Of a DNA stretch of 31,960 bases, positions 1 through 31,960 are shown one piece after another. The stretch is taken from IMG/VR virus record IMGVR_UViG_3300043427_002899, positions 1 through 31,960 of that record; one strand, 5' to 3'. The notes below the pieces were generated by a model. That model was given only the letters and a program-made list of their open reading frames with translations, searched no databases and was not told where the DNA came from. Positions within the stretch are counted from its first letter, which is position 1; every line of letters begins with the position of its first letter. The position numbers and the translations under genes were made by a program. The stretch comes from a virus.

Positions 1-2
1 TA

Positions 3-212
3 AGAGACTTAAAAATAGCAAAACGTCAGATGCTTTTTCGCCCCTGGGCAAAGCGTCATATTGCAATGGCTGCTGCAATTAGGGCTGAGGCGGGAATGCA
101 GTTAATCAGAAGCATGAAAGAGCTACAGGACAAAATTCTTGAAAGCACTGGGCAAGATGAAGATATGCGCCCAATCACACTAAAACAGATGCTGAAGATC
201 AATGACGAATGA
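3..212 (+). CDS. Partial hypothetical protein, 3' end
   Basis: The reading frame is open to the left edge of the window, so this is probably the C-terminal part of a longer gene; an internal ATG at 30 would give only 60 residues. The product is a basic-then-acidic helix-rich segment (for example MKELQDKILES) with no motif I recognise. The last codons overlap the next gene, whose ATG at 202 lies inside this frame, which suggests translational coupling. Function unknown. Confidence 0.5.
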   Translation, partial: RDLKIAKRQMLFRPWAKRHIAMAAAIRAEAGMQLIRSMKELQDKILESTGQDEDMRPITLKQMLKINDE

Positions 213-531
213 ACAGCTTTTGATTGAAGAGTGCAGCAAGTTTGCTCTTTATGTTGCCAATCAAGATGCAGATGCTTGGAATAGTCTTTGCCGAGATTTG
301 ACATCCATCTGGAAGGAGAACACAGGCGAGGAAAGAATTTTTGATTTTCTTGGCTTTGACCGTTGTCACAAAACAGTTGGAGGCATGTTTGGGAATTACT
401 TTCACGCCTATTGCTTGGATGAATTGAAGAATCTTTTTTATCAGCACAGTCGAGCAGTTATTGCTCTGGCTTCACAGGAGATTCTTTTTCGCATCAAGGC
501 CGAGCTTGAGCTTGGCAATTATTACGAGTGA
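202..531 (+). CDS. Small phage protein of unknown function (109 aa)
   Basis: The start ATG at 202 is preceded by AAGATCA, the same start context used by many genes of this arm, so it is preferred. The protein begins MTNEQLLIEECSKFA and is acidic and mostly helical, with no signal peptide, membrane segment or metal-binding motif. Its first residues resemble those of the 54-residue gene at 4968 (MTNDQ..LLIEA), a weak hint of shared ancestry. It overlaps the preceding gene by 11 bases and lies 8 bases before the next. Family not recognised. Confidence 0.75.
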   Translation: MTNEQLLIEECSKFALYVANQDADAWNSLCRDLTSIWKENTGEERIFDFLGFDRCHKTVGGMFGNYFHAYCLDELKNLFYQHSRAVIALASQEILFRIKAELELGNYYE

Positions 532-539
532 ACTTAATC

Positions 540-956
540 ATGGAAACAGCAGAAGCTTGCATTGGTAACCCGGTCCTTCGTTACATGACGGAGGCATTAT
601 TGTTTTCCGCCAGTATTGAAGACCCTTCAATTGACAAGAACTATACCATTTGCGACATTGATAAAGATTGCCTGAACAAGCTTTATGCTGAGTTTCAGCA
701 ATTTATCGACAAGTGTGAGTCTGAGATTACTGCAGAGCTTGGGGGTGATTGGGCCAGTCTTGAAGACTTTTATGTTGGCGGCTATCCAGATGGGTGCGTG
801 GAGAGGGATTTTATCTATACGAGGAATTGTGAAGGGACAGGATTTTGGGACCAGGGGCGATGGGATGCAAGAGTTTCGCGTATTTTGTCAAACGCAGCGC
901 ATCAATTCACTCAACTTGAGTGTTACGTGGGCGACGATGGTGTAGTTTATTTCTGA
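540..956 (+). CDS. Conserved phage protein, GTGFWD family (138 aa)
   Basis: The ATG at 540 follows TTAATC, a start context also seen at 7587 and 10148, and is preferred to an in-frame GTG at 528. The second half carries DFIYTRNCEGTGFWDQGRW and, at the C-terminus, CYVGDDGVVYF. I recall this pattern (D-F-x-x-T-R-N-x-x-G-x-G-F-W-D ... Y-V-G-D-D-G) from a small protein family common in phages of many hosts. No biochemical function is known to me. The gene is followed by a stereotyped TGATTTTTTATTCAC spacer leading to the next gene. Confidence 0.85.
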   Translation: METAEACIGNPVLRYMTEALLFSASIEDPSIDKNYTICDIDKDCLNKLYAEFQQFIDKCESEITAELGGDWASLEDFYVGGYPDGCVERDFIYTRNCEGTGFWDQGRWDARVSRILSNAAHQFTQLECYVGDDGVVYF

Positions 957-977
957 TTTTTTATTCACAACAGAACA

Positions 978-2450
978 ATGCAGCAAAGGCAAAAGAGCTA
1001 CATCACTTGCACTAAGATTGCGACTTTTCGCAATGGGATGAAGGATACGCCAAATGGCGGCAAGATGTCATCCAAGAGTTTTACGCTTTTGGCATTTGAG
1101 AAAGAGGATGGCATTGTGTTTAATTGTAGGGCTAGAGATGTGAATCTAGACAAGGGCAGTTTTGGCGATTACTTTAAGTACAAGTTTCAGATCAGAAAAA
1201 ATAAGGCGGGTGAAACAAGATTCATATTCTATAAGTTGAATGAGCTTGGGGCAATGAGGCCTGTTTCGACTTCAAGCCCACTGCAGATGCGTAGCAAGAT
1301 TCGCTCCGTGTTTCTTAATGACAAGCGCAAAAAAGGCAAGGCGGCTCCAGGCCCAGAAGATTATCTTTACATCGCTCAGCAAAAAAGATTGCTGTCCGTG
1401 GTTCGTGGTTTTCTTCGCAAGAAGGGGGTTTCTTTTAAGTGGCTCAGCGATGATCCTTGCTTTTTGATGCTGCAGCTTTGCTATCCAGGGACTCGCGACT
1501 TGGATAAAAAGACAATGGCTCATTTGTCTGTTGGGCGATTTTTTACAGATGACCCGCTCAAGTTAGCACTTAGGACAAAGGGCAAAAGAAGCAGGAGGCT
1601 TTTGTATGAAGCGATTAAGAAGCATCCAGAGGGCGCTCAGGTGATACTATTTATGGCTAAATACTTGCGTATTCATCGCTCTCTAGACGCAGCGCAAACT
1701 TACTTGAATTTTGTCGTTGAAGATCTTCGTAGTCATACTCTTCATGATGGCTATGGATATTCGCTTCACAAACTTAAAGTTAAAGATGTTAAATTTATAG
1801 ATAGGTTGAACGAGAGAGAGATAGCCTTGCAGGTTGTTGGCAACAATCGACTATTTTTTGATACAAAGACAATGATAGATCAATTGAATGCAAATCTAGT
1901 AGGGGGTTTTGGGTATCAAGAAATTCGCTATACGACTCTCAGAGAGTTACATGATCAGCTCGTGCAACTTTTGCAAGGGGGTAGGCGAAACAGTATATAC
2001 ATATTTGAGCACTATGAGTTCACGGACAAATGTGTTCACATTCAGTTTTGCGAAAGACTGAAAAAGAATTTCAAAAGCGAAGAGTATGAAGTTGTTTACC
2101 CAAGTTCAACAAATGAGCTTCAATGGCAGGCGTCACAAATGCGCAACTGCGCTTTTTCGTATGCAGATAGAATCAAGAGTGGTAAGTATGTAATTTTTTG
2201 TCTTAAGGATAAAAATGGATTGGCTTATATGCTTGGATACAGATTGAAGATACTGGCCGGTGGTAAAGTGATTTGCTTTTTTGATCAAGCAGTTGCTCAT
2301 TGCAATGGCAGGATTGATAAAGATTTAAAACAGCAAATATTGATTGCGGTTAGCGATGCCGTGAGTGGAGATGGTTGGTCTTTTTCTGATTTAACTTATC
2401 CGTTTCAAGCGGAGTACGAGTGCGAATTTGCGCAGCACTTTGCGCAGTAA
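978..2450 (+). CDS. PcfJ-like protein (490 aa)
   Basis: This is the largest gene of the left arm. The start ATG at 978 has the AGAACAATG context. The C-terminal third contains ELQWQASQMRNC (M388-R-N-C391) followed by SYADRIKSGKYVIF (about 394-407), then a strand-rich stretch and VAHCNGRIDKDL. This matches the hallmark of PcfJ-like proteins: an A-x-x-M-x-N-C box, then Y-A-x-x-I-x-x-G. The N-terminal 350 residues are basic, helix-rich and not recognised. PcfJ was first named from a conjugative plasmid; its biochemical role is not established. The gene sits upstream of promoter cassette 1, in a separate transcription unit. The assignment rests on the motif only. Confidence 0.6.
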   Translation: MQQRQKSYITCTKIATFRNGMKDTPNGGKMSSKSFTLLAFEKEDGIVFNCRARDVNLDKGSFGDYFKYKFQIRKNKAGETRFIFYKLNELGAMRPVSTSSPLQMRSKIRSVFLNDKRKKGKAAPGPEDYLYIAQQKRLLSVVRGFLRKKGVSFKWLSDDPCFLMLQLCYPGTRDLDKKTMAHLSVGRFFTDDPLKLALRTKGKRSRRLLYEAIKKHPEGAQVILFMAKYLRIHRSLDAAQTYLNFVVEDLRSHTLHDGYGYSLHKLKVKDVKFIDRLNEREIALQVVGNNRLFFDTKTMIDQLNANLVGGFGYQEIRYTTLRELHDQLVQLLQGGRRNSIYIFEHYEFTDKCVHIQFCERLKKNFKSEEYEVVYPSSTNELQWQASQMRNCAFSYADRIKSGKYVIFCLKDKNGLAYMLGYRLKILAGGKVICFFDQAVAHCNGRIDKDLKQQILIAVSDAVSGDGWSFSDLTYPFQAEYECEFAQHFAQ

Positions 2451-2471
2451 GTGCCACGCAGTTGTGTCAGG

Positions 2472-2560
2472 CGAAAAATTACTTTTATATTTGCTTGACA
2501 GCAGGGACCATTGGTGCTACTATTATGAATGTCGGGGCGAAGCAGCTGCTCTCAACCGAC
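2472..2560 (+). promoter_or_regulatory. Promoter/leader cassette 1
   Basis: An A/T-rich block (AAAAATTACTTTTATATTTGC) leads into TTGACA at 2495-2500, a 17-base spacer and TACTAT at 2518-2523. The predicted start is near 2530. The RNA would begin with GTCGG (2531-2535), able to pair with CCGAC (2556-2560), and AGCAGCTGCT inside the loop can also fold. The stem sequence differs from the other four cassettes but the architecture is the same. It drives the gene at 2592. Confidence 0.8.
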
Positions 2561-2591
2561 TTCAGTCAATTTATTTTATCAATTCAGATCA

Positions 2592-2948
2592 ATGAATTAC
2601 GTTATGCCTGAACTTGTAGATCCACGCCCGATTGATCCCCCGGAAGAAGATTGGCCAGAAACACAGTCCGAGTGTATTGTTGATGGAAGTTGGGGGATTT
2701 ACGTTCCCCAGCGTTTTTGTGAGCGTTACAAAAAGATTGATAGCGTTAGTCAAGACGATTGGGATATTTGTCTATTTGGCCCAGAGCATGAGCTGTATTG
2801 GGAGGCGTGGGATGAGATCTTGAATGATTGGACGTTTGAAGAAACAGATAGTAATGGCGGCGTCTGGAAGATTTACATTTCTCAGGACGGTGACTTGTTT
2901 CAATGCAGAGAGTTTGTTCGTGCCGAGGGGCGCGATGATATTGATTGA
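2592..2948 (+). CDS. Small acidic phage protein (118 aa)
   Basis: First gene of the unit driven by cassette 1. The ATG at 2592 has the CAGATCAATG context and is preferred to upstream in-frame codons that would lie at the predicted RNA 5' end. The protein is strongly acidic and tryptophan-rich, with the segments DPRPIDPPEEDWPETQSE near the start and WGIYVPQRFCERY and YWEAWDEILNDWTFEE further on. No catalytic motif, signal peptide or membrane segment is seen. The layout (Trp/Asp-rich, about 120 residues) resembles other uncharacterised small phage proteins. Function unknown. Confidence 0.8.
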   Translation: MNYVMPELVDPRPIDPPEEDWPETQSECIVDGSWGIYVPQRFCERYKKIDSVSQDDWDICLFGPEHELYWEAWDEILNDWTFEETDSNGGVWKIYISQDGDLFQCREFVRAEGRDDID

Positions 2949-2986
2949 TTTATCTTTAAGAACCGTATTGAATTAACGTATTTGCC

Positions 2987-3298
2987 ATGAAACGATTTAA
3001 GCTTGCACTTATTTTTTCACTTGCTTTTCTGCCCCAAGCACTTTCTTCTCGCGCACTTGCTGGCCCTGTCTGGGCCGACATGATTGCACGTTCGCATTGC
3101 GAATATCTTGCGATGGGGATCAACTGGAAGAAGTCTATCGAAATGGCGCTTAGCGATAATTCGACTTGGATGTCTGAACTTACAGCGGCTGGCAATCATG
3201 CAAGCACGATCATTCTTTATTCAATTACGAGCCGTTGCAATAACTTGAATACTGAGGCCTACAACACTCACAAACAAACCAGTGGAGGAATTATTTGA
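2987..3298 (+). CDS. Predicted secreted protein with signal peptide (103 aa)
   Basis: The N-terminus is a typical Sec signal: MKRFK, a hydrophobic core (LALIFSLAFLPQAL) and SSRALA before GPVWAD, giving a likely cleavage after residue 26. The mature part of about 77 residues contains two cysteines (in SHCEYLAMG and SRCNNLN) that could form a disulfide. That suits a periplasmic or envelope location, unusual among early-type phage genes. There is no lipobox. A contribution to envelope modification or superinfection exclusion is inference only. The start ATG at 2987 lacks a Shine-Dalgarno. It overlaps the next start by four bases. Confidence 0.75.
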   Translation: MKRFKLALIFSLAFLPQALSSRALAGPVWADMIARSHCEYLAMGINWKKSIEMALSDNSTWMSELTAAGNHASTIILYSITSRCNNLNTEAYNTHKQTSGGII

Positions 3299-3606
3299 TC
3301 GTGACAAAATCAATTCAGATTTCCTATTCACACGAAAGCAAGAGCATCAGCAACACAGAGAAAATAGTCGCACTTAAGAACGAGTTACTTGCTGTTCTTG
3401 AGCAAGACGGCAAGCGAGATATTACACAAGTAGAGTTGAGTGGGATTGAGAATGATATTTATGAGTTTACTGAAGCTGTAGATGAATGGTACGATTACGA
3501 TCCATCCCCTCAATATTTGTATGACAATGATGCGGGCGAACCACTGCTTAGCGCAGCAGAAAGATGGAACACTGCGTTTACAGAAAAACAAGCACTGCAT
3601 TCCTGA
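3295..3606 (+). CDS. Hypothetical acidic protein (103 aa)
   Basis: The start is taken as TTG at 3295 because GGAGG (3284-3288) lies six bases upstream; this is one of the few clear Shine-Dalgarno sites in the left arm. A GTG at 3301 is the alternative. The TTG overlaps the stop of the secreted-protein gene, so the two are probably translationally coupled. The product is acidic, with EAVDEWYDYDPSPQYLYDND in the second half and no recognised domain. Function unknown. Confidence 0.65.
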   Translation: MIVTKSIQISYSHESKSISNTEKIVALKNELLAVLEQDGKRDITQVELSGIENDIYEFTEAVDEWYDYDPSPQYLYDNDAGEPLLSAAERWNTAFTEKQALHS

Positions 3607-3609
3607 AAA

Positions 3610-3738
3610 ATGAAAGATTTTATTACAGCAATCAAGCTCTGGCCTTTGCTCTTGAGGCAATCAAAAGCAGCAGACGTAGAGCTTCTTAATACTGCTTTCT
3701 TTTTGAAACTTAACTCATCCTCTCCATCTATTCAGTAA
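3610..3738 (+). CDS. Small hypothetical protein (42 aa)
   Basis: A short frame starting at ATG 3610, three bases after the preceding stop and ending two bases before the ATG of the next gene, so it fills the gap exactly. The peptide begins MKDFITAIKLWPLLLRQSK, a possible amphipathic or membrane-associated helix, and has a serine-rich tail. No Shine-Dalgarno is visible. Coding status rests on the fit between neighbours only. Confidence 0.4.
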   Translation: MKDFITAIKLWPLLLRQSKAADVELLNTAFFLKLNSSSPSIQ

Positions 3739-3740
3739 CA

Positions 3741-3941
3741 ATGATGTATTCAACTATTGCATTTATTCTTCTCGCACTTGCTTCTGTCGTGCTGTCAGTC
3801 GAAGCTCTTTTTATGCGAAAGCGAATCAGAAAACTTGAGCGTCACATGCGTTTTGTTTGGGAGTCGAGCAAGAGTAGAAATCGTTTGTCATTTGAGAAAC
3901 CAGTTACCCGTAGAGAAGTTAGCTTTGATGTTGAAAAGTAA
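3741..3941 (+). CDS. Small single-pass membrane protein (66 aa)
   Basis: The ATG at 3741 follows AGTAACA, close to the local start context; a second ATG follows at once. Residues 5-24 (TIAFILLALASVVLSVEALF) form a clear transmembrane helix, followed by a strongly basic segment (MRKRIRKLERHMR) expected to stay in the cytoplasm. The remainder is charged. The size and layout are seen in small phage membrane proteins, including holin-like and superinfection-exclusion proteins, but no family is recognised. The stop abuts the next ATG. Confidence 0.7.
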   Translation: MMYSTIAFILLALASVVLSVEALFMRKRIRKLERHMRFVWESSKSRNRLSFEKPVTRREVSFDVEK

Positions 3942-4139
3942 ATGGAATTAGGCAAGAATCGAAAGATAAAGATTCTTCTGATGTCACTTGCATACATGTA
4001 TAAGTATGGGGAGCCATTTGTTGATTTAGTCAAAGGTGGTTCCCCTGAAGAAAATGCAAGTGCGTGGAAGATATTGAAAGAGCAGATTAAGCAGCTTCAC
4101 TCAGAGCTGCGAGACAAGCTTGAGGGCCAGGACTCTTAG
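3942..4139 (+). CDS. Hypothetical protein (65 aa)
   Basis: The ATG at 3942 follows the previous stop directly. The protein is basic at the start (MELGKNRKIKILLMSLAYM) and ends in a probable amphipathic helix rich in K, E and Q (ILKEQIKQLHSELRDKLEG). No family is recognised. The gene contains the only reverse-strand copy of the iterated nonamer CGCACTTGC (4056-4064). Confidence 0.6.
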   Translation: MELGKNRKIKILLMSLAYMYKYGEPFVDLVKGGSPEENASAWKILKEQIKQLHSELRDKLEGQDS

Positions 4140-4302
4140 ATTCGCCCTGAGCCCTGCGCAGATGCCCCCGCAAGGGGTCTTTGCTGAGCCAAGAGATTCA
4201 GTCTTACTGGCTGAAGATCGCGGCTCTCAGAGGCTTCTGCAGACATACACCATTGGTCCAATCACAGAAAACTGGCTTTTATTTTTAGCAAATGAAAAGT
4301 TA
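4140..4302. other. Non-coding gap, GC-richer
   Basis: This 163-base gap has a GC-richer first half with a small hairpin (CCCC CGCAA GGGG near 4165) and then AT-rich DNA up to the zinc-ribbon gene. An open frame runs through it from 4120, but its translation (RFALSPAQMPPQGVFAEPRDS) is low-complexity and overlaps the preceding gene, so I do not call it coding. The stretch CTCTCAGAGG here resembles TCTCAGAGCC at about 12010. Confidence 0.4.
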
Positions 4303-4560
4303 ATGACGACGAAAAGCACTTCGCTTAGGACTGCGATTATCACAGGAATTAATCACAAGCAGCAACTTTTTGGATGCAAGAGTAGATACGTTAAGACGAA
4401 AGGGGGGTTCTATATTTGCGCAAAATGCTGTGAGAGCGAACGCAACAGATTTGCGCTTGACGACCTTTGGCTTGTTGTTAAAGATTCAGTCAATAGAAAA
4501 GACCCCTTCTTGTTTTGCGATAATTGCTCCAAGAGAATTGAGATGTTGCACTCGCGATAA
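4303..4560 (+). CDS. Small zinc-ribbon-like protein (85 aa)
   Basis: The ATG at 4303 follows AAGTTA and starts the part of the frame that looks like protein. Two CxxC knuckles are present: C39-A-K-C42 and C72-D-N-C75, separated by 29 residues, the usual arrangement of a zinc ribbon. The rest is basic (GCKSRYVKTKGG). Such proteins often bind DNA, RNA or RNA polymerase; which applies here is not shown. The gene ends just before promoter cassette 2. Confidence 0.65.
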   Translation: MTTKSTSLRTAIITGINHKQQLFGCKSRYVKTKGGFYICAKCCESERNRFALDDLWLVVKDSVNRKDPFLFCDNCSKRIEMLHSR

Positions 4561-4575
4561 AGCGTAAATACAGCT

Positions 4576-4655
4576 AAAAATTACTTAAAGATAAGCTTGA
4601 CAGAGAGCGTTGTATATGGCATAATTGAGTCATGCGAGCGCAAGGTGCGTCTCGT
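4576..4655 (+). promoter_or_regulatory. Promoter/leader cassette 2
   Basis: The conserved block AAAAATTACTTAAAGATAAGC runs into TTGACA at 4597-4602, a 17-base spacer and CATAAT at 4620-4625. The predicted start is A4632. The transcript begins AUGCGAGCGC; GCGAG (4634-4638) pairs with CTCGT (4651-4655) and CGC (4639-4641) with GCG (4647-4649). A pyrimidine-rich leader then reaches TTAGATCAATG at 4679. Confidence 0.85.
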
Positions 4656-4678
4656 TTTCTTTCTTTCTCTTTAGATCA

Positions 4679-4966
4679 ATGGACATTCGACAGGTTCAAA
4701 GTTTTAAGATTACGACATCGCTCGATGATTTAGTTCGTGATTTTAGGCGCAATCCTTTTGCAAATGAAGCGCGAGAAGCTTTTATTTTTGAATGTCGCAA
4801 TTATCGCGGCGAAGAAAAGTATAAGCTCTGCGTTCTTGAGTCAACTGCTCAGCTTTCTTTGCAGAGGGCCTTGGAGTTGCAGCAAAAGAATCCTGATCTT
4901 GTTTGCGTGCAAGTCGAAAAGCTAACGACTGGCACTGTTTTTAATTACCCCATCGCTCAGTTTTGA
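4679..4966 (+). CDS. Small phage protein (95 aa)
   Basis: First gene after cassette 2. The ATG at 4679 has the TTAGATCAATG context, 47 bases after the predicted transcription start. The protein (MDIRQVQSFKITTSLDD...) has alternating strand and helix character, with FIFECRNYRGEEKYKLCVLE in the middle. No motif is recognised. The following gene begins one base after this stop. Confidence 0.8.
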   Translation: MDIRQVQSFKITTSLDDLVRDFRRNPFANEAREAFIFECRNYRGEEKYKLCVLESTAQLSLQRALELQQKNPDLVCVQVEKLTTGTVFNYPIAQF

Positions 4967-4967
4967 T

Positions 4968-5132
4968 ATGACTAACGATCAAAAGTTTTTGCTTATTGAA
5001 GCAATGCGTCAGTATGGCGGCAACTTTGTTAGCAAACTTGCAGATGCAATGACTGCAGCAGATCCAGAAAACTTTAAGCGTCTTTGCGATGCTTTTCCTG
5101 ACATTGTTCAAAAATACAGCCAATTCAAATGA
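4968..5132 (+). CDS. Conserved small phage protein, YGGNF family (54 aa)
   Basis: An ATG one base after the previous stop opens a 54-codon frame that ends overlapping the next ATG (AAATGA at 5128-5132). The product contains MRQYGGNFVSKLADAM, then ADPENFKRLCDAFPDIVQKY. I recall this pattern (Y-G-G-x-F ... L-A-x-A ... A-D-x-x-N-x-x-R-L ... A-F-P-x-x-x-x-x-Y) from a short protein common in phages of many hosts. Function unknown. The coupled layout and family resemblance make it convincing despite its size. Confidence 0.8.
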   Translation: MTNDQKFLLIEAMRQYGGNFVSKLADAMTAADPENFKRLCDAFPDIVQKYSQFK

Positions 5133-5335
5133 CTAATTACGCAATCGACATTTCAGAGATGCAGACACTTCAGGGCGAGATTGAGATGTCTCGCCGTCTG
5201 AAGGCTCTTAATTGGCAGCGAACTGAAAGATTCACTTCGCATCATGTTTACAAAAATGGTGGCGGCAAAATTATTGGCGTCACTGTTTTTATGCCTAATA
5301 TTGGGCCTGGGGAACATATTCATTACGTTCTTTGA
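5129..5335 (+). CDS. Small phage protein (68 aa)
   Basis: The start overlaps the stop of the preceding gene (ATGA arrangement), implying translational coupling. The protein has a charged helical first half (MQTLQGEIEMSRRLKALNW) and a glycine-rich strand-forming second half (NGGGKIIGVTVFMPNIGPGE). It belongs to the unit driven by cassette 2. No domain is recognised. A TGATTTTT spacer follows the stop. Confidence 0.75.
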   Translation: MTNYAIDISEMQTLQGEIEMSRRLKALNWQRTERFTSHHVYKNGGGKIIGVTVFMPNIGPGEHIHYVL

Positions 5336-5368
5336 TTTTTAATCAATCAATTCACTTACATCAGAACA

Positions 5369-6166
5369 ATGTTTGACTTTCAACGCTGCACTGAAATTCT
5401 TGAGATTCAAGCCAAATATGGTTTTGACAAAAAACGAATTGGCAACAATACTTATCTTCGTCGTTTGAATGATAAAGAGTTTGCTATTGCACTGCACCAA
5501 ACAGATGTAGTTGTAGTCTTTGAGCGTAACGGGCAAACTGTTTTTCGTCTTAACTCAGGCGGATACAAGACGACGACTACGAAAGATAGGTTGAATACTT
5601 TGACCCCTGCGCGTATTTATCAGAAGCGTGGGGTTTGGTATTTGAACGAAGATGGATATACTGGCGATGGGAAAAATGATGTAGTTTATTTTGATGGGAT
5701 CGAGGTAGATGAGCAAGGGCGAGTAATCAATAACGATTCCGCCCCGCCGCATTTTCTCAAGAAGAAAAAGATTCTAGATCGTTTGATTAATGAATACATT
5801 CGCGGTTTCGCCAAAGACGCGCTTGAGAATGGACTTGGCAAGCCAGATAGCGGAGGATGTTTGCTGTGTACTGTGTACGCCGGTAAGCATGAGCAAGATA
5901 GCGCGGAGCATATTTGCTCTCATCTTTACGAAAAGTATTACACTCCAAACTTTTTGTATTACTGTCTAAAGATTCGCAATTACAGCAATCCTTCGCTTAT
6001 TTGGGTGATGATGGCGCGAGATTGTGAGCAAGGGCGAGACGAAGCGCTGAAGCGTGAGCTTCGATATGGGTTTGGGAAGATGCAAGACAAGCTGCTAAAG
6101 GTTTTTAGTATTGAAGAATACGAGGCTGTATTGGCAGAGCAGAAAGAAATGCAATCAGTTGCGTAG
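5369..6166 (+). CDS. Conserved phage protein, IGNNTYL family (265 aa)
   Basis: The ATG at 5369 has the CAGAACAATG context. The N-terminal part, about residues 22-95, contains RIGNNTYLRRL, the segment FAIALHQTDVVVVF, then LNSGGYKTTTTKDRLN and RGVWYL. I know this series from a widespread phage protein family of unknown function, in which it defines a small beta-rich domain. The C-terminal half, starting with GGCLLC, then AEHICSHLYEKYYTPNFL and GFGKMQDKLL, is a second helical module that in some phages is also found next to such domains. No enzyme motif is evident; the lone GGCLLC Cys pair could bind metal with H residues downstream. Last gene before cassette 3. Confidence 0.8.
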   Translation: MFDFQRCTEILEIQAKYGFDKKRIGNNTYLRRLNDKEFAIALHQTDVVVVFERNGQTVFRLNSGGYKTTTTKDRLNTLTPARIYQKRGVWYLNEDGYTGDGKNDVVYFDGIEVDEQGRVINNDSAPPHFLKKKKILDRLINEYIRGFAKDALENGLGKPDSGGCLLCTVYAGKHEQDSAEHICSHLYEKYYTPNFLYYCLKIRNYSNPSLIWVMMARDCEQGRDEALKRELRYGFGKMQDKLLKVFSIEEYEAVLAEQKEMQSVA

Positions 6167-6169
6167 AGC

Positions 6170-6255
6170 AAAAATTAGTTAAAGATAAGCTTGACACGGC
6201 AACCCTTATACGTTACAATTGAGTCATGCAAGCGCAGCCGTGCTCTGCGCTTGCT
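6170..6255 (+). promoter_or_regulatory. Promoter/leader cassette 3
   Basis: The block AAAAATTAGTTAAAGATAAGC precedes TTGACA at 6191-6196, a 17-base spacer and TACAAT at 6214-6219; the predicted start is A6226. The transcript opens with a perfect 10-bp stem, GCAAGCGCAG (6228-6237) pairing with CTGCGCTTGC (6245-6254) around a 7-base loop. This is the most stable leader of the set. The block starts four bases after the upstream stop codon. The leader ends CTCAGATCAATG at 6280. Confidence 0.88.
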
Positions 6256-6279
6256 TTTGTTCTTTACGCTCTCAGATCA

Positions 6280-6468
6280 ATGACGACTTACAAGACAATT
6301 CTTTTTCGTTTTGATGGCCCGAACAAAACTCTTGATCGTGGATTGACGCTTGAGGAGGCGAAAGAAATTTGTAAAGATCCTGATACTTCTTCTCGCACTT
6401 GCGAAAAAGCTGCAAACTTTAAGCGTTGGGGCGATGGCCCTTGGTTTGTTGGATACGAAGAAGATTGA
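6280..6468 (+). CDS. Conserved small phage protein, RGLTLEEA family (62 aa)
   Basis: First gene after cassette 3, with an ATG at 6280 in the CAGATCAATG context; an upstream in-frame ATG at 6226 coincides with the predicted RNA 5' end and is part of the hairpin. The sequence contains LDRGLTLEEAKEICKDP, then TSSRTC and GPWFVGYEED at the C-terminus. This order is the signature of a very common small phage protein (R-G-L-T-L-E-E-A-x-x-x-C-x-D-P-x-T-S-S ... G-P-W-F-x-G-Y-x-E). No function is known. Confidence 0.88.
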   Translation: MTTYKTILFRFDGPNKTLDRGLTLEEAKEICKDPDTSSRTCEKAANFKRWGDGPWFVGYEED

Positions 6469-6499
6469 TTTTATTTAACCGCAACTTTGCATTAGATCA

Positions 6500-6916
6500 A
6501 TGAAAGCATCACGCATTGCAGAACGGCTTCAGATTTCTTTGTTTGAAGCGAATGTTGCACTTAGCATTATTCGTTGCAGAATCAACCCCGAAAACTTTCC
6601 CAAGCGCTTTCCTCGCACTTGCGGCTGGGTTCAAAAGTGTTATCACAAGCCAAGGCTGAATGAAATTGCGCTTGAAGCTTTGGATGAGTTGCTGAAAACT
6701 TATGGAGTTGAGGCAATTCACGATGAAAGATTTCATCGTCCTTTCGATAGTTACTTTGGTGACATCGTTGCCAGTTATCTAAATAACGGTGACACTTACG
6801 CAACGACAATCGTACTTGATCATATTGATGACAGGTGGCGATTGATGAGTTGGGGCGATTTTGTAGAAGGGCTTGATGAGAAAGCAGAGAAAGAAGAACA
6901 ATACGTTTGTCAATAA
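6500..6916 (+). CDS. Conserved phage protein, YGVEAI/GDTY family (138 aa)
   Basis: The ATG at 6500 has the TTAGATCAATG context. The first 60 residues look like a helical, possibly DNA-contacting module (MKASRIAERLQISLFEANVAL). From about residue 65 the protein matches a family I know from many phages: ALDELLKTYGVEAI, then SYFGDIVASYLNNGDTYATT, then DHIDDRWRLMSWGDFVE. Function unknown; the family often sits in clusters of small early genes, as it does here. Confidence 0.85.
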   Translation: MKASRIAERLQISLFEANVALSIIRCRINPENFPKRFPRTCGWVQKCYHKPRLNEIALEALDELLKTYGVEAIHDERFHRPFDSYFGDIVASYLNNGDTYATTIVLDHIDDRWRLMSWGDFVEGLDEKAEKEEQYVCQ

Positions 6917-6950
6917 GCTTTGATCTACTTTTTATTTATTTTTAAAACAA

Positions 6951-7304
6951 ATGACTGAATACAACGCCTTGATTTCGATTTCATCTCTCCCCAGTCTTGA
7001 ATCTTTTGACTCTGTAGTAAAAGCAGAGCACAGAAAGATTCATGACGGCGATCAGCTGATTGTGTTTTTTAGGAATAGCTATGGCGCAAGTGTTGTAAGA
7101 CATAGTTATTCGTATGGAGGTACGGAGGGCTTTTATGAACTTGCAGTAATCCGAGAGCCCGAGAGCGAGGATGAAGAATTTGTTATTGATTATGATACTT
7201 CGCTTGGTTGTGATGTTATCGGATGGCTTGATGGGCAGGAAGTTGTAGATAAGCTTAAAGAAATTCAATCTTTCCCCAACTACGCAATTAAAATCAATGT
7301 CTGA
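6951..7304 (+). CDS. Conserved phage protein, VVRHSYSYGG family (117 aa)
   Basis: The ATG at 6951 follows AAAACAA, a variant of the local start context. The protein contains YGASVVRHSYSYGG, then EGFYELAVI and CDVIGWLDGQEVVDKLKEI, the order seen in a widely distributed small phage protein of unknown function (x-x-x-V-R-H-x-x-S-Y-G ... G-x-x-E-x-A-V ... D-V-I-G-x-L). An acidic linker (EPESEDEEF) separates the two parts. The stop overlaps the start of the next gene. Confidence 0.82.
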   Translation: MTEYNALISISSLPSLESFDSVVKAEHRKIHDGDQLIVFFRNSYGASVVRHSYSYGGTEGFYELAVIREPESEDEEFVIDYDTSLGCDVIGWLDGQEVVDKLKEIQSFPNYAIKINV

Positions 7305-7578
7305 CTTTCAAGAAAACCCACTGGATTACGCATTGCAGCTGATTGAAGAAGATCGTTGCGACAAAGAGCAATTATTAATTACTTGCTTGAAGTTTATGTC
7401 TGCGCAAGACATAAGAGATATGCTTGATGACAACGAGCTATCTCCTCGTTTTGATACATCTTCTGGTTTTGATACAGAGGGGGATCAGTTTTTCTTTTCT
7501 AGGGATGAGATTGGCCCGGAAGAACGCAACGCCTGCGATCATTACAACGAGCGTTTTGCCTACCCTTACGTAGATTGA
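7297..7578 (+). CDS. Conserved small phage protein, RDMLDxNELSPRF family (93 aa)
   Basis: The ATG at 7297 (AAATCAATG) overlaps the end of the preceding gene by eight bases. The centre of the protein reads CLKFMSAQDIRDMLDDNELSP, followed by RF and acidic residues; this is characteristic of a small protein found in many phages. The C-terminus is acidic and aromatic (CDHYNERFAYPYVD). Function unknown. Its stop is followed by TGATTTTAATC, leading straight into the next ATG. Confidence 0.82.
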   Translation: MSDFQENPLDYALQLIEEDRCDKEQLLITCLKFMSAQDIRDMLDDNELSPRFDTSSGFDTEGDQFFFSRDEIGPEERNACDHYNERFAYPYVD

Positions 7579-7586
7579 TTTTAATC

Positions 7587-7841
7587 ATGAATTACTATCG
7601 CCTTCTTTCTGAGGCTGTTAAAATTAACAAACAGCTGATTGAGTTTCAAGATCAAGGAATTATTGATTTGCCGTTGCAGGAGCGAGCAGATGAGATACAC
7701 AATATTTTTTATACCAAGGCGCCCTCTGGTTATTTTCAAGAATATGTGCTTGCAGTTCATACACGTACTGGCCGTGCAACTTGGCTTTGCGACAAGCCTG
7801 GAGTTAATGAGTTTTTGAAACGATTGGGGGTTAATTGGTAA
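7587..7841 (+). CDS. Small phage protein (84 aa)
   Basis: The ATG at 7587 follows TTTTAATC, matching the start contexts at 540 and 10148; an in-frame TTG at 7575 overlaps the previous stop and is less likely. The protein begins MNYYRLLSEAVKINKQLIEF and contains GYFQEYVLAVHTRTGRATWL, which resembles the strand pair of other short phage proteins. No domain is recognised. Last gene of the unit headed by cassette 3. Confidence 0.75.
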   Translation: MNYYRLLSEAVKINKQLIEFQDQGIIDLPLQERADEIHNIFYTKAPSGYFQEYVLAVHTRTGRATWLCDKPGVNEFLKRLGVNW

Positions 7842-7855
7842 AGATAAAGAAGCTA

Positions 7856-7936
7856 GAAATCAGTTAAAGATAAGCTTGACATACCAGGCCTTATATGTCA
7901 TAATTAAGTGATGCAAGCGCAGCCATGCCTTGCATT
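7856..7936 (+). promoter_or_regulatory. Promoter/leader cassette 4
   Basis: The block AAATCAGTTAAAGATAAGC precedes TTGACA at 7876-7881, a 17-base spacer and CATAAT at 7899-7904, with a predicted start at A7911. ATGCAAG (7911-7917) pairs with CTTGCAT (7929-7935), so the hairpin begins at the very first transcribed base. A T-rich leader ends TTAGATCAATG at 7963. Confidence 0.85.
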
Positions 7937-7962
7937 TGTTTTGTTCTTTTTCTCTTAGATCA

Positions 7963-8367
7963 ATGCAGACTTCTACTTTGACTCGCCCTTGCACTTTGAC
8001 TTTTGATGAGCTTCAGCAAAACCAATATCTTTTTAATAAGATCAATAGTTTGTGCGGGCTGAGCGAATACAAAATTCACAAGGCGCAGTTAGGTAAAGCT
8101 TACGATTATTACGATTTCAGCAACGGTACAAATGCTTGGCGCTTTGATGGTTTCATCACAGATGCGCAATGGAAAAAGATTGCACAACTTTGCATTCGTT
8201 TCAAGGCTGATATTTCTGAAGTAATTCGTGGTTTGACTTTTGATACAGAGCGAATTTCTGTTGTTGATGGCGAGCATCGTTCAGATTACTTTGTCCCTAC
8301 GACGCTGAAGGGCTGGATTGGTGAGGTTTTCTTTGGGATTGACGAGATGGGCGAAAGTAATACTTGA
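7963..8367 (+). CDS. Hypothetical phage protein (134 aa)
   Basis: First gene after cassette 4; the ATG at 7963 has the TTAGATCAATG context. The protein begins MQTSTLTRPCTLTFDELQQ and contains AYDYYDFSNGTNAWRFDGF, then WKKIAQLCIRFKADISEVI, which suggests a mixed alpha/beta fold. There is no membrane segment or catalytic signature. I do not recognise the family. It ends in a TGATTTTTACTTGCAATTCAC spacer. Confidence 0.78.
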   Translation: MQTSTLTRPCTLTFDELQQNQYLFNKINSLCGLSEYKIHKAQLGKAYDYYDFSNGTNAWRFDGFITDAQWKKIAQLCIRFKADISEVIRGLTFDTERISVVDGEHRSDYFVPTTLKGWIGEVFFGIDEMGESNT

Positions 8368-8402
8368 TTTTTACTTGCAATTCACTTTTATCTATCAGCA
8401 CA

Positions 8403-8873
8403 ATGTCACTTTTTGATTTGACCCCGAGCAACACAATCAGCACTTCTCAGATTAGACTTGCACTTATTGCAAGAAAATCTGAGATAGCAAAGGCGCATCA
8501 GGGATTTCCTAACATTTTTGCTGAGGAGTTTTACAGGACTTCAGTAAAAGATATTGACAGCTTTCTTTTTTATATTGATGGTAGTAACACAATCACTGCC
8601 ATCAAAGATACGGAAAGCGATTTTACTGCAATCGAGTTTACTATTGCAGAGCTGCAAACAAAGATTGATGGACTTCCGCTTGATGGATACTTTAGGCGAG
8701 AGAAAGATCAGCTTTGGTATTACTTTATTTGCGAAGATAAGCAGGTTGTTGAGCAAAAGTACGAGCTTCTCGATTTTTGTTTGAACGGGAAATGGATGTC
8801 TGTTGCCTCGATTTCAACTTTTAATGAGTTGAATCTTGTTGGGCAGGAGTTGCGTTATTTAGTCCTTGCTTGA
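8403..8873 (+). CDS. Hypothetical phage protein (156 aa)
   Basis: The ATG at 8403 has the TATCAGCACAATG context, nearly identical to the leader of the gene at 9408. The protein (MSLFDLTPSNTISTSQIR...) has an N-terminal helix and then beta-rich sequence (IDSFLFYIDGSNTITAI; GYFRREKDQLWYYFICED). No motif is recognised. Confidence 0.75.
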   Translation: MSLFDLTPSNTISTSQIRLALIARKSEIAKAHQGFPNIFAEEFYRTSVKDIDSFLFYIDGSNTITAIKDTESDFTAIEFTIAELQTKIDGLPLDGYFRREKDQLWYYFICEDKQVVEQKYELLDFCLNGKWMSVASISTFNELNLVGQELRYLVLA

Positions 8874-8888
8874 TGTTTGCACTTAGCT

Positions 8889-8927
8889 CTGTAGCAATAC
8901 AGGGTTTTCTGCAGATTTCGTATCTGC
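8889..8927 (+). other. Two tandem intergenic hairpins
   Basis: CTGTA-GCAA-TACAG (8889-8902) is followed by GGTTTTCT, and GCAGAT-TTCGT-ATCTGC (8911-8927) follows directly. Together they occupy most of the gap between the genes at 8403 and 8950. The first could be a weak terminator or processing site; it lacks a strong GC stem. Confidence 0.4.
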
Positions 8928-8949
8928 TATTCACCTATTCATTGGATCA

Positions 8950-9372
8950 ATGAAAAAGACGCTGTACTTTGAAAAGTTTGACAAGGTTCTCAATATTGAG
9001 ATCGAGCTTAAAGAAAAAGACGGTTTCAATCGTCTTTCTGTTGTTGGGTTTTTGTATGGCGAGGATGAAGAGTTGATTTCCTCGGGGCAGATCGTAGAGA
9101 TTGCCAGGCTTTTTGCCCCCGCTGAACTTTGTAATATTTGGGAATATTGGCACTTAAATGATATGCGAGCTGGGACAAAGACACAGACAGGATTAATTCG
9201 TTTTGAGAATAGTCTGCGTTCTCAGTTGGGTATGGGGCAAATGGATTACACACTAGCCTGTTTGTTTTTGCAAGAAAAGGATTTGCTTGTTGATGATGGA
9301 TATAGGTACGGAACGGCCTGGCTGAAAGAAGAACTGCCCCAAGAGGTTATTGATTACGTTCACTCACTTTGA
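8950..9372 (+). CDS. Conserved phage protein, WHLNDMRAG family (140 aa)
   Basis: The ATG at 8950 has the TTGGATCAATG context. After a beta-rich first half (MKKTLYFEKFDKVLNIEIEL) the protein contains LCNIWEYWHLNDMRAGTKTQ and later YRYGTAWLKEELPQEVIDYV. These two blocks, W-H-L-N-D-M-x-x-G and Y-G-x-A-W-L-x-E-x-L-P, recur in a small phage protein family without known function. The stop is followed by the stereotyped TGATTTTTGATTCACTGCAC spacer. Confidence 0.83.
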   Translation: MKKTLYFEKFDKVLNIEIELKEKDGFNRLSVVGFLYGEDEELISSGQIVEIARLFAPAELCNIWEYWHLNDMRAGTKTQTGLIRFENSLRSQLGMGQMDYTLACLFLQEKDLLVDDGYRYGTAWLKEELPQEVIDYVHSL

Positions 9373-9407
9373 TTTTTGATTCACTGCACACTTTATCTAT
9401 TAGAACA

Positions 9408-9809
9408 ATGATTGCAATTACTCAAGATCAAATCAGCCAAGAGATTTTTGATTGGCAGGATCTCAGTAGGTTTCGTGGGGGCAGATTTGATTCAAAAGAG
9501 ATCTGCGTTTTTAGCGATATGGGCGAAGAGATGTTTTTAGATTTCTCAGTCAGAGAATACACTTCTGACGAGGAGGATTTCTTTGGTACTGCTGAAATTT
9601 GCTGGCGTATCATTGTTTTTCTTAAAGAGCGCAGGTGCGTAACAAGTAATTTACAGGAATACGACGTAGAGTTTCCTGTAGAGATTGGGAATGAATACTC
9701 ACAGGAAGAACATGCAATGGAGTTTTGTGAGTACGCACTTGCAAGTTTTCTTAAGCATCAGAATTTTTCACGTCTGCCTTATGTAAATTTGCACCCGAGC
9801 GAGCTTTGA
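9408..9809 (+). CDS. Hypothetical acidic phage protein (133 aa)
   Basis: The ATG at 9408 has the TATTAGAACAATG context. The protein is acidic (EYTSDEEDFFGTAEICW; EYSQEEHAMEFCEY) with one basic patch (FLKERRCV). No family is recognised. It contains a copy of the nonamer CGCACTTGC at 9734-9742 and ends just upstream of cassette 5. Confidence 0.75.
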   Translation: MIAITQDQISQEIFDWQDLSRFRGGRFDSKEICVFSDMGEEMFLDFSVREYTSDEEDFFGTAEICWRIIVFLKERRCVTSNLQEYDVEFPVEIGNEYSQEEHAMEFCEYALASFLKHQNFSRLPYVNLHPSEL

Positions 9810-9817
9810 TATAGCTC

Positions 9818-9896
9818 AAAATTACTTTAATATAAGCTTGACCATCGGTGCCTTATATGGCATAATTAAGACATGCGAGGCAAGGTGTGTCTCGCT
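9818..9896 (+). promoter_or_regulatory. Promoter/leader cassette 5
   Basis: The block AAAATTACTTTAATATAAGC precedes TTGACC at 9838-9843, a 17-base spacer and CATAAT at 9861-9866; the predicted start is A9873. GCGAG (9875-9879) pairs with CTCGC (9891-9895). Compared with cassettes 3 and 4 (GCAAG/CTTGC) one A-T pair is exchanged for G-C on both sides. The leader ends TTAGACCAATG at 9920. Confidence 0.85.
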
Positions 9897-9919
9897 TTTG
9901 TTCTTTTATTTTTAGACCA

Positions 9920-10102
9920 ATGAAACAGATTTTAGCTGCCGCTTTTGTTGCGTTTTCTTCCTCAATGGCAGTTATTGTTGGGGGAACGTTCTTTCTTTTT
10001 GTGTTTGCGTCGTTGATTTCGCAAGATCAGCGAGTTTACAACTCTTGTTTACTTAAGCACAAATCGGCGGATTATTGCCGATTGATTGTGAGTGGTAGAT
10101 AA
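9920..10102 (+). CDS. Small membrane or exported protein (60 aa)
   Basis: First gene after cassette 5; the ATG at 9920 has the TTAGACCAATG context. Residues about 4-34 are hydrophobic (ILAAAFVAFSSSMAVIVGGTFF, then LFVFASLI), long enough for one membrane helix or a signal anchor. A short polar tail of 26 residues with two cysteines follows (YNSCLLKHKSADYCRL). Function unknown. Confidence 0.75.
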   Translation: MKQILAAAFVAFSSSMAVIVGGTFFLFVFASLISQDQRVYNSCLLKHKSADYCRLIVSGR

Positions 10103-10147
10103 TTTTCACAAGCAGCTTTTATTGTTTTACTATTTCGCTTTTGAATC

Positions 10148-10363
10148 ATGAATGTTTTTGTTTTGCCTACAGGGCGTGAGATTGAGAAAGACGCAAAATA
10201 TTGCGTTGCAACTAAAACTCGTGGACGCTGGCATCACAAGTTTTTTAAGTCACGCAAGGGCGCAGATAACGAGTTTGATTCAACTCGTGCATATCTCAGA
10301 AACCCTGACATGATTGCATGTTATGGGCTTGAAGATGTCAAGTTGATTAAGCCCGTAGTTTGA
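10148..10363 (+). CDS. Small basic phage protein (71 aa)
   Basis: The ATG at 10148 follows TTGAATC. The protein is basic in the middle (CVATKTRGRWHHKFFKSRKGAD) and may bind nucleic acid, but no motif is recognised. The stop is followed by TGATTTTATTCC, the usual spacer type of this arm. Confidence 0.7.
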   Translation: MNVFVLPTGREIEKDAKYCVATKTRGRWHHKFFKSRKGADNEFDSTRAYLRNPDMIACYGLEDVKLIKPVV

Positions 10364-10386
10364 TTTTATTCCATCGCTTTTTTGTT

Positions 10387-10551
10387 ATGCCTTATTTTGT
10401 TAATCGTCGCTCAGGAAGATACGACGACACTTTCTATGAATTTAACAACAAGCAAGAAGCTTTAGACATGGCTTCAAGGCTTCAGCCATCTGAGCATGGG
10501 CGAGCGTTTTACTACGTTAGCTCTACATGCAAAGACAACTGGCTTGAGTAG
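10387..10551 (+). CDS. Conserved small phage protein, YYVSS family (54 aa)
   Basis: The ATG at 10387 is chosen over the TTG at 10360, which overlaps the previous stop. The protein begins MPYFVNRRSGRYDDTFYEF, continues KQEALDMASRLQ and ends AFYYVSSTCKDNWLE. This order (strand, helix with E-A, then Y-Y-V-S-S/T-x-x-C-K-x-W) matches a small phage family I recall; its function is unknown. Confidence 0.72.
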   Translation: MPYFVNRRSGRYDDTFYEFNNKQEALDMASRLQPSEHGRAFYYVSSTCKDNWLE

Positions 10552-10574
10552 TTTTAATTACAACAAACATTGAA

Positions 10575-10715
10575 ATGGACTACGAACAAATTGCACAAGA
10601 GGATGCACTTTTCCCTTGGCTTGCCTCAGATTGCATGGGCGATCAATGCGAGGAAGCGACTGGTGATTTCTTTGATGATCTCAATGAGTTTGAAGATTGC
10701 GAAGATTTTGAATAA
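10575..10715 (+). CDS. Very acidic small protein (46 aa)
   Basis: The frame opens at ATG 10575 after ACATTGAA and fills the space between the genes at 10387 and 10752. Sixteen of 46 residues are D or E and only acidic charge is present (FFDDLNEFEDCEDFE at the end; no lysine or arginine). Such a charge pattern recalls DNA-mimic proteins that phages use against host nucleases or restriction, but that is inference; there is no family match. It could also be a short structural or chaperone-like protein. Confidence 0.6.
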   Translation: MDYEQIAQEDALFPWLASDCMGDQCEEATGDFFDDLNEFEDCEDFE

Positions 10716-10751
10716 ATAGTTATTTATCAACAATCACATCACATCAGACCA

Positions 10752-11261
10752 ATGAACTCTTCTGAACTTGCAAAAAAACTTACAGAGATCGACATCAAAA
10801 GTCTTTGCGAGACTGGGCAGGTTTTTCTTGAAGGACAATCAGCTTATTATGTAACCTTCAAGCTTGTACCTGATGAGTGTACGCAAATTTCAGATTTCGA
10901 TAGTTATGGACAGGTAGCATGGGCGAGATCAAACAGTCATCGCCCCGAAGGTTTTGATGGGGCAGCGCAAATTCTTTTAAGAGGGCGACATGAAAATCTT
11001 TGGTGGCAGCCCTATAAAGATGAAGATGGGAAGATTTACAATTCTCAGCAGGATTTCTTTTTGGTACGCAATCTGGCTGAGTTTGGATTTTATCAGATTG
11101 AGTTGAAGTTGTATGGGCCGTTGACTTCGATTATTGGGACGACGGTTGGAGTGATTGCACAAACCACTCTTTGCGGTATAGATACTTATGAGACCGAGGT
11201 GGCATCGGAGTATATTCGTGATATGATTAACGACTGGACTTCGCAGCTTGAAAATGCTTGA
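10752..11261 (+). CDS. Conserved phage protein, RPEGFDGAAQIL family (169 aa)
   Basis: The ATG at 10752 has the CAGACCAATG context. The central segment contains YGQVAWARSNSHRPEGFDGA, then AAQILLRGRHENLWWQPYKD and DFFLVRNLAEFGFYQIELKL, followed by YGP. This sequence of blocks is known from a widely spread phage protein (P-x-G-F-D-G-A-A-x-I ... W-Q-P ... L-x-E-F-G-F). Its function is unknown. The C-terminal part (YIRDMINDWTSQL) is helical. It overlaps the next gene by eight bases. Confidence 0.82.
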   Translation: MNSSELAKKLTEIDIKSLCETGQVFLEGQSAYYVTFKLVPDECTQISDFDSYGQVAWARSNSHRPEGFDGAAQILLRGRHENLWWQPYKDEDGKIYNSQQDFFLVRNLAEFGFYQIELKLYGPLTSIIGTTVGVIAQTTLCGIDTYETEVASEYIRDMINDWTSQLENA

Positions 11262-11565
11262 CAAACAATCGAAGCAATTGTTTTGGGTAATGGGTGCAAT
11301 CGAAAGATTGCAAGGGCTTGGATTTATTCTTGGTAGCCCTAGGCATGTAATTGTTGACAAGATAGATGAGTGGAATCAGATTGATTCCGAGCGTCATGAA
11401 CTTATGGATGACGAGTCACTAGAAAGTGCTACGGCTTATATTTGTGAAACCAACGGGGCAAAAGACGAAGACGCCGCAGTTATTACGGAGGCTGTTTTCA
11501 GCTTTAGAGATCGCAGGGAAGACATGGTTAAGTTCGCTATGAAGAACAATTTAGTGAAAAATTAG
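11254..11565 (+). CDS. Hypothetical phage protein (103 aa)
   Basis: The ATG at 11254 lies within the end of the previous gene; a TTG at 11248 is the alternative. The protein is helical (MLDKQSKQLFWVMGAIERLQ) and acidic in the centre (RHELMDDESLESATAY), with no recognised motif. It precedes a degraded copy of the promoter cassette. Confidence 0.7.
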   Translation: MLDKQSKQLFWVMGAIERLQGLGFILGSPRHVIVDKIDEWNQIDSERHELMDDESLESATAYICETNGAKDEDAAVITEAVFSFRDRREDMVKFAMKNNLVKN

Positions 11566-11590
11566 TTGTAGATAACTTCGATTAAGCGGA
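11556..11590 (+). promoter_or_regulatory. Degenerate promoter-cassette remnant
   Basis: AAAAATTAGTTGTAGATAAC here matches the cassette block AAAAATTAGTTAAAGATAAG with three changes, but TTGACA has decayed to TTCGAT and no good -10 box follows at 17 bases. No leader hairpin is left. It is likely a dead copy. Confidence 0.6.
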
Positions 11591-11698
11591 CAAGTTTCCG
11601 TGAATGGTAATTGGAAAAAAGGTTTTACATCTTCTGTTATGTTTGAAGTTGAAGATAAGCTGTACGAGGTTGCAGTAATTCATGTTTGCGATAATTGA
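11576..11698 (+). pseudogene. Probable gene remnant downstream of decayed cassette
   Basis: The frame from 11576 to the stop at 11696-11698 lacks a convincing start (only GTG at 11600 or ATG at 11642). It encodes a protein-like end: NWKKGFTSSVMFEVEDKLYE, then VAVIHVCDN. Together with the broken promoter remnant directly upstream, it looks like a cassette whose 5' part was lost. A short functional gene from the GTG is the alternative. Confidence 0.45.
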
Positions 11699-11732
11699 GT
11701 TACATATTCCGCCCCCTTACTCAAATCCTCAC

Positions 11733-11897
11733 ATGCCAAAGTATCACATTTGTTTAATGCAAGAAGGTGAAATGCAAAGCCTTGCTGAGTTTGATAGTTA
11801 CTCAGAGGCTGAAGATAAATATGATGAGTTTTGCGACAAGTACCCAAACGGTTGGGTCGAAGTTGTATCCGATGCAGATTTTCAAATGAGCAAGTAG
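11733..11897 (+). CDS. Small phage protein (54 aa)
   Basis: The ATG at 11733 follows CCTCAC; an upstream extension from 11682 adds an unlikely proline-rich segment. The protein reads MPKYHICLMQEGEMQSLAEF, then a helix DSYSEAEDKYDEFCDKYPNG and WVEVVS, a compact alpha/beta layout. Last gene of the left arm; a strong terminator lies 28 bases downstream. Confidence 0.7.
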   Translation: MPKYHICLMQEGEMQSLAEFDSYSEAEDKYDEFCDKYPNGWVEVVSDADFQMSK

Positions 11898-11925
11898 TTT
11901 TTAATTTCAATTAAATATGTGTGTT

Positions 11926-11955
11926 AACGGTGATATGCCTAAGCATGTCACCGTT
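11926..11955 (+). terminator. Rho-independent terminator closing the left arm
   Basis: AACGGTGATATGC (11926-11938) pairs over 13 bp, with one U-G pair, with GCATGTCACCGTT (11943-11955) around a CTAA loop; TTTCTTTG follows. Confidence 0.92.
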
Positions 11956-12164
11956 TTTCTTTGTCTTTTGCCCAATCAATTAACTTACTCACTCTCGCCC
12001 TTACATTCTCAGAGCCGCTGCTGAGAGCCTCTAGAAGGCGGTTGCGGTTGTAGATGCCCCTAGGAGACGCTGGAGGTTGCAGAGGCCTGTAGACGAGGCA
12101 GTAGCGAGGCACTGAGGAGCTTTGAGATCGAGAGATCGTGAGTTAGTGTTCTGTTCAAGCACAG
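11956..12164. other. Non-coding leader region, purine-rich second half
   Basis: About 210 bases between the terminator and the next gene. It contains TCTCAG-AGCCGCTG-CTGAGA (12008-12027) and a purine-rich stretch with repeated GAGGC units (GTAGACGAGGCAGTAGCGAGGC near 12091, written here only in part as a motif region). I see no clear promoter and no convincing coding frame. Confidence 0.4.
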
Positions 12165-12644
12165 ATGCGATTGATGCGCAGACAGAACACGAATGAAGTG
12201 ATGACAGTTGCAGAAGTGCATAGAAGACTTCGTGCGATTAAACGTATGTTAGGGAATAGAAATCAAGTATTGTATTATCAAGCATTGAATTTAGATTGCT
12301 TGCAAATTGATCTTACGGATGTAGAGAGTTTTTATACCTGCCCCATACACTTCGACAAGGCACAGTTCTTGAGATACATAGGCGAGAACAAGAATTTATT
12401 TAATAGAGATAATTTTATATCAGGGGAAGTTTTAGATTATGTCTCCAATAGAAAGAAAACTATATGCAGGAGTTTCTCTGTAACGGCAATGTTGTTTACG
12501 AAGTATAGAGACTTTACAGATGTGAAGAAGCATGTTATTGTTTGCCTGGGCAGCATATATCACGCCCCCCGACTCTTTTATAAAGATATTGCAAGTGGGC
12601 GGATTGTGTATGAGAAATGTAGTGAATACACAGACCTGCGTTAG
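12165..12644 (+). CDS. Hypothetical protein (159 aa)
   Basis: The frame runs from ATG 12165 (ATG 12174 is an alternative). The basic N-terminus (MRLMRRQNTNEVMTVAEVHR, RRLRAIKRMLGN) suggests nucleic-acid binding and is followed by an alpha/beta region (YYQALNLDCLQIDLTDVESF) and ends SGRIVYEKCSEYTDLR. Codon use is AT-rich, more so than the left arm. I do not recognise a family. It stands alone between the left-arm terminator and the candidate small terminase. Confidence 0.65.
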   Translation: MRLMRRQNTNEVMTVAEVHRRLRAIKRMLGNRNQVLYYQALNLDCLQIDLTDVESFYTCPIHFDKAQFLRYIGENKNLFNRDNFISGEVLDYVSNRKKTICRSFSVTAMLFTKYRDFTDVKKHVIVCLGSIYHAPRLFYKDIASGRIVYEKCSEYTDLR

Positions 12645-12805
12645 TAGTTTTATGATTAGACTTAATCTGTATCAAAAGCCCCCTTAACCTGCTTTTAGTT
12701 GCAAGCTAATTTAACTTGCATTTACCCGCCCCTTGCAGCTTCTTTTTGCTTTCTAATTAATTTATTTACTTTTTTGTTTAATTCTTTATTAATTTATTTA
12801 TTGCT

Positions 12806-13465
12806 ATGACTAACAACTTTGAAATTCAAGACGATAGCTTTAATATTGAGGATGAAATTAATGAAGAATATGACAATGCAGAAAATATTAGCTCTCTCGC
12901 GTCAGCTACAAATAGTAAACAGTTAAATAATTCTACCTCTGTAATAGATGATACAGAAAATCAAACGTGGCAACGAAATGCGAAAGTAGCTATTAATGAA
13001 ACTGAGAAAGAGTATTTTATTTTTAAGTTCTGGCTGGATAGTGGGAGGGGTAGATCAAAGCAATACACAGCTAAAGTATATAATTTAACAGAAGCCACTA
13101 TCTATAAGATAGCAAATAAGAATAACTGGGAATTAAGAGCTGCAGATTACGATCGCTATCAATTACAGCAAATGACAGCTGCAGAGAATAGTCGTCGCGC
13201 ACAGTTACATAAACAGAAGCTAGAAGAATATCGTATGCAACAGGAATTTATAGGGCGCAGTTTATCAGCAGATGCAGCCAAACTTGCTGCATTAGTAGGG
13301 AACACACTGGATAAGTTTATGAGTAGCGACAGGGAGATAGATATACGTGATTTACCTGCTGTACTTAATGCTGCGAATAAAGCTGCTGAAGTCGGAAGAA
13401 ATCTACAGTCATCCTCACTCGGGGTTGATCAGTTACTTACTGCGTTAGAAGAATATGACGAGTGA
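12806..13465 (+). CDS. Candidate terminase small subunit (219 aa)
   Basis: The ATG at 12806 follows TTATTGCT. An acidic, low-complexity N-terminus (residues 1-55) precedes a helix-turn-helix-like region (about 69-115: EKEYFIFKFWLDSG, RSKQYTAKVYNLTEATIYKI, ANKNNWELRAADYDRY). The N-W-E-x-R-A-A-D-Y-D ending is what I know from small-terminase-like phage proteins. A long helical region (about 120-205) follows, suited to oligomerisation. Small terminases recognise the viral packaging site. The large subunit is 4 kb downstream, a larger gap than usual. It could instead be another HTH regulator. Confidence 0.55.
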   Translation: MTNNFEIQDDSFNIEDEINEEYDNAENISSLASATNSKQLNNSTSVIDDTENQTWQRNAKVAINETEKEYFIFKFWLDSGRGRSKQYTAKVYNLTEATIYKIANKNNWELRAADYDRYQLQQMTAAENSRRAQLHKQKLEEYRMQQEFIGRSLSADAAKLAALVGNTLDKFMSSDREIDIRDLPAVLNAANKAAEVGRNLQSSSLGVDQLLTALEEYDE

Positions 13466-13659
13466 GTCTGATGTAGATTCTTCAATATTCGATCAATCAA
13501 CTTTTATTAAATAGTTATTTTGTCGCACTTGCTGATTGATCTCATTGCGAAATAGATACAGTTGCAGATACAGATAAATCACAAGCAGCGTTTTTTAATT
13601 ACGGGCGGACATCGTAGACAGAGTGCCTGGGTCGTGGTCACAGATGCAGTTTTGAGGGG

Positions 13660-13684
13660 GCCTCCAAGAGATTGGTTTGGGGGC
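13660..13684 (+). terminator. Probable Rho-independent terminator
   Basis: GCCTCCAA (13660-13667) pairs with TTGGGGGC (13677-13684), one U-G pair, around a 9-base loop; TTCTTTG follows. It ends the transcription unit of the candidate small terminase. Confidence 0.7.
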
Positions 13685-13763
13685 TTCTTTGCCTCGCTTT
13701 TAGGTCTGTTATCAAGATTAAAGACTGTTTTGAAATTTTGACCCCCCTCTGGTCTCGCTTTGC

Positions 13764-13792
13764 TTGACTGGAGATTTCACTTTTGGTAAAAT
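13764..13792 (+). promoter_or_regulatory. Sigma-70 promoter of the RepL-like gene
   Basis: TTGACT (13764-13769), a 17-base spacer and TAAAAT (13787-13792) give a predicted start near 13799, 16 bases before the ATG at 13815. It lacks the upstream block and hairpin of the left-arm cassettes. Confidence 0.8.
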
Positions 13793-13814
13793 CTTGTGGT
13801 CAAGATCCATTGCT

Positions 13815-14243
13815 ATGACTGAGTTCTCAGGAAGCGGTTTTGTTGAGAATGGCTTTGAGCAGGAAGATCCTGCAGATTCAGATGCCACTTATGGCTTCGT
13901 GATGTTATATACACAAAACTTGTTTCAATACTTAGATTTGCTCAAAACAAAAGAATTGCGCCCTAGAGATTTTTCTGTATTGTTCGCCTTGATGACTTTT
14001 GTAAATACAAAGACCGGGCGTTGTCATGCAACGCTTAAGCATATTGCAAGTGTTATTGAATGCAATTCAACGTCTGTGTATTCATCAGTTGCAAGACTTA
14101 GAAAGCATTTAATGCTTGCGACTTATGTCAGTCAAAAGACCGGGGAGAAAAGTTATTTAATTAATCCATTCATACTTGCCATTGGGGGCAAATCTAGAAG
14201 GATCGCTGCTCATGCAATGTTTCGTAGACTGATCGAGTCTTGA
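13815..14243 (+). CDS. RepL-like winged-helix protein, candidate replication initiator (142 aa)
   Basis: The ATG at 13815 (ATTGCTATGACT, the same context as the gene at 12806) is chosen because the frame's upstream TTG is the -35 box of the promoter. Residues about 49-116 form a winged-helix layout: RPRDFSVLFALMTFVN, then TGRCHATLKHIASVIE, then CNSTSVYSSVARLRKHLML, a wing, and KSYLINPFILA. The Y-x-I/L-N-P ending after the wing is typical of RepL-type plasmid initiators and related phage HTH proteins. The iteron array 540 bases downstream supports an initiator role. A transcription regulator is the main alternative. Confidence 0.6.
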   Translation: MTEFSGSGFVENGFEQEDPADSDATYGFVMLYTQNLFQYLDLLKTKELRPRDFSVLFALMTFVNTKTGRCHATLKHIASVIECNSTSVYSSVARLRKHLMLATYVSQKTGEKSYLINPFILAIGGKSRRIAAHAMFRRLIES

Positions 14244-14260
14244 GATCAGAGGAGGAATAT

Positions 14261-14539
14261 TTGCAAAACTTAGAGACTGAGGCTTACTGCAATTTTATAT
14301 TGCGTGACCCGTCGCATAAGTTTAAGCCATTCACTGAGTTACGCAAAAGGCCCTATGTGCATACAGAAAGAAGTATAGAGAAGGAACTGAAAGAGCGAGA
14401 TTCAGCATTCATCAATGATAGATATAAAAGAATACATATAGATGATTATGAGTTTGATCCATTCACATTCATAACAGATAGAAAGATTCCTAAAGGGCAG
14501 ATATTGCAAGCAATTAGAGATTCATCTAAAGACAGATAA
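14261..14539 (+). CDS. Hypothetical protein coupled to the RepL-like gene (92 aa)
   Basis: The start is taken as TTG 14261 because AGGAGG lies five bases upstream (14250-14255), the best ribosome binding site of this region; the frame is open further upstream to 14240. The protein is charged throughout (PFTELRKRPYVHTERSIEKE, RDSAFINDRYKRIHIDDYEF), ending KGQILQAIRDSSKDR. No family is recognised. It sits between the candidate initiator and the iterons, so a replication role is possible but unproven. Confidence 0.65.
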   Translation: MQNLETEAYCNFILRDPSHKFKPFTELRKRPYVHTERSIEKELKERDSAFINDRYKRIHIDDYEFDPFTFITDRKIPKGQILQAIRDSSKDR

Positions 14540-14540
14540 T

Positions 14541-14745
14541 TCATTCACTCGCACTTGCATTCATTCATACAGTTACATTCATTCATAGATAGACATTCAT
14601 TCATTTACATATTCATATTCACTTATAGTTGCATTCATTTATATATTTGCATTCACTTATAGATAGCCATTCACTTACATATTCATATTCAGTTACAGAT
14701 TAGCATTCACTTATAGTTGCATATTCATATTAATGTCACAGTCAT
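14541..14745. repeat. AT-rich CATTCA-type repeats
   Basis: Degenerate repeats of CATTCATTCA and CATTCACTTATAG run from directly after the stop at 14539 to about 14745. No coding frame is plausible. One CGCACTTGC nonamer (14550-14558) lies at the left end. The low GC content would suit a DNA-unwinding element next to the iterons. Confidence 0.7.
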
Positions 14746-14780
14746 AAATATAGATATTCATAGTTATGGATATAGTTACA

Positions 14781-15205
14781 GATAGCGATTGCTAAGTTAC
14801 AGATAGTGATTGCTAAATGATAGATATACATAACGATTGCTATATATAGATATAGATAGTGATTGCTATATATACATATAGATAACGATTGCTAGATAAT
14901 AGATATAGATAACGATTGCTAGATATAGATATAGATAGCGATTCCTAGATGATAGATAGCGATTCCTAGATGATAGATAGCGATTCCTAGATGATAGATA
15001 TAGATAGCGATTGCTGATAATTAGTTACAGATAGCAATTGCTAGTTAATAGCTATAGATAGTAATTACTGGTTGATAGTTACAGATAGCGATTGTTAAGT
15101 TGCACATAGCATTTTCCAGGTAATAGTTACACATAGCGATTGCTGATAATTAGTTACAGATAACGATTAGCTAAATATACCTATAGTTACAGATATATAT
15201 TGCAA
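14781..15205. repeat. Iteron array, about 17 copies of GATAnCGATTGCTA
   Basis: Copies start at 14781, 14802, 14829, 14855, 14881, 14908, 14934, 14955, 14976, 15003, 15030, 15057, 15084, 15105 (degenerate), 15132, 15159 and 15192 (degenerate). Spacing is 21-33 bases, clustered around 21 and 26-27. The copies at 14934, 14955 and 14976 form an exact 21-base tandem repeat. The core CGATTG is the most constant part. A replication-initiator or small-terminase binding array are the two main readings. Confidence 0.85.
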
Positions 15206-15230
15206 GTAATTGTTATCACAAGCCGCGTCA

Positions 15231-15270
15231 ACAGTTACAGTTACAGTTACAGTTACAGTTACAGTTACAG
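15231..15270. repeat. (ACAGTT) hexamer tandem repeat
   Basis: Six full copies of ACAGTT plus four bases, without interruption. The unit resembles the AGTTACAGAT linker that joins several iterons upstream, so it probably arose by slippage from the linker. Confidence 0.9.
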
Positions 15271-15299
15271 ATAAAGCAAGGCGCAGTTACAGATAGAGA

Positions 15300-15561
15300 G
15301 AGTCGATCCGAGCCTAAGGGCGGATTGTTTCGATTCCGTTACATTGGCACCGATCCGCACCAATGGTCCTCAGATGCTGTATATTGGTTGCAACGGCGAG
15401 GGAGCCGCCTCTCTGGCGCCCCTCCCGCAACTTGAAAACTAAAGAACCACTGCCGACATGCTCCCCAAGGGGAGCCTATGGGCACGCATTCGCGAGAGGC
15501 GGGGGATCGACTCCCCCGTGCCCTATTGCCCGCCACAGAGGCGGGCTCACCAGATCACACC
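15300..15561. ncRNA. GC-rich structured non-coding region with tRNA-T-arm-like minihelix
   Basis: GC content rises sharply after 15300. Three inverted repeats lie close together. GCTCCCC-AA-GGGGAGC is at 15460-15475. In a minihelix, GGGCAC (15480-15485) pairs with GTGCCC (15518-15523) and encloses GGGGG-ATCGACT-CCCCC (15501-15517). GCCCGCC-ACAGA-GGCGGGC is at 15528-15546. The minihelix loop TCGACT fits the tRNA T-loop pattern, but no D or anticodon arm is present. It may be a structured RNA leader of the next gene, a tRNA remnant or an attachment-site relic. Confidence 0.35.
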
Positions 15562-16182
15562 ATGGCTACCGATAAAACCAGCACCAATGCCAACGCTGCC
15601 CCTACGGGCGATGGCGACATCATGGCCGAACTGATGGCCGCATTTGCTCAAGCGGCTGCGCAGCGCACTCCCAACCGATCCAGCACCCCAGCAGCAGACG
15701 TTGACCCTTGGGCCGGCGTCACCATCACACCGGAGCAGGAGCGAGCATTGGTCAAACTGGGGTGGATGCCTCAGGGTTGGATTGTCCGGGAGAAAGCATC
15801 CCGTACCAATCTCCCAGCCCACCTAGCCAAAGCCGGCCCGCAGTGTCCTGATCCAAAAAAAGTCGCCAATGGTGAAGCCGACCCTATCGGCCTCGCCAAC
15901 TGGACTGCACTAGGGATGATTTGCGCTCGACTCGCTGTCTATGGGCAGATCCATGTAGGCCACTGCGCGCAGCTAATTACAGCAGCAGGAGCACAAGGCG
16001 ACTGGGCTAGCACTCCTGGCAAACTTGCAACCAAGCTCGGCAGCGTGCTACGCGTCAAAGTCGAGAGAACCGACAGCGGTTTCTACAAAGCCGCTCCGAA
16101 CGGGAAACAAGCTATGCACGATGTCTTAGCGCAAATGGCAGACCGCATCCTTAAGCCCGCCAAGACCGCAACCAAGGCCTGA
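15562..16182 (+). CDS. GC-rich hypothetical protein (206 aa)
   Basis: The ATG at 15562 follows the hairpin-rich leader (CAGATCACACC before the ATG); a longer frame from 15478 would run through the minihelix and is rejected. The product begins MATDKTSTNANAAP, has an alanine/glutamine-rich linker and then a domain from about residue 50 (DPWAGVTITPEQERALVKLG) to 195. The part GHCAQLITAAGAQGDWASTP followed by KLATKLGSVLRVKVERT has helix-turn-helix-like spacing. Codon use is far more GC-rich than its neighbours, pointing to recent acquisition. Family not recognised. Confidence 0.7.
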   Translation: MATDKTSTNANAAPTGDGDIMAELMAAFAQAAAQRTPNRSSTPAADVDPWAGVTITPEQERALVKLGWMPQGWIVREKASRTNLPAHLAKAGPQCPDPKKVANGEADPIGLANWTALGMICARLAVYGQIHVGHCAQLITAAGAQGDWASTPGKLATKLGSVLRVKVERTDSGFYKAAPNGKQAMHDVLAQMADRILKPAKTATKA

Positions 16183-16194
16183 ACCTCAACCATC

Positions 16195-16216
16195 CGGGCC
16201 CCACTATCGGGGCCCG
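16195..16216 (+). terminator. Candidate terminator, GC-rich hairpin
   Basis: CGGGCCCC (16195-16202) and GGGGCCCG (16209-16216) form a perfect 8-bp stem with a 6-base loop just after the stop at 16182. The following TTACTCATC is only a weak T-tract. Confidence 0.55.
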
Positions 16217-16240
16217 TTACTCATCAACCCCCATAGATCA

Positions 16241-16528
16241 ATGCAAGTAGCCACCAAGGCCACGGCCAGACCCAATCAATCCAACCGCACCAACTGGCGA
16301 GCGTTGGAGATTCTACTAACAGATACTGGGAGAATCCTCACACGATCCGTTGCAGGATGCGAGAGTCTGGAGACTGTCAGACTTAAAGCGCTGGATTCTT
16401 ACTTTGCATGGCAAGATGGGAGAACGGATATCATCCAGGCTGAACTAATGGCGCATCCACTGAAGGTCGCTGTAGCTAAAAACCACCAAGCTATTAGAGA
16501 GCTTCAGCGCCAAATACTGGATAGGTAA
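16241..16528 (+). CDS. Hypothetical protein (95 aa)
   Basis: The ATG at 16241 has the ATAGATCAATG context of the left-arm genes, the only clear example outside that arm, although the gene sits in the GC-richer island. The protein is basic and helical (TNWRALEILLTDTGRILTRS, then KALDSYFAWQDGRTD and NHQAIRELQRQILDR). No family is recognised. Confidence 0.7.
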   Translation: MQVATKATARPNQSNRTNWRALEILLTDTGRILTRSVAGCESLETVRLKALDSYFAWQDGRTDIIQAELMAHPLKVAVAKNHQAIRELQRQILDR

Positions 16529-16844
16529 CAGTTAAGAATTAAGCCGGGGGGCAATGTATAAAGCCCCCCACTAGATGGGGGGGGCGACCCTGCCTCGCAG
16601 GCATGAGCGCGGTACCCCCCTCCCAAAATATTTTTTACCTATTCTCCACAGCAATTACACTTAAAGATTTTTACTCGCTAAAATATTTTTCACCTACCCC
16701 CAAGCTTTTACAAATAACTCTGATCGCAAAATTTTTTTGCTTGCATTTTTCTACAGCTATTATACTTATTTCTTATCAGTAACAAATATTGACTTGCAAG
16801 ATTGCCCCCCGTCAGGCTAGTCTGTGCAGAGCTGCAAACGCTCA
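16529..16844. other. Intergenic region with alternative hairpins and AT-rich direct repeats
   Basis: GGGGGGC (16546-16552) can pair with GCCCCCC (16563-16569), while the same C-run can instead pair with the G-run at 16577-16584, so two hairpins compete. Downstream, AAAATATTTTTNACCTA occurs at 16625-16641 and 16680-16696. ACAGCNATTAYACTTA occurs at 16648-16663 and 16753-16768. TATACT in the second copy is a possible -10 box. No gene is seen. Confidence 0.6.
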
Positions 16845-17474
16845 ATGACTGTTGAATTGATTCACTGCACGCCTGAGGCTGAGAGGCTGATTGTCAAGAT
16901 GGCGAGAGTGAGCAATCCATCAAATGAAGATAATTTTGATACCGGGGCAAGACTTTTAAAGTATTTAATTAAACATAAACACTGGAGCCCATTTGAAATG
17001 GCCTCAATGTGCGTAAAAATTGAAACAGAGCGTGATATTGCTGCTCAGATTATTCGTCATAAATCATTTTCGTATCAAGAATTTTCGACAAGATATTCTG
17101 CTACCGCCCCTGCTGAAATTCCAGTATTGCGAAAGCAGAGTGTGAAGAATCATCAGTCGAGTGACGACAGTCTTGATGATGAGACGAAAAAGCGTTTTGA
17201 TTCGCAAGTAATGGTTACAATTAGAAATTGTTACTTGCTCTATCAAGAGATGTTGATTGCTGGGGTGGCTAAGGAGACGGCCAGACGTATTTTGCCTTTA
17301 TGCACGCCTACGACTATTTATATGCACGGGACTTTGCGTAGTTGGGTGCATTATCTGCAATTGAGGACTGCAGAGGATACACAGCTTGAACATCGTGTTG
17401 TAGCCGAAGACTGTCTTGCGATTTTTTGTGAGCAGTTTCCTGTTATTGCTGAGGCCGCCTTTGCGGTTGATTGA
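16845..17474 (+). CDS. thyX: FAD-dependent thymidylate synthase ThyX (209 aa)
   Basis: ThyX makes dTMP from dUMP using methylene-tetrahydrofolate, FAD and NADPH, supplying thymidine for viral DNA synthesis. The ThyX motif is present as RHKSFSYQEFSTRY (residues 71-84), matching R-H-R/K-x-x-S-x-x-x-x-S-x-R-Y. Other family segments include LLKYLIKHKHWSPFEMASM near residue 40, KETARRILPLCTPTTIY and LRSWVHYLQLRTAEDTQLEH. The length is normal for phage forms. The start ATG at 16845 (CTCAATGACTG) is preferred over a GTG at 16824. It lies between the replication-like block and the large terminase. Confidence 0.95.
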   Translation: MTVELIHCTPEAERLIVKMARVSNPSNEDNFDTGARLLKYLIKHKHWSPFEMASMCVKIETERDIAAQIIRHKSFSYQEFSTRYSATAPAEIPVLRKQSVKNHQSSDDSLDDETKKRFDSQVMVTIRNCYLLYQEMLIAGVAKETARRILPLCTPTTIYMHGTLRSWVHYLQLRTAEDTQLEHRVVAEDCLAIFCEQFPVIAEAAFAVD

Positions 17475-17511
17475 AAACGTGTATAGTGCGATGCAATAGA
17501 GCGTTGACACA

Positions 17512-18912
17512 GTGCCAGCCAAAGCCCGAAGCATGAGGTATGCCGACAAAGCGGCGCTTCAGACGCTAGGGCTTTTTCATGACACAACATTGATCAAGAA
17601 GTTTAAGTCAAAGAATTACAGTAGTTTTGATGTAAACGAGTGCGAGAAAAGAATTATTGATGACTTGCTCCCGCATCAAAGAGATTTTGTTTGTGATTTT
17701 GATCATAGATATGTGCTTTATGTCGGGGGGCTAGGAAGTGGTAAGTCGTATGCTTCAGTCGTGAAAGCTATCTTGCTCGCTTTTCGTTCTCAGGGGGAGC
17801 AGCATATATACCTAGAGCCAACATTTCCGATGATCAAGCAGGTGGCTTTGCCTACTTGGTTCAAAGTGATGAATAAATACGATATACCACATACATTTCG
17901 TACTGCGCCTTCGCCCGAGATCATCCTGAAGCTGCCCAACGGCGACACGCAGATCCTCTTGCTGCCGCTTTTGAACTACGAGCGCCTGGTGGGCATCAAC
18001 GCTGCTTCCCTGGTCATTGACGAGGCGGATACGGTCAAACAGGAGACTGCAGAGGCCGCCCTGGTCAAGCTGCAGGGGCGGGTTCGTGTGGGGAACTGCC
18101 CTCAAATTTGCTTTGCATCCACGCCTGAGGGGCGGAAATTTGTATGGAATTTCTTTGAGAAAGAAAAAAGTGACGACAAGCAGCTTTACCGTGCAGATAC
18201 CAGAGAGAATCCTTTCCTGCAAGATGGATATGTCGAAGACCTGTTAGAAAAGTACCCCCCTCACTTAGTTGACGCCTATGTTAGGGGGCTTTTTACAAAT
18301 CTGGAGACAGCAACTGTATTTTCAGAGTTCAATCGAGACGCAAATGCGTCAAAAGTGTTTCATGCAGAGGAGGGCGAAGTTGTCTTGGTGGGGGCGGATT
18401 TCAATATCGGGAAGTGCTCAAGCGTATATGCTGTCATGCGCAATTCTCACGCTGGGCAAACTTTGCACATTTTTGATGAAGTTATTGTGAGAGACACTTT
18501 TTCTCTCGCGGAGCACATCAAGCGCAAATTTATCAAGCACGTAAGCAGGGGGATGATTATTGTTTACCCCGACAGCTCGGGGTCACACGCAAGTACGTCT
18601 TCCACGCAAAGTGATCATGATATTTTGCGAGAAGCTGGGCTGAAAGTTGTCGCAGATCGCAGAAATCCCCCAATTGCTGAAACGGTTGCAATGGTGAACA
18701 ATTATCTACACAAAAAGCAGATTCTTGTTAATGCTGCTACGTGTGGGGATACTGTTGAGATGTGCGAAAATTGGACGTACGATTCAAGTTTAAAACCGAG
18801 CAAAAATGGTACTGTTGATTATTCGCACTTTGGCGATGCTATGCGTTATTTGGTTTGGCAATCTATGCCACGCCCCGCAGCCGGATTAGGACGTGGGCAG
18901 AGGTGGCGGTAG
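17512..18912 (+). CDS. terL: Terminase large subunit (466 aa)
   Basis: TerL is the ATPase-nuclease motor that fills the procapsid and cuts the DNA. Walker A is GGLGSGKS (72-79), Walker B LVIDEAD (167-173), and the coupling motif CFASTPEG follows (about 201-208). The nuclease domain has the expected acidic residues in GADFNIGK (about 303-310), VYPDSSGSH (about 353) and HFGDAMRY (about 442). The start is GTG 17512, with ATG 17533 an alternative; no Shine-Dalgarno is clear. A GC-rich stretch at about 17905-18110, covering Walker B, differs from both flanks and looks like a recombinant patch. Confidence 0.96.
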   Translation: MPAKARSMRYADKAALQTLGLFHDTTLIKKFKSKNYSSFDVNECEKRIIDDLLPHQRDFVCDFDHRYVLYVGGLGSGKSYASVVKAILLAFRSQGEQHIYLEPTFPMIKQVALPTWFKVMNKYDIPHTFRTAPSPEIILKLPNGDTQILLLPLLNYERLVGINAASLVIDEADTVKQETAEAALVKLQGRVRVGNCPQICFASTPEGRKFVWNFFEKEKSDDKQLYRADTRENPFLQDGYVEDLLEKYPPHLVDAYVRGLFTNLETATVFSEFNRDANASKVFHAEEGEVVLVGADFNIGKCSSVYAVMRNSHAGQTLHIFDEVIVRDTFSLAEHIKRKFIKHVSRGMIIVYPDSSGSHASTSSTQSDHDILREAGLKVVADRRNPPIAETVAMVNNYLHKKQILVNAATCGDTVEMCENWTYDSSLKPSKNGTVDYSHFGDAMRYLVWQSMPRPAAGLGRGQRWR

Positions 18913-19032
18913 TTTTCTTGTATTTATTTTTGGCTTATTGATTTGCCCCCTGAATTTCCTTCCTCGCACTTGCCCTTCTTTTGATTTTGCGTCGCATTGA
19001 CGCTACGATGAAGCAGACATTCTAGCGCGATT
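18913..19032. other. TerL-portal spacer
   Basis: Pyrimidine-rich, 120 bases, with the nonamer CGCACTTGC at 18965-18973. TTGACG at about 18997 with TTCTAG 17 bases later is a poor promoter candidate. No terminator is evident. Confidence 0.4.
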
Positions 19033-20739
19033 GTGGTACTCACACCTGGCTCTCTGATCCCAAACGCTGATGATCAACTGGGATTGGATCCTTTTGAGCG
19101 TCGTCACCCAGAAATCGAAGCAAATATTGAAGGTGTAACCGGGGTTGCTGAATATTCGATTGAACAGGCGCAGCAACTTGCAAGATTGGCCCCGATTAGA
19201 TATTGTACGCTGCCAGAATTTTATTTAACAGAGGCGACAGAAGAATATATTCCCTCTGATTACCTGGAAGAAGATGGGAGCTATCAAGTAAGGAAAACCA
19301 GGGCGCAAAGTAGCTTTGAGCCGTTTTATTGCTCGCTTCGTTCGCTTACTGTTGGTACCGCTTTAAGGAAAGGGATTGGGCTGCCTGAGGATATTGGGGC
19401 AGATTGGGGCACTTTCTTTGATGATTGCGACCTTGAGGGGCATTCGCTTGTTTCTTTCTGCAAGGAAACTTTTACTTCTGCGATTGACAACGGCGTAGCT
19501 GCGATTTGGGTTGAATACCCAAAGATTCCCGCAAATATCTCTGCTCGTGAAGAGCAATTGCTCAATCCTCGCCCTTACCTCGTGCTGATGAAGTGCGATC
19601 AGGTGCTTGAGTGTCGGCATGATATTTATACAGCAGAGATTTTGGGGCAGACCCTGTTTGGGTCTTTCCCGACATACTTGCGAATCAAGAGTGAAATTCG
19701 TCGGCAAAGTGCTTCAAATGAGTTTTTTGAAGAAGTTTTACCAGCAGTTCTTGTCTACGACATTAAACAGACCGAATTTTCGACCACTGGCGACATTGTT
19801 GAGGTGATGATAGTTGGGGAAAATACAAGAAGGCGTGTCCGGTGCCGTACTTATATCAAGCAAAATGTACCAGGTAACACTGACTTGTACGTGCTTGATA
19901 GCACAAGTTATCTTTCCGTGCCTTTTATTCCATTTGTGCCCGTATTTGGGGGTCAAAAAGAGGCATATTTCCGTGCCCGCCCCTTGCTTCTTGATATTGC
20001 ACGCCTGAATCTTCATCATTGGGCCGTTTCTGCTGATCTTGCTGAATCAATTCACTTAACTGCGGCGCCTATTTTAACAATGACAGGCGTTCGTCCTGAT
20101 GAAGAGGTAAAAGCGGGGTCTGGGCGTGCTCTTACGTCGCAAAGCCCTGATGCAAAATTTGCAATGCTTTCAGCTTCCATGGAGGGGGCTGGGGTAACTA
20201 TTCAAAATCTGCAGCGACTTGAAAAGTCAATGGAGCGACTTGCTGCAGTTGCAATGACGACTGGTAAAACACAGGCTGAGTCTGGCTTTGCGAAGCTGCT
20301 TGATCGCTCACAAAGCGATTCGCAGCTTGCTGTTTTGGTACAGTCGCTGGAAGATGCTTTGAATAGAGCACTTTTGTACGCCGCTGCTTACAGAAATTTC
20401 TCAGAAGTGCGTGTTTCTATTAGCAAGAACTTTATTCCTGTTAAGCTTCACTCTCAGCAAGTTATGGCGTACAGCTCGCTGTTTAAAGATAACGTTATGC
20501 CACTTGAGCTATTTATGCGTATGCTTGAAGCCGGGGAATTGTTTGAAGGGATTCCAAACTTCAGTATTCGTGACACACTGCGTTCGATGGGGCTTACCGG
20601 GCAGGAAACGGCAAGGGATCTAGGGGTTTCTTCTCTCACGCCTGGGGGGCCTGGGGTTGAAGTGGATAATAATGGACCTTTGAGCGAGGGGGCTGATAGA
20701 GAGGTTGGTGAATCCGGCATTGAAGTAACTGAGGCTTGA
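19033..20739 (+). CDS. Portal protein, DUF4055-like (568 aa)
   Basis: The portal forms the dodecameric DNA channel at one capsid vertex and seeds assembly. Position (between TerL and scaffold), length and sequence fit: DPFERRHPEIEANIEG near the start, RSLTVGTALRKGIGLP, a DNGVAAIWVEYP segment and a long helical region near residues 330-460 (ARLNLHHWAVSADLAESIHL; MTTGKTQAESGFAKLLDRSQ). These features agree with the portal group described as DUF4055. The start is GTG 19033. The C-terminal 40 residues are glycine- and acid-rich. Confidence 0.85.
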   Translation: MVLTPGSLIPNADDQLGLDPFERRHPEIEANIEGVTGVAEYSIEQAQQLARLAPIRYCTLPEFYLTEATEEYIPSDYLEEDGSYQVRKTRAQSSFEPFYCSLRSLTVGTALRKGIGLPEDIGADWGTFFDDCDLEGHSLVSFCKETFTSAIDNGVAAIWVEYPKIPANISAREEQLLNPRPYLVLMKCDQVLECRHDIYTAEILGQTLFGSFPTYLRIKSEIRRQSASNEFFEEVLPAVLVYDIKQTEFSTTGDIVEVMIVGENTRRRVRCRTYIKQNVPGNTDLYVLDSTSYLSVPFIPFVPVFGGQKEAYFRARPLLLDIARLNLHHWAVSADLAESIHLTAAPILTMTGVRPDEEVKAGSGRALTSQSPDAKFAMLSASMEGAGVTIQNLQRLEKSMERLAAVAMTTGKTQAESGFAKLLDRSQSDSQLAVLVQSLEDALNRALLYAAAYRNFSEVRVSISKNFIPVKLHSQQVMAYSSLFKDNVMPLELFMRMLEAGELFEGIPNFSIRDTLRSMGLTGQETARDLGVSSLTPGGPGVEVDNNGPLSEGADREVGESGIEVTEA

Positions 20740-20746
20740 GGTATAG

Positions 20747-21649
20747 TTGGGTCAAACCATTTCAGGTGTTATGACGTTTGAAACCGTCGAAGAGGCCAAT
20801 GCCGCTCTAGAGGAGCTGAATGAGAAGCTCCGAAAGTTTGAAAGCGAAAATTCAAAGCTAAAGGCTACGAAGCAAGGCCTGATGGCCGATTTGAAGAAAA
20901 AGAAATCGGTTGACTCGTTCTTGAAGGTTGCCGGTATCGAGCTTGCGCCTGAAATGAGCGAAGAGGAGATCGCTGAGCGAATTGCTGGGCTCAGAGCACC
21001 AGCGCCTGCTGAAGCAGAGGCTCCAGCGCCGGTTCAGCTTCAGCAGCAAGCCTCAGAACAATCATCACAGGAGCCCGCAGTGCCCCCTCAGCCCAATCAG
21101 CAGCCGACACCGGCAGACGCCATGAGTGCAGCCCTGGAGGGCAAGCTGACCTCCCTGGAGAAGCAGAACAAGGACTTGGCTCGATTGGTGCAGCAGATCA
21201 CGAAAGAGCGTGATGAGGAGCGCTCGCAGCGTCGTGCAGCACGCCTTGAGCAGAAGATCCTTGACGAGCTGGCCAGGGCTGAATGCCGTCGCCCGAGTCA
21301 TCTCTTCAAGCTTGAGCGAGAGAATTTTGACTTGCTTGACGACGAAGACACCGTGATGTATCGCGTTGGGGAGGATCTTGTTCCTCTTCGTGATGCGATT
21401 TCTAAACTGAAAGATGACGAGGAGTATTCGGTTTACTTCAATGGGTCGGGGGCCACTGGATCCGGTCTTGCACCAAGTCGCTCTAGTTCTCCTGTTGCAA
21501 CAAATAATCCTTTTGCAACTGGCTCTGTTAATGCAACTCAAGCGGCAATGCTTATGAGCGAAAAACCAGAGCAAGCGCGACAGTTGATTAATCAAGCTCG
21601 TGCTGCTGGAAAACTTGATCCGACAATGGCGAAGGTTTTTGCTGACTGA
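20747..21649 (+). CDS. Scaffolding protein (300 aa)
   Basis: Located between portal and capsid genes, with the composition of a scaffold. Coiled-coil segments lie at about 9-55 ([20 protein letters not shown]) and 130-165 ([20 protein letters not shown]), with a Pro/Ala/Gln-rich linker between them. The C-terminus ([19 protein letters not shown]) is conserved in many scaffold-like phage proteins. The start is taken as TTG 20747 with GAGG upstream; ATG 20771 is equally possible. The segment at about 21000-21310 is GC-richer than the ends. A terminator lies 23 bases past the stop. Confidence 0.8.
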
Positions 21650-21672
21650 CAATTCTTTCGTCGCACTTGCTG

Positions 21673-21700
21673 GCCCTCGGCTTCGGTCGGGGGCTTTATT
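21673..21700 (+). terminator. Rho-independent terminator after scaffold gene
   Basis: GCCCTCGGC (21673-21681) pairs with GGTCGGGGGC (to 21694) over 9 bp with two G-U pairs, closed by a TTCG tetraloop (21682-21685), and is followed by TTTATT. The nonamer CGCACTTGC (21662-21670) lies directly upstream. Confidence 0.85.
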
Positions 21701-21723
21701 GTGTGTGTAGCTACTTTTTGATG

Positions 21724-21870
21724 ATGCCGCTTAAGAAGGGGAAATCGCAAAAGACGATTTCTTCAAATATTGAAAAGCTGCGCAAAGAAGGTTATCCGCA
21801 ACGTCAAGCTGTTGCGATTGCGTATTCCAGTGCTGGTAAATCCAAGAAAAAGAAAAAGAGCAAGAAATGA
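21724..21870 (+). CDS. Small basic phage protein, MPLKKGKS family (48 aa)
   Basis: Starts at the second of two consecutive ATGs (21721/21724). The sequence [20 protein letters not shown], then [18 protein letters not shown] and a lysine tail, matches a small basic protein seen near structural genes in many phages (P-L-K-K-G-x-S-x-x-x-I-S-x-N-I ... Q-A-V-A-I-A). The role is unknown; DNA or capsid-interior binding would fit its charge. The stop overlaps the next start (ATGA). Confidence 0.8.
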
Positions 21871-22031
21871 GATCCAAAAACGTGCCACTAAACAAAGCTT
21901 TGTACGCTCGCGTTAAGGCTGAGGCTAAGCGCAAATTTAAAGTGTACCCAAGCGCTTACGCAAATGGCTGGCTCGTAAAAGAATACAAAGCTCGTGGGGG
22001 CAAGTATAAAACGGTGAAGTCAAATGGCTGA
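21867..22031 (+). CDS. Small basic phage protein, [14 protein letters not shown] family (54 aa)
   Basis: Overlaps both neighbours (ATG at 21867 in the preceding stop; next ATG at 22024). The sequence contains [20 protein letters not shown], then [16 protein letters not shown], a combination I recall from small virion-region proteins of phages. Very basic; function unknown. The tight overlaps on both sides confirm the frame. Confidence 0.8.
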
Positions 22032-22287
22032 AAAGAAGCGTGGGCGAGGGGGGCTTGGGCGATGGTTTGCTGAGGAGTGGATTGACGTAAAAACGGGCAA
22101 GCCGTGTGGGCGAAAAACCGGGGAAAAGCGCAAGGGATACCCCGCTTGCAGGCCAAGTAAGCGAGTGTCGGCAGATACTCCTAAAACAGCCTCTGAACTT
22201 TCTGAAAAAGAAAAAAGAAAGTTCAAAAAAGAAAAAACAAGTTCAAAGCGAATTGAGTATCAACACAAGCGTAAAAAGCGTCGCTAA
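22024..22287 (+). CDS. Small basic phage protein with GRK..GYPACRP motif (87 aa)
   Basis: The ATG at 22024 lies inside the end of the preceding gene. The sequence contains RWFAEEWIDVKTGKPCGRK, then KRKGYPACRPSKRVSADTPK, a pattern known from conserved phage and large-virus proteins of unknown function (W-V/I-D-V-K-T-G-K-P-C-G-R ... Y-P-x-C-R-P-S). Two Cys residues could bind metal. The C-terminus is a long lysine/arginine-rich tail. Confidence 0.8.
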   Translation: MAEKKRGRGGLGRWFAEEWIDVKTGKPCGRKTGEKRKGYPACRPSKRVSADTPKTASELSEKEKRKFKKEKTSSKRIEYQHKRKKRR

Positions 22288-22311
22288 GCTGTCAGCAGTT
22301 GTGCTACGGAA

Positions 22312-22605
22312 ATGGCAGTCCCTGAGCGTGTAAAAAATAAGATGAAAGAGCTTGGGGTTTCTGGGGTTAATAAGCCCAAAAGAACTCCCAGTCATCCAAC
22401 AAAATCGCATGTTGTTGTTGCGAAAGAGGGCGATACCTATAAGGTAATTCGCTTTGGGCAGCAAGGGGTCGAAGGGGCGGGATCAAATCCTCGCACTAAA
22501 GCTGAAAAAGCTAGGCGTGATAGTTATTATGCACGCCATAATGCACAAGGTAAGCCCACTACAAAATTAAGTGCAAAATACTGGAGCCATAAGGTGAAAT
22601 GGTAG
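22312..22605 (+). CDS. Conserved phage protein, YKVIRFGQQG family (97 aa)
   Basis: The ATG at 22312 follows CGGAA. The core VVVAKEGDTYKVIRFGQQGV and the segment ARRDSYYARHNAQG, ending AKYWSHKVKW, match a family known from cyanophages and other large phages (Y-K-V-I-R-F-G-Q-Q-G ... R-R-x-S-Y/F-x-A-R-H ... S-A-x-Y-W-A/S-x-K-V-K-W). Function unknown. The stop is directly adjacent to the stop of the minus-strand gene. Confidence 0.82.
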   Translation: MAVPERVKNKMKELGVSGVNKPKRTPSHPTKSHVVVAKEGDTYKVIRFGQQGVEGAGSNPRTKAEKARRDSYYARHNAQGKPTTKLSAKYWSHKVKW

Positions 22606-22800
22606 TTAATTATTTTCATTTTGCCTGATCCAGTCTTTCAATTCTCTTATGTAACTTCTCAACTCTGCTGCTTTTCGTAAATGCCATAAATTTTTTGTTT
22701 TAAAATATAGTTCGTTGTGTCTGTCAATTCCTTTAAGCGATTGATATATGAGTTGATTCCAGTTCTCTCTGGCTGGAGTATTCCAGGTTCTTCGTTCCAT
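22606..22800 (-). CDS. Minus-strand small helical protein (64 aa)
   Basis: The only gene I support on the minus strand. Its ATG (22798-22800) is preceded on that strand by GGAGGAGC, a strong Shine-Dalgarno, unlike most genes here. The protein begins MERRTWNTPARENWNQLIYQ and continues DRHNELYFKTKNLWHLRKAA, then ELRSYIRELKDWIRQNENN: all-helical, charged. It ends exactly against the stop of the preceding plus-strand gene. Function unknown; the opposite strand and own ribosome site suggest independent expression. Confidence 0.75.
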   Translation of the reverse strand: MERRTWNTPARENWNQLIYQSLKGIDRHNELYFKTKNLWHLRKAAELRSYIRELKDWIRQNENN

Positions 22801-22872
22801 GCTCCTCCAGCCGCTACTAAAAGGCTAGAGCCTGATCAGTGTCTAATCTGAGATAGAGTTTCCAATTTTGCC
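22801..22872 (+). promoter_or_regulatory. Divergent leader region upstream of the 96-aa structural gene
   Basis: Between the divergent starts. It holds a short hairpin (GGC-TAGA-GCC, near 22823) and TGTCTAATCT (22840-22849). The same ten bases occur at 26779-26788 ahead of the tail-tube gene. A canonical -35 box is not evident. Confidence 0.4.
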
Positions 22873-23163
22873 ATGGCCTTCAAAACTGATCGCAACGTCA
22901 TCGGACGGCAGATCACCACTGCTGTTGAAGAAGTCGTTACCGCTCTTCGTGTCGCTTACGATGCTGGCATGGCCAGTGGCAGTATCTACGTGATTCCTGC
23001 TGCTTTTACTCGCACCAACCTGGTTGAGCTGTTTGCCGATCTGCCTACTGTTACCGGCACTCAGACCCTGGACATCAGTGGTACCACTGGTAATGCAACT
23101 GTCACCGCTGGCGAAAAACTGGTTGCTACTGGCAAAGGCTGGACTCTGGATGTTACCCCCTGA
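22873..23163 (+). CDS. Possible capsid decoration or minor virion protein (96 aa)
   Basis: The ATG at 22873 follows TTTTGCC. The first half is helical (QITTAVEEVVTALRVAYDAG); the second half is a beta-rich repeat-like region (LPTVTGTQTLDISGTTGNAT, then VTAGEKLVATGKGWTLDV), similar to short Ig- or leucine-repeat-like segments in phage virion proteins. GC-rich codon use, as in the capsid gene, suggests strong expression. It has its own terminator and lies directly before the capsid gene, so a decoration protein is plausible; not proven. Confidence 0.55.
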   Translation: MAFKTDRNVIGRQITTAVEEVVTALRVAYDAGMASGSIYVIPAAFTRTNLVELFADLPTVTGTQTLDISGTTGNATVTAGEKLVATGKGWTLDVTP

Positions 23164-23184
23164 GTCATTTCTGGGCTATTTCTT

Positions 23185-23213
23185 GCCTCCCAGGTTTTCT
23201 GGGGGGCTTTTTT
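23185..23213 (+). terminator. Rho-independent terminator
   Basis: GCCTCCCAG (23185-23193) pairs with CTGGGGGGC (23199-23207) over 9 bp with one G-U pair, followed by TTTTTT. Confidence 0.92.
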
Positions 23214-23408
23214 GTGCGAACTGTTGCTAGTATGCAATTAATCGCGATTCCGCGACCGGCTGTGCCGAGTCCGTTAATCGCAACTCGCGGCTGTGCCGCA
23301 ACCTTTTTACAAGTGAAGAGAGAGCCTGTAGCACTGGCTGCGCCTCGTCTCCTTTGGCTGTGCCGAACTTGATCGACAAACCAACCATTCCTCTACAAGG
23401 GCAAAACA
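23214..23408 (+). promoter_or_regulatory. Capsid-gene leader with UGU-triloop hairpins
   Basis: A 195-base leader before the major capsid gene. The motif GGC-TGT-GCC occurs three times, with 4-bp (23257-23267), 5-bp (GCGGC-TGT-GCCGC, 23287-23299) and 3-4-bp (about 23355-23365) stems. The leader ends AAAACAATG. Because a terminator closes the preceding unit, a promoter is expected here; TGCTAGTAT (23224-23233 area) is a possible extended -10. Confidence 0.5.
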
Positions 23409-24392
23409 ATGCTTCTCGCAGGCGTTCCTTTCATTCCTCAGCTCTTTCTTGAGTACCAACAAGAAGAGATCCAAGACCGCAATGCGCTGGTCACTTCGGG
23501 TCTGATGGTCACTAACGATGCCATCCAGTCCGAATTTGCCAAAGGCGGCAAAACCATCGACCTTCCTTTCTTCGGTGACCTGACAGGCGACTCTCAGATC
23601 CTCGATGACACCACGGGCCTCGTCGCTGACGCCATTGGTGGCGATCTGCAAACGGGCGTCCGCAACGTTCGCGGTAAGGCCTGGAAGTCCTCTGACCTTG
23701 CTGGTGAACTTGCTGGCTCCGATCCCATGCAAGCCATTGCTCGCCGCACTGGCCAGTATTGGGTGCGTGACATGCAGAAGACCCTGGTGAGCATCCTGAA
23801 GGGGATGTTCGTCGCTGGCGGCCCTCTGGCGACCAGCCATGCCGTTGGGGGCACCAGCACCCAGCTGACTCAATCGGCCATGGTCAGTGGCATCGCCAAG
23901 CTCGGTGATGCCGGCCAGGAGCTGACGGGCATCGTGATGCGCTCCCCGGTGTATTACGCCCTGATGAACCTGGACCTGATCGTTCCGGCCAGCAGCACCA
24001 GCCAGCTCGATACCCGCCTTTCGGCTCAACGCCTTGAGCTGGGCACCTATCTGGGTCGTCCCGTCTTCGTGGATGACACCCTGCCCGTGGATGTGGGCGC
24101 TGGTACTGGTAGCACCGATGTGCATCACACCTACTTCTTTGGCCCTGGCGCCTTTGCTTATGCAACTGCTCCTGCCAAGACTCCCGTTGAAACTGATCGT
24201 GATTCGCTGAAGGGGATTGATTATCTGATCAATCGCACTCACTACATGATCCACCCCAACGGTATTTCTTGGACTGGTAACGCAGCTGGTAACTCGCCTA
24301 CTAATGCCGAGCTGGCCACTGGCACCAATTGGGACAAGGTGTTTACTGACAATCGCAACATTCGCGTGACTCAGCTTCGCGCTTTTGTGTGA
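23409..24392 (+). CDS. Major capsid protein (327 aa)
   Basis: The coat protein that builds the icosahedral head. It follows scaffold in the usual order and has the expected length for an HK97-fold coat. Segments: VPFIPQLFLEYQQEEIQDRN, ALVTSGLMVTNDAIQSEFAK, a TIDLPFFGDLTG stretch, the helical region ARRTGQYWVRDMQKTLVSIL, and the conserved late part IVMRSPVYYALMNLDLI, then LGTYLGRPVFVDDTLP and ethically conserved-looking HHTYFFGPGAFAYA. Codon use is GC-rich, as for a highly expressed gene. The start at ATG 23409 has the AACAATG context. Confidence 0.88.
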   Translation: MLLAGVPFIPQLFLEYQQEEIQDRNALVTSGLMVTNDAIQSEFAKGGKTIDLPFFGDLTGDSQILDDTTGLVADAIGGDLQTGVRNVRGKAWKSSDLAGELAGSDPMQAIARRTGQYWVRDMQKTLVSILKGMFVAGGPLATSHAVGGTSTQLTQSAMVSGIAKLGDAGQELTGIVMRSPVYYALMNLDLIVPASSTSQLDTRLSAQRLELGTYLGRPVFVDDTLPVDVGAGTGSTDVHHTYFFGPGAFAYATAPAKTPVETDRDSLKGIDYLINRTHYMIHPNGISWTGNAAGNSPTNAELATGTNWDKVFTDNRNIRVTQLRAFV

Positions 24393-24426
24393 TTTTGTTC
24401 TGATTTTTCTTTAGTCGCAATCTCTA

Positions 24427-24460
24427 CCCCGCTGGCATCTAGTATGCTAGTGGGGTTTTT
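24427..24460 (+). terminator. Rho-independent terminator after capsid gene
   Basis: CCCCGCTGGCAT (24427-24438) pairs with ATGCTAGTGGGG (24444-24455) over 12 bp with two G-U pairs around CTAGT, followed by TTTTT. Confidence 0.93.
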
Positions 24461-24476
24461 CTATGGCAATTAAACC

Positions 24477-24686
24477 ATGTCTATTACTAGTTTTCGACTT
24501 GCTCGTGAAGCTCAAGAAGCGATGATTCAGCAGCAAGCTGCTGTTGTAGAAGAAGCTGCTTTAACTGAGGAAGCATATCCAATGCCTGCTCCTGTTGAAG
24601 CCAAGAAAGATGAACTTGAAAAAATTCCGACTTCTTCTGGGGCGGCTACAGTGAAGTCAAAGCCGAAAGCCACTACTCAAAAGTGA
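24477..24686 (+). CDS. Small head-region protein (69 aa)
   Basis: The ATG at 24477 lies 16 bases after the terminator T-tract. The protein begins MSITSFRLAREAQEAMIQQQ, is rich in alanine and glutamate, and ends in a lysine-rich tail (KSKPKATTQK). Short Ala/Glu-rich proteins of this kind are often found between capsid and connector genes; their role is unclear. Confidence 0.65.
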   Translation: MSITSFRLAREAQEAMIQQQAAVVEEAALTEEAYPMPAPVEAKKDELEKIPTSSGAATVKSKPKATTQK

Positions 24687-24712
24687 GTTGTTCGGGGTTG
24701 TATTGATGGAAA

Positions 24713-25372
24713 ATGGCCTTCGTTTCAACGCTGGGAGCCGACAACGCAAACTCCTTCATTAGCGTTGCGAGGGCCACATCTCTTTTGACTGAATTACCAG
24801 ACAGCCCTGGGGTTGTTTCTTGGCTTGCATTTACAGATACGCAAAAAGAAAAAACTCTTGTTGCTGCAACAATGACAATCAATCCTCTTCGATGGAAGGG
24901 GTTTGTTGCAACAGCCGAGCAGTCTCTTGCTTGGCCAAGGAATATCAAGATTGATGGGCGAAGGCTGCCATCTGATGAGCTGCCTCTTGATCTTGAGTAT
25001 GCAGTAGCCTACATGGCTGCTTTTTTGACGACGAGTGGGGGATATACGGGGATTCCGAGTGGGAATGATGGGGGTGTTCAATTACAGCAAAATAATCAGT
25101 ATGAAGAAGTTGAGCTTGGTTCGGGCGCTTTAAGAGTTAAATTCAAGGATGAAGATGAAGGGCAGTCGGGCTTTGAATACATTCCACCTTTTGTGATGGA
25201 TATTTTGTCGAAGTATATTGTTGATAGTAGTTTTAATCAGCCTTATGTTTCCAGGACAAGCTCAGCTCGTATCACGCCTTTTTACTCTGGGGCGGCTTAT
25301 GGGCGTCGAATCAGATTTGCGAATGGTGCCGTTTTCCCCACTTATGGGGGATGGTATAGCAATCCACTGTGA
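24713..25372 (+). CDS. Head-tail connector protein, DnaT-like/gp6-like family (219 aa)
   Basis: The start ATG at 24713 gives MAFVSTLGADNANSFISVAR, followed by PLRWKGFVATAEQSLAWPRN and LPLDLEYAVAYMAAFL. This layout (a short N-terminal strand, residue pattern W-x-G, then L-A-W-P-R and helical bundle) is what annotation pipelines call a DnaT-like protein, and by position it is the head-tail connector (adaptor) that binds under the portal. The C-terminal 80 residues have glycine-rich, proline-rich stretches. Confidence 0.75.
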   Translation: MAFVSTLGADNANSFISVARATSLLTELPDSPGVVSWLAFTDTQKEKTLVAATMTINPLRWKGFVATAEQSLAWPRNIKIDGRRLPSDELPLDLEYAVAYMAAFLTTSGGYTGIPSGNDGGVQLQQNNQYEEVELGSGALRVKFKDEDEGQSGFEYIPPFVMDILSKYIVDSSFNQPYVSRTSSARITPFYSGAAYGRRIRFANGAVFPTYGGWYSNPL

Positions 25373-25378
25373 TCAATC

Positions 25379-25756
25379 ATGTCTCTTGTTGATCAGGTAT
25401 TTGGGGGAATTCCGGGGCCGCTGATTTCGCAGTGGGGGATTTCTGCTACATATATTAAGGCTTCTCAAAATCAACAGTATGATCCTCAGACGGGCACTGT
25501 TTTAGGGTATGCACAGGAGGTTCCTGTGAAAATAGTTCCAACGCAGCTCAGGCCCGAAGAAGTGCAAGGGCTATATCAAATGACTGATGTTAAGATTTTA
25601 ATCGCAGCTACATCGCTTGGAGAATATTATCCGCAGACCACTGATTCAATTAGATATTTGCAGAATGGGGTTCAGAGAACTGCAAAAATTATTGGCATGA
25701 TGTCCTATAGAGGTGACAGCCCTATACTGCATGTAGTTGTTGCGAGATTGAGCTGA
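25379..25756 (+). CDS. Head-closure (stopper) protein candidate (125 aa)
   Basis: It starts six bases after the connector gene and its stop overlaps the next ATG. The beta-rich protein (MSLVDQVFGGIPGPLISQWG; VPVKIVPTQLRPEEVQGLYQ; VKILIAATSLGEYYPQTTD) and its position second after the connector fit the head-closure role. Assignment is by size, order and secondary structure, not by a diagnostic motif. Confidence 0.6.
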   Translation: MSLVDQVFGGIPGPLISQWGISATYIKASQNQQYDPQTGTVLGYAQEVPVKIVPTQLRPEEVQGLYQMTDVKILIAATSLGEYYPQTTDSIRYLQNGVQRTAKIIGMMSYRGDSPILHVVVARLS

Positions 25757-26301
25757 TGGCGCGTAATCAGATCAGATTTCTTGTTGAAGAGATTGAAGAG
25801 GTTGTTGTTCAGGCGGCGAGAGAAGCAAGCGTTCGCATTATGAACAGCCTTGCCGAGCGAGGCCCTGTCTGGTCTGGCAGCTTTTCGTCTGCTTGGTATG
25901 CAGTGCCAGAGGGAGGGACTCCTGGCGGCCCGAGGAGTGAAGGCAAGGTTTACAAGTATGATTTGAGGAACGTGCCAAAAAGACGCTTTTCTGCAGCTAG
26001 TAAAACTTACTTTCAGATTGTCAATGGGGCGGCTCATGCGGGTTTAGCTATGGATATGGATGAGGGGATATTTAAAGCGCAATCTGAACCTATTGATCTA
26101 AGTCGTGTTGAGTTTGGACGTAGGCCGAGGGCGCCTGAGACAAGTCGTCGTGGTGCAATCGGCTCTGGTGAAAGCATTGCAAGGCGCACCGCTCCTCTTG
26201 ATTGGTACGAAAACTATGTTCAAGGGGGTGGGCTTCAGAAAGATTTGAACCTCGGAGTAAGTAAAGCATTTAGTTCAACTCGTGGCAAGGGATTTGGGTG
26301 A
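25756..26301 (+). CDS. Neck/tail-completion protein, gp10-like candidate (181 aa)
   Basis: The ATG overlaps the previous stop (TGATGG). The N-terminal helix (EEIEEVVVQAAREASVRIMN), followed by RGPVWSGSFSSAWYAVP, fits the HK97-gp10-like family (helix, then P-V-x-S-G-x-x-x-x-S-W). The rest is basic and glycine-rich. These proteins sit at the head-tail joint. Order between stopper and tail terminator candidates agrees. Confidence 0.68.
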   Translation: MARNQIRFLVEEIEEVVVQAAREASVRIMNSLAERGPVWSGSFSSAWYAVPEGGTPGGPRSEGKVYKYDLRNVPKRRFSAASKTYFQIVNGAAHAGLAMDMDEGIFKAQSEPIDLSRVEFGRRPRAPETSRRGAIGSGESIARRTAPLDWYENYVQGGGLQKDLNLGVSKAFSSTRGKGFG

Positions 26302-26771
26302 TGACAGATTATCAAAAAATCAGAGCAGCAATCGAAGCCCCAATCCTCACGACTTTCAACTCTCAAACACCGTCTATCCCTGTTTACTTTGACAACGTAA
26401 CAGCCGTTCCACCTGATCCCCCGAAGGAATACATTCGCGTGAACTTAATGTTTGGGGAAATGAATCAAGAGGCTATTTCGGGGATTCTTGACTCGCCTAG
26501 GGGTTCTTTGGTGATCAGGTGCTTTGCTGCAAAAGGGGGCGGGCCTGCTAGGTGTCAAGAGCTTGTTTCTATTGCTGTCAATGTGATCAAATCACTTGCT
26601 AATTCCAAGCGCGAATCTGGGGCGGTTTTTGTAAGAATTGGGGCGATTTCTGGGCCTTCTTTTTACGGGGAAACTGTTGAATCTATTGAGAGTTCACTTT
26701 CAAACCAAGCGCCTCATTTTATGGGCAAGATTTCTGCTGGATGGCAAGCTGTTTTACCCTGCTCTGCGTAA
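26301..26771 (+). CDS. Tail terminator-like protein (156 aa)
   Basis: The ATG at 26301 overlaps the stop of the preceding gene; a GTG at 26298 is the alternative. The sequence (YQKIRAAIEAPILTTFNSQT; VPVYFDN-like region; EYIRVNLMFGEMNQEAISG; GSLVIRCFAAKGGG) has the mixed alpha/beta pattern of tail terminators, which cap the tail tube and join it to the head. Position directly before the tail tube gene supports it. Confidence 0.7.
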   Translation: MTDYQKIRAAIEAPILTTFNSQTPSIPVYFDNVTAVPPDPPKEYIRVNLMFGEMNQEAISGILDSPRGSLVIRCFAAKGGGPARCQELVSIAVNVIKSLANSKRESGAVFVRIGAISGPSFYGETVESIESSLSNQAPHFMGKISAGWQAVLPCSA

Positions 26772-26835
26772 CCACGTCTGTCTAATCTAACACTAGACGG
26801 GCTGTGCCCGCATTCTCGTTCTCGCTTTAAAAGCA
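26772..26835 (+). promoter_or_regulatory. Leader of the tail tube gene with triloop hairpin
   Basis: GTCTA (26780-26784) can pair with TAGAC (26794-26798). CGGGC-TGT-GCCCG (26798-26810) follows; it has the same UGU triloop as the hairpins before the capsid gene. TGTCTAATCT at 26779-26788 is shared with the leader at 22840. Confidence 0.5.
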
Positions 26836-27588
26836 ATGTCTTGCGAAACTACTGTCCTGACCGGGACTTCGGGCGCGTTCTACTACAAGCCTGCAGGTAC
26901 CGAAGTCTGCCTTCTTGCTTCTGATTTTCCAGCCACTGGTTCCAACATCCAAGTTGGAGTCTATCAGGGTTTCCGTGTCGGAGATCCCGTGACTCTCGCC
27001 TATCCTGTTGGGGCTACCACGACGGGTGCCATTACCGCTGGTAATTACTTCGTCAAAACCTATGTCGCCGACACGGGCGTGATGACGATTTCTGCAACCG
27101 CTGGTGGTAGTGCTGCTACTGCAACCGCTCAGCCTTCTGGCTTTAACGGTCAAAAAGCAAGTCTGAAGTACAAGGAGGCTGAGCTGCTCGGGCAGGTTCG
27201 CGACTGGAGTTTTGAGATCACCAGGAACGAAATTGATGTTACGACTATTGGCCAGGGCACTGGTCAGTATGCGCCGTTCCGCAAGTTCGTGACTGGCTTT
27301 GCTGACGGTACTGGTACCTGCACGGTTTATACCACTGAGGATGATTCCTCGATGGCTAACCGTATGATCCAGGACGTGATTCAGCGCAAGCAGCTTGGTG
27401 CTGGTGTGAAGCTTTACATCGACCAGGTTTTCTCTGGTGGTGCTGTTAGCGACACTCTTAGCCGCTACATCGAGTCTGCAATTGTGCTGACTTCTGCAAG
27501 TATCAACGTCAACCCTGACGATGCTCAGTCTGTGAGCATTAACTTCCGCCCGTCTGGCGCACCGACCTTCGACCTGTCGAAGTCCTGA
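26836..27588 (+). CDS. Major tail (tube) protein (250 aa)
   Basis: The tube protein polymerises to form the tail shaft. The C-terminal two thirds show the usual tail-tube layout: QVRDWSFEITRNEIDVTTIG, GQYAPFRKFVTGFADGTGTC, MANRMIQDVIQRKQLGAGVK and a final IVLTSASINVNPDDAQSVSI. An N-terminal extension (residues 1-110) resembles an added beta domain (GNYFVKTYVADTGVMTISAT). The start is ATG 26836. GC-rich codons and a terminator behind it fit high expression. Size is larger than minimal tube proteins because of the insert. Confidence 0.85.
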   Translation: MSCETTVLTGTSGAFYYKPAGTEVCLLASDFPATGSNIQVGVYQGFRVGDPVTLAYPVGATTTGAITAGNYFVKTYVADTGVMTISATAGGSAATATAQPSGFNGQKASLKYKEAELLGQVRDWSFEITRNEIDVTTIGQGTGQYAPFRKFVTGFADGTGTCTVYTTEDDSSMANRMIQDVIQRKQLGAGVKLYIDQVFSGGAVSDTLSRYIESAIVLTSASINVNPDDAQSVSINFRPSGAPTFDLSKS

Positions 27589-27609
27589 TAGATCAGCTTG
27601 GCAAGCAAC

Positions 27610-27635
27610 GCCCCTCTTCGGAGGGGCTTTTCTTT
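27610..27635 (+). terminator. Rho-independent terminator after tail tube gene
   Basis: GCCCCTC-TTCG-GAGGGGC (27610-27627), a 7-bp stem with a TTCG tetraloop, followed by TTTTCTTTT. Confidence 0.95.
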
Positions 27636-27682
27636 TGTCCGTGCTCAGTGGCTAGATTGACTTTGTAGCAGCTAGACGGTCA

Positions 27683-28012
27683 ATGTCTGCGGGAGCTTTC
27701 TTACTAGGGCGTGGGCCGGATGGGGCGGATAAGCCGGTTAGCGTTACTGATACTGGGGCAGTAAAGGTTGATATTGAAGGGGCTACTCTTGAGCTTGATG
27801 CGGCTGGTATTGAAATCAAGAATGATACCGGAAATCCTGTTCCTACAATTCAAGGGCTGGAAATTCCTGCACATGATTTTATTGCCTTGAGCTATACCGG
27901 GGAAAATCTGACCGGTGTTGTTTATAAGGATGGGGGGTCTGGTGGCATCACCGTTGCAACACTCACGCTGTCGTACACCGGCAGTCGGCTCGATTCCGTC
28001 ACCAAGAGCTGA
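27683..28012 (+). CDS. Small beta-rich tail protein (109 aa)
   Basis: The ATG at 27683 follows ACGGTCA. The protein, beginning MSAGAFLLGRGPDGADKPVS, then DTGAVKVDIEGATLELD and ending VATLTLSYTGSRLDSVTKS, resembles short phage tail- or fibre-associated beta proteins (the segment L-S-Y-T-G-x-x-L-x-x-V is common at the end). It ends four bases before the fibre-like gene. Function inferred from position. Confidence 0.65.
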   Translation: MSAGAFLLGRGPDGADKPVSVTDTGAVKVDIEGATLELDAAGIEIKNDTGNPVPTIQGLEIPAHDFIALSYTGENLTGVVYKDGGSGGITVATLTLSYTGSRLDSVTKS

Positions 28013-28015
28013 GCC

Positions 28016-29233
28016 ATGCCGTTTCGTTTCAACCCGTTCACTGGCAATCTTGACGAGGTAGATACTACTGCCGCTGGTGGATCTGATACACAGGTTCAGT
28101 TCAACGACGGCGGCAAGCTGGCGGGTGACAGCGGCCTGGTGTTCAACAAGACCAGCAACAAGCTGACAACTGGCGGTGACGTTGAGCTAAACGACGGCGG
28201 TGCCAACACCACCACCCTGCAGCTCGTCACACCTACGGCAAACAGGACGATTTCGTTTCCTGATGCCACTGGCACCGTCGGGTTAGTTGCAGGCTCTAGT
28301 GGGCAACTGCTGTATAACGCAAGCGGCGCAAATGCAGGGGCTAGCACTCTCACTTATGACGGCAGCATCCTGACCAGCTCTGGCAGTTTTATCAACAGCT
28401 ACAACGCCACTGCATCGAGCCCGGCTAAGGCTTTCACCGGCACCTGGTTTACAGGTGGCACCAGCACCACCACCAAGCCTCAGGTGCTGATCGAGCCCAC
28501 GGGCACCACGAGCACGGCGTGGAGCACCAGCGGCACGGGCTTGGGCATTAATGCAGCGAGTGGGTTTGCGGGGAACCTGCTGGATCTGCAGGTTAATGGG
28601 ACGAGTTTTGCAAAGATTTCAAGCACCGGGACACTTTCCCTATGGAGTGGAATTACATTCTCCACTGCCGCGCCCAGTGCTGGGGGAAATTGGATATTTT
28701 CTGGTATTGTAATCGGATCATCTCTAAAAACCAGCGCTCAAATTTTATTTGGCACGGGTAATACTACAATCTTAATTGAGGACGCCGCCAACACCCTGGC
28801 CCAGCGCAACGGCACCAACGCCCAGAAGACCAATATCTATGACACCTACACCTCGGCCACGGACTACCACCGTGTCACGATTGCCACAGCCCGCGCCACG
28901 CTGACCAACGTCTCTGGCGCCAGCGTCACCGCTGCCGGTCTGATCCCTGCTGGTGCTGTCGTAATGGGTGTCACCAGCAAAGTCACCACCGCCCTCGGCA
29001 CGGCCAACGGCACCACCGGCTACAAGATCGGCACGGCTACAGACGATGACCGCTGGGGCAGTATCACCGGCACTGCTGCTGGCACCACCAGCGATAACCG
29101 CAACTGGACCGCAGGCACCATTGAGTGCTTCCCCACGGATACAGACATCATCGTGACCGCCACGGGCGGCAATTTCAACGGAACCGGCGTCATCTACCTG
29201 TCGGTTCAGTACATGACCGGCCAAGCCGACTAA
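28016..29233 (+). CDS. Tail fibre-like protein (405 aa)
   Basis: The protein begins MPFRFNPFTGNLDEVDTTAA and continues SDTQVQFNDGGKLAGDSGLV, then NKTSNKLTTGGDVELND, a repeat style typical of phage fibre and tail-spike stems. The C-terminal part (YDTYTSATDYHRVTIATARA onwards) is a separate module that ends in GTGVIYLSVQYMTGQAD. The DNA between about 28590 and 28780 is AT-richer than both sides with a sharp right junction, a mosaic seam. It likely contacts the host surface; no receptor is known. Confidence 0.72.
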   Translation: MPFRFNPFTGNLDEVDTTAAGGSDTQVQFNDGGKLAGDSGLVFNKTSNKLTTGGDVELNDGGANTTTLQLVTPTANRTISFPDATGTVGLVAGSSGQLLYNASGANAGASTLTYDGSILTSSGSFINSYNATASSPAKAFTGTWFTGGTSTTTKPQVLIEPTGTTSTAWSTSGTGLGINAASGFAGNLLDLQVNGTSFAKISSTGTLSLWSGITFSTAAPSAGGNWIFSGIVIGSSLKTSAQILFGTGNTTILIEDAANTLAQRNGTNAQKTNIYDTYTSATDYHRVTIATARATLTNVSGASVTAAGLIPAGAVVMGVTSKVTTALGTANGTTGYKIGTATDDDRWGSITGTAAGTTSDNRNWTAGTIECFPTDTDIIVTATGGNFNGTGVIYLSVQYMTGQAD

Positions 29234-29254
29234 CCCCTGCTGCTTCCCCTTCCC

Positions 29255-29638
29255 ATGAACATCACCCTTTCCCAAAAAGCACTTGACGGCCTGATCGAAG
29301 CCGGCAATCGTAACGACACCACTGCCGAAGCGATCGCTACCGAGCTGCTCACCAATGCTGGTAATCAGTACGCCGACCTATTCAAGATTGGCATTATCAC
29401 CAGCGCTGCATTCGTGATGCGCTTCAAGCCGGACGAATACGCAGCGATTCTTGCCTCTGCTCCAGATCACACTGAAGTGAGCGGGTACGTTACCGACCTC
29501 GTGAATAACGCCTACGTGTCTCTCACCGATCCGCGCCTGGAGCCTGCGTTGCAAACCCTGGCCGCTGCTGAGTTGATCGCCCCCGAGCGCGTGGCTGAGA
29601 TCCTGTTCTATCAGCGCCCTGTGGCGCCGGGAAAGTGA
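29255..29638 (+). CDS. Hypothetical tail-region protein (127 aa)
   Basis: The ATG at 29255 follows TTCCC. An almost wholly helical protein (MNITLSQKALDGLIEAGNRN; TAEAIATELLTNAGNQYADL; TLAAAELIAPERVAEILFYQ). No domain is recognised. The stop overlaps the next GTG (AAGTGACG), pointing to coupling. The gene carries the only copy of the cyanobacterial HIP1 octamer GCGATCGC that I noticed (29329-29336). Confidence 0.7.
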   Translation: MNITLSQKALDGLIEAGNRNDTTAEAIATELLTNAGNQYADLFKIGIITSAAFVMRFKPDEYAAILASAPDHTEVSGYVTDLVNNAYVSLTDPRLEPALQTLAAAELIAPERVAEILFYQRPVAPGK

Positions 29639-29835
29639 CGTGGGAGCTGCCTGTGGCTGAGTACGTCGGCCAGGAATGGACAGCTCCCGATGGCCAACTG
29701 TGGCGCGTGACTCAAGTACGCGAACAGGACGGCACGTTTGCGCAAGACGATCCGACAACGCCTGAACGCGAATCTGCTACCTGGGCAGCGGTCGAGGTCA
29801 ACGACACTACTAGCCCTGCGGAGGGTGACGAATGA
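29635..29835 (+). CDS. Small tail-region protein (66 aa)
   Basis: The start is GTG 29635, overlapping the previous stop. The product (MTWELPVAEYVGQEWTAPDG, then QLWRVTQVREQDGTFAQDDP) has a small beta motif and an acidic tail. It is the kind of short protein found between fibre-module genes. The stop overlaps the next ATG, so three genes are coupled in series. Function unknown. Confidence 0.65.
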   Translation: MTWELPVAEYVGQEWTAPDGQLWRVTQVREQDGTFAQDDPTTPERESATWAAVEVNDTTSPAEGDE

Positions 29836-30638
29836 CGCTGATCATCCAGAAGCCGACTGGGGCGAAGCTGAACCTGCGCAAAACCTGGCAGCCGATGGAC
29901 CCCGATGCGGCTGCCTACATCACCGCTGTCGAGGCTGCTGACAACCAGGCGCTGGAGGAGCGGGTCAAGATCGCCATTGATAACTTCGTGCTGGGCTGCA
30001 AGGCAGATGGGATTTGGAGTGCGATCAAGGCAAGCTGCATCTTGGCTGGTGCGAGGACGTTGAATGGGGCGTTGGTGCCGTTGGTGGGTACGGCGCCGAC
30101 GAACTTCAACTTCGTGAGTGGGGACTACAACCGGAAGACGGGGCTGGTGGGGAATGGAAGCACGAAGTTTCTGAATAGCAACAGGGCAAGCAATGCCGAT
30201 CCTCTTTCCAATGTTCATGCTGCTGTTTGGCACTCAACAGTGGGAAACATTGAAACGACATATATTGGCAGCGAAACGGAAGTCAATGGACGTATCCTGC
30301 TATACAATCAAGCGGTACCTCAGTTTTTGGTAAGACTTCAATCTGACAACGCCATCGCTCCCGGTGCTGTTTATGTGCCCCTTGCTGGTTCTTTGTCTGG
30401 CGCTTCGCGCAATGCCATCAATTCAGTCACTCTTAGGGCCTCTAGGTTATCAGCCCTATTTCTTAATTCTGCAACCACACCGCTGCAATCATCTAGCTTG
30501 CTTATTTTTCGTAGAGCCGGTGGCTCGTACACCAACGCCCGCCTAGCCTTCTACTCCATCGGCGAATCCCTGGATCTCGCCCTGCTGGATGCCCGCGTCA
30601 CCACGCTGATCAACGCCATCGGAGCAGCTATCCCATGA
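29832..30638 (+). CDS. Tail-associated lectin-like protein (268 aa)
   Basis: The ATG at 29832 overlaps the preceding stop. The N-terminus is helical (DPDAAAYITAVEAADNQALE). The core, from about residue 80 (GTAPTNFNFVSGDYNRKTGL) to 250, is beta-rich and includes GNGSTKFLNSNRASNADPLS, a pattern like concanavalin-A-type carbohydrate-binding modules of tail proteins. The ending FYSIGESLDLALLDARVTTL, then INAIGAAIP, recurs as a remnant at 31448-31494. Likely a fibre or baseplate adhesin. Confidence 0.65.
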   Translation: MTLIIQKPTGAKLNLRKTWQPMDPDAAAYITAVEAADNQALEERVKIAIDNFVLGCKADGIWSAIKASCILAGARTLNGALVPLVGTAPTNFNFVSGDYNRKTGLVGNGSTKFLNSNRASNADPLSNVHAAVWHSTVGNIETTYIGSETEVNGRILLYNQAVPQFLVRLQSDNAIAPGAVYVPLAGSLSGASRNAINSVTLRASRLSALFLNSATTPLQSSSLLIFRRAGGSYTNARLAFYSIGESLDLALLDARVTTLINAIGAAIP

Positions 30639-30712
30639 CACACGCAATGAGCTATAGCGAGCCAGGGCTCCAGGTCACTGCCACTACGACTGCCTGGGAG
30701 GTAGACAAATGA
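30635..30712 (+). CDS. Possible 25-codon coupled gene
   Basis: A 25-codon frame that starts inside the stop of the preceding gene (ATGA) and ends overlapping the next ATG (ATGA). The peptide MTHAMSYSEPGLQVTATTTA, ending WEVDK, has no known relative. The two overlaps are the only support; it may simply be a spacer that allows ribosome transit. Confidence 0.35.
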   Translation: MTHAMSYSEPGLQVTATTTAWEVDK

Positions 30713-31428
30713 GCTGGTTGATTACGGGCAGTCAGAAGGTCAACTGGGATCCGTCGCTGATTACTACGGATTTGTGGTTAGATGCTGCGGATGCCAGCAC
30801 GGTCACATTAGATAACGATGGATACCTCAGCGAGTTGCGCGATAAAAGTGGCAATAGCCGCCACGCAACGCAAGCATCCGCAATCCTCAGACCTAATTAC
30901 ACAACGTCTGGTATCAATGGAGCAGGAAGCATCGTTAGAGACAGGGGTCATCTGAATATAACTCTCCCGGCTGCATATGCTTTTTGGTTTTACTTGGGAA
31001 TACCTGACGCGACTGTTAATGACAGTGCTCAGTGCGTTCTTAATACCGCCGGCCTAAACCCTAGGCTTGGCCTAGCCGTTGGAAACTGGCTGTACAGAGA
31101 CGGCTCTTCTGCTCTCGTTAATTTTGCGTCATTCGTAAGCTCAGTAAGCTCTTATGCTTATTACGCTGATAACCAGACTCATTTTGTTTCGCGAAATGGA
31201 GAAATCTTTAGCAGTCGTGTTCGATCTGGAGGGCTTGGCAATTTTAATAGAACAATGAGCGCAACAACTAGCAGCGTCAGTTTGCATTCTCGCATTTTGA
31301 TCGGCATCGAGCAGGCTCCTAGTCTTGACGTTATCTCTAAGATTCAAGGCTGGGCACATTGGACATCAGGTCTAACGTCTTTGCTGCCTTCTGGTCATCC
31401 ATACAAAAATTCACCGCCTGTACCTTAA
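30709..31428 (+). CDS. LamG/concanavalin-like tail protein (239 aa)
   Basis: The ATG at 30709 follows GGAGGTAGACAA, a good ribosome binding site. The N-terminal part TDLWLDAADASTVTLDNDGY, then LRDKSGNSRHATQASAILRP is a signature I know from LamG-like concanavalin domains of phage and bacterial surface proteins (W-L-D-A-x-D ... W/L-x-D-K-S-G-N-x-R-H-A-T-Q). The rest of the jelly-roll (to about residue 220) is beta-rich. A likely carbohydrate-binding adhesin. It terminates NSPPVP before a repeat element. Confidence 0.78.
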   Translation: MSWLITGSQKVNWDPSLITTDLWLDAADASTVTLDNDGYLSELRDKSGNSRHATQASAILRPNYTTSGINGAGSIVRDRGHLNITLPAAYAFWFYLGIPDATVNDSAQCVLNTAGLNPRLGLAVGNWLYRDGSSALVNFASFVSSVSSYAYYADNQTHFVSRNGEIFSSRVRSGGLGNFNRTMSATTSSVSLHSRILIGIEQAPSLDVISKIQGWAHWTSGLTSLLPSGHPYKNSPPVP

Positions 31429-31447
31429 CCCTACCCACAGGAGTCCC
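31421..31447 (+). repeat. Direct repeat, copy 1 (TTAACC..ACAGGAGTCCCCG)
   Basis: CCTTAACC, five varying bases and CACAGGAGTCCCCG lie across the stop of the lectin-like gene. A second copy lies at 31689-31715 across the stop of the membrane-protein gene. Confidence 0.7.
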
Positions 31448-31494
31448 CGCGTAACCACGCTGGTAAATGCGCTTGCAGTAGCTATCCCTTAACT
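31447..31494 (+). pseudogene. Remnant of a lectin-like gene 3' end
   Basis: CGCGTAACCACGCTGGTAAA to the stop TAA translates as RVTTLVNALAVAIP and matches the end of the gene at 29832 (ARVTTLINAIGAAIP, DNA 30595-30638). No start or upstream body is present in this frame, so it is a leftover 3' end of a replaced gene. Confidence 0.7.
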
Positions 31495-31510
31495 TACCTC
31501 CAGCAAAACA

Positions 31511-31693
31511 ATGGAATCGTCCGTTACTCAAAGTAATCCTTACAGACCTTGGCTGCAAAATCTGCATATCAGGAGAGCATTTATCCTTCTCACTATGGTT
31601 GCAACTCTTCCTCTTCTTCTGCTCACCACGCTTCTCGGTACGACTGACTTCGTGTATGAACCTTTAAGGAAGGCTTGGAAGGGTGACCCTTAA
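31511..31693 (+). CDS. Small membrane protein (60 aa)
   Basis: The ATG at 31511 has the AAAACAATG context. One strong transmembrane helix (residues about 24-45: FILLTMVATLPLLLLTTLLG) lies between a basic N-terminal segment (WLQNLHIRRA) and a basic C-terminal tail (EPLRKAWKGDP). Position among late tail genes and size would fit a holin or a spanin-like accessory, but the sequence gives no proof. Confidence 0.7.
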   Translation: MESSVTQSNPYRPWLQNLHIRRAFILLTMVATLPLLLLTTLLGTTDFVYEPLRKAWKGDP

Positions 31694-31715
31694 CCAGCCT
31701 TACAGGAGTCCCCGA
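31689..31715 (+). repeat. Direct repeat, copy 2
   Basis: CCTTAACC, five varying bases and TACAGGAGTCCCCG, across the stop of the membrane-protein gene; it matches the copy at 31421-31447 apart from a few bases in the middle. Confidence 0.7.
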
Positions 31716-31832
31716 CTTCGACAGCTGAGATCGAACTTCTAATTTGACGCAGATTAGATGTTTGCCATGGGGGGGGCTTTGAGTGACATTGCTTGGGCTG
31801 CTCTCAAAGCCGTCTCTTTCTAGACTGCTTGC

Positions 31833-31960
31833 ATGAGCACCTGTCCCGGCCAGTACAACATTAAAATTCAGCGACGTGCTGATTACGCACTGTCGTTGCA
31901 ATTCACGGACAGCAATGATGTTCCTCTTAATTTCACGAACTGGAGCGGATACGCGCAAGC
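31833..31960 (+). CDS. Partial tail/baseplate protein, 5' end
   Basis: The frame opens at ATG 31833 and runs off the right edge (about 42 codons seen). The start MSTCPGQYNIKIQRRADYAL, then SLQFTDSNDVPLNFTNWSGY is like the N-terminal beta domain of baseplate-associated tail proteins (x-I-x-R-G/R-x-D-Y-x-L-x-L-Q-F ... P-x-N-L/F-T-x-W). Function would be tail tip or baseplate attachment; incomplete. Confidence 0.65.
   Translation, partial: MSTCPGQYNIKIQRRADYALSLQFTDSNDVPLNFTNWSGYAQ

Follow-up and report, generated by a model that had tools for sequence, protein, structure and literature searches.

The window, a stretch of 31,960 nucleotides of viral DNA, carries some 30 small genes in a block at its left end. 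Ten of them were named in the original prediction, and all ten exist as plus-strand open reading frames with the predicted starts. The block begins to the left of the window and is collinear with positions 45.8–60 kb of a complete related genome, G003 (98,034 bases). Genes are designated below by their start positions.

202..13465, + strand: the early-type block, some 30 small genes, extending from the left end of the window to the small terminase subunit (12806-13465)
540..956, + strand: phrog_1915 family protein, 138 aa; core, 7/7 lineages
4968..5132, + strand: 54 aa, phrog_15317 match; core, 7/7 lineages
5369..6166, + strand: 265 aa, phrog_554/Kyano_Gp96-like N-terminal part and Cys/His-rich second half; 4/7 lineages
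6280..6468, + strand: 62 aa; 4/7 lineages, in which it is the best conserved of the ten
6500..6916, + strand: 138 aa, no outside relatives; 3/7 lineages
6951..7304, + strand: phrog_4074 family protein, 117 aa; 4/7 lineages
7297..7578, + strand: 93 aa, no outside relatives; 4/7 lineages
8950..9372, + strand: 140 aa, with relatives in phages of Caulobacter and Lysinibacillus; 2/7 lineages
10387..10551, + strand: 54 aa; 2/7 lineages
10752..11261, + strand: 169 aa, no outside relatives; 2/7 lineages
12165..12644, + strand: core gene, 7/7 lineages, not among the ten; pN/pS 0.16

Orthologues of the block genes were found in seven lineages of one uncultured group of phages with genomes of about 98 kb. 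Purifying selection acts on every testable gene (pN/pS 0.16–0.53 for 24 block genes), and the values of 0.17–0.46 between the window and G003 for nine of the ten named genes indicate that these are real protein genes. An orthologue is recognizable in G003 for nine of the ten and in G004 for 10387. The inherited core is small (540, 3942, 4303, 4968, and 12165), while the rest are accessory and come and go from one lineage to the next; among the ten, 540 and 4968 are present in all seven lineages and the other eight in two to four. The core gene 12165 gave no match in the Pfam scan.

The ten proteins had been expected to recur across phages of different hosts. This holds for 540, 5369, 6951, and 8950, which have relatives in phages of other hosts or lineages, and weakly for 6280. 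The match of 540 to phrog_1915 (PHROG, 4.5e-11) covers most of the family profile (positions 18–139 of 141) and is repeated by its orthologues in G003 and G008; relatives occur in 140 phage records, and the structure model (pLDDT 87.6) has no structural relative in PDB. Likewise, 6951 matches most of the phrog_4074 profile (2.4e-17, positions 11–88 of 90), its G007 orthologue does so at 3.1e-23, and relatives were found in 38 phage records; its model (pLDDT 66.7) has no solved structural relative at E<0.001. The matches of 5369 to phrog_554 (1.2e-7) and to Pfam Kyano_Gp96 (3.4e-5, 24.4 bits, just under the cut-off of 27) are limited to the first 100 of 265 residues, and this gene used alone as a query in the viral scan found no relatives. 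For 8950, the tblastn matches listed include Caulobacter, Lysinibacillus, and uncultured podovirus records. One matching record is labeled "restriction alleviation protein lar"; an anti-restriction role for 8950 was considered and dropped, given this unconfirmed label and the absence of a Pfam match. Gene 6280 is 84%–85% identical in three lineages and 62% in the fourth, with a single marginal match outside the group, in a Tunturiibacter phage (3e-3); a search of other terminase-bearing contigs with its profile, run without a positive control, returned nothing.

Two further genes have matches in cyanophages. Among the tblastn matches listed, 4968 is confined to the cyanophages S-EIV1 and S-SRM01, and its phrog_15317 match (3.6e-5), repeated by the orthologues, covers just positions 50–83 of 103; the only match listed for 10387 is in the cyanophage S-CBP4. 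The expectation was not confirmed for 6500, 7297, and 10752, which have no outside match in PHROG, in Pfam, or among the tblastn matches listed for phage records.

The ten families were also said to co-occur, which was found inside one phage group, by descent, and not in phages at large. A joined tblastn search of 50,697 phage records showed, among the matches listed, no place with two of the ten. Therefore, judged by the refuting condition given with the original prediction, the wide claim fails for phages at large, and the ten genes do not travel as a module. That a mobile or functionally linked set moves between phages could be suspected from S-CREM1, where relatives of 6951 and 5369 lie less than 8 kb apart, but the joined search and the uneven presence within the group (2/7 to 7/7) make it hardly credible. 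A travelling ten-family module was thus rejected on the basis of this search and of the presence matrix of the seven lineages, in which gain and loss of the ten genes are frequent. Relatives of single members sit in arrays of small uncharacterized genes; in S-CBP4, the relative instead precedes the RNA polymerase gene.

The source is an uncultured group of tailed phages of about 98 kb, most probably infecting cyanobacteria. Its terminase is of the type found in the cyanosiphoviruses S-H1 and KBS-S-2A, although the identity is only 35%–36%, and S-CBS1 and S-CBS3 encode a group-2 sigma factor, a sigma factor being present in this phage group as well. However, the genomes of these cyanosiphoviruses are 30–41 kb in size, compared to 98 kb here, and among the other block proteins S-H1 has a match for 2987 only. 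A prophage or host origin was rejected, since scans of 84,980 genomes with the 6280 and terminase alignments found nothing.

The genes of the block are joined by shared regulation, more strongly than the original prediction had it: the promoter is confined to the block in the complete genome, conserved in position, and accompanied by a conserved leader hairpin. The repeated promoter type proposed earlier is present in five copies in the window, scoring 48–61 bits, whereas shuffled sequence reaches at most 5.

2495..2523, + strand: block promoter 1, TTGACA-17-TACTAT, 48.3 bits, ahead of 2592; same position in G003 (46775)
4597..4625, + strand: block promoter 2, TTGACA-17-CATAAT, 58.5 bits, ahead of 4679, 4968, 5129, and 5369; same position in G003 (48759) and G004 (12928)
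6191..6219, + strand: block promoter 3, TTGACA-17-TACAAT, 53.6 bits, ahead of 6280, 6500, 6951, 7297, and 7587; same position in G003 (50817) and G004 (15594)
7876..7904, + strand: block promoter 4, TTGACA-17-CATAAT, 60.9 bits, ahead of 7963, 8403, 8950, and 9408; same position in G003 (53291)
9838..9866, + strand: block promoter 5, TTGACC-17-CATAAT, 60.7 bits, ahead of 9920, 10148, 10387, 10575, 10752, and 11251; same position in G003 (55271)

Eight genomes carry two to nine copies each of this near-consensus sigma-70 promoter. The five sites of the window (matches at 2493, 4595, 6189, 7874, and 9836) and the seven of the complete G003 all lie on the + strand inside the block, and no block promoter was found anywhere else in the 98-kb G003 genome. 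A generic sigma-70 scan revealed no enrichment (32 found, 30.9 expected), so the signal is a specific element and not consensus matches in general. Of 48 promoters, 47 are followed by an ATG that starts a reading frame of at least 40 codons. In the sub-lineage of the window, promoter and hairpin are accompanied by a start-site motif, RGMHCAATG, found 13 times against 0.8 expected, each time at a gene start. One example (6494..6502, + strand) lies at the start of 6500; the others precede 202, 978, 2592, 4679, 5369, 6280, 7963, 8403, 8950, 9408, 9920, and 10752.

Near-consensus -35 and -10 boxes together with restriction to the block are what is expected of early-block promoters read by host sigma-70. 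Since G003 has its own sigma factor, the promoters might instead be read by the phage protein, and the block would then be middle or late accessory DNA unrelated to early takeover. An RpoD-like sigma factor is indeed encoded in G003, G004, and G006, but Pfam finds in it regions 1.2, 2, and 3 and not region 4, which reads the -35 box, and the near-perfect TTGACA boxes suit the primary sigma factor of the host. We consider a middle or late block read by the phage factor quite unlikely.

In the eight genomes, most promoter copies are followed by a stem-loop after the -10 box, then a pyrimidine-rich leader, and then the ATG. The stem begins 6.5 ± 2 nt after the -10 box, where the transcript start is predicted to lie.

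2531..2560, + strand: leader hairpin 1, the weakest of the five in the window
4634..4655, + strand: leader hairpin 2
6228..6254, + strand: leader hairpin 3, 10 pairs, then TTTTGTTC; MFE -17.6 kcal/mol
7910..7936, + strand: leader hairpin 4; MFE -13.6 kcal/mol
9875..9895, + strand: leader hairpin 5, then TTTTGTTC

Downstream of 55 unselected plus-strand promoter matches in the eight blocks, the folding energy was -13.8 kcal/mol, compared to -7.1 kcal/mol further downstream; seven minus-strand matches gave -6.4 kcal/mol. The hairpin is conserved in shape and not in sequence. Because stem lengths differ between copies, an arm-swap test was used in place of a covariation table: 44 hairpins folded at -15.6 with their own arms and at -8.4 when arms were exchanged between hairpins of one genome (0 of 2,000 permutations), a contrast inflated by the choice of these hairpins after the hairpin had been seen. 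The hairpin was missing in cultured cyanophage controls, and no Rfam 15 covariance model matched positions 1–16900 of the window at E up to 1.

Could the hairpins be promoter-proximal terminators or attenuators? Most transcripts would then end at roughly 45 nt, possibly yielding small RNAs, and expression of the genes would depend on read-through permitted by the phage or by the state of the cell. Four of the five hairpins in the window precede U-rich sequence, with six T in eight bases, and two of these, with short and perfect stems, were called terminator-like. An intrinsic terminator would carry the U-tract directly after the stem in every copy, however, and it is lacking in roughly half of the 44 hairpins and wholly missing at G003 48759, at both G006 sites, and at two of four sites in G009. 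Terminator-like sites in the block are just mildly above chance (16 against 11.5 ± 2.7). Termination or attenuation is an unlikely function of the hairpins. An inverted repeat at this location could also be a DNA operator, where a phage repressor would block transcription, and 14 of 48 promoter spacers contain separate dyads at p<0.05, which suggests an operator of some kind in some members of the group. These dyads are a different element from the hairpin, however, and the 5' arms, distinct in 43 of 44 hairpins, differ between copies in one genome, which a sequence-specific protein would not allow. An operator at the hairpin is thus very improbable.

We give about an even chance to an early accessory block read by host RNA polymerase, with hairpin-protected mRNAs encoding a takeover and counter-defense inventory. 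Host polymerase with its primary sigma factor would transcribe the block from several near-consensus promoters, five of them in the window. A stem-loop at the 5' end of each message would hinder 5'-end-dependent decay of the RppH/RNase E type, and translation would start after the pyrimidine-rich leader without a Shine-Dalgarno sequence. Many small proteins could thus be expressed at once, both fast and lastingly. They would form a changing collection, with some accessory genes drawn from families that recur here and there in many phages. Each protein most probably acts on its own host or defense target, and such an inventory fits better than one shared function; the common early host-takeover role of the original prediction is conjectural.

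It is also possible, although doubtful, that this group made its early block into hairpin-capped units, whose freely evolving 5' stem-loops let phage mRNAs outlive those of the host in a wave of decay perhaps promoted by the phage itself. The T7 gene 10 leader is a stabilizing 5'-terminal stem-loop, and in it, as in ompA, papA, and the units described here, the stem-loop sits where the message is expected to begin. In contrast to these three cases, each genome here has two to nine hairpins, a separate one for every transcription unit and unconstrained in sequence, and stabilization here is presumed. The 5'-terminal stem-loops of ompA and papA stabilize bacterial mRNA (Emory, Bouvet and Belasco, as cited in PMC3997798), and 5' hairpins block RppH and the 5'-dependent entry of RNase E (PMC3997798). 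In a marine cyanophage, host RNase E is raised while phage transcripts are shielded (PMC9692554). According to the available text of PMC11065993, SIRV2-type archaeal viruses likewise have many small unannotated genes, singly or a few together, under one and the same strong early promoter, which marks their anti-defense genes and was used to find them. The promoters there are archaeal, timing and several functions have been demonstrated, whereas early timing and takeover functions are presumed here, and a leader hairpin is not mentioned in that text.

The early genes of phages encode a wealth of bacteria-disarming proteins, yet they are too diverse for discovery by sequence. A regulatory cassette conserved in structure across a phage group allows candidates to be listed before any function is known, here about 50 promoters and their first genes. 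It also provides a natural experiment for studying the survival of phage messages during RNA decay in cyanobacteria. If the units are indeed hairpin-capped, new genes for takeover and anti-defense in uncultured cyanophages could be searched for with the cassette as a tag.

The right part of the 31,960-b IMG/VR virus record carries ThyX as well as packaging and head genes, here named, like all genes below, by start position in the window:

12806, small terminase subunit
16824-17474, ThyX, free-standing, 216 residues
17512, large terminase
19033, portal
23409, major head protein

This part also gave a weak match to a major tail protein. The best cultured relatives of the terminase were the cyanosiphoviruses S-H1 and KBS-S-2A (35%–36% identity); an alignment search found 59 terminase loci among viral contigs, the majority with more than 50% identity, and no match in 84,980 cellular genomes. 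Two contigs (G001 and G002) are near-identical to the window, and a 98,034-b relative, G003, is probably complete since its two ends are identical over 127 b. ThyX was 57% identical to that of S-EIV1; in G003 the ThyX domain is not free-standing, as in the window, but makes up the C-terminal portion of a longer protein (576 residues; stretch L009 of G003, 2842-4572). G003 encodes an RpoD-like sigma factor (stretch L006, 3070-3969, minus strand), in which regions 1.2, 2, and 3 were recognised and region 4 had no Pfam match; the related contigs G004 and G006 carry its orthologues. The best phage matches of this factor include S-CBS1, S-CBS3, and Microcystis phage MaAM05. The relatives of the terminase, ThyX, and sigma factor suggest a probable cyanobacterial host.

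The left part of the window, collinear with 45.8-60 kb of G003 at a nucleotide identity of mostly 65%–75%, is a block of small genes. All ten genes singled out in the original prediction lie on the plus strand, and nine have recognisable orthologues in G003, with pN/pS of 0.17–0.46 (0.16–0.53 over the 24 genes tested), dS being often saturated. The G003 orthologue of 8950 (stretch L008, 14342-14635; G003 54342) has an in-frame stop after 97 codons while similarity runs on to residue 140, indicating either a decaying gene or a sequence error. Gene 7587 (7587-7841) has a second relative in G003, 49% identical, near the right end of the block (L008 18007-18267; G003 58007), which is a duplication inside the block.

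The ten families had been thought widespread across phages of different hosts; gene by gene, the database matches bear this out for about four. Among 50,697 phage records, 540 matched 140 (Escherichia, Caulobacter, Klebsiella, Brevundimonas, Campylobacter, and others) and 6951 matched 38 (Polaribacter, Pseudomonas, Listeria, Streptomyces, Vibrio, and others). Gene 8950 matched Caulobacter, Lysinibacillus, and podovirus records. An uncultured 636-kb phage was matched by 5369, S-CBP4 by 10387, and both S-EIV1 and S-SRM01 by 4968; 6280 had a single marginal match, and no relatives of 6500, 7297, and 10752 were found in these records. PHROG families, each labelled "unknown function," were matched by 540, 4968, 5369, and 6951, and these matches recur with orthologues from other lineages. 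The relatives of 4968 in S-EIV1 (L025 20001-20150) and of 10387 in S-CBP4 (L030 1788-1949) lack annotated genes and represent missed small genes.

The predicted co-occurrence of the ten families in phages at large found no support: with all ten proteins joined as the query, none of the best 60 of 117 matching records had two of them covered at one place. Of the cultured phages inspected in more detail, S-CREM1 alone combines two of the families: its relatives of 6951 and 5369 are separated by 8 kb. The relatives lie within long arrays of small unknown genes in S-SRM01, S-CREM1, and B23, in the terminal repeat of CcrBL9, and ahead of the RNA polymerase gene in S-CBP4, settings that fit early or accessory regions. 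The block is common to the new phage group by descent. Comparison of seven lineages (the window, G003, G004, G006, G007, G008, and G010) revealed a small core and a large variable remainder: every lineage has 540, 3942, 4303, 4968, and 12165, six carry 3295 and 9408, four carry 5369, 6280, 6951, and 7297, three carry 6500, and two carry 8950, 10387, and 10752. A PcfJ-like protein (978-2450; Pfam PF14284, 1.4e-7) encoded between 540 and 2592 was absent from that position in G003 and was not found in the other blocks.

The repeated promoter type was recovered. A weight matrix built from nine copies detected the element five times in the window and seven times in G003, at 28–63 bits, whereas shuffled sequence reached 5 bits at most; training sites score high by construction, and the G003 copies at 45108, 46775, and 53291 lie outside the training set. 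All sites are on the plus strand within the block, and none was found elsewhere in G003. A plain sigma-70 scan gave no enrichment, so the specific element is what counts. The pairing of genes with promoters is partly conserved: 4679 and 6280 are first behind a promoter in the window, G003, and G004, and 2592, 7963, and 9920 in the window and G003. In the diverged lineages G004 and G006-G010, the element takes lineage-specific forms. Inverted repeats in the −35/−10 spacer (e.g., ATACCACTA...TAGTGGTAT) reached p<0.05 in 14 of 48 promoters, mainly those of G007-G010, and are possible operators of a lineage-specific regulator.

In most promoter copies, a stem-loop directly follows the −10 box. Across eight blocks, all 55 plus-strand promoter matches were folded without selection over the 44 nt that follow −10; the mean was −13.8 kcal/mol, versus −7.1 in windows further downstream; seven minus-strand matches gave −6.4 kcal/mol. 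At the 44 sites with a stem, the distance from −10 to the stem is 6.5 ± 2 nt and the mean stem length is 12 pairs, and the five-prime arms are distinct in 43 of 44 hairpins. The arms of these sites paired at −15.6 kcal/mol, versus −8.4 for arms swapped within a genome (0 of 2,000 permutations reached the observed sum), a contrast inflated by selection of the sites after the hairpin was seen. Every copy retains its own complementarity, which argues for an RNA structure and disfavours a DNA operator at this position. Additional contigs agree with this, but several of them cover genomes that had been counted before; L044 is the one clearly independent case. No comparable folding was observed in the cultured cyanophages S-SRM01 (13 sites) and S-CREM1 (12 sites), G012 and L066, more remote relatives by terminase, lacked the architecture, and Rfam contained no matching family.

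Downstream of the hairpin, the leader is rich in pyrimidines and often contains TTTGTTC; in 47 of 48 promoter cases it leads to the ATG of an ORF of 40 codons or more. Shine-Dalgarno-like sequences were not enriched in the window. The motif RGMHCAATG (mostly AGATCAATG) occurs there 13 times (0.8 expected), always at a gene start; in G003 it opens ORFs in 4/4 cases inside the block versus 0/6 outside it on the same strand. The motif is absent from G009 and G010; it is a sub-lineage feature, possibly spread along with duplicated leaders.

Attenuation is the strongest rival role for the hairpins because U-rich sequence lies downstream of about half of them, four of the five window hairpins among them. 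The combination of promoter, U-rich leader, and a hairpin where the 5′ end is expected suggests, as the likeliest reading, rapid, stable expression soon after infection. Near-consensus promoters would work without a phage protein, and 5′ hairpins hinder RppH and 5′-end-dependent RNase E entry (PMC3997798). One marine cyanophage increases RNase E in its host and has its own transcripts shielded by antisense RNA (PMC9692554); a hairpin cap would be a different answer to the same problem.

The spacer inverted repeats and the conserved gene 13818 at the right end of the block would allow the block to be shut off later, as has been suggested for Aca8 of SIRV2 (PMC11065993). We read the 13818 product as a winged-helix protein; it weakly resembles replication initiators (E=0.0056). 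Adjoining it are dense tandem repeats (14555-15270; AGATAGCGATTGCTA-like units of 18, 21, and 27 b), kept as an array at 60.7-61.1 kb of G003, a candidate replication origin or early/late gene border.

The predicted structure of 540 is confident (pLDDT 87.6), with exclusively viral significant fold matches and no relative in PDB; 6951 gave a moderate model with no significant structural match. The strongest ground for expecting counter-defence and takeover functions of the block proteins is an analogy, that with archaeal viruses. The analysis confirms the block and its common regulation and takes them beyond the original prediction; the new element, a repeated promoter followed by a structure-conserved hairpin, is the part of the finding worth following.

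Follow-up and report, generated by a model that had tools for sequence, protein, structure and literature searches.

The window, by which we mean the whole stretch of 31,960 bases analysed here, is the IMG/VR record IMGVR_UViG_3300043427_002899, which is classed as linear and carries no completeness estimate. On one strand it holds a small terminase gene (TerS), a gene for a 142-aa winged-helix (wHTH) protein, two repeat arrays, a G+C-rich gene, a thymidylate synthase gene and the large terminase gene (TerL), as collected in Table 1. When bases 8000-25000 were compared with 50,697 phage records, nothing close was found, and tRNAs or known RNAs, searched for across the window, were not found. 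The best-listed phages share 34-36% identity with the window TerL and comprise Synechococcus and Prochlorococcus phages together with enteric ones, while the TerS matches at E <= 0.01 came from six cyanophage records only. We infer that a cyanobacterium is the likely host of this virus and that the uncultured virus group with the repeat module described below probably infects cyanobacteria. The product of the G+C-rich gene has a 65% identical homolog in the relative L004 and a weak kinship to its counterpart in L061; its structural model is of low confidence (pLDDT 51.5) and too poor for use. The 99-aa ORF at the end of the winged-helix gene, absent from the first-pass annotation, shares by eye its DYxFxP...IPKGQxL ending with ORFs at the same place in L125 and G005, and no similar ORF was seen in L004.

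Table 1. Genes and sequence features between the two terminase genes of the window.
Feature	Position	Strand	Supporting observation
Small terminase (TerS), 219 aa	12806..13465	+	phrog_6299 terminase small subunit, E 2.5e-13; 27-31% identity to annotated terS of S-CBS2, S-CRES3, PSS2
Sigma-70-like pair TTGACT-17-TAAAAT, upstream of winged-helix gene	13764..13792	+	10/12 consensus matches
Winged-helix (wHTH) protein, 142 aa, RepL/MarR-like	13815..14243	+	AlphaFold pLDDT 82; HTH_36 E 3.1e-5
99-aa ORF overlapping the end of the wHTH gene	14240..14539	+	ORF list
CATTCA array, 14 hexamers	14406..14709	+	11 noncoding, 14542-14709
Iteron array, 16 sites, core TAGCRATTGYTA	14780..15172	+	steps 21/26/27 bp
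Three exact 21-base tandem copies, GATTCC variant	14933..14995	+	within iteron array
Degenerate iteron, array end	15191..15205	+	site alignment
ACAGTT x 6.7 tandem repeat	15231..15270	+	behind iteron array
G+C-rich gene, 58.9% G+C, 206 aa from this start	15562..16182	+	possible C-terminal winged helix
ThyX (FAD-dependent thymidylate synthase)	16845..17474	+	TIGR02170, E 6.7e-50
Large terminase (TerL), 466 aa	17512..18912	+	phrog_2, E 9.2e-37; Pfam Terminase_6N above cut-off

The iteron-like array is real and clearly above chance. With up to three mismatches allowed, the window contains 36 copies of GATANCGATTGCTA, where 9.7 are expected and the highest of 100 shuffles gave 19; on the + strand at 14781-15145 three copies are exact, nine carry one mismatch and one carries two. 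When degenerate copies that keep the spacing are included, the array comprises 16 sites, with starting positions from 14780 to 15158 and spacings of 21, 26 or 27 bp, and together with the degenerate copy at 15191 this makes the count of about 17 given by the first-pass annotation a fair one. The alignment has 20 rows, from which those at 14748, 14921 and 15175 were left out as out of register. The three exact tandem copies, also claimed before, are present and have the core GATTCC instead of GATTGC. We found three such copies in L002 and two in the near-identical contig L003, so the copy number appears to drift, unless the assembler collapsed one copy. The core TAGCRATTGYTA is a near palindrome with the perfect form TAGCAATTGCTA; the dyad score at its centre is 0.61-0.65 in three phages, compared with all-centre means of 0.31-0.38, where the window scores took in the three out-of-register rows and where two other centres of L061 score slightly higher (0.69).

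Ahead of the iterons lie, as previously described, the CATTCA repeats, in a stretch of about 66-80% A+T. The first three hexamers fall within the 99-aa ORF and the remaining 11 are noncoding, and at 14400-14760 the opposite strand contains no copy. Over the 2 kb that follow TerS we counted 16 sense-strand copies, compared with a maximum of three in 200 random models. We rejected the idea that the arrays are coding DNA, as 14540-15338 contains no ORF of at least 60 aa. A widespread element was rejected as well: AGTTACAGATAGYRATTG occurs in 10 viral stretches, three of which belong to this phage and its relatives, and the other seven hold single matches, none in an array. Behind the array of the relative G003 we noted a ACAGTTGCCAAT repeat with a 12-bp period, to be compared with the ACAGTT tandem of the window.

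The structure of the 142-aa protein, predicted with AlphaFold from 16 aligned sequences, has a winged helix, predicted with confidence, that begins near residue 27, in agreement with the layout that had been read from the translation. HTH_36 matches narrowly under the cut-off, and six PHROGs match at E 0.006-0.17 (best 0.0057), five of them replication families. The designation RepL-like has some basis in the family: Pfam RepL (PF05732) matches eight of the 16 family members at E <= 0.1 (best 8e-5), with two proteins of type II (see below) under the cut-off, and gives no match to the window protein at E <= 1. MarR_2 matches 12 of the 16 members (best E 0.00028) and HTH_36 six. Among solved structures, Foldseek placed MarR-type regulators first at E 1.1e-3, with none at or below 0.001; among viral models it returned a relative from S38C3, unnamed phage proteins, and RepL-annotated and replication proteins. 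VIA-align against the PDB gave Z values up to 8.2, with Fur, MarR, CRP and initiator folds near one another and the initiators, at Z 7.2-7.9, tied with the other folds; TerS was not among the matches listed, by which nothing is excluded. No match at E <= 1 was obtained among 72,556 plasmids. RepL-like is hence a fair name for the fold family, a name that does not by itself prove a function in initiation.

To place the region in its evolutionary context we compared 67 of the 68 loci collected with a TerL profile, leaving out L003, whose contig starts inside the array. Every one of the 28 loci with an upstream TerS match contains a repeat-dense stretch between TerS and TerL. In eight others, where 3.3 kb or more of sequence precedes TerL, both the TerS match and the repeat-dense stretch are missing. 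Because the repeat-density score also rises on coding repeats (L071 and parts of L093, L119 and L070), CATTCA was counted apart; the motif comes from the first-pass annotation and had already been noticed in relatives before the counting. In the 2 kb after TerS, 31 of 31 records have 5-25 sense copies, each count exceeding the highest obtained in 200 first-order random models, and only 0-3 copies of the reverse complement. L104 passes narrowly (five copies, maximum 4), and the count for G013 covers no more than 1,339 bases behind TerS. Some of the 31 records are nearly identical; at 90% identity the set forms 20 clusters, whose representatives together hold 285 sense and 14 antisense copies. 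L070, which is outside the 31 records, has CATACATTTA-type repeats. A strict triple-CATTCA pattern was found in five of 12 records and missed G015, where the copies are spaced wider. A TerS search of 10 records was successful in three; in L112, L114, L118, L120, L128, L103 and G002 it found no TerS, which their being fragments may explain. The comparison of these genomes shows that a CATTCA array, almost wholly on the sense strand, follows the predicted TerS throughout the clade.

Outside the array, CATTCA on the array strand is below the second-order Markov mean in five of five sequences, namely G003 (12 observed, mean 28.2), G013 (10, 25.7), G002 (1, 9.3), G005 (23, 28.5) and the window (3, 6.7), of which G002 and the window overlap. 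On the other strand the values are 25 and 31.8 for G003, 24 and 29.4 for G013, 10 and 15.0 for G002, 30 and 30.1 for G005, and 14 and 12.7 for the window. The array-strand counts of G003, G013 and G002 do not exceed the minimum of 30 simulations, and those of G005 and the window lie inside the simulated range. Because gene direction is a confounding factor, we take this depletion as suggestive only.

An ORF of 134-212 aa with wHTH-like features sits between TerS and the array at all 18 loci with TerS that were read; L070, whose contig lacks TerS, was read in addition, and L088 is not part of this count. These partner proteins group into types I (that of the window) to IV. Profile comparison with hhalign gave probabilities of 91% for I-II, 85% for I-III and 98% for II-III, so that types I-III probably form one family, and type IV is tied to type I by eye and by a weak HMM match only. 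The type I profile and the TerS profile are related with a probability of just 0.2%. From these alignments the partner winged-helix protein appears as a present but changing component of the clade.

The closest counterparts of the window arrangement are L004, which is part of the 98-kb record G003, and L061, whose TerL is 55% identical to that of the window. Both show the order wHTH gene, CATTCA array, iterons, G+C-rich gene and TerL, with iteron steps of 21 and 27 bp (and 54 = 2 x 27 in L061). L004 has TerS ahead of the wHTH gene, and the L061 contig starts inside the wHTH gene. Dense iterons are confined to such nearest relatives. Further away the CATTCA array is common to wHTH types I-IV and the second array varies: by eye, a TAGCAATYG-like core accompanies types I-IV, and L075, L070, L119, L125 and G005 have second-array repeats of other kinds. 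We considered whether the second-array motif follows the wHTH type and rejected this, given the similar core across types I-IV; that it follows the G+C-rich gene was rejected too, as L101 has the array of L087 and no match to that gene. Because CATTCA is shared by all wHTH types and the second array is variable, the conserved TerS would be the simplest partner for CATTCA. Taken together, the comparison shows a recurring predicted module of TerS, winged-helix protein, CATTCA array, second array and often a G+C-rich gene, of which we found no description in the CC-licensed PubMed Central literature.

One relative separates the two terminase genes. In G005 (109,690 bp) TerS lies at 5820-6668 and TerL starts at 34053, 27 kb apart. 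TerS is followed by the wHTH gene (7114-7599, type III), and this by a small ORF, the CATTCA array, another stretch of repeats and an ORF of 247 aa. Gene and arrays have thus stayed with TerS, not with TerL. This single rearrangement points to a linkage of the array to TerS.

The linkage bears on a first alternative, gene control. Here a MarR-like regulator, the winged-helix protein, would act on arrays made up of operators, anti-terminator sites or silencers in a cluster, and in this way the late operon would be switched or insulated. MarR-type regulators are the best solved-structure matches of the protein, MarR_2 is found in most of the family, and near-palindromic sites would suit a dimeric regulator. 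Operators, on the other hand, usually need far fewer sites than sixteen plus a second array, and here the 16 sites extend over about 390 bp. The own sigma-70 promoter that had been assigned to the winged-helix gene does not stand out either, since 12600-17600 contains 11 promoter-like sites compared with 12.6 in shuffles. As the TerS linkage is moreover kept where TerL is 27 kb off, we rate gene control as improbable. A partition-like centromere or DNA-positioning array, serving a prophage kept outside the chromosome, or a decoy array for the titration of some DNA-binding protein of the host, would account for clustered directional repeats by the gene of a DNA-binding protein, yet either would leave the TerS linkage unexplained. 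Among 15 G003 proteins scanned, out of 160 predicted ORFs, no partition ATPase or integrase was found, which is a weak test, and we give these ideas very little weight.

The same wHTH family is found in a second group of phages. Gene p013 of the Synechococcus phage S-SRP02 encodes a protein with 29% identity to the window protein (E 1e-12); it is annotated as hypothetical, and the accessible text of PMC8790148 makes no mention of it. In 32 of 33 T7-like loci, which represent 12 clusters, DNA maturase B follows on the same strand, 298-438 nt beyond the end of the wHTH match. The 33rd locus, S38C3, has the large terminase start at base 24 and the wHTH gene at the end of the record, and if this record is circular, the order would be the same as in the other 32. 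A scan of genome contigs gave a single locus, a Cyanobium MAG contig with a piece of a T7-like phage. Next to the wHTH gene of the T7-like phages we detected no array, and the wHTH protein accordingly seems not to need an array. A search for a T7-like TerS, a weak test, gave one match, in L063 on the opposite strand (E 0.012), and none in the other 32 loci. P-SCSP1a has a small gene directly upstream of TerL, whose relatives are annotated as terminase small subunit or DNA maturase A; this short query had no convincing match in the 33 loci, many of which are fragments. As judged from gene order, the linkage of the wHTH family to the terminase extends to two phage lineages and the array to one.

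We then turn to the iteron-regulated, plasmid-type origin that the first-pass annotation had favoured on the basis of the gene order, the A+T content and the RepL-like winged helix. The protein would then act by itself as an initiator of RepL/O-like type: bound to the iterons, it would open the neighbouring A+T-rich DNA and bring in the helicase, perhaps at a second origin for a late or plasmid state besides an O-DnaB module. Regularly spaced direct repeats near the gene of a DNA-binding protein are found as this would require, the sites are near-palindromic, and RepL and replication proteins appear in the Pfam, PHROG, viral-model and PDB comparisons given above, the last with initiators tied with other folds. 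According to the available part of PMC9948254, P1 lytic replication requires RepL and an A/T-rich region. The stretch by the iterons is indeed very A+T-rich in L061 (86-96%), but it is not kept among the relatives, the values for L004 being 54-60% and then 34-44%. The helicase and initiator genes also lie elsewhere. DnaB is about 31 kb from the array in G003 (Pfam E 8.8e-53), where it adjoins a replication-initiation protein (phrog_270, E 1.1e-7), about 16 kb in G013, with an O-like match beside it, and about 73 kb in the linear record G005, in which the search for an O-like match, a weak test, found none; the 43-kb partial record G002 gave no match to DnaB. Distant DnaB modules would be compatible with a second origin at the array.

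The strand skew, proposed as a check at 14.5-15.3 kb, gives no clear answer. At the array of the window, and likewise in G003 and G013, the GC skew does not switch lastingly; it dips for a few kb across the G+C-rich gene. The cumulative skew of G005 turns near the array, with a maximum near 7 kb and a fall to 28 kb, a sign opposite to that of a leading-strand origin, for which a minimum is expected. As to the circularly permuted genome expected of headful packaging, the contig ends of G013 overlap by exactly 127 bp and close a circle in the assembly, which could be an assembler effect or reflect another type of ending. With no plasmid relative, a constant TerS linkage and the same wHTH family next to maturase B in T7-like phages, the plasmid-type origin is, on comparative grounds, the weaker of the two readings offered before, and we regard it as unlikely, if still a serious candidate.

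The TerS-linked repeat arrays of the relatives rather favour the second of these readings, a pac site bound by the small terminase at 12806, which had been mentioned as the alternative. In the form that fits our data, the region would be a packaging-initiation site (pac- or cosB-like) with a dedicated accessory winged-helix protein, in a siphovirus-like cyanophage clade, and we consider the chances that this is correct to be about even. The repeats lie beside the TerS gene in 28 of 28 loci, as CATTCA does in 31 of 31 records, and remain there in G005; CATTCA is a directional sequence (285 versus 14) concentrated at one place and below the Markov mean outside it in all five sequences. The wHTH-like ORF at 18 of 18 loci, the position next to maturase B in 32 of 33 T7-like loci and the location of the O-like and DnaB genes elsewhere agree with this as well. 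Several observations speak against packaging. The stretches read in S-CBS2, S-CRES3 and PSS2, where terS abuts terL, have no CATTCA cluster, and T7-like phages with the same wHTH family lack the array. The second array does not follow the wHTH type and differs in five loci. Moreover, the linkage seen in G005 is that of one rearrangement, L104 passes narrowly, and the depletion of CATTCA is slight in G005 and the window. Finally, replication initiators and regulators commonly contain such wHTH domains as well, and the pac sites described in PMC9611059 (available part) are far shorter.

Under the packaging reading, TerS and the winged-helix protein would bind the arrays on replicated DNA, the winged-helix dimer reading the near-palindromic sites and arranging or bending the DNA. 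The resulting complex of TerS, winged-helix protein and array would present the DNA to TerL, which would make the first cut. The winged-helix protein would then be terminase-linked and not an initiator. Even after four decades of work, according to the accessible sections of PMC9611059, it is not clear how phage DNA is recognised by small terminases, and the contacts of pac-phage TerS in vitro are weak and sequence-independent, which would leave room for a sequence-reading helper. A bolder and rather doubtful version would be that TerS has ceded sequence recognition to a dedicated, fast-evolving wHTH protein of the RepL family and a two-part array of several hundred bases, maybe coupling late replication to packaging, and that the wHTH family may have replaced the usual small terminase in T7-like cyanophages. 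The finding proper is the conserved TerS-linked array module, to which a function is assigned here by comparison. For binding studies the clade supplies natural variants, DNA substrates of defined sequence and two proteins as candidate readers. A protein annotated as "hypothetical" may, given the place of its wHTH family beside the large terminase of T7-like cyanophages, have a role in packaging. It also advises caution: an iteron-like array should not be named an origin before its relatives have been checked.

The pac site of phage P1 consists of repeated hexamers. The pac sites of P22, SPP1 and P1 resemble the candidate site of the window in their location, within the TerS gene or next to it (PMC9611059, available part). 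P22, however, uses a 22-bp site in the TerS gene and SPP1 a few contact points (PMC9611059), whereas the window has several hundred bases with CATTCA and a second array, and a wHTH gene in addition. With the P1 lytic replicon (RepL, oriL) and the Firmicute plasmid RepL family PF05732 it shares a RepL-like winged helix and A/T-rich DNA; oriL is postulated inside repL in the accessible text of PMC9948254, while the repeats of the window are outside the winged-helix gene, and the window protein differs from PF05732 in its missing RepL match. S-SRP02 and its T7-like relatives have the same wHTH family beside the large terminase without a detected array, and the cyanosiphoviruses S-CBS2, S-CRES3 and PSS2 have a homologous TerS with no wHTH gene or array between terS and terL. 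The nearest likeness to the proposed mechanism is lambda cosB, where the wHTH dimer of gpNu1 (TerS) docks on the R sites with the help of bending by IHF (PMC4669245, available part). Both would combine repeated sites for a wHTH dimer next to the terminase genes with a bending partner. The lambda wHTH forms the N-terminal domain of TerS itself, working together with IHF on three R sites (R3, R2, R1); in the window the wHTH is encoded by a separate gene, unrelated to TerS by profile, and faces two long arrays.

In the window and in two relatives, the 98-kb phage (locus L004) and the contig L061, which starts inside the winged-helix gene, the gene that follows the arrays is rich in G+C, with 58.9%, 66.0% and 68.2%, respectively. 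In all three phages the winged-helix and large terminase genes are poorer in G+C than this gene of the same phage, and the same is true of the small terminase gene in two of the three. The GC skew of the window is reversed at the G+C-rich gene, and directly 5' of it (15470-15560) we found strong RNA hairpins (z -2.7), one of which resembles an acceptor-plus-T-arm; neither ARAGORN nor Rfam gave a report for these hairpins.

We also saw that the motif CGCACTTGC occurs 10 times in the window compared to 0.33 expected copies. One copy lies between the small terminase and winged-helix genes and another where the CATTCA array begins. The motif is possibly a regulatory element of this phage.

Features of the window and its relatives
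Feature	Location	Strand	Basis or remark
G+C-rich gene after arrays	window 15562-16182; L004 4689-5318; L061 999-1571		G+C content
CGCACTTGC copies	window 3052, 3773, 6394, 6614, 9734, 13524, 14550, 18965, 21662	+	motif count
CGCACTTGC copy	window 4056	-	motif count
ThyX gene, 576-aa ORF	L004 6227-7957		C-terminal part matches thyX
Sigma factor	L018 3070-3969		left arm of 98-kb relative
Exonuclease	L018 9037-9843		left arm of 98-kb relative
Erf-like annealing protein	L018 10506-11399		left arm of 98-kb relative
Alanine-rich repeat ORF	L019 12965-13633		ORF of 98-kb relative

In the 98-kb relative, an intein seems to interrupt the ThyX gene, as judged only by eye: residues 399-564 of the ORF align with positions 54-211 of the TIGR02170 (thyX) model, and a foreign stretch precedes this matching part. 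The sigma factor of the same phage matches phrog_351 (E 7.5e-52). The L019 ORF consists mostly of alanine-rich repeats, about 18 tandem units of 12 bp each.

Finally, the contig ends of another array-bearing relative, the 70,688-base record G013 (start of L142, end of L143), share an overlap of exactly 127 bases; joined there, the assembly would form a circle of about 70.6 kb whose break point lies next to the array.
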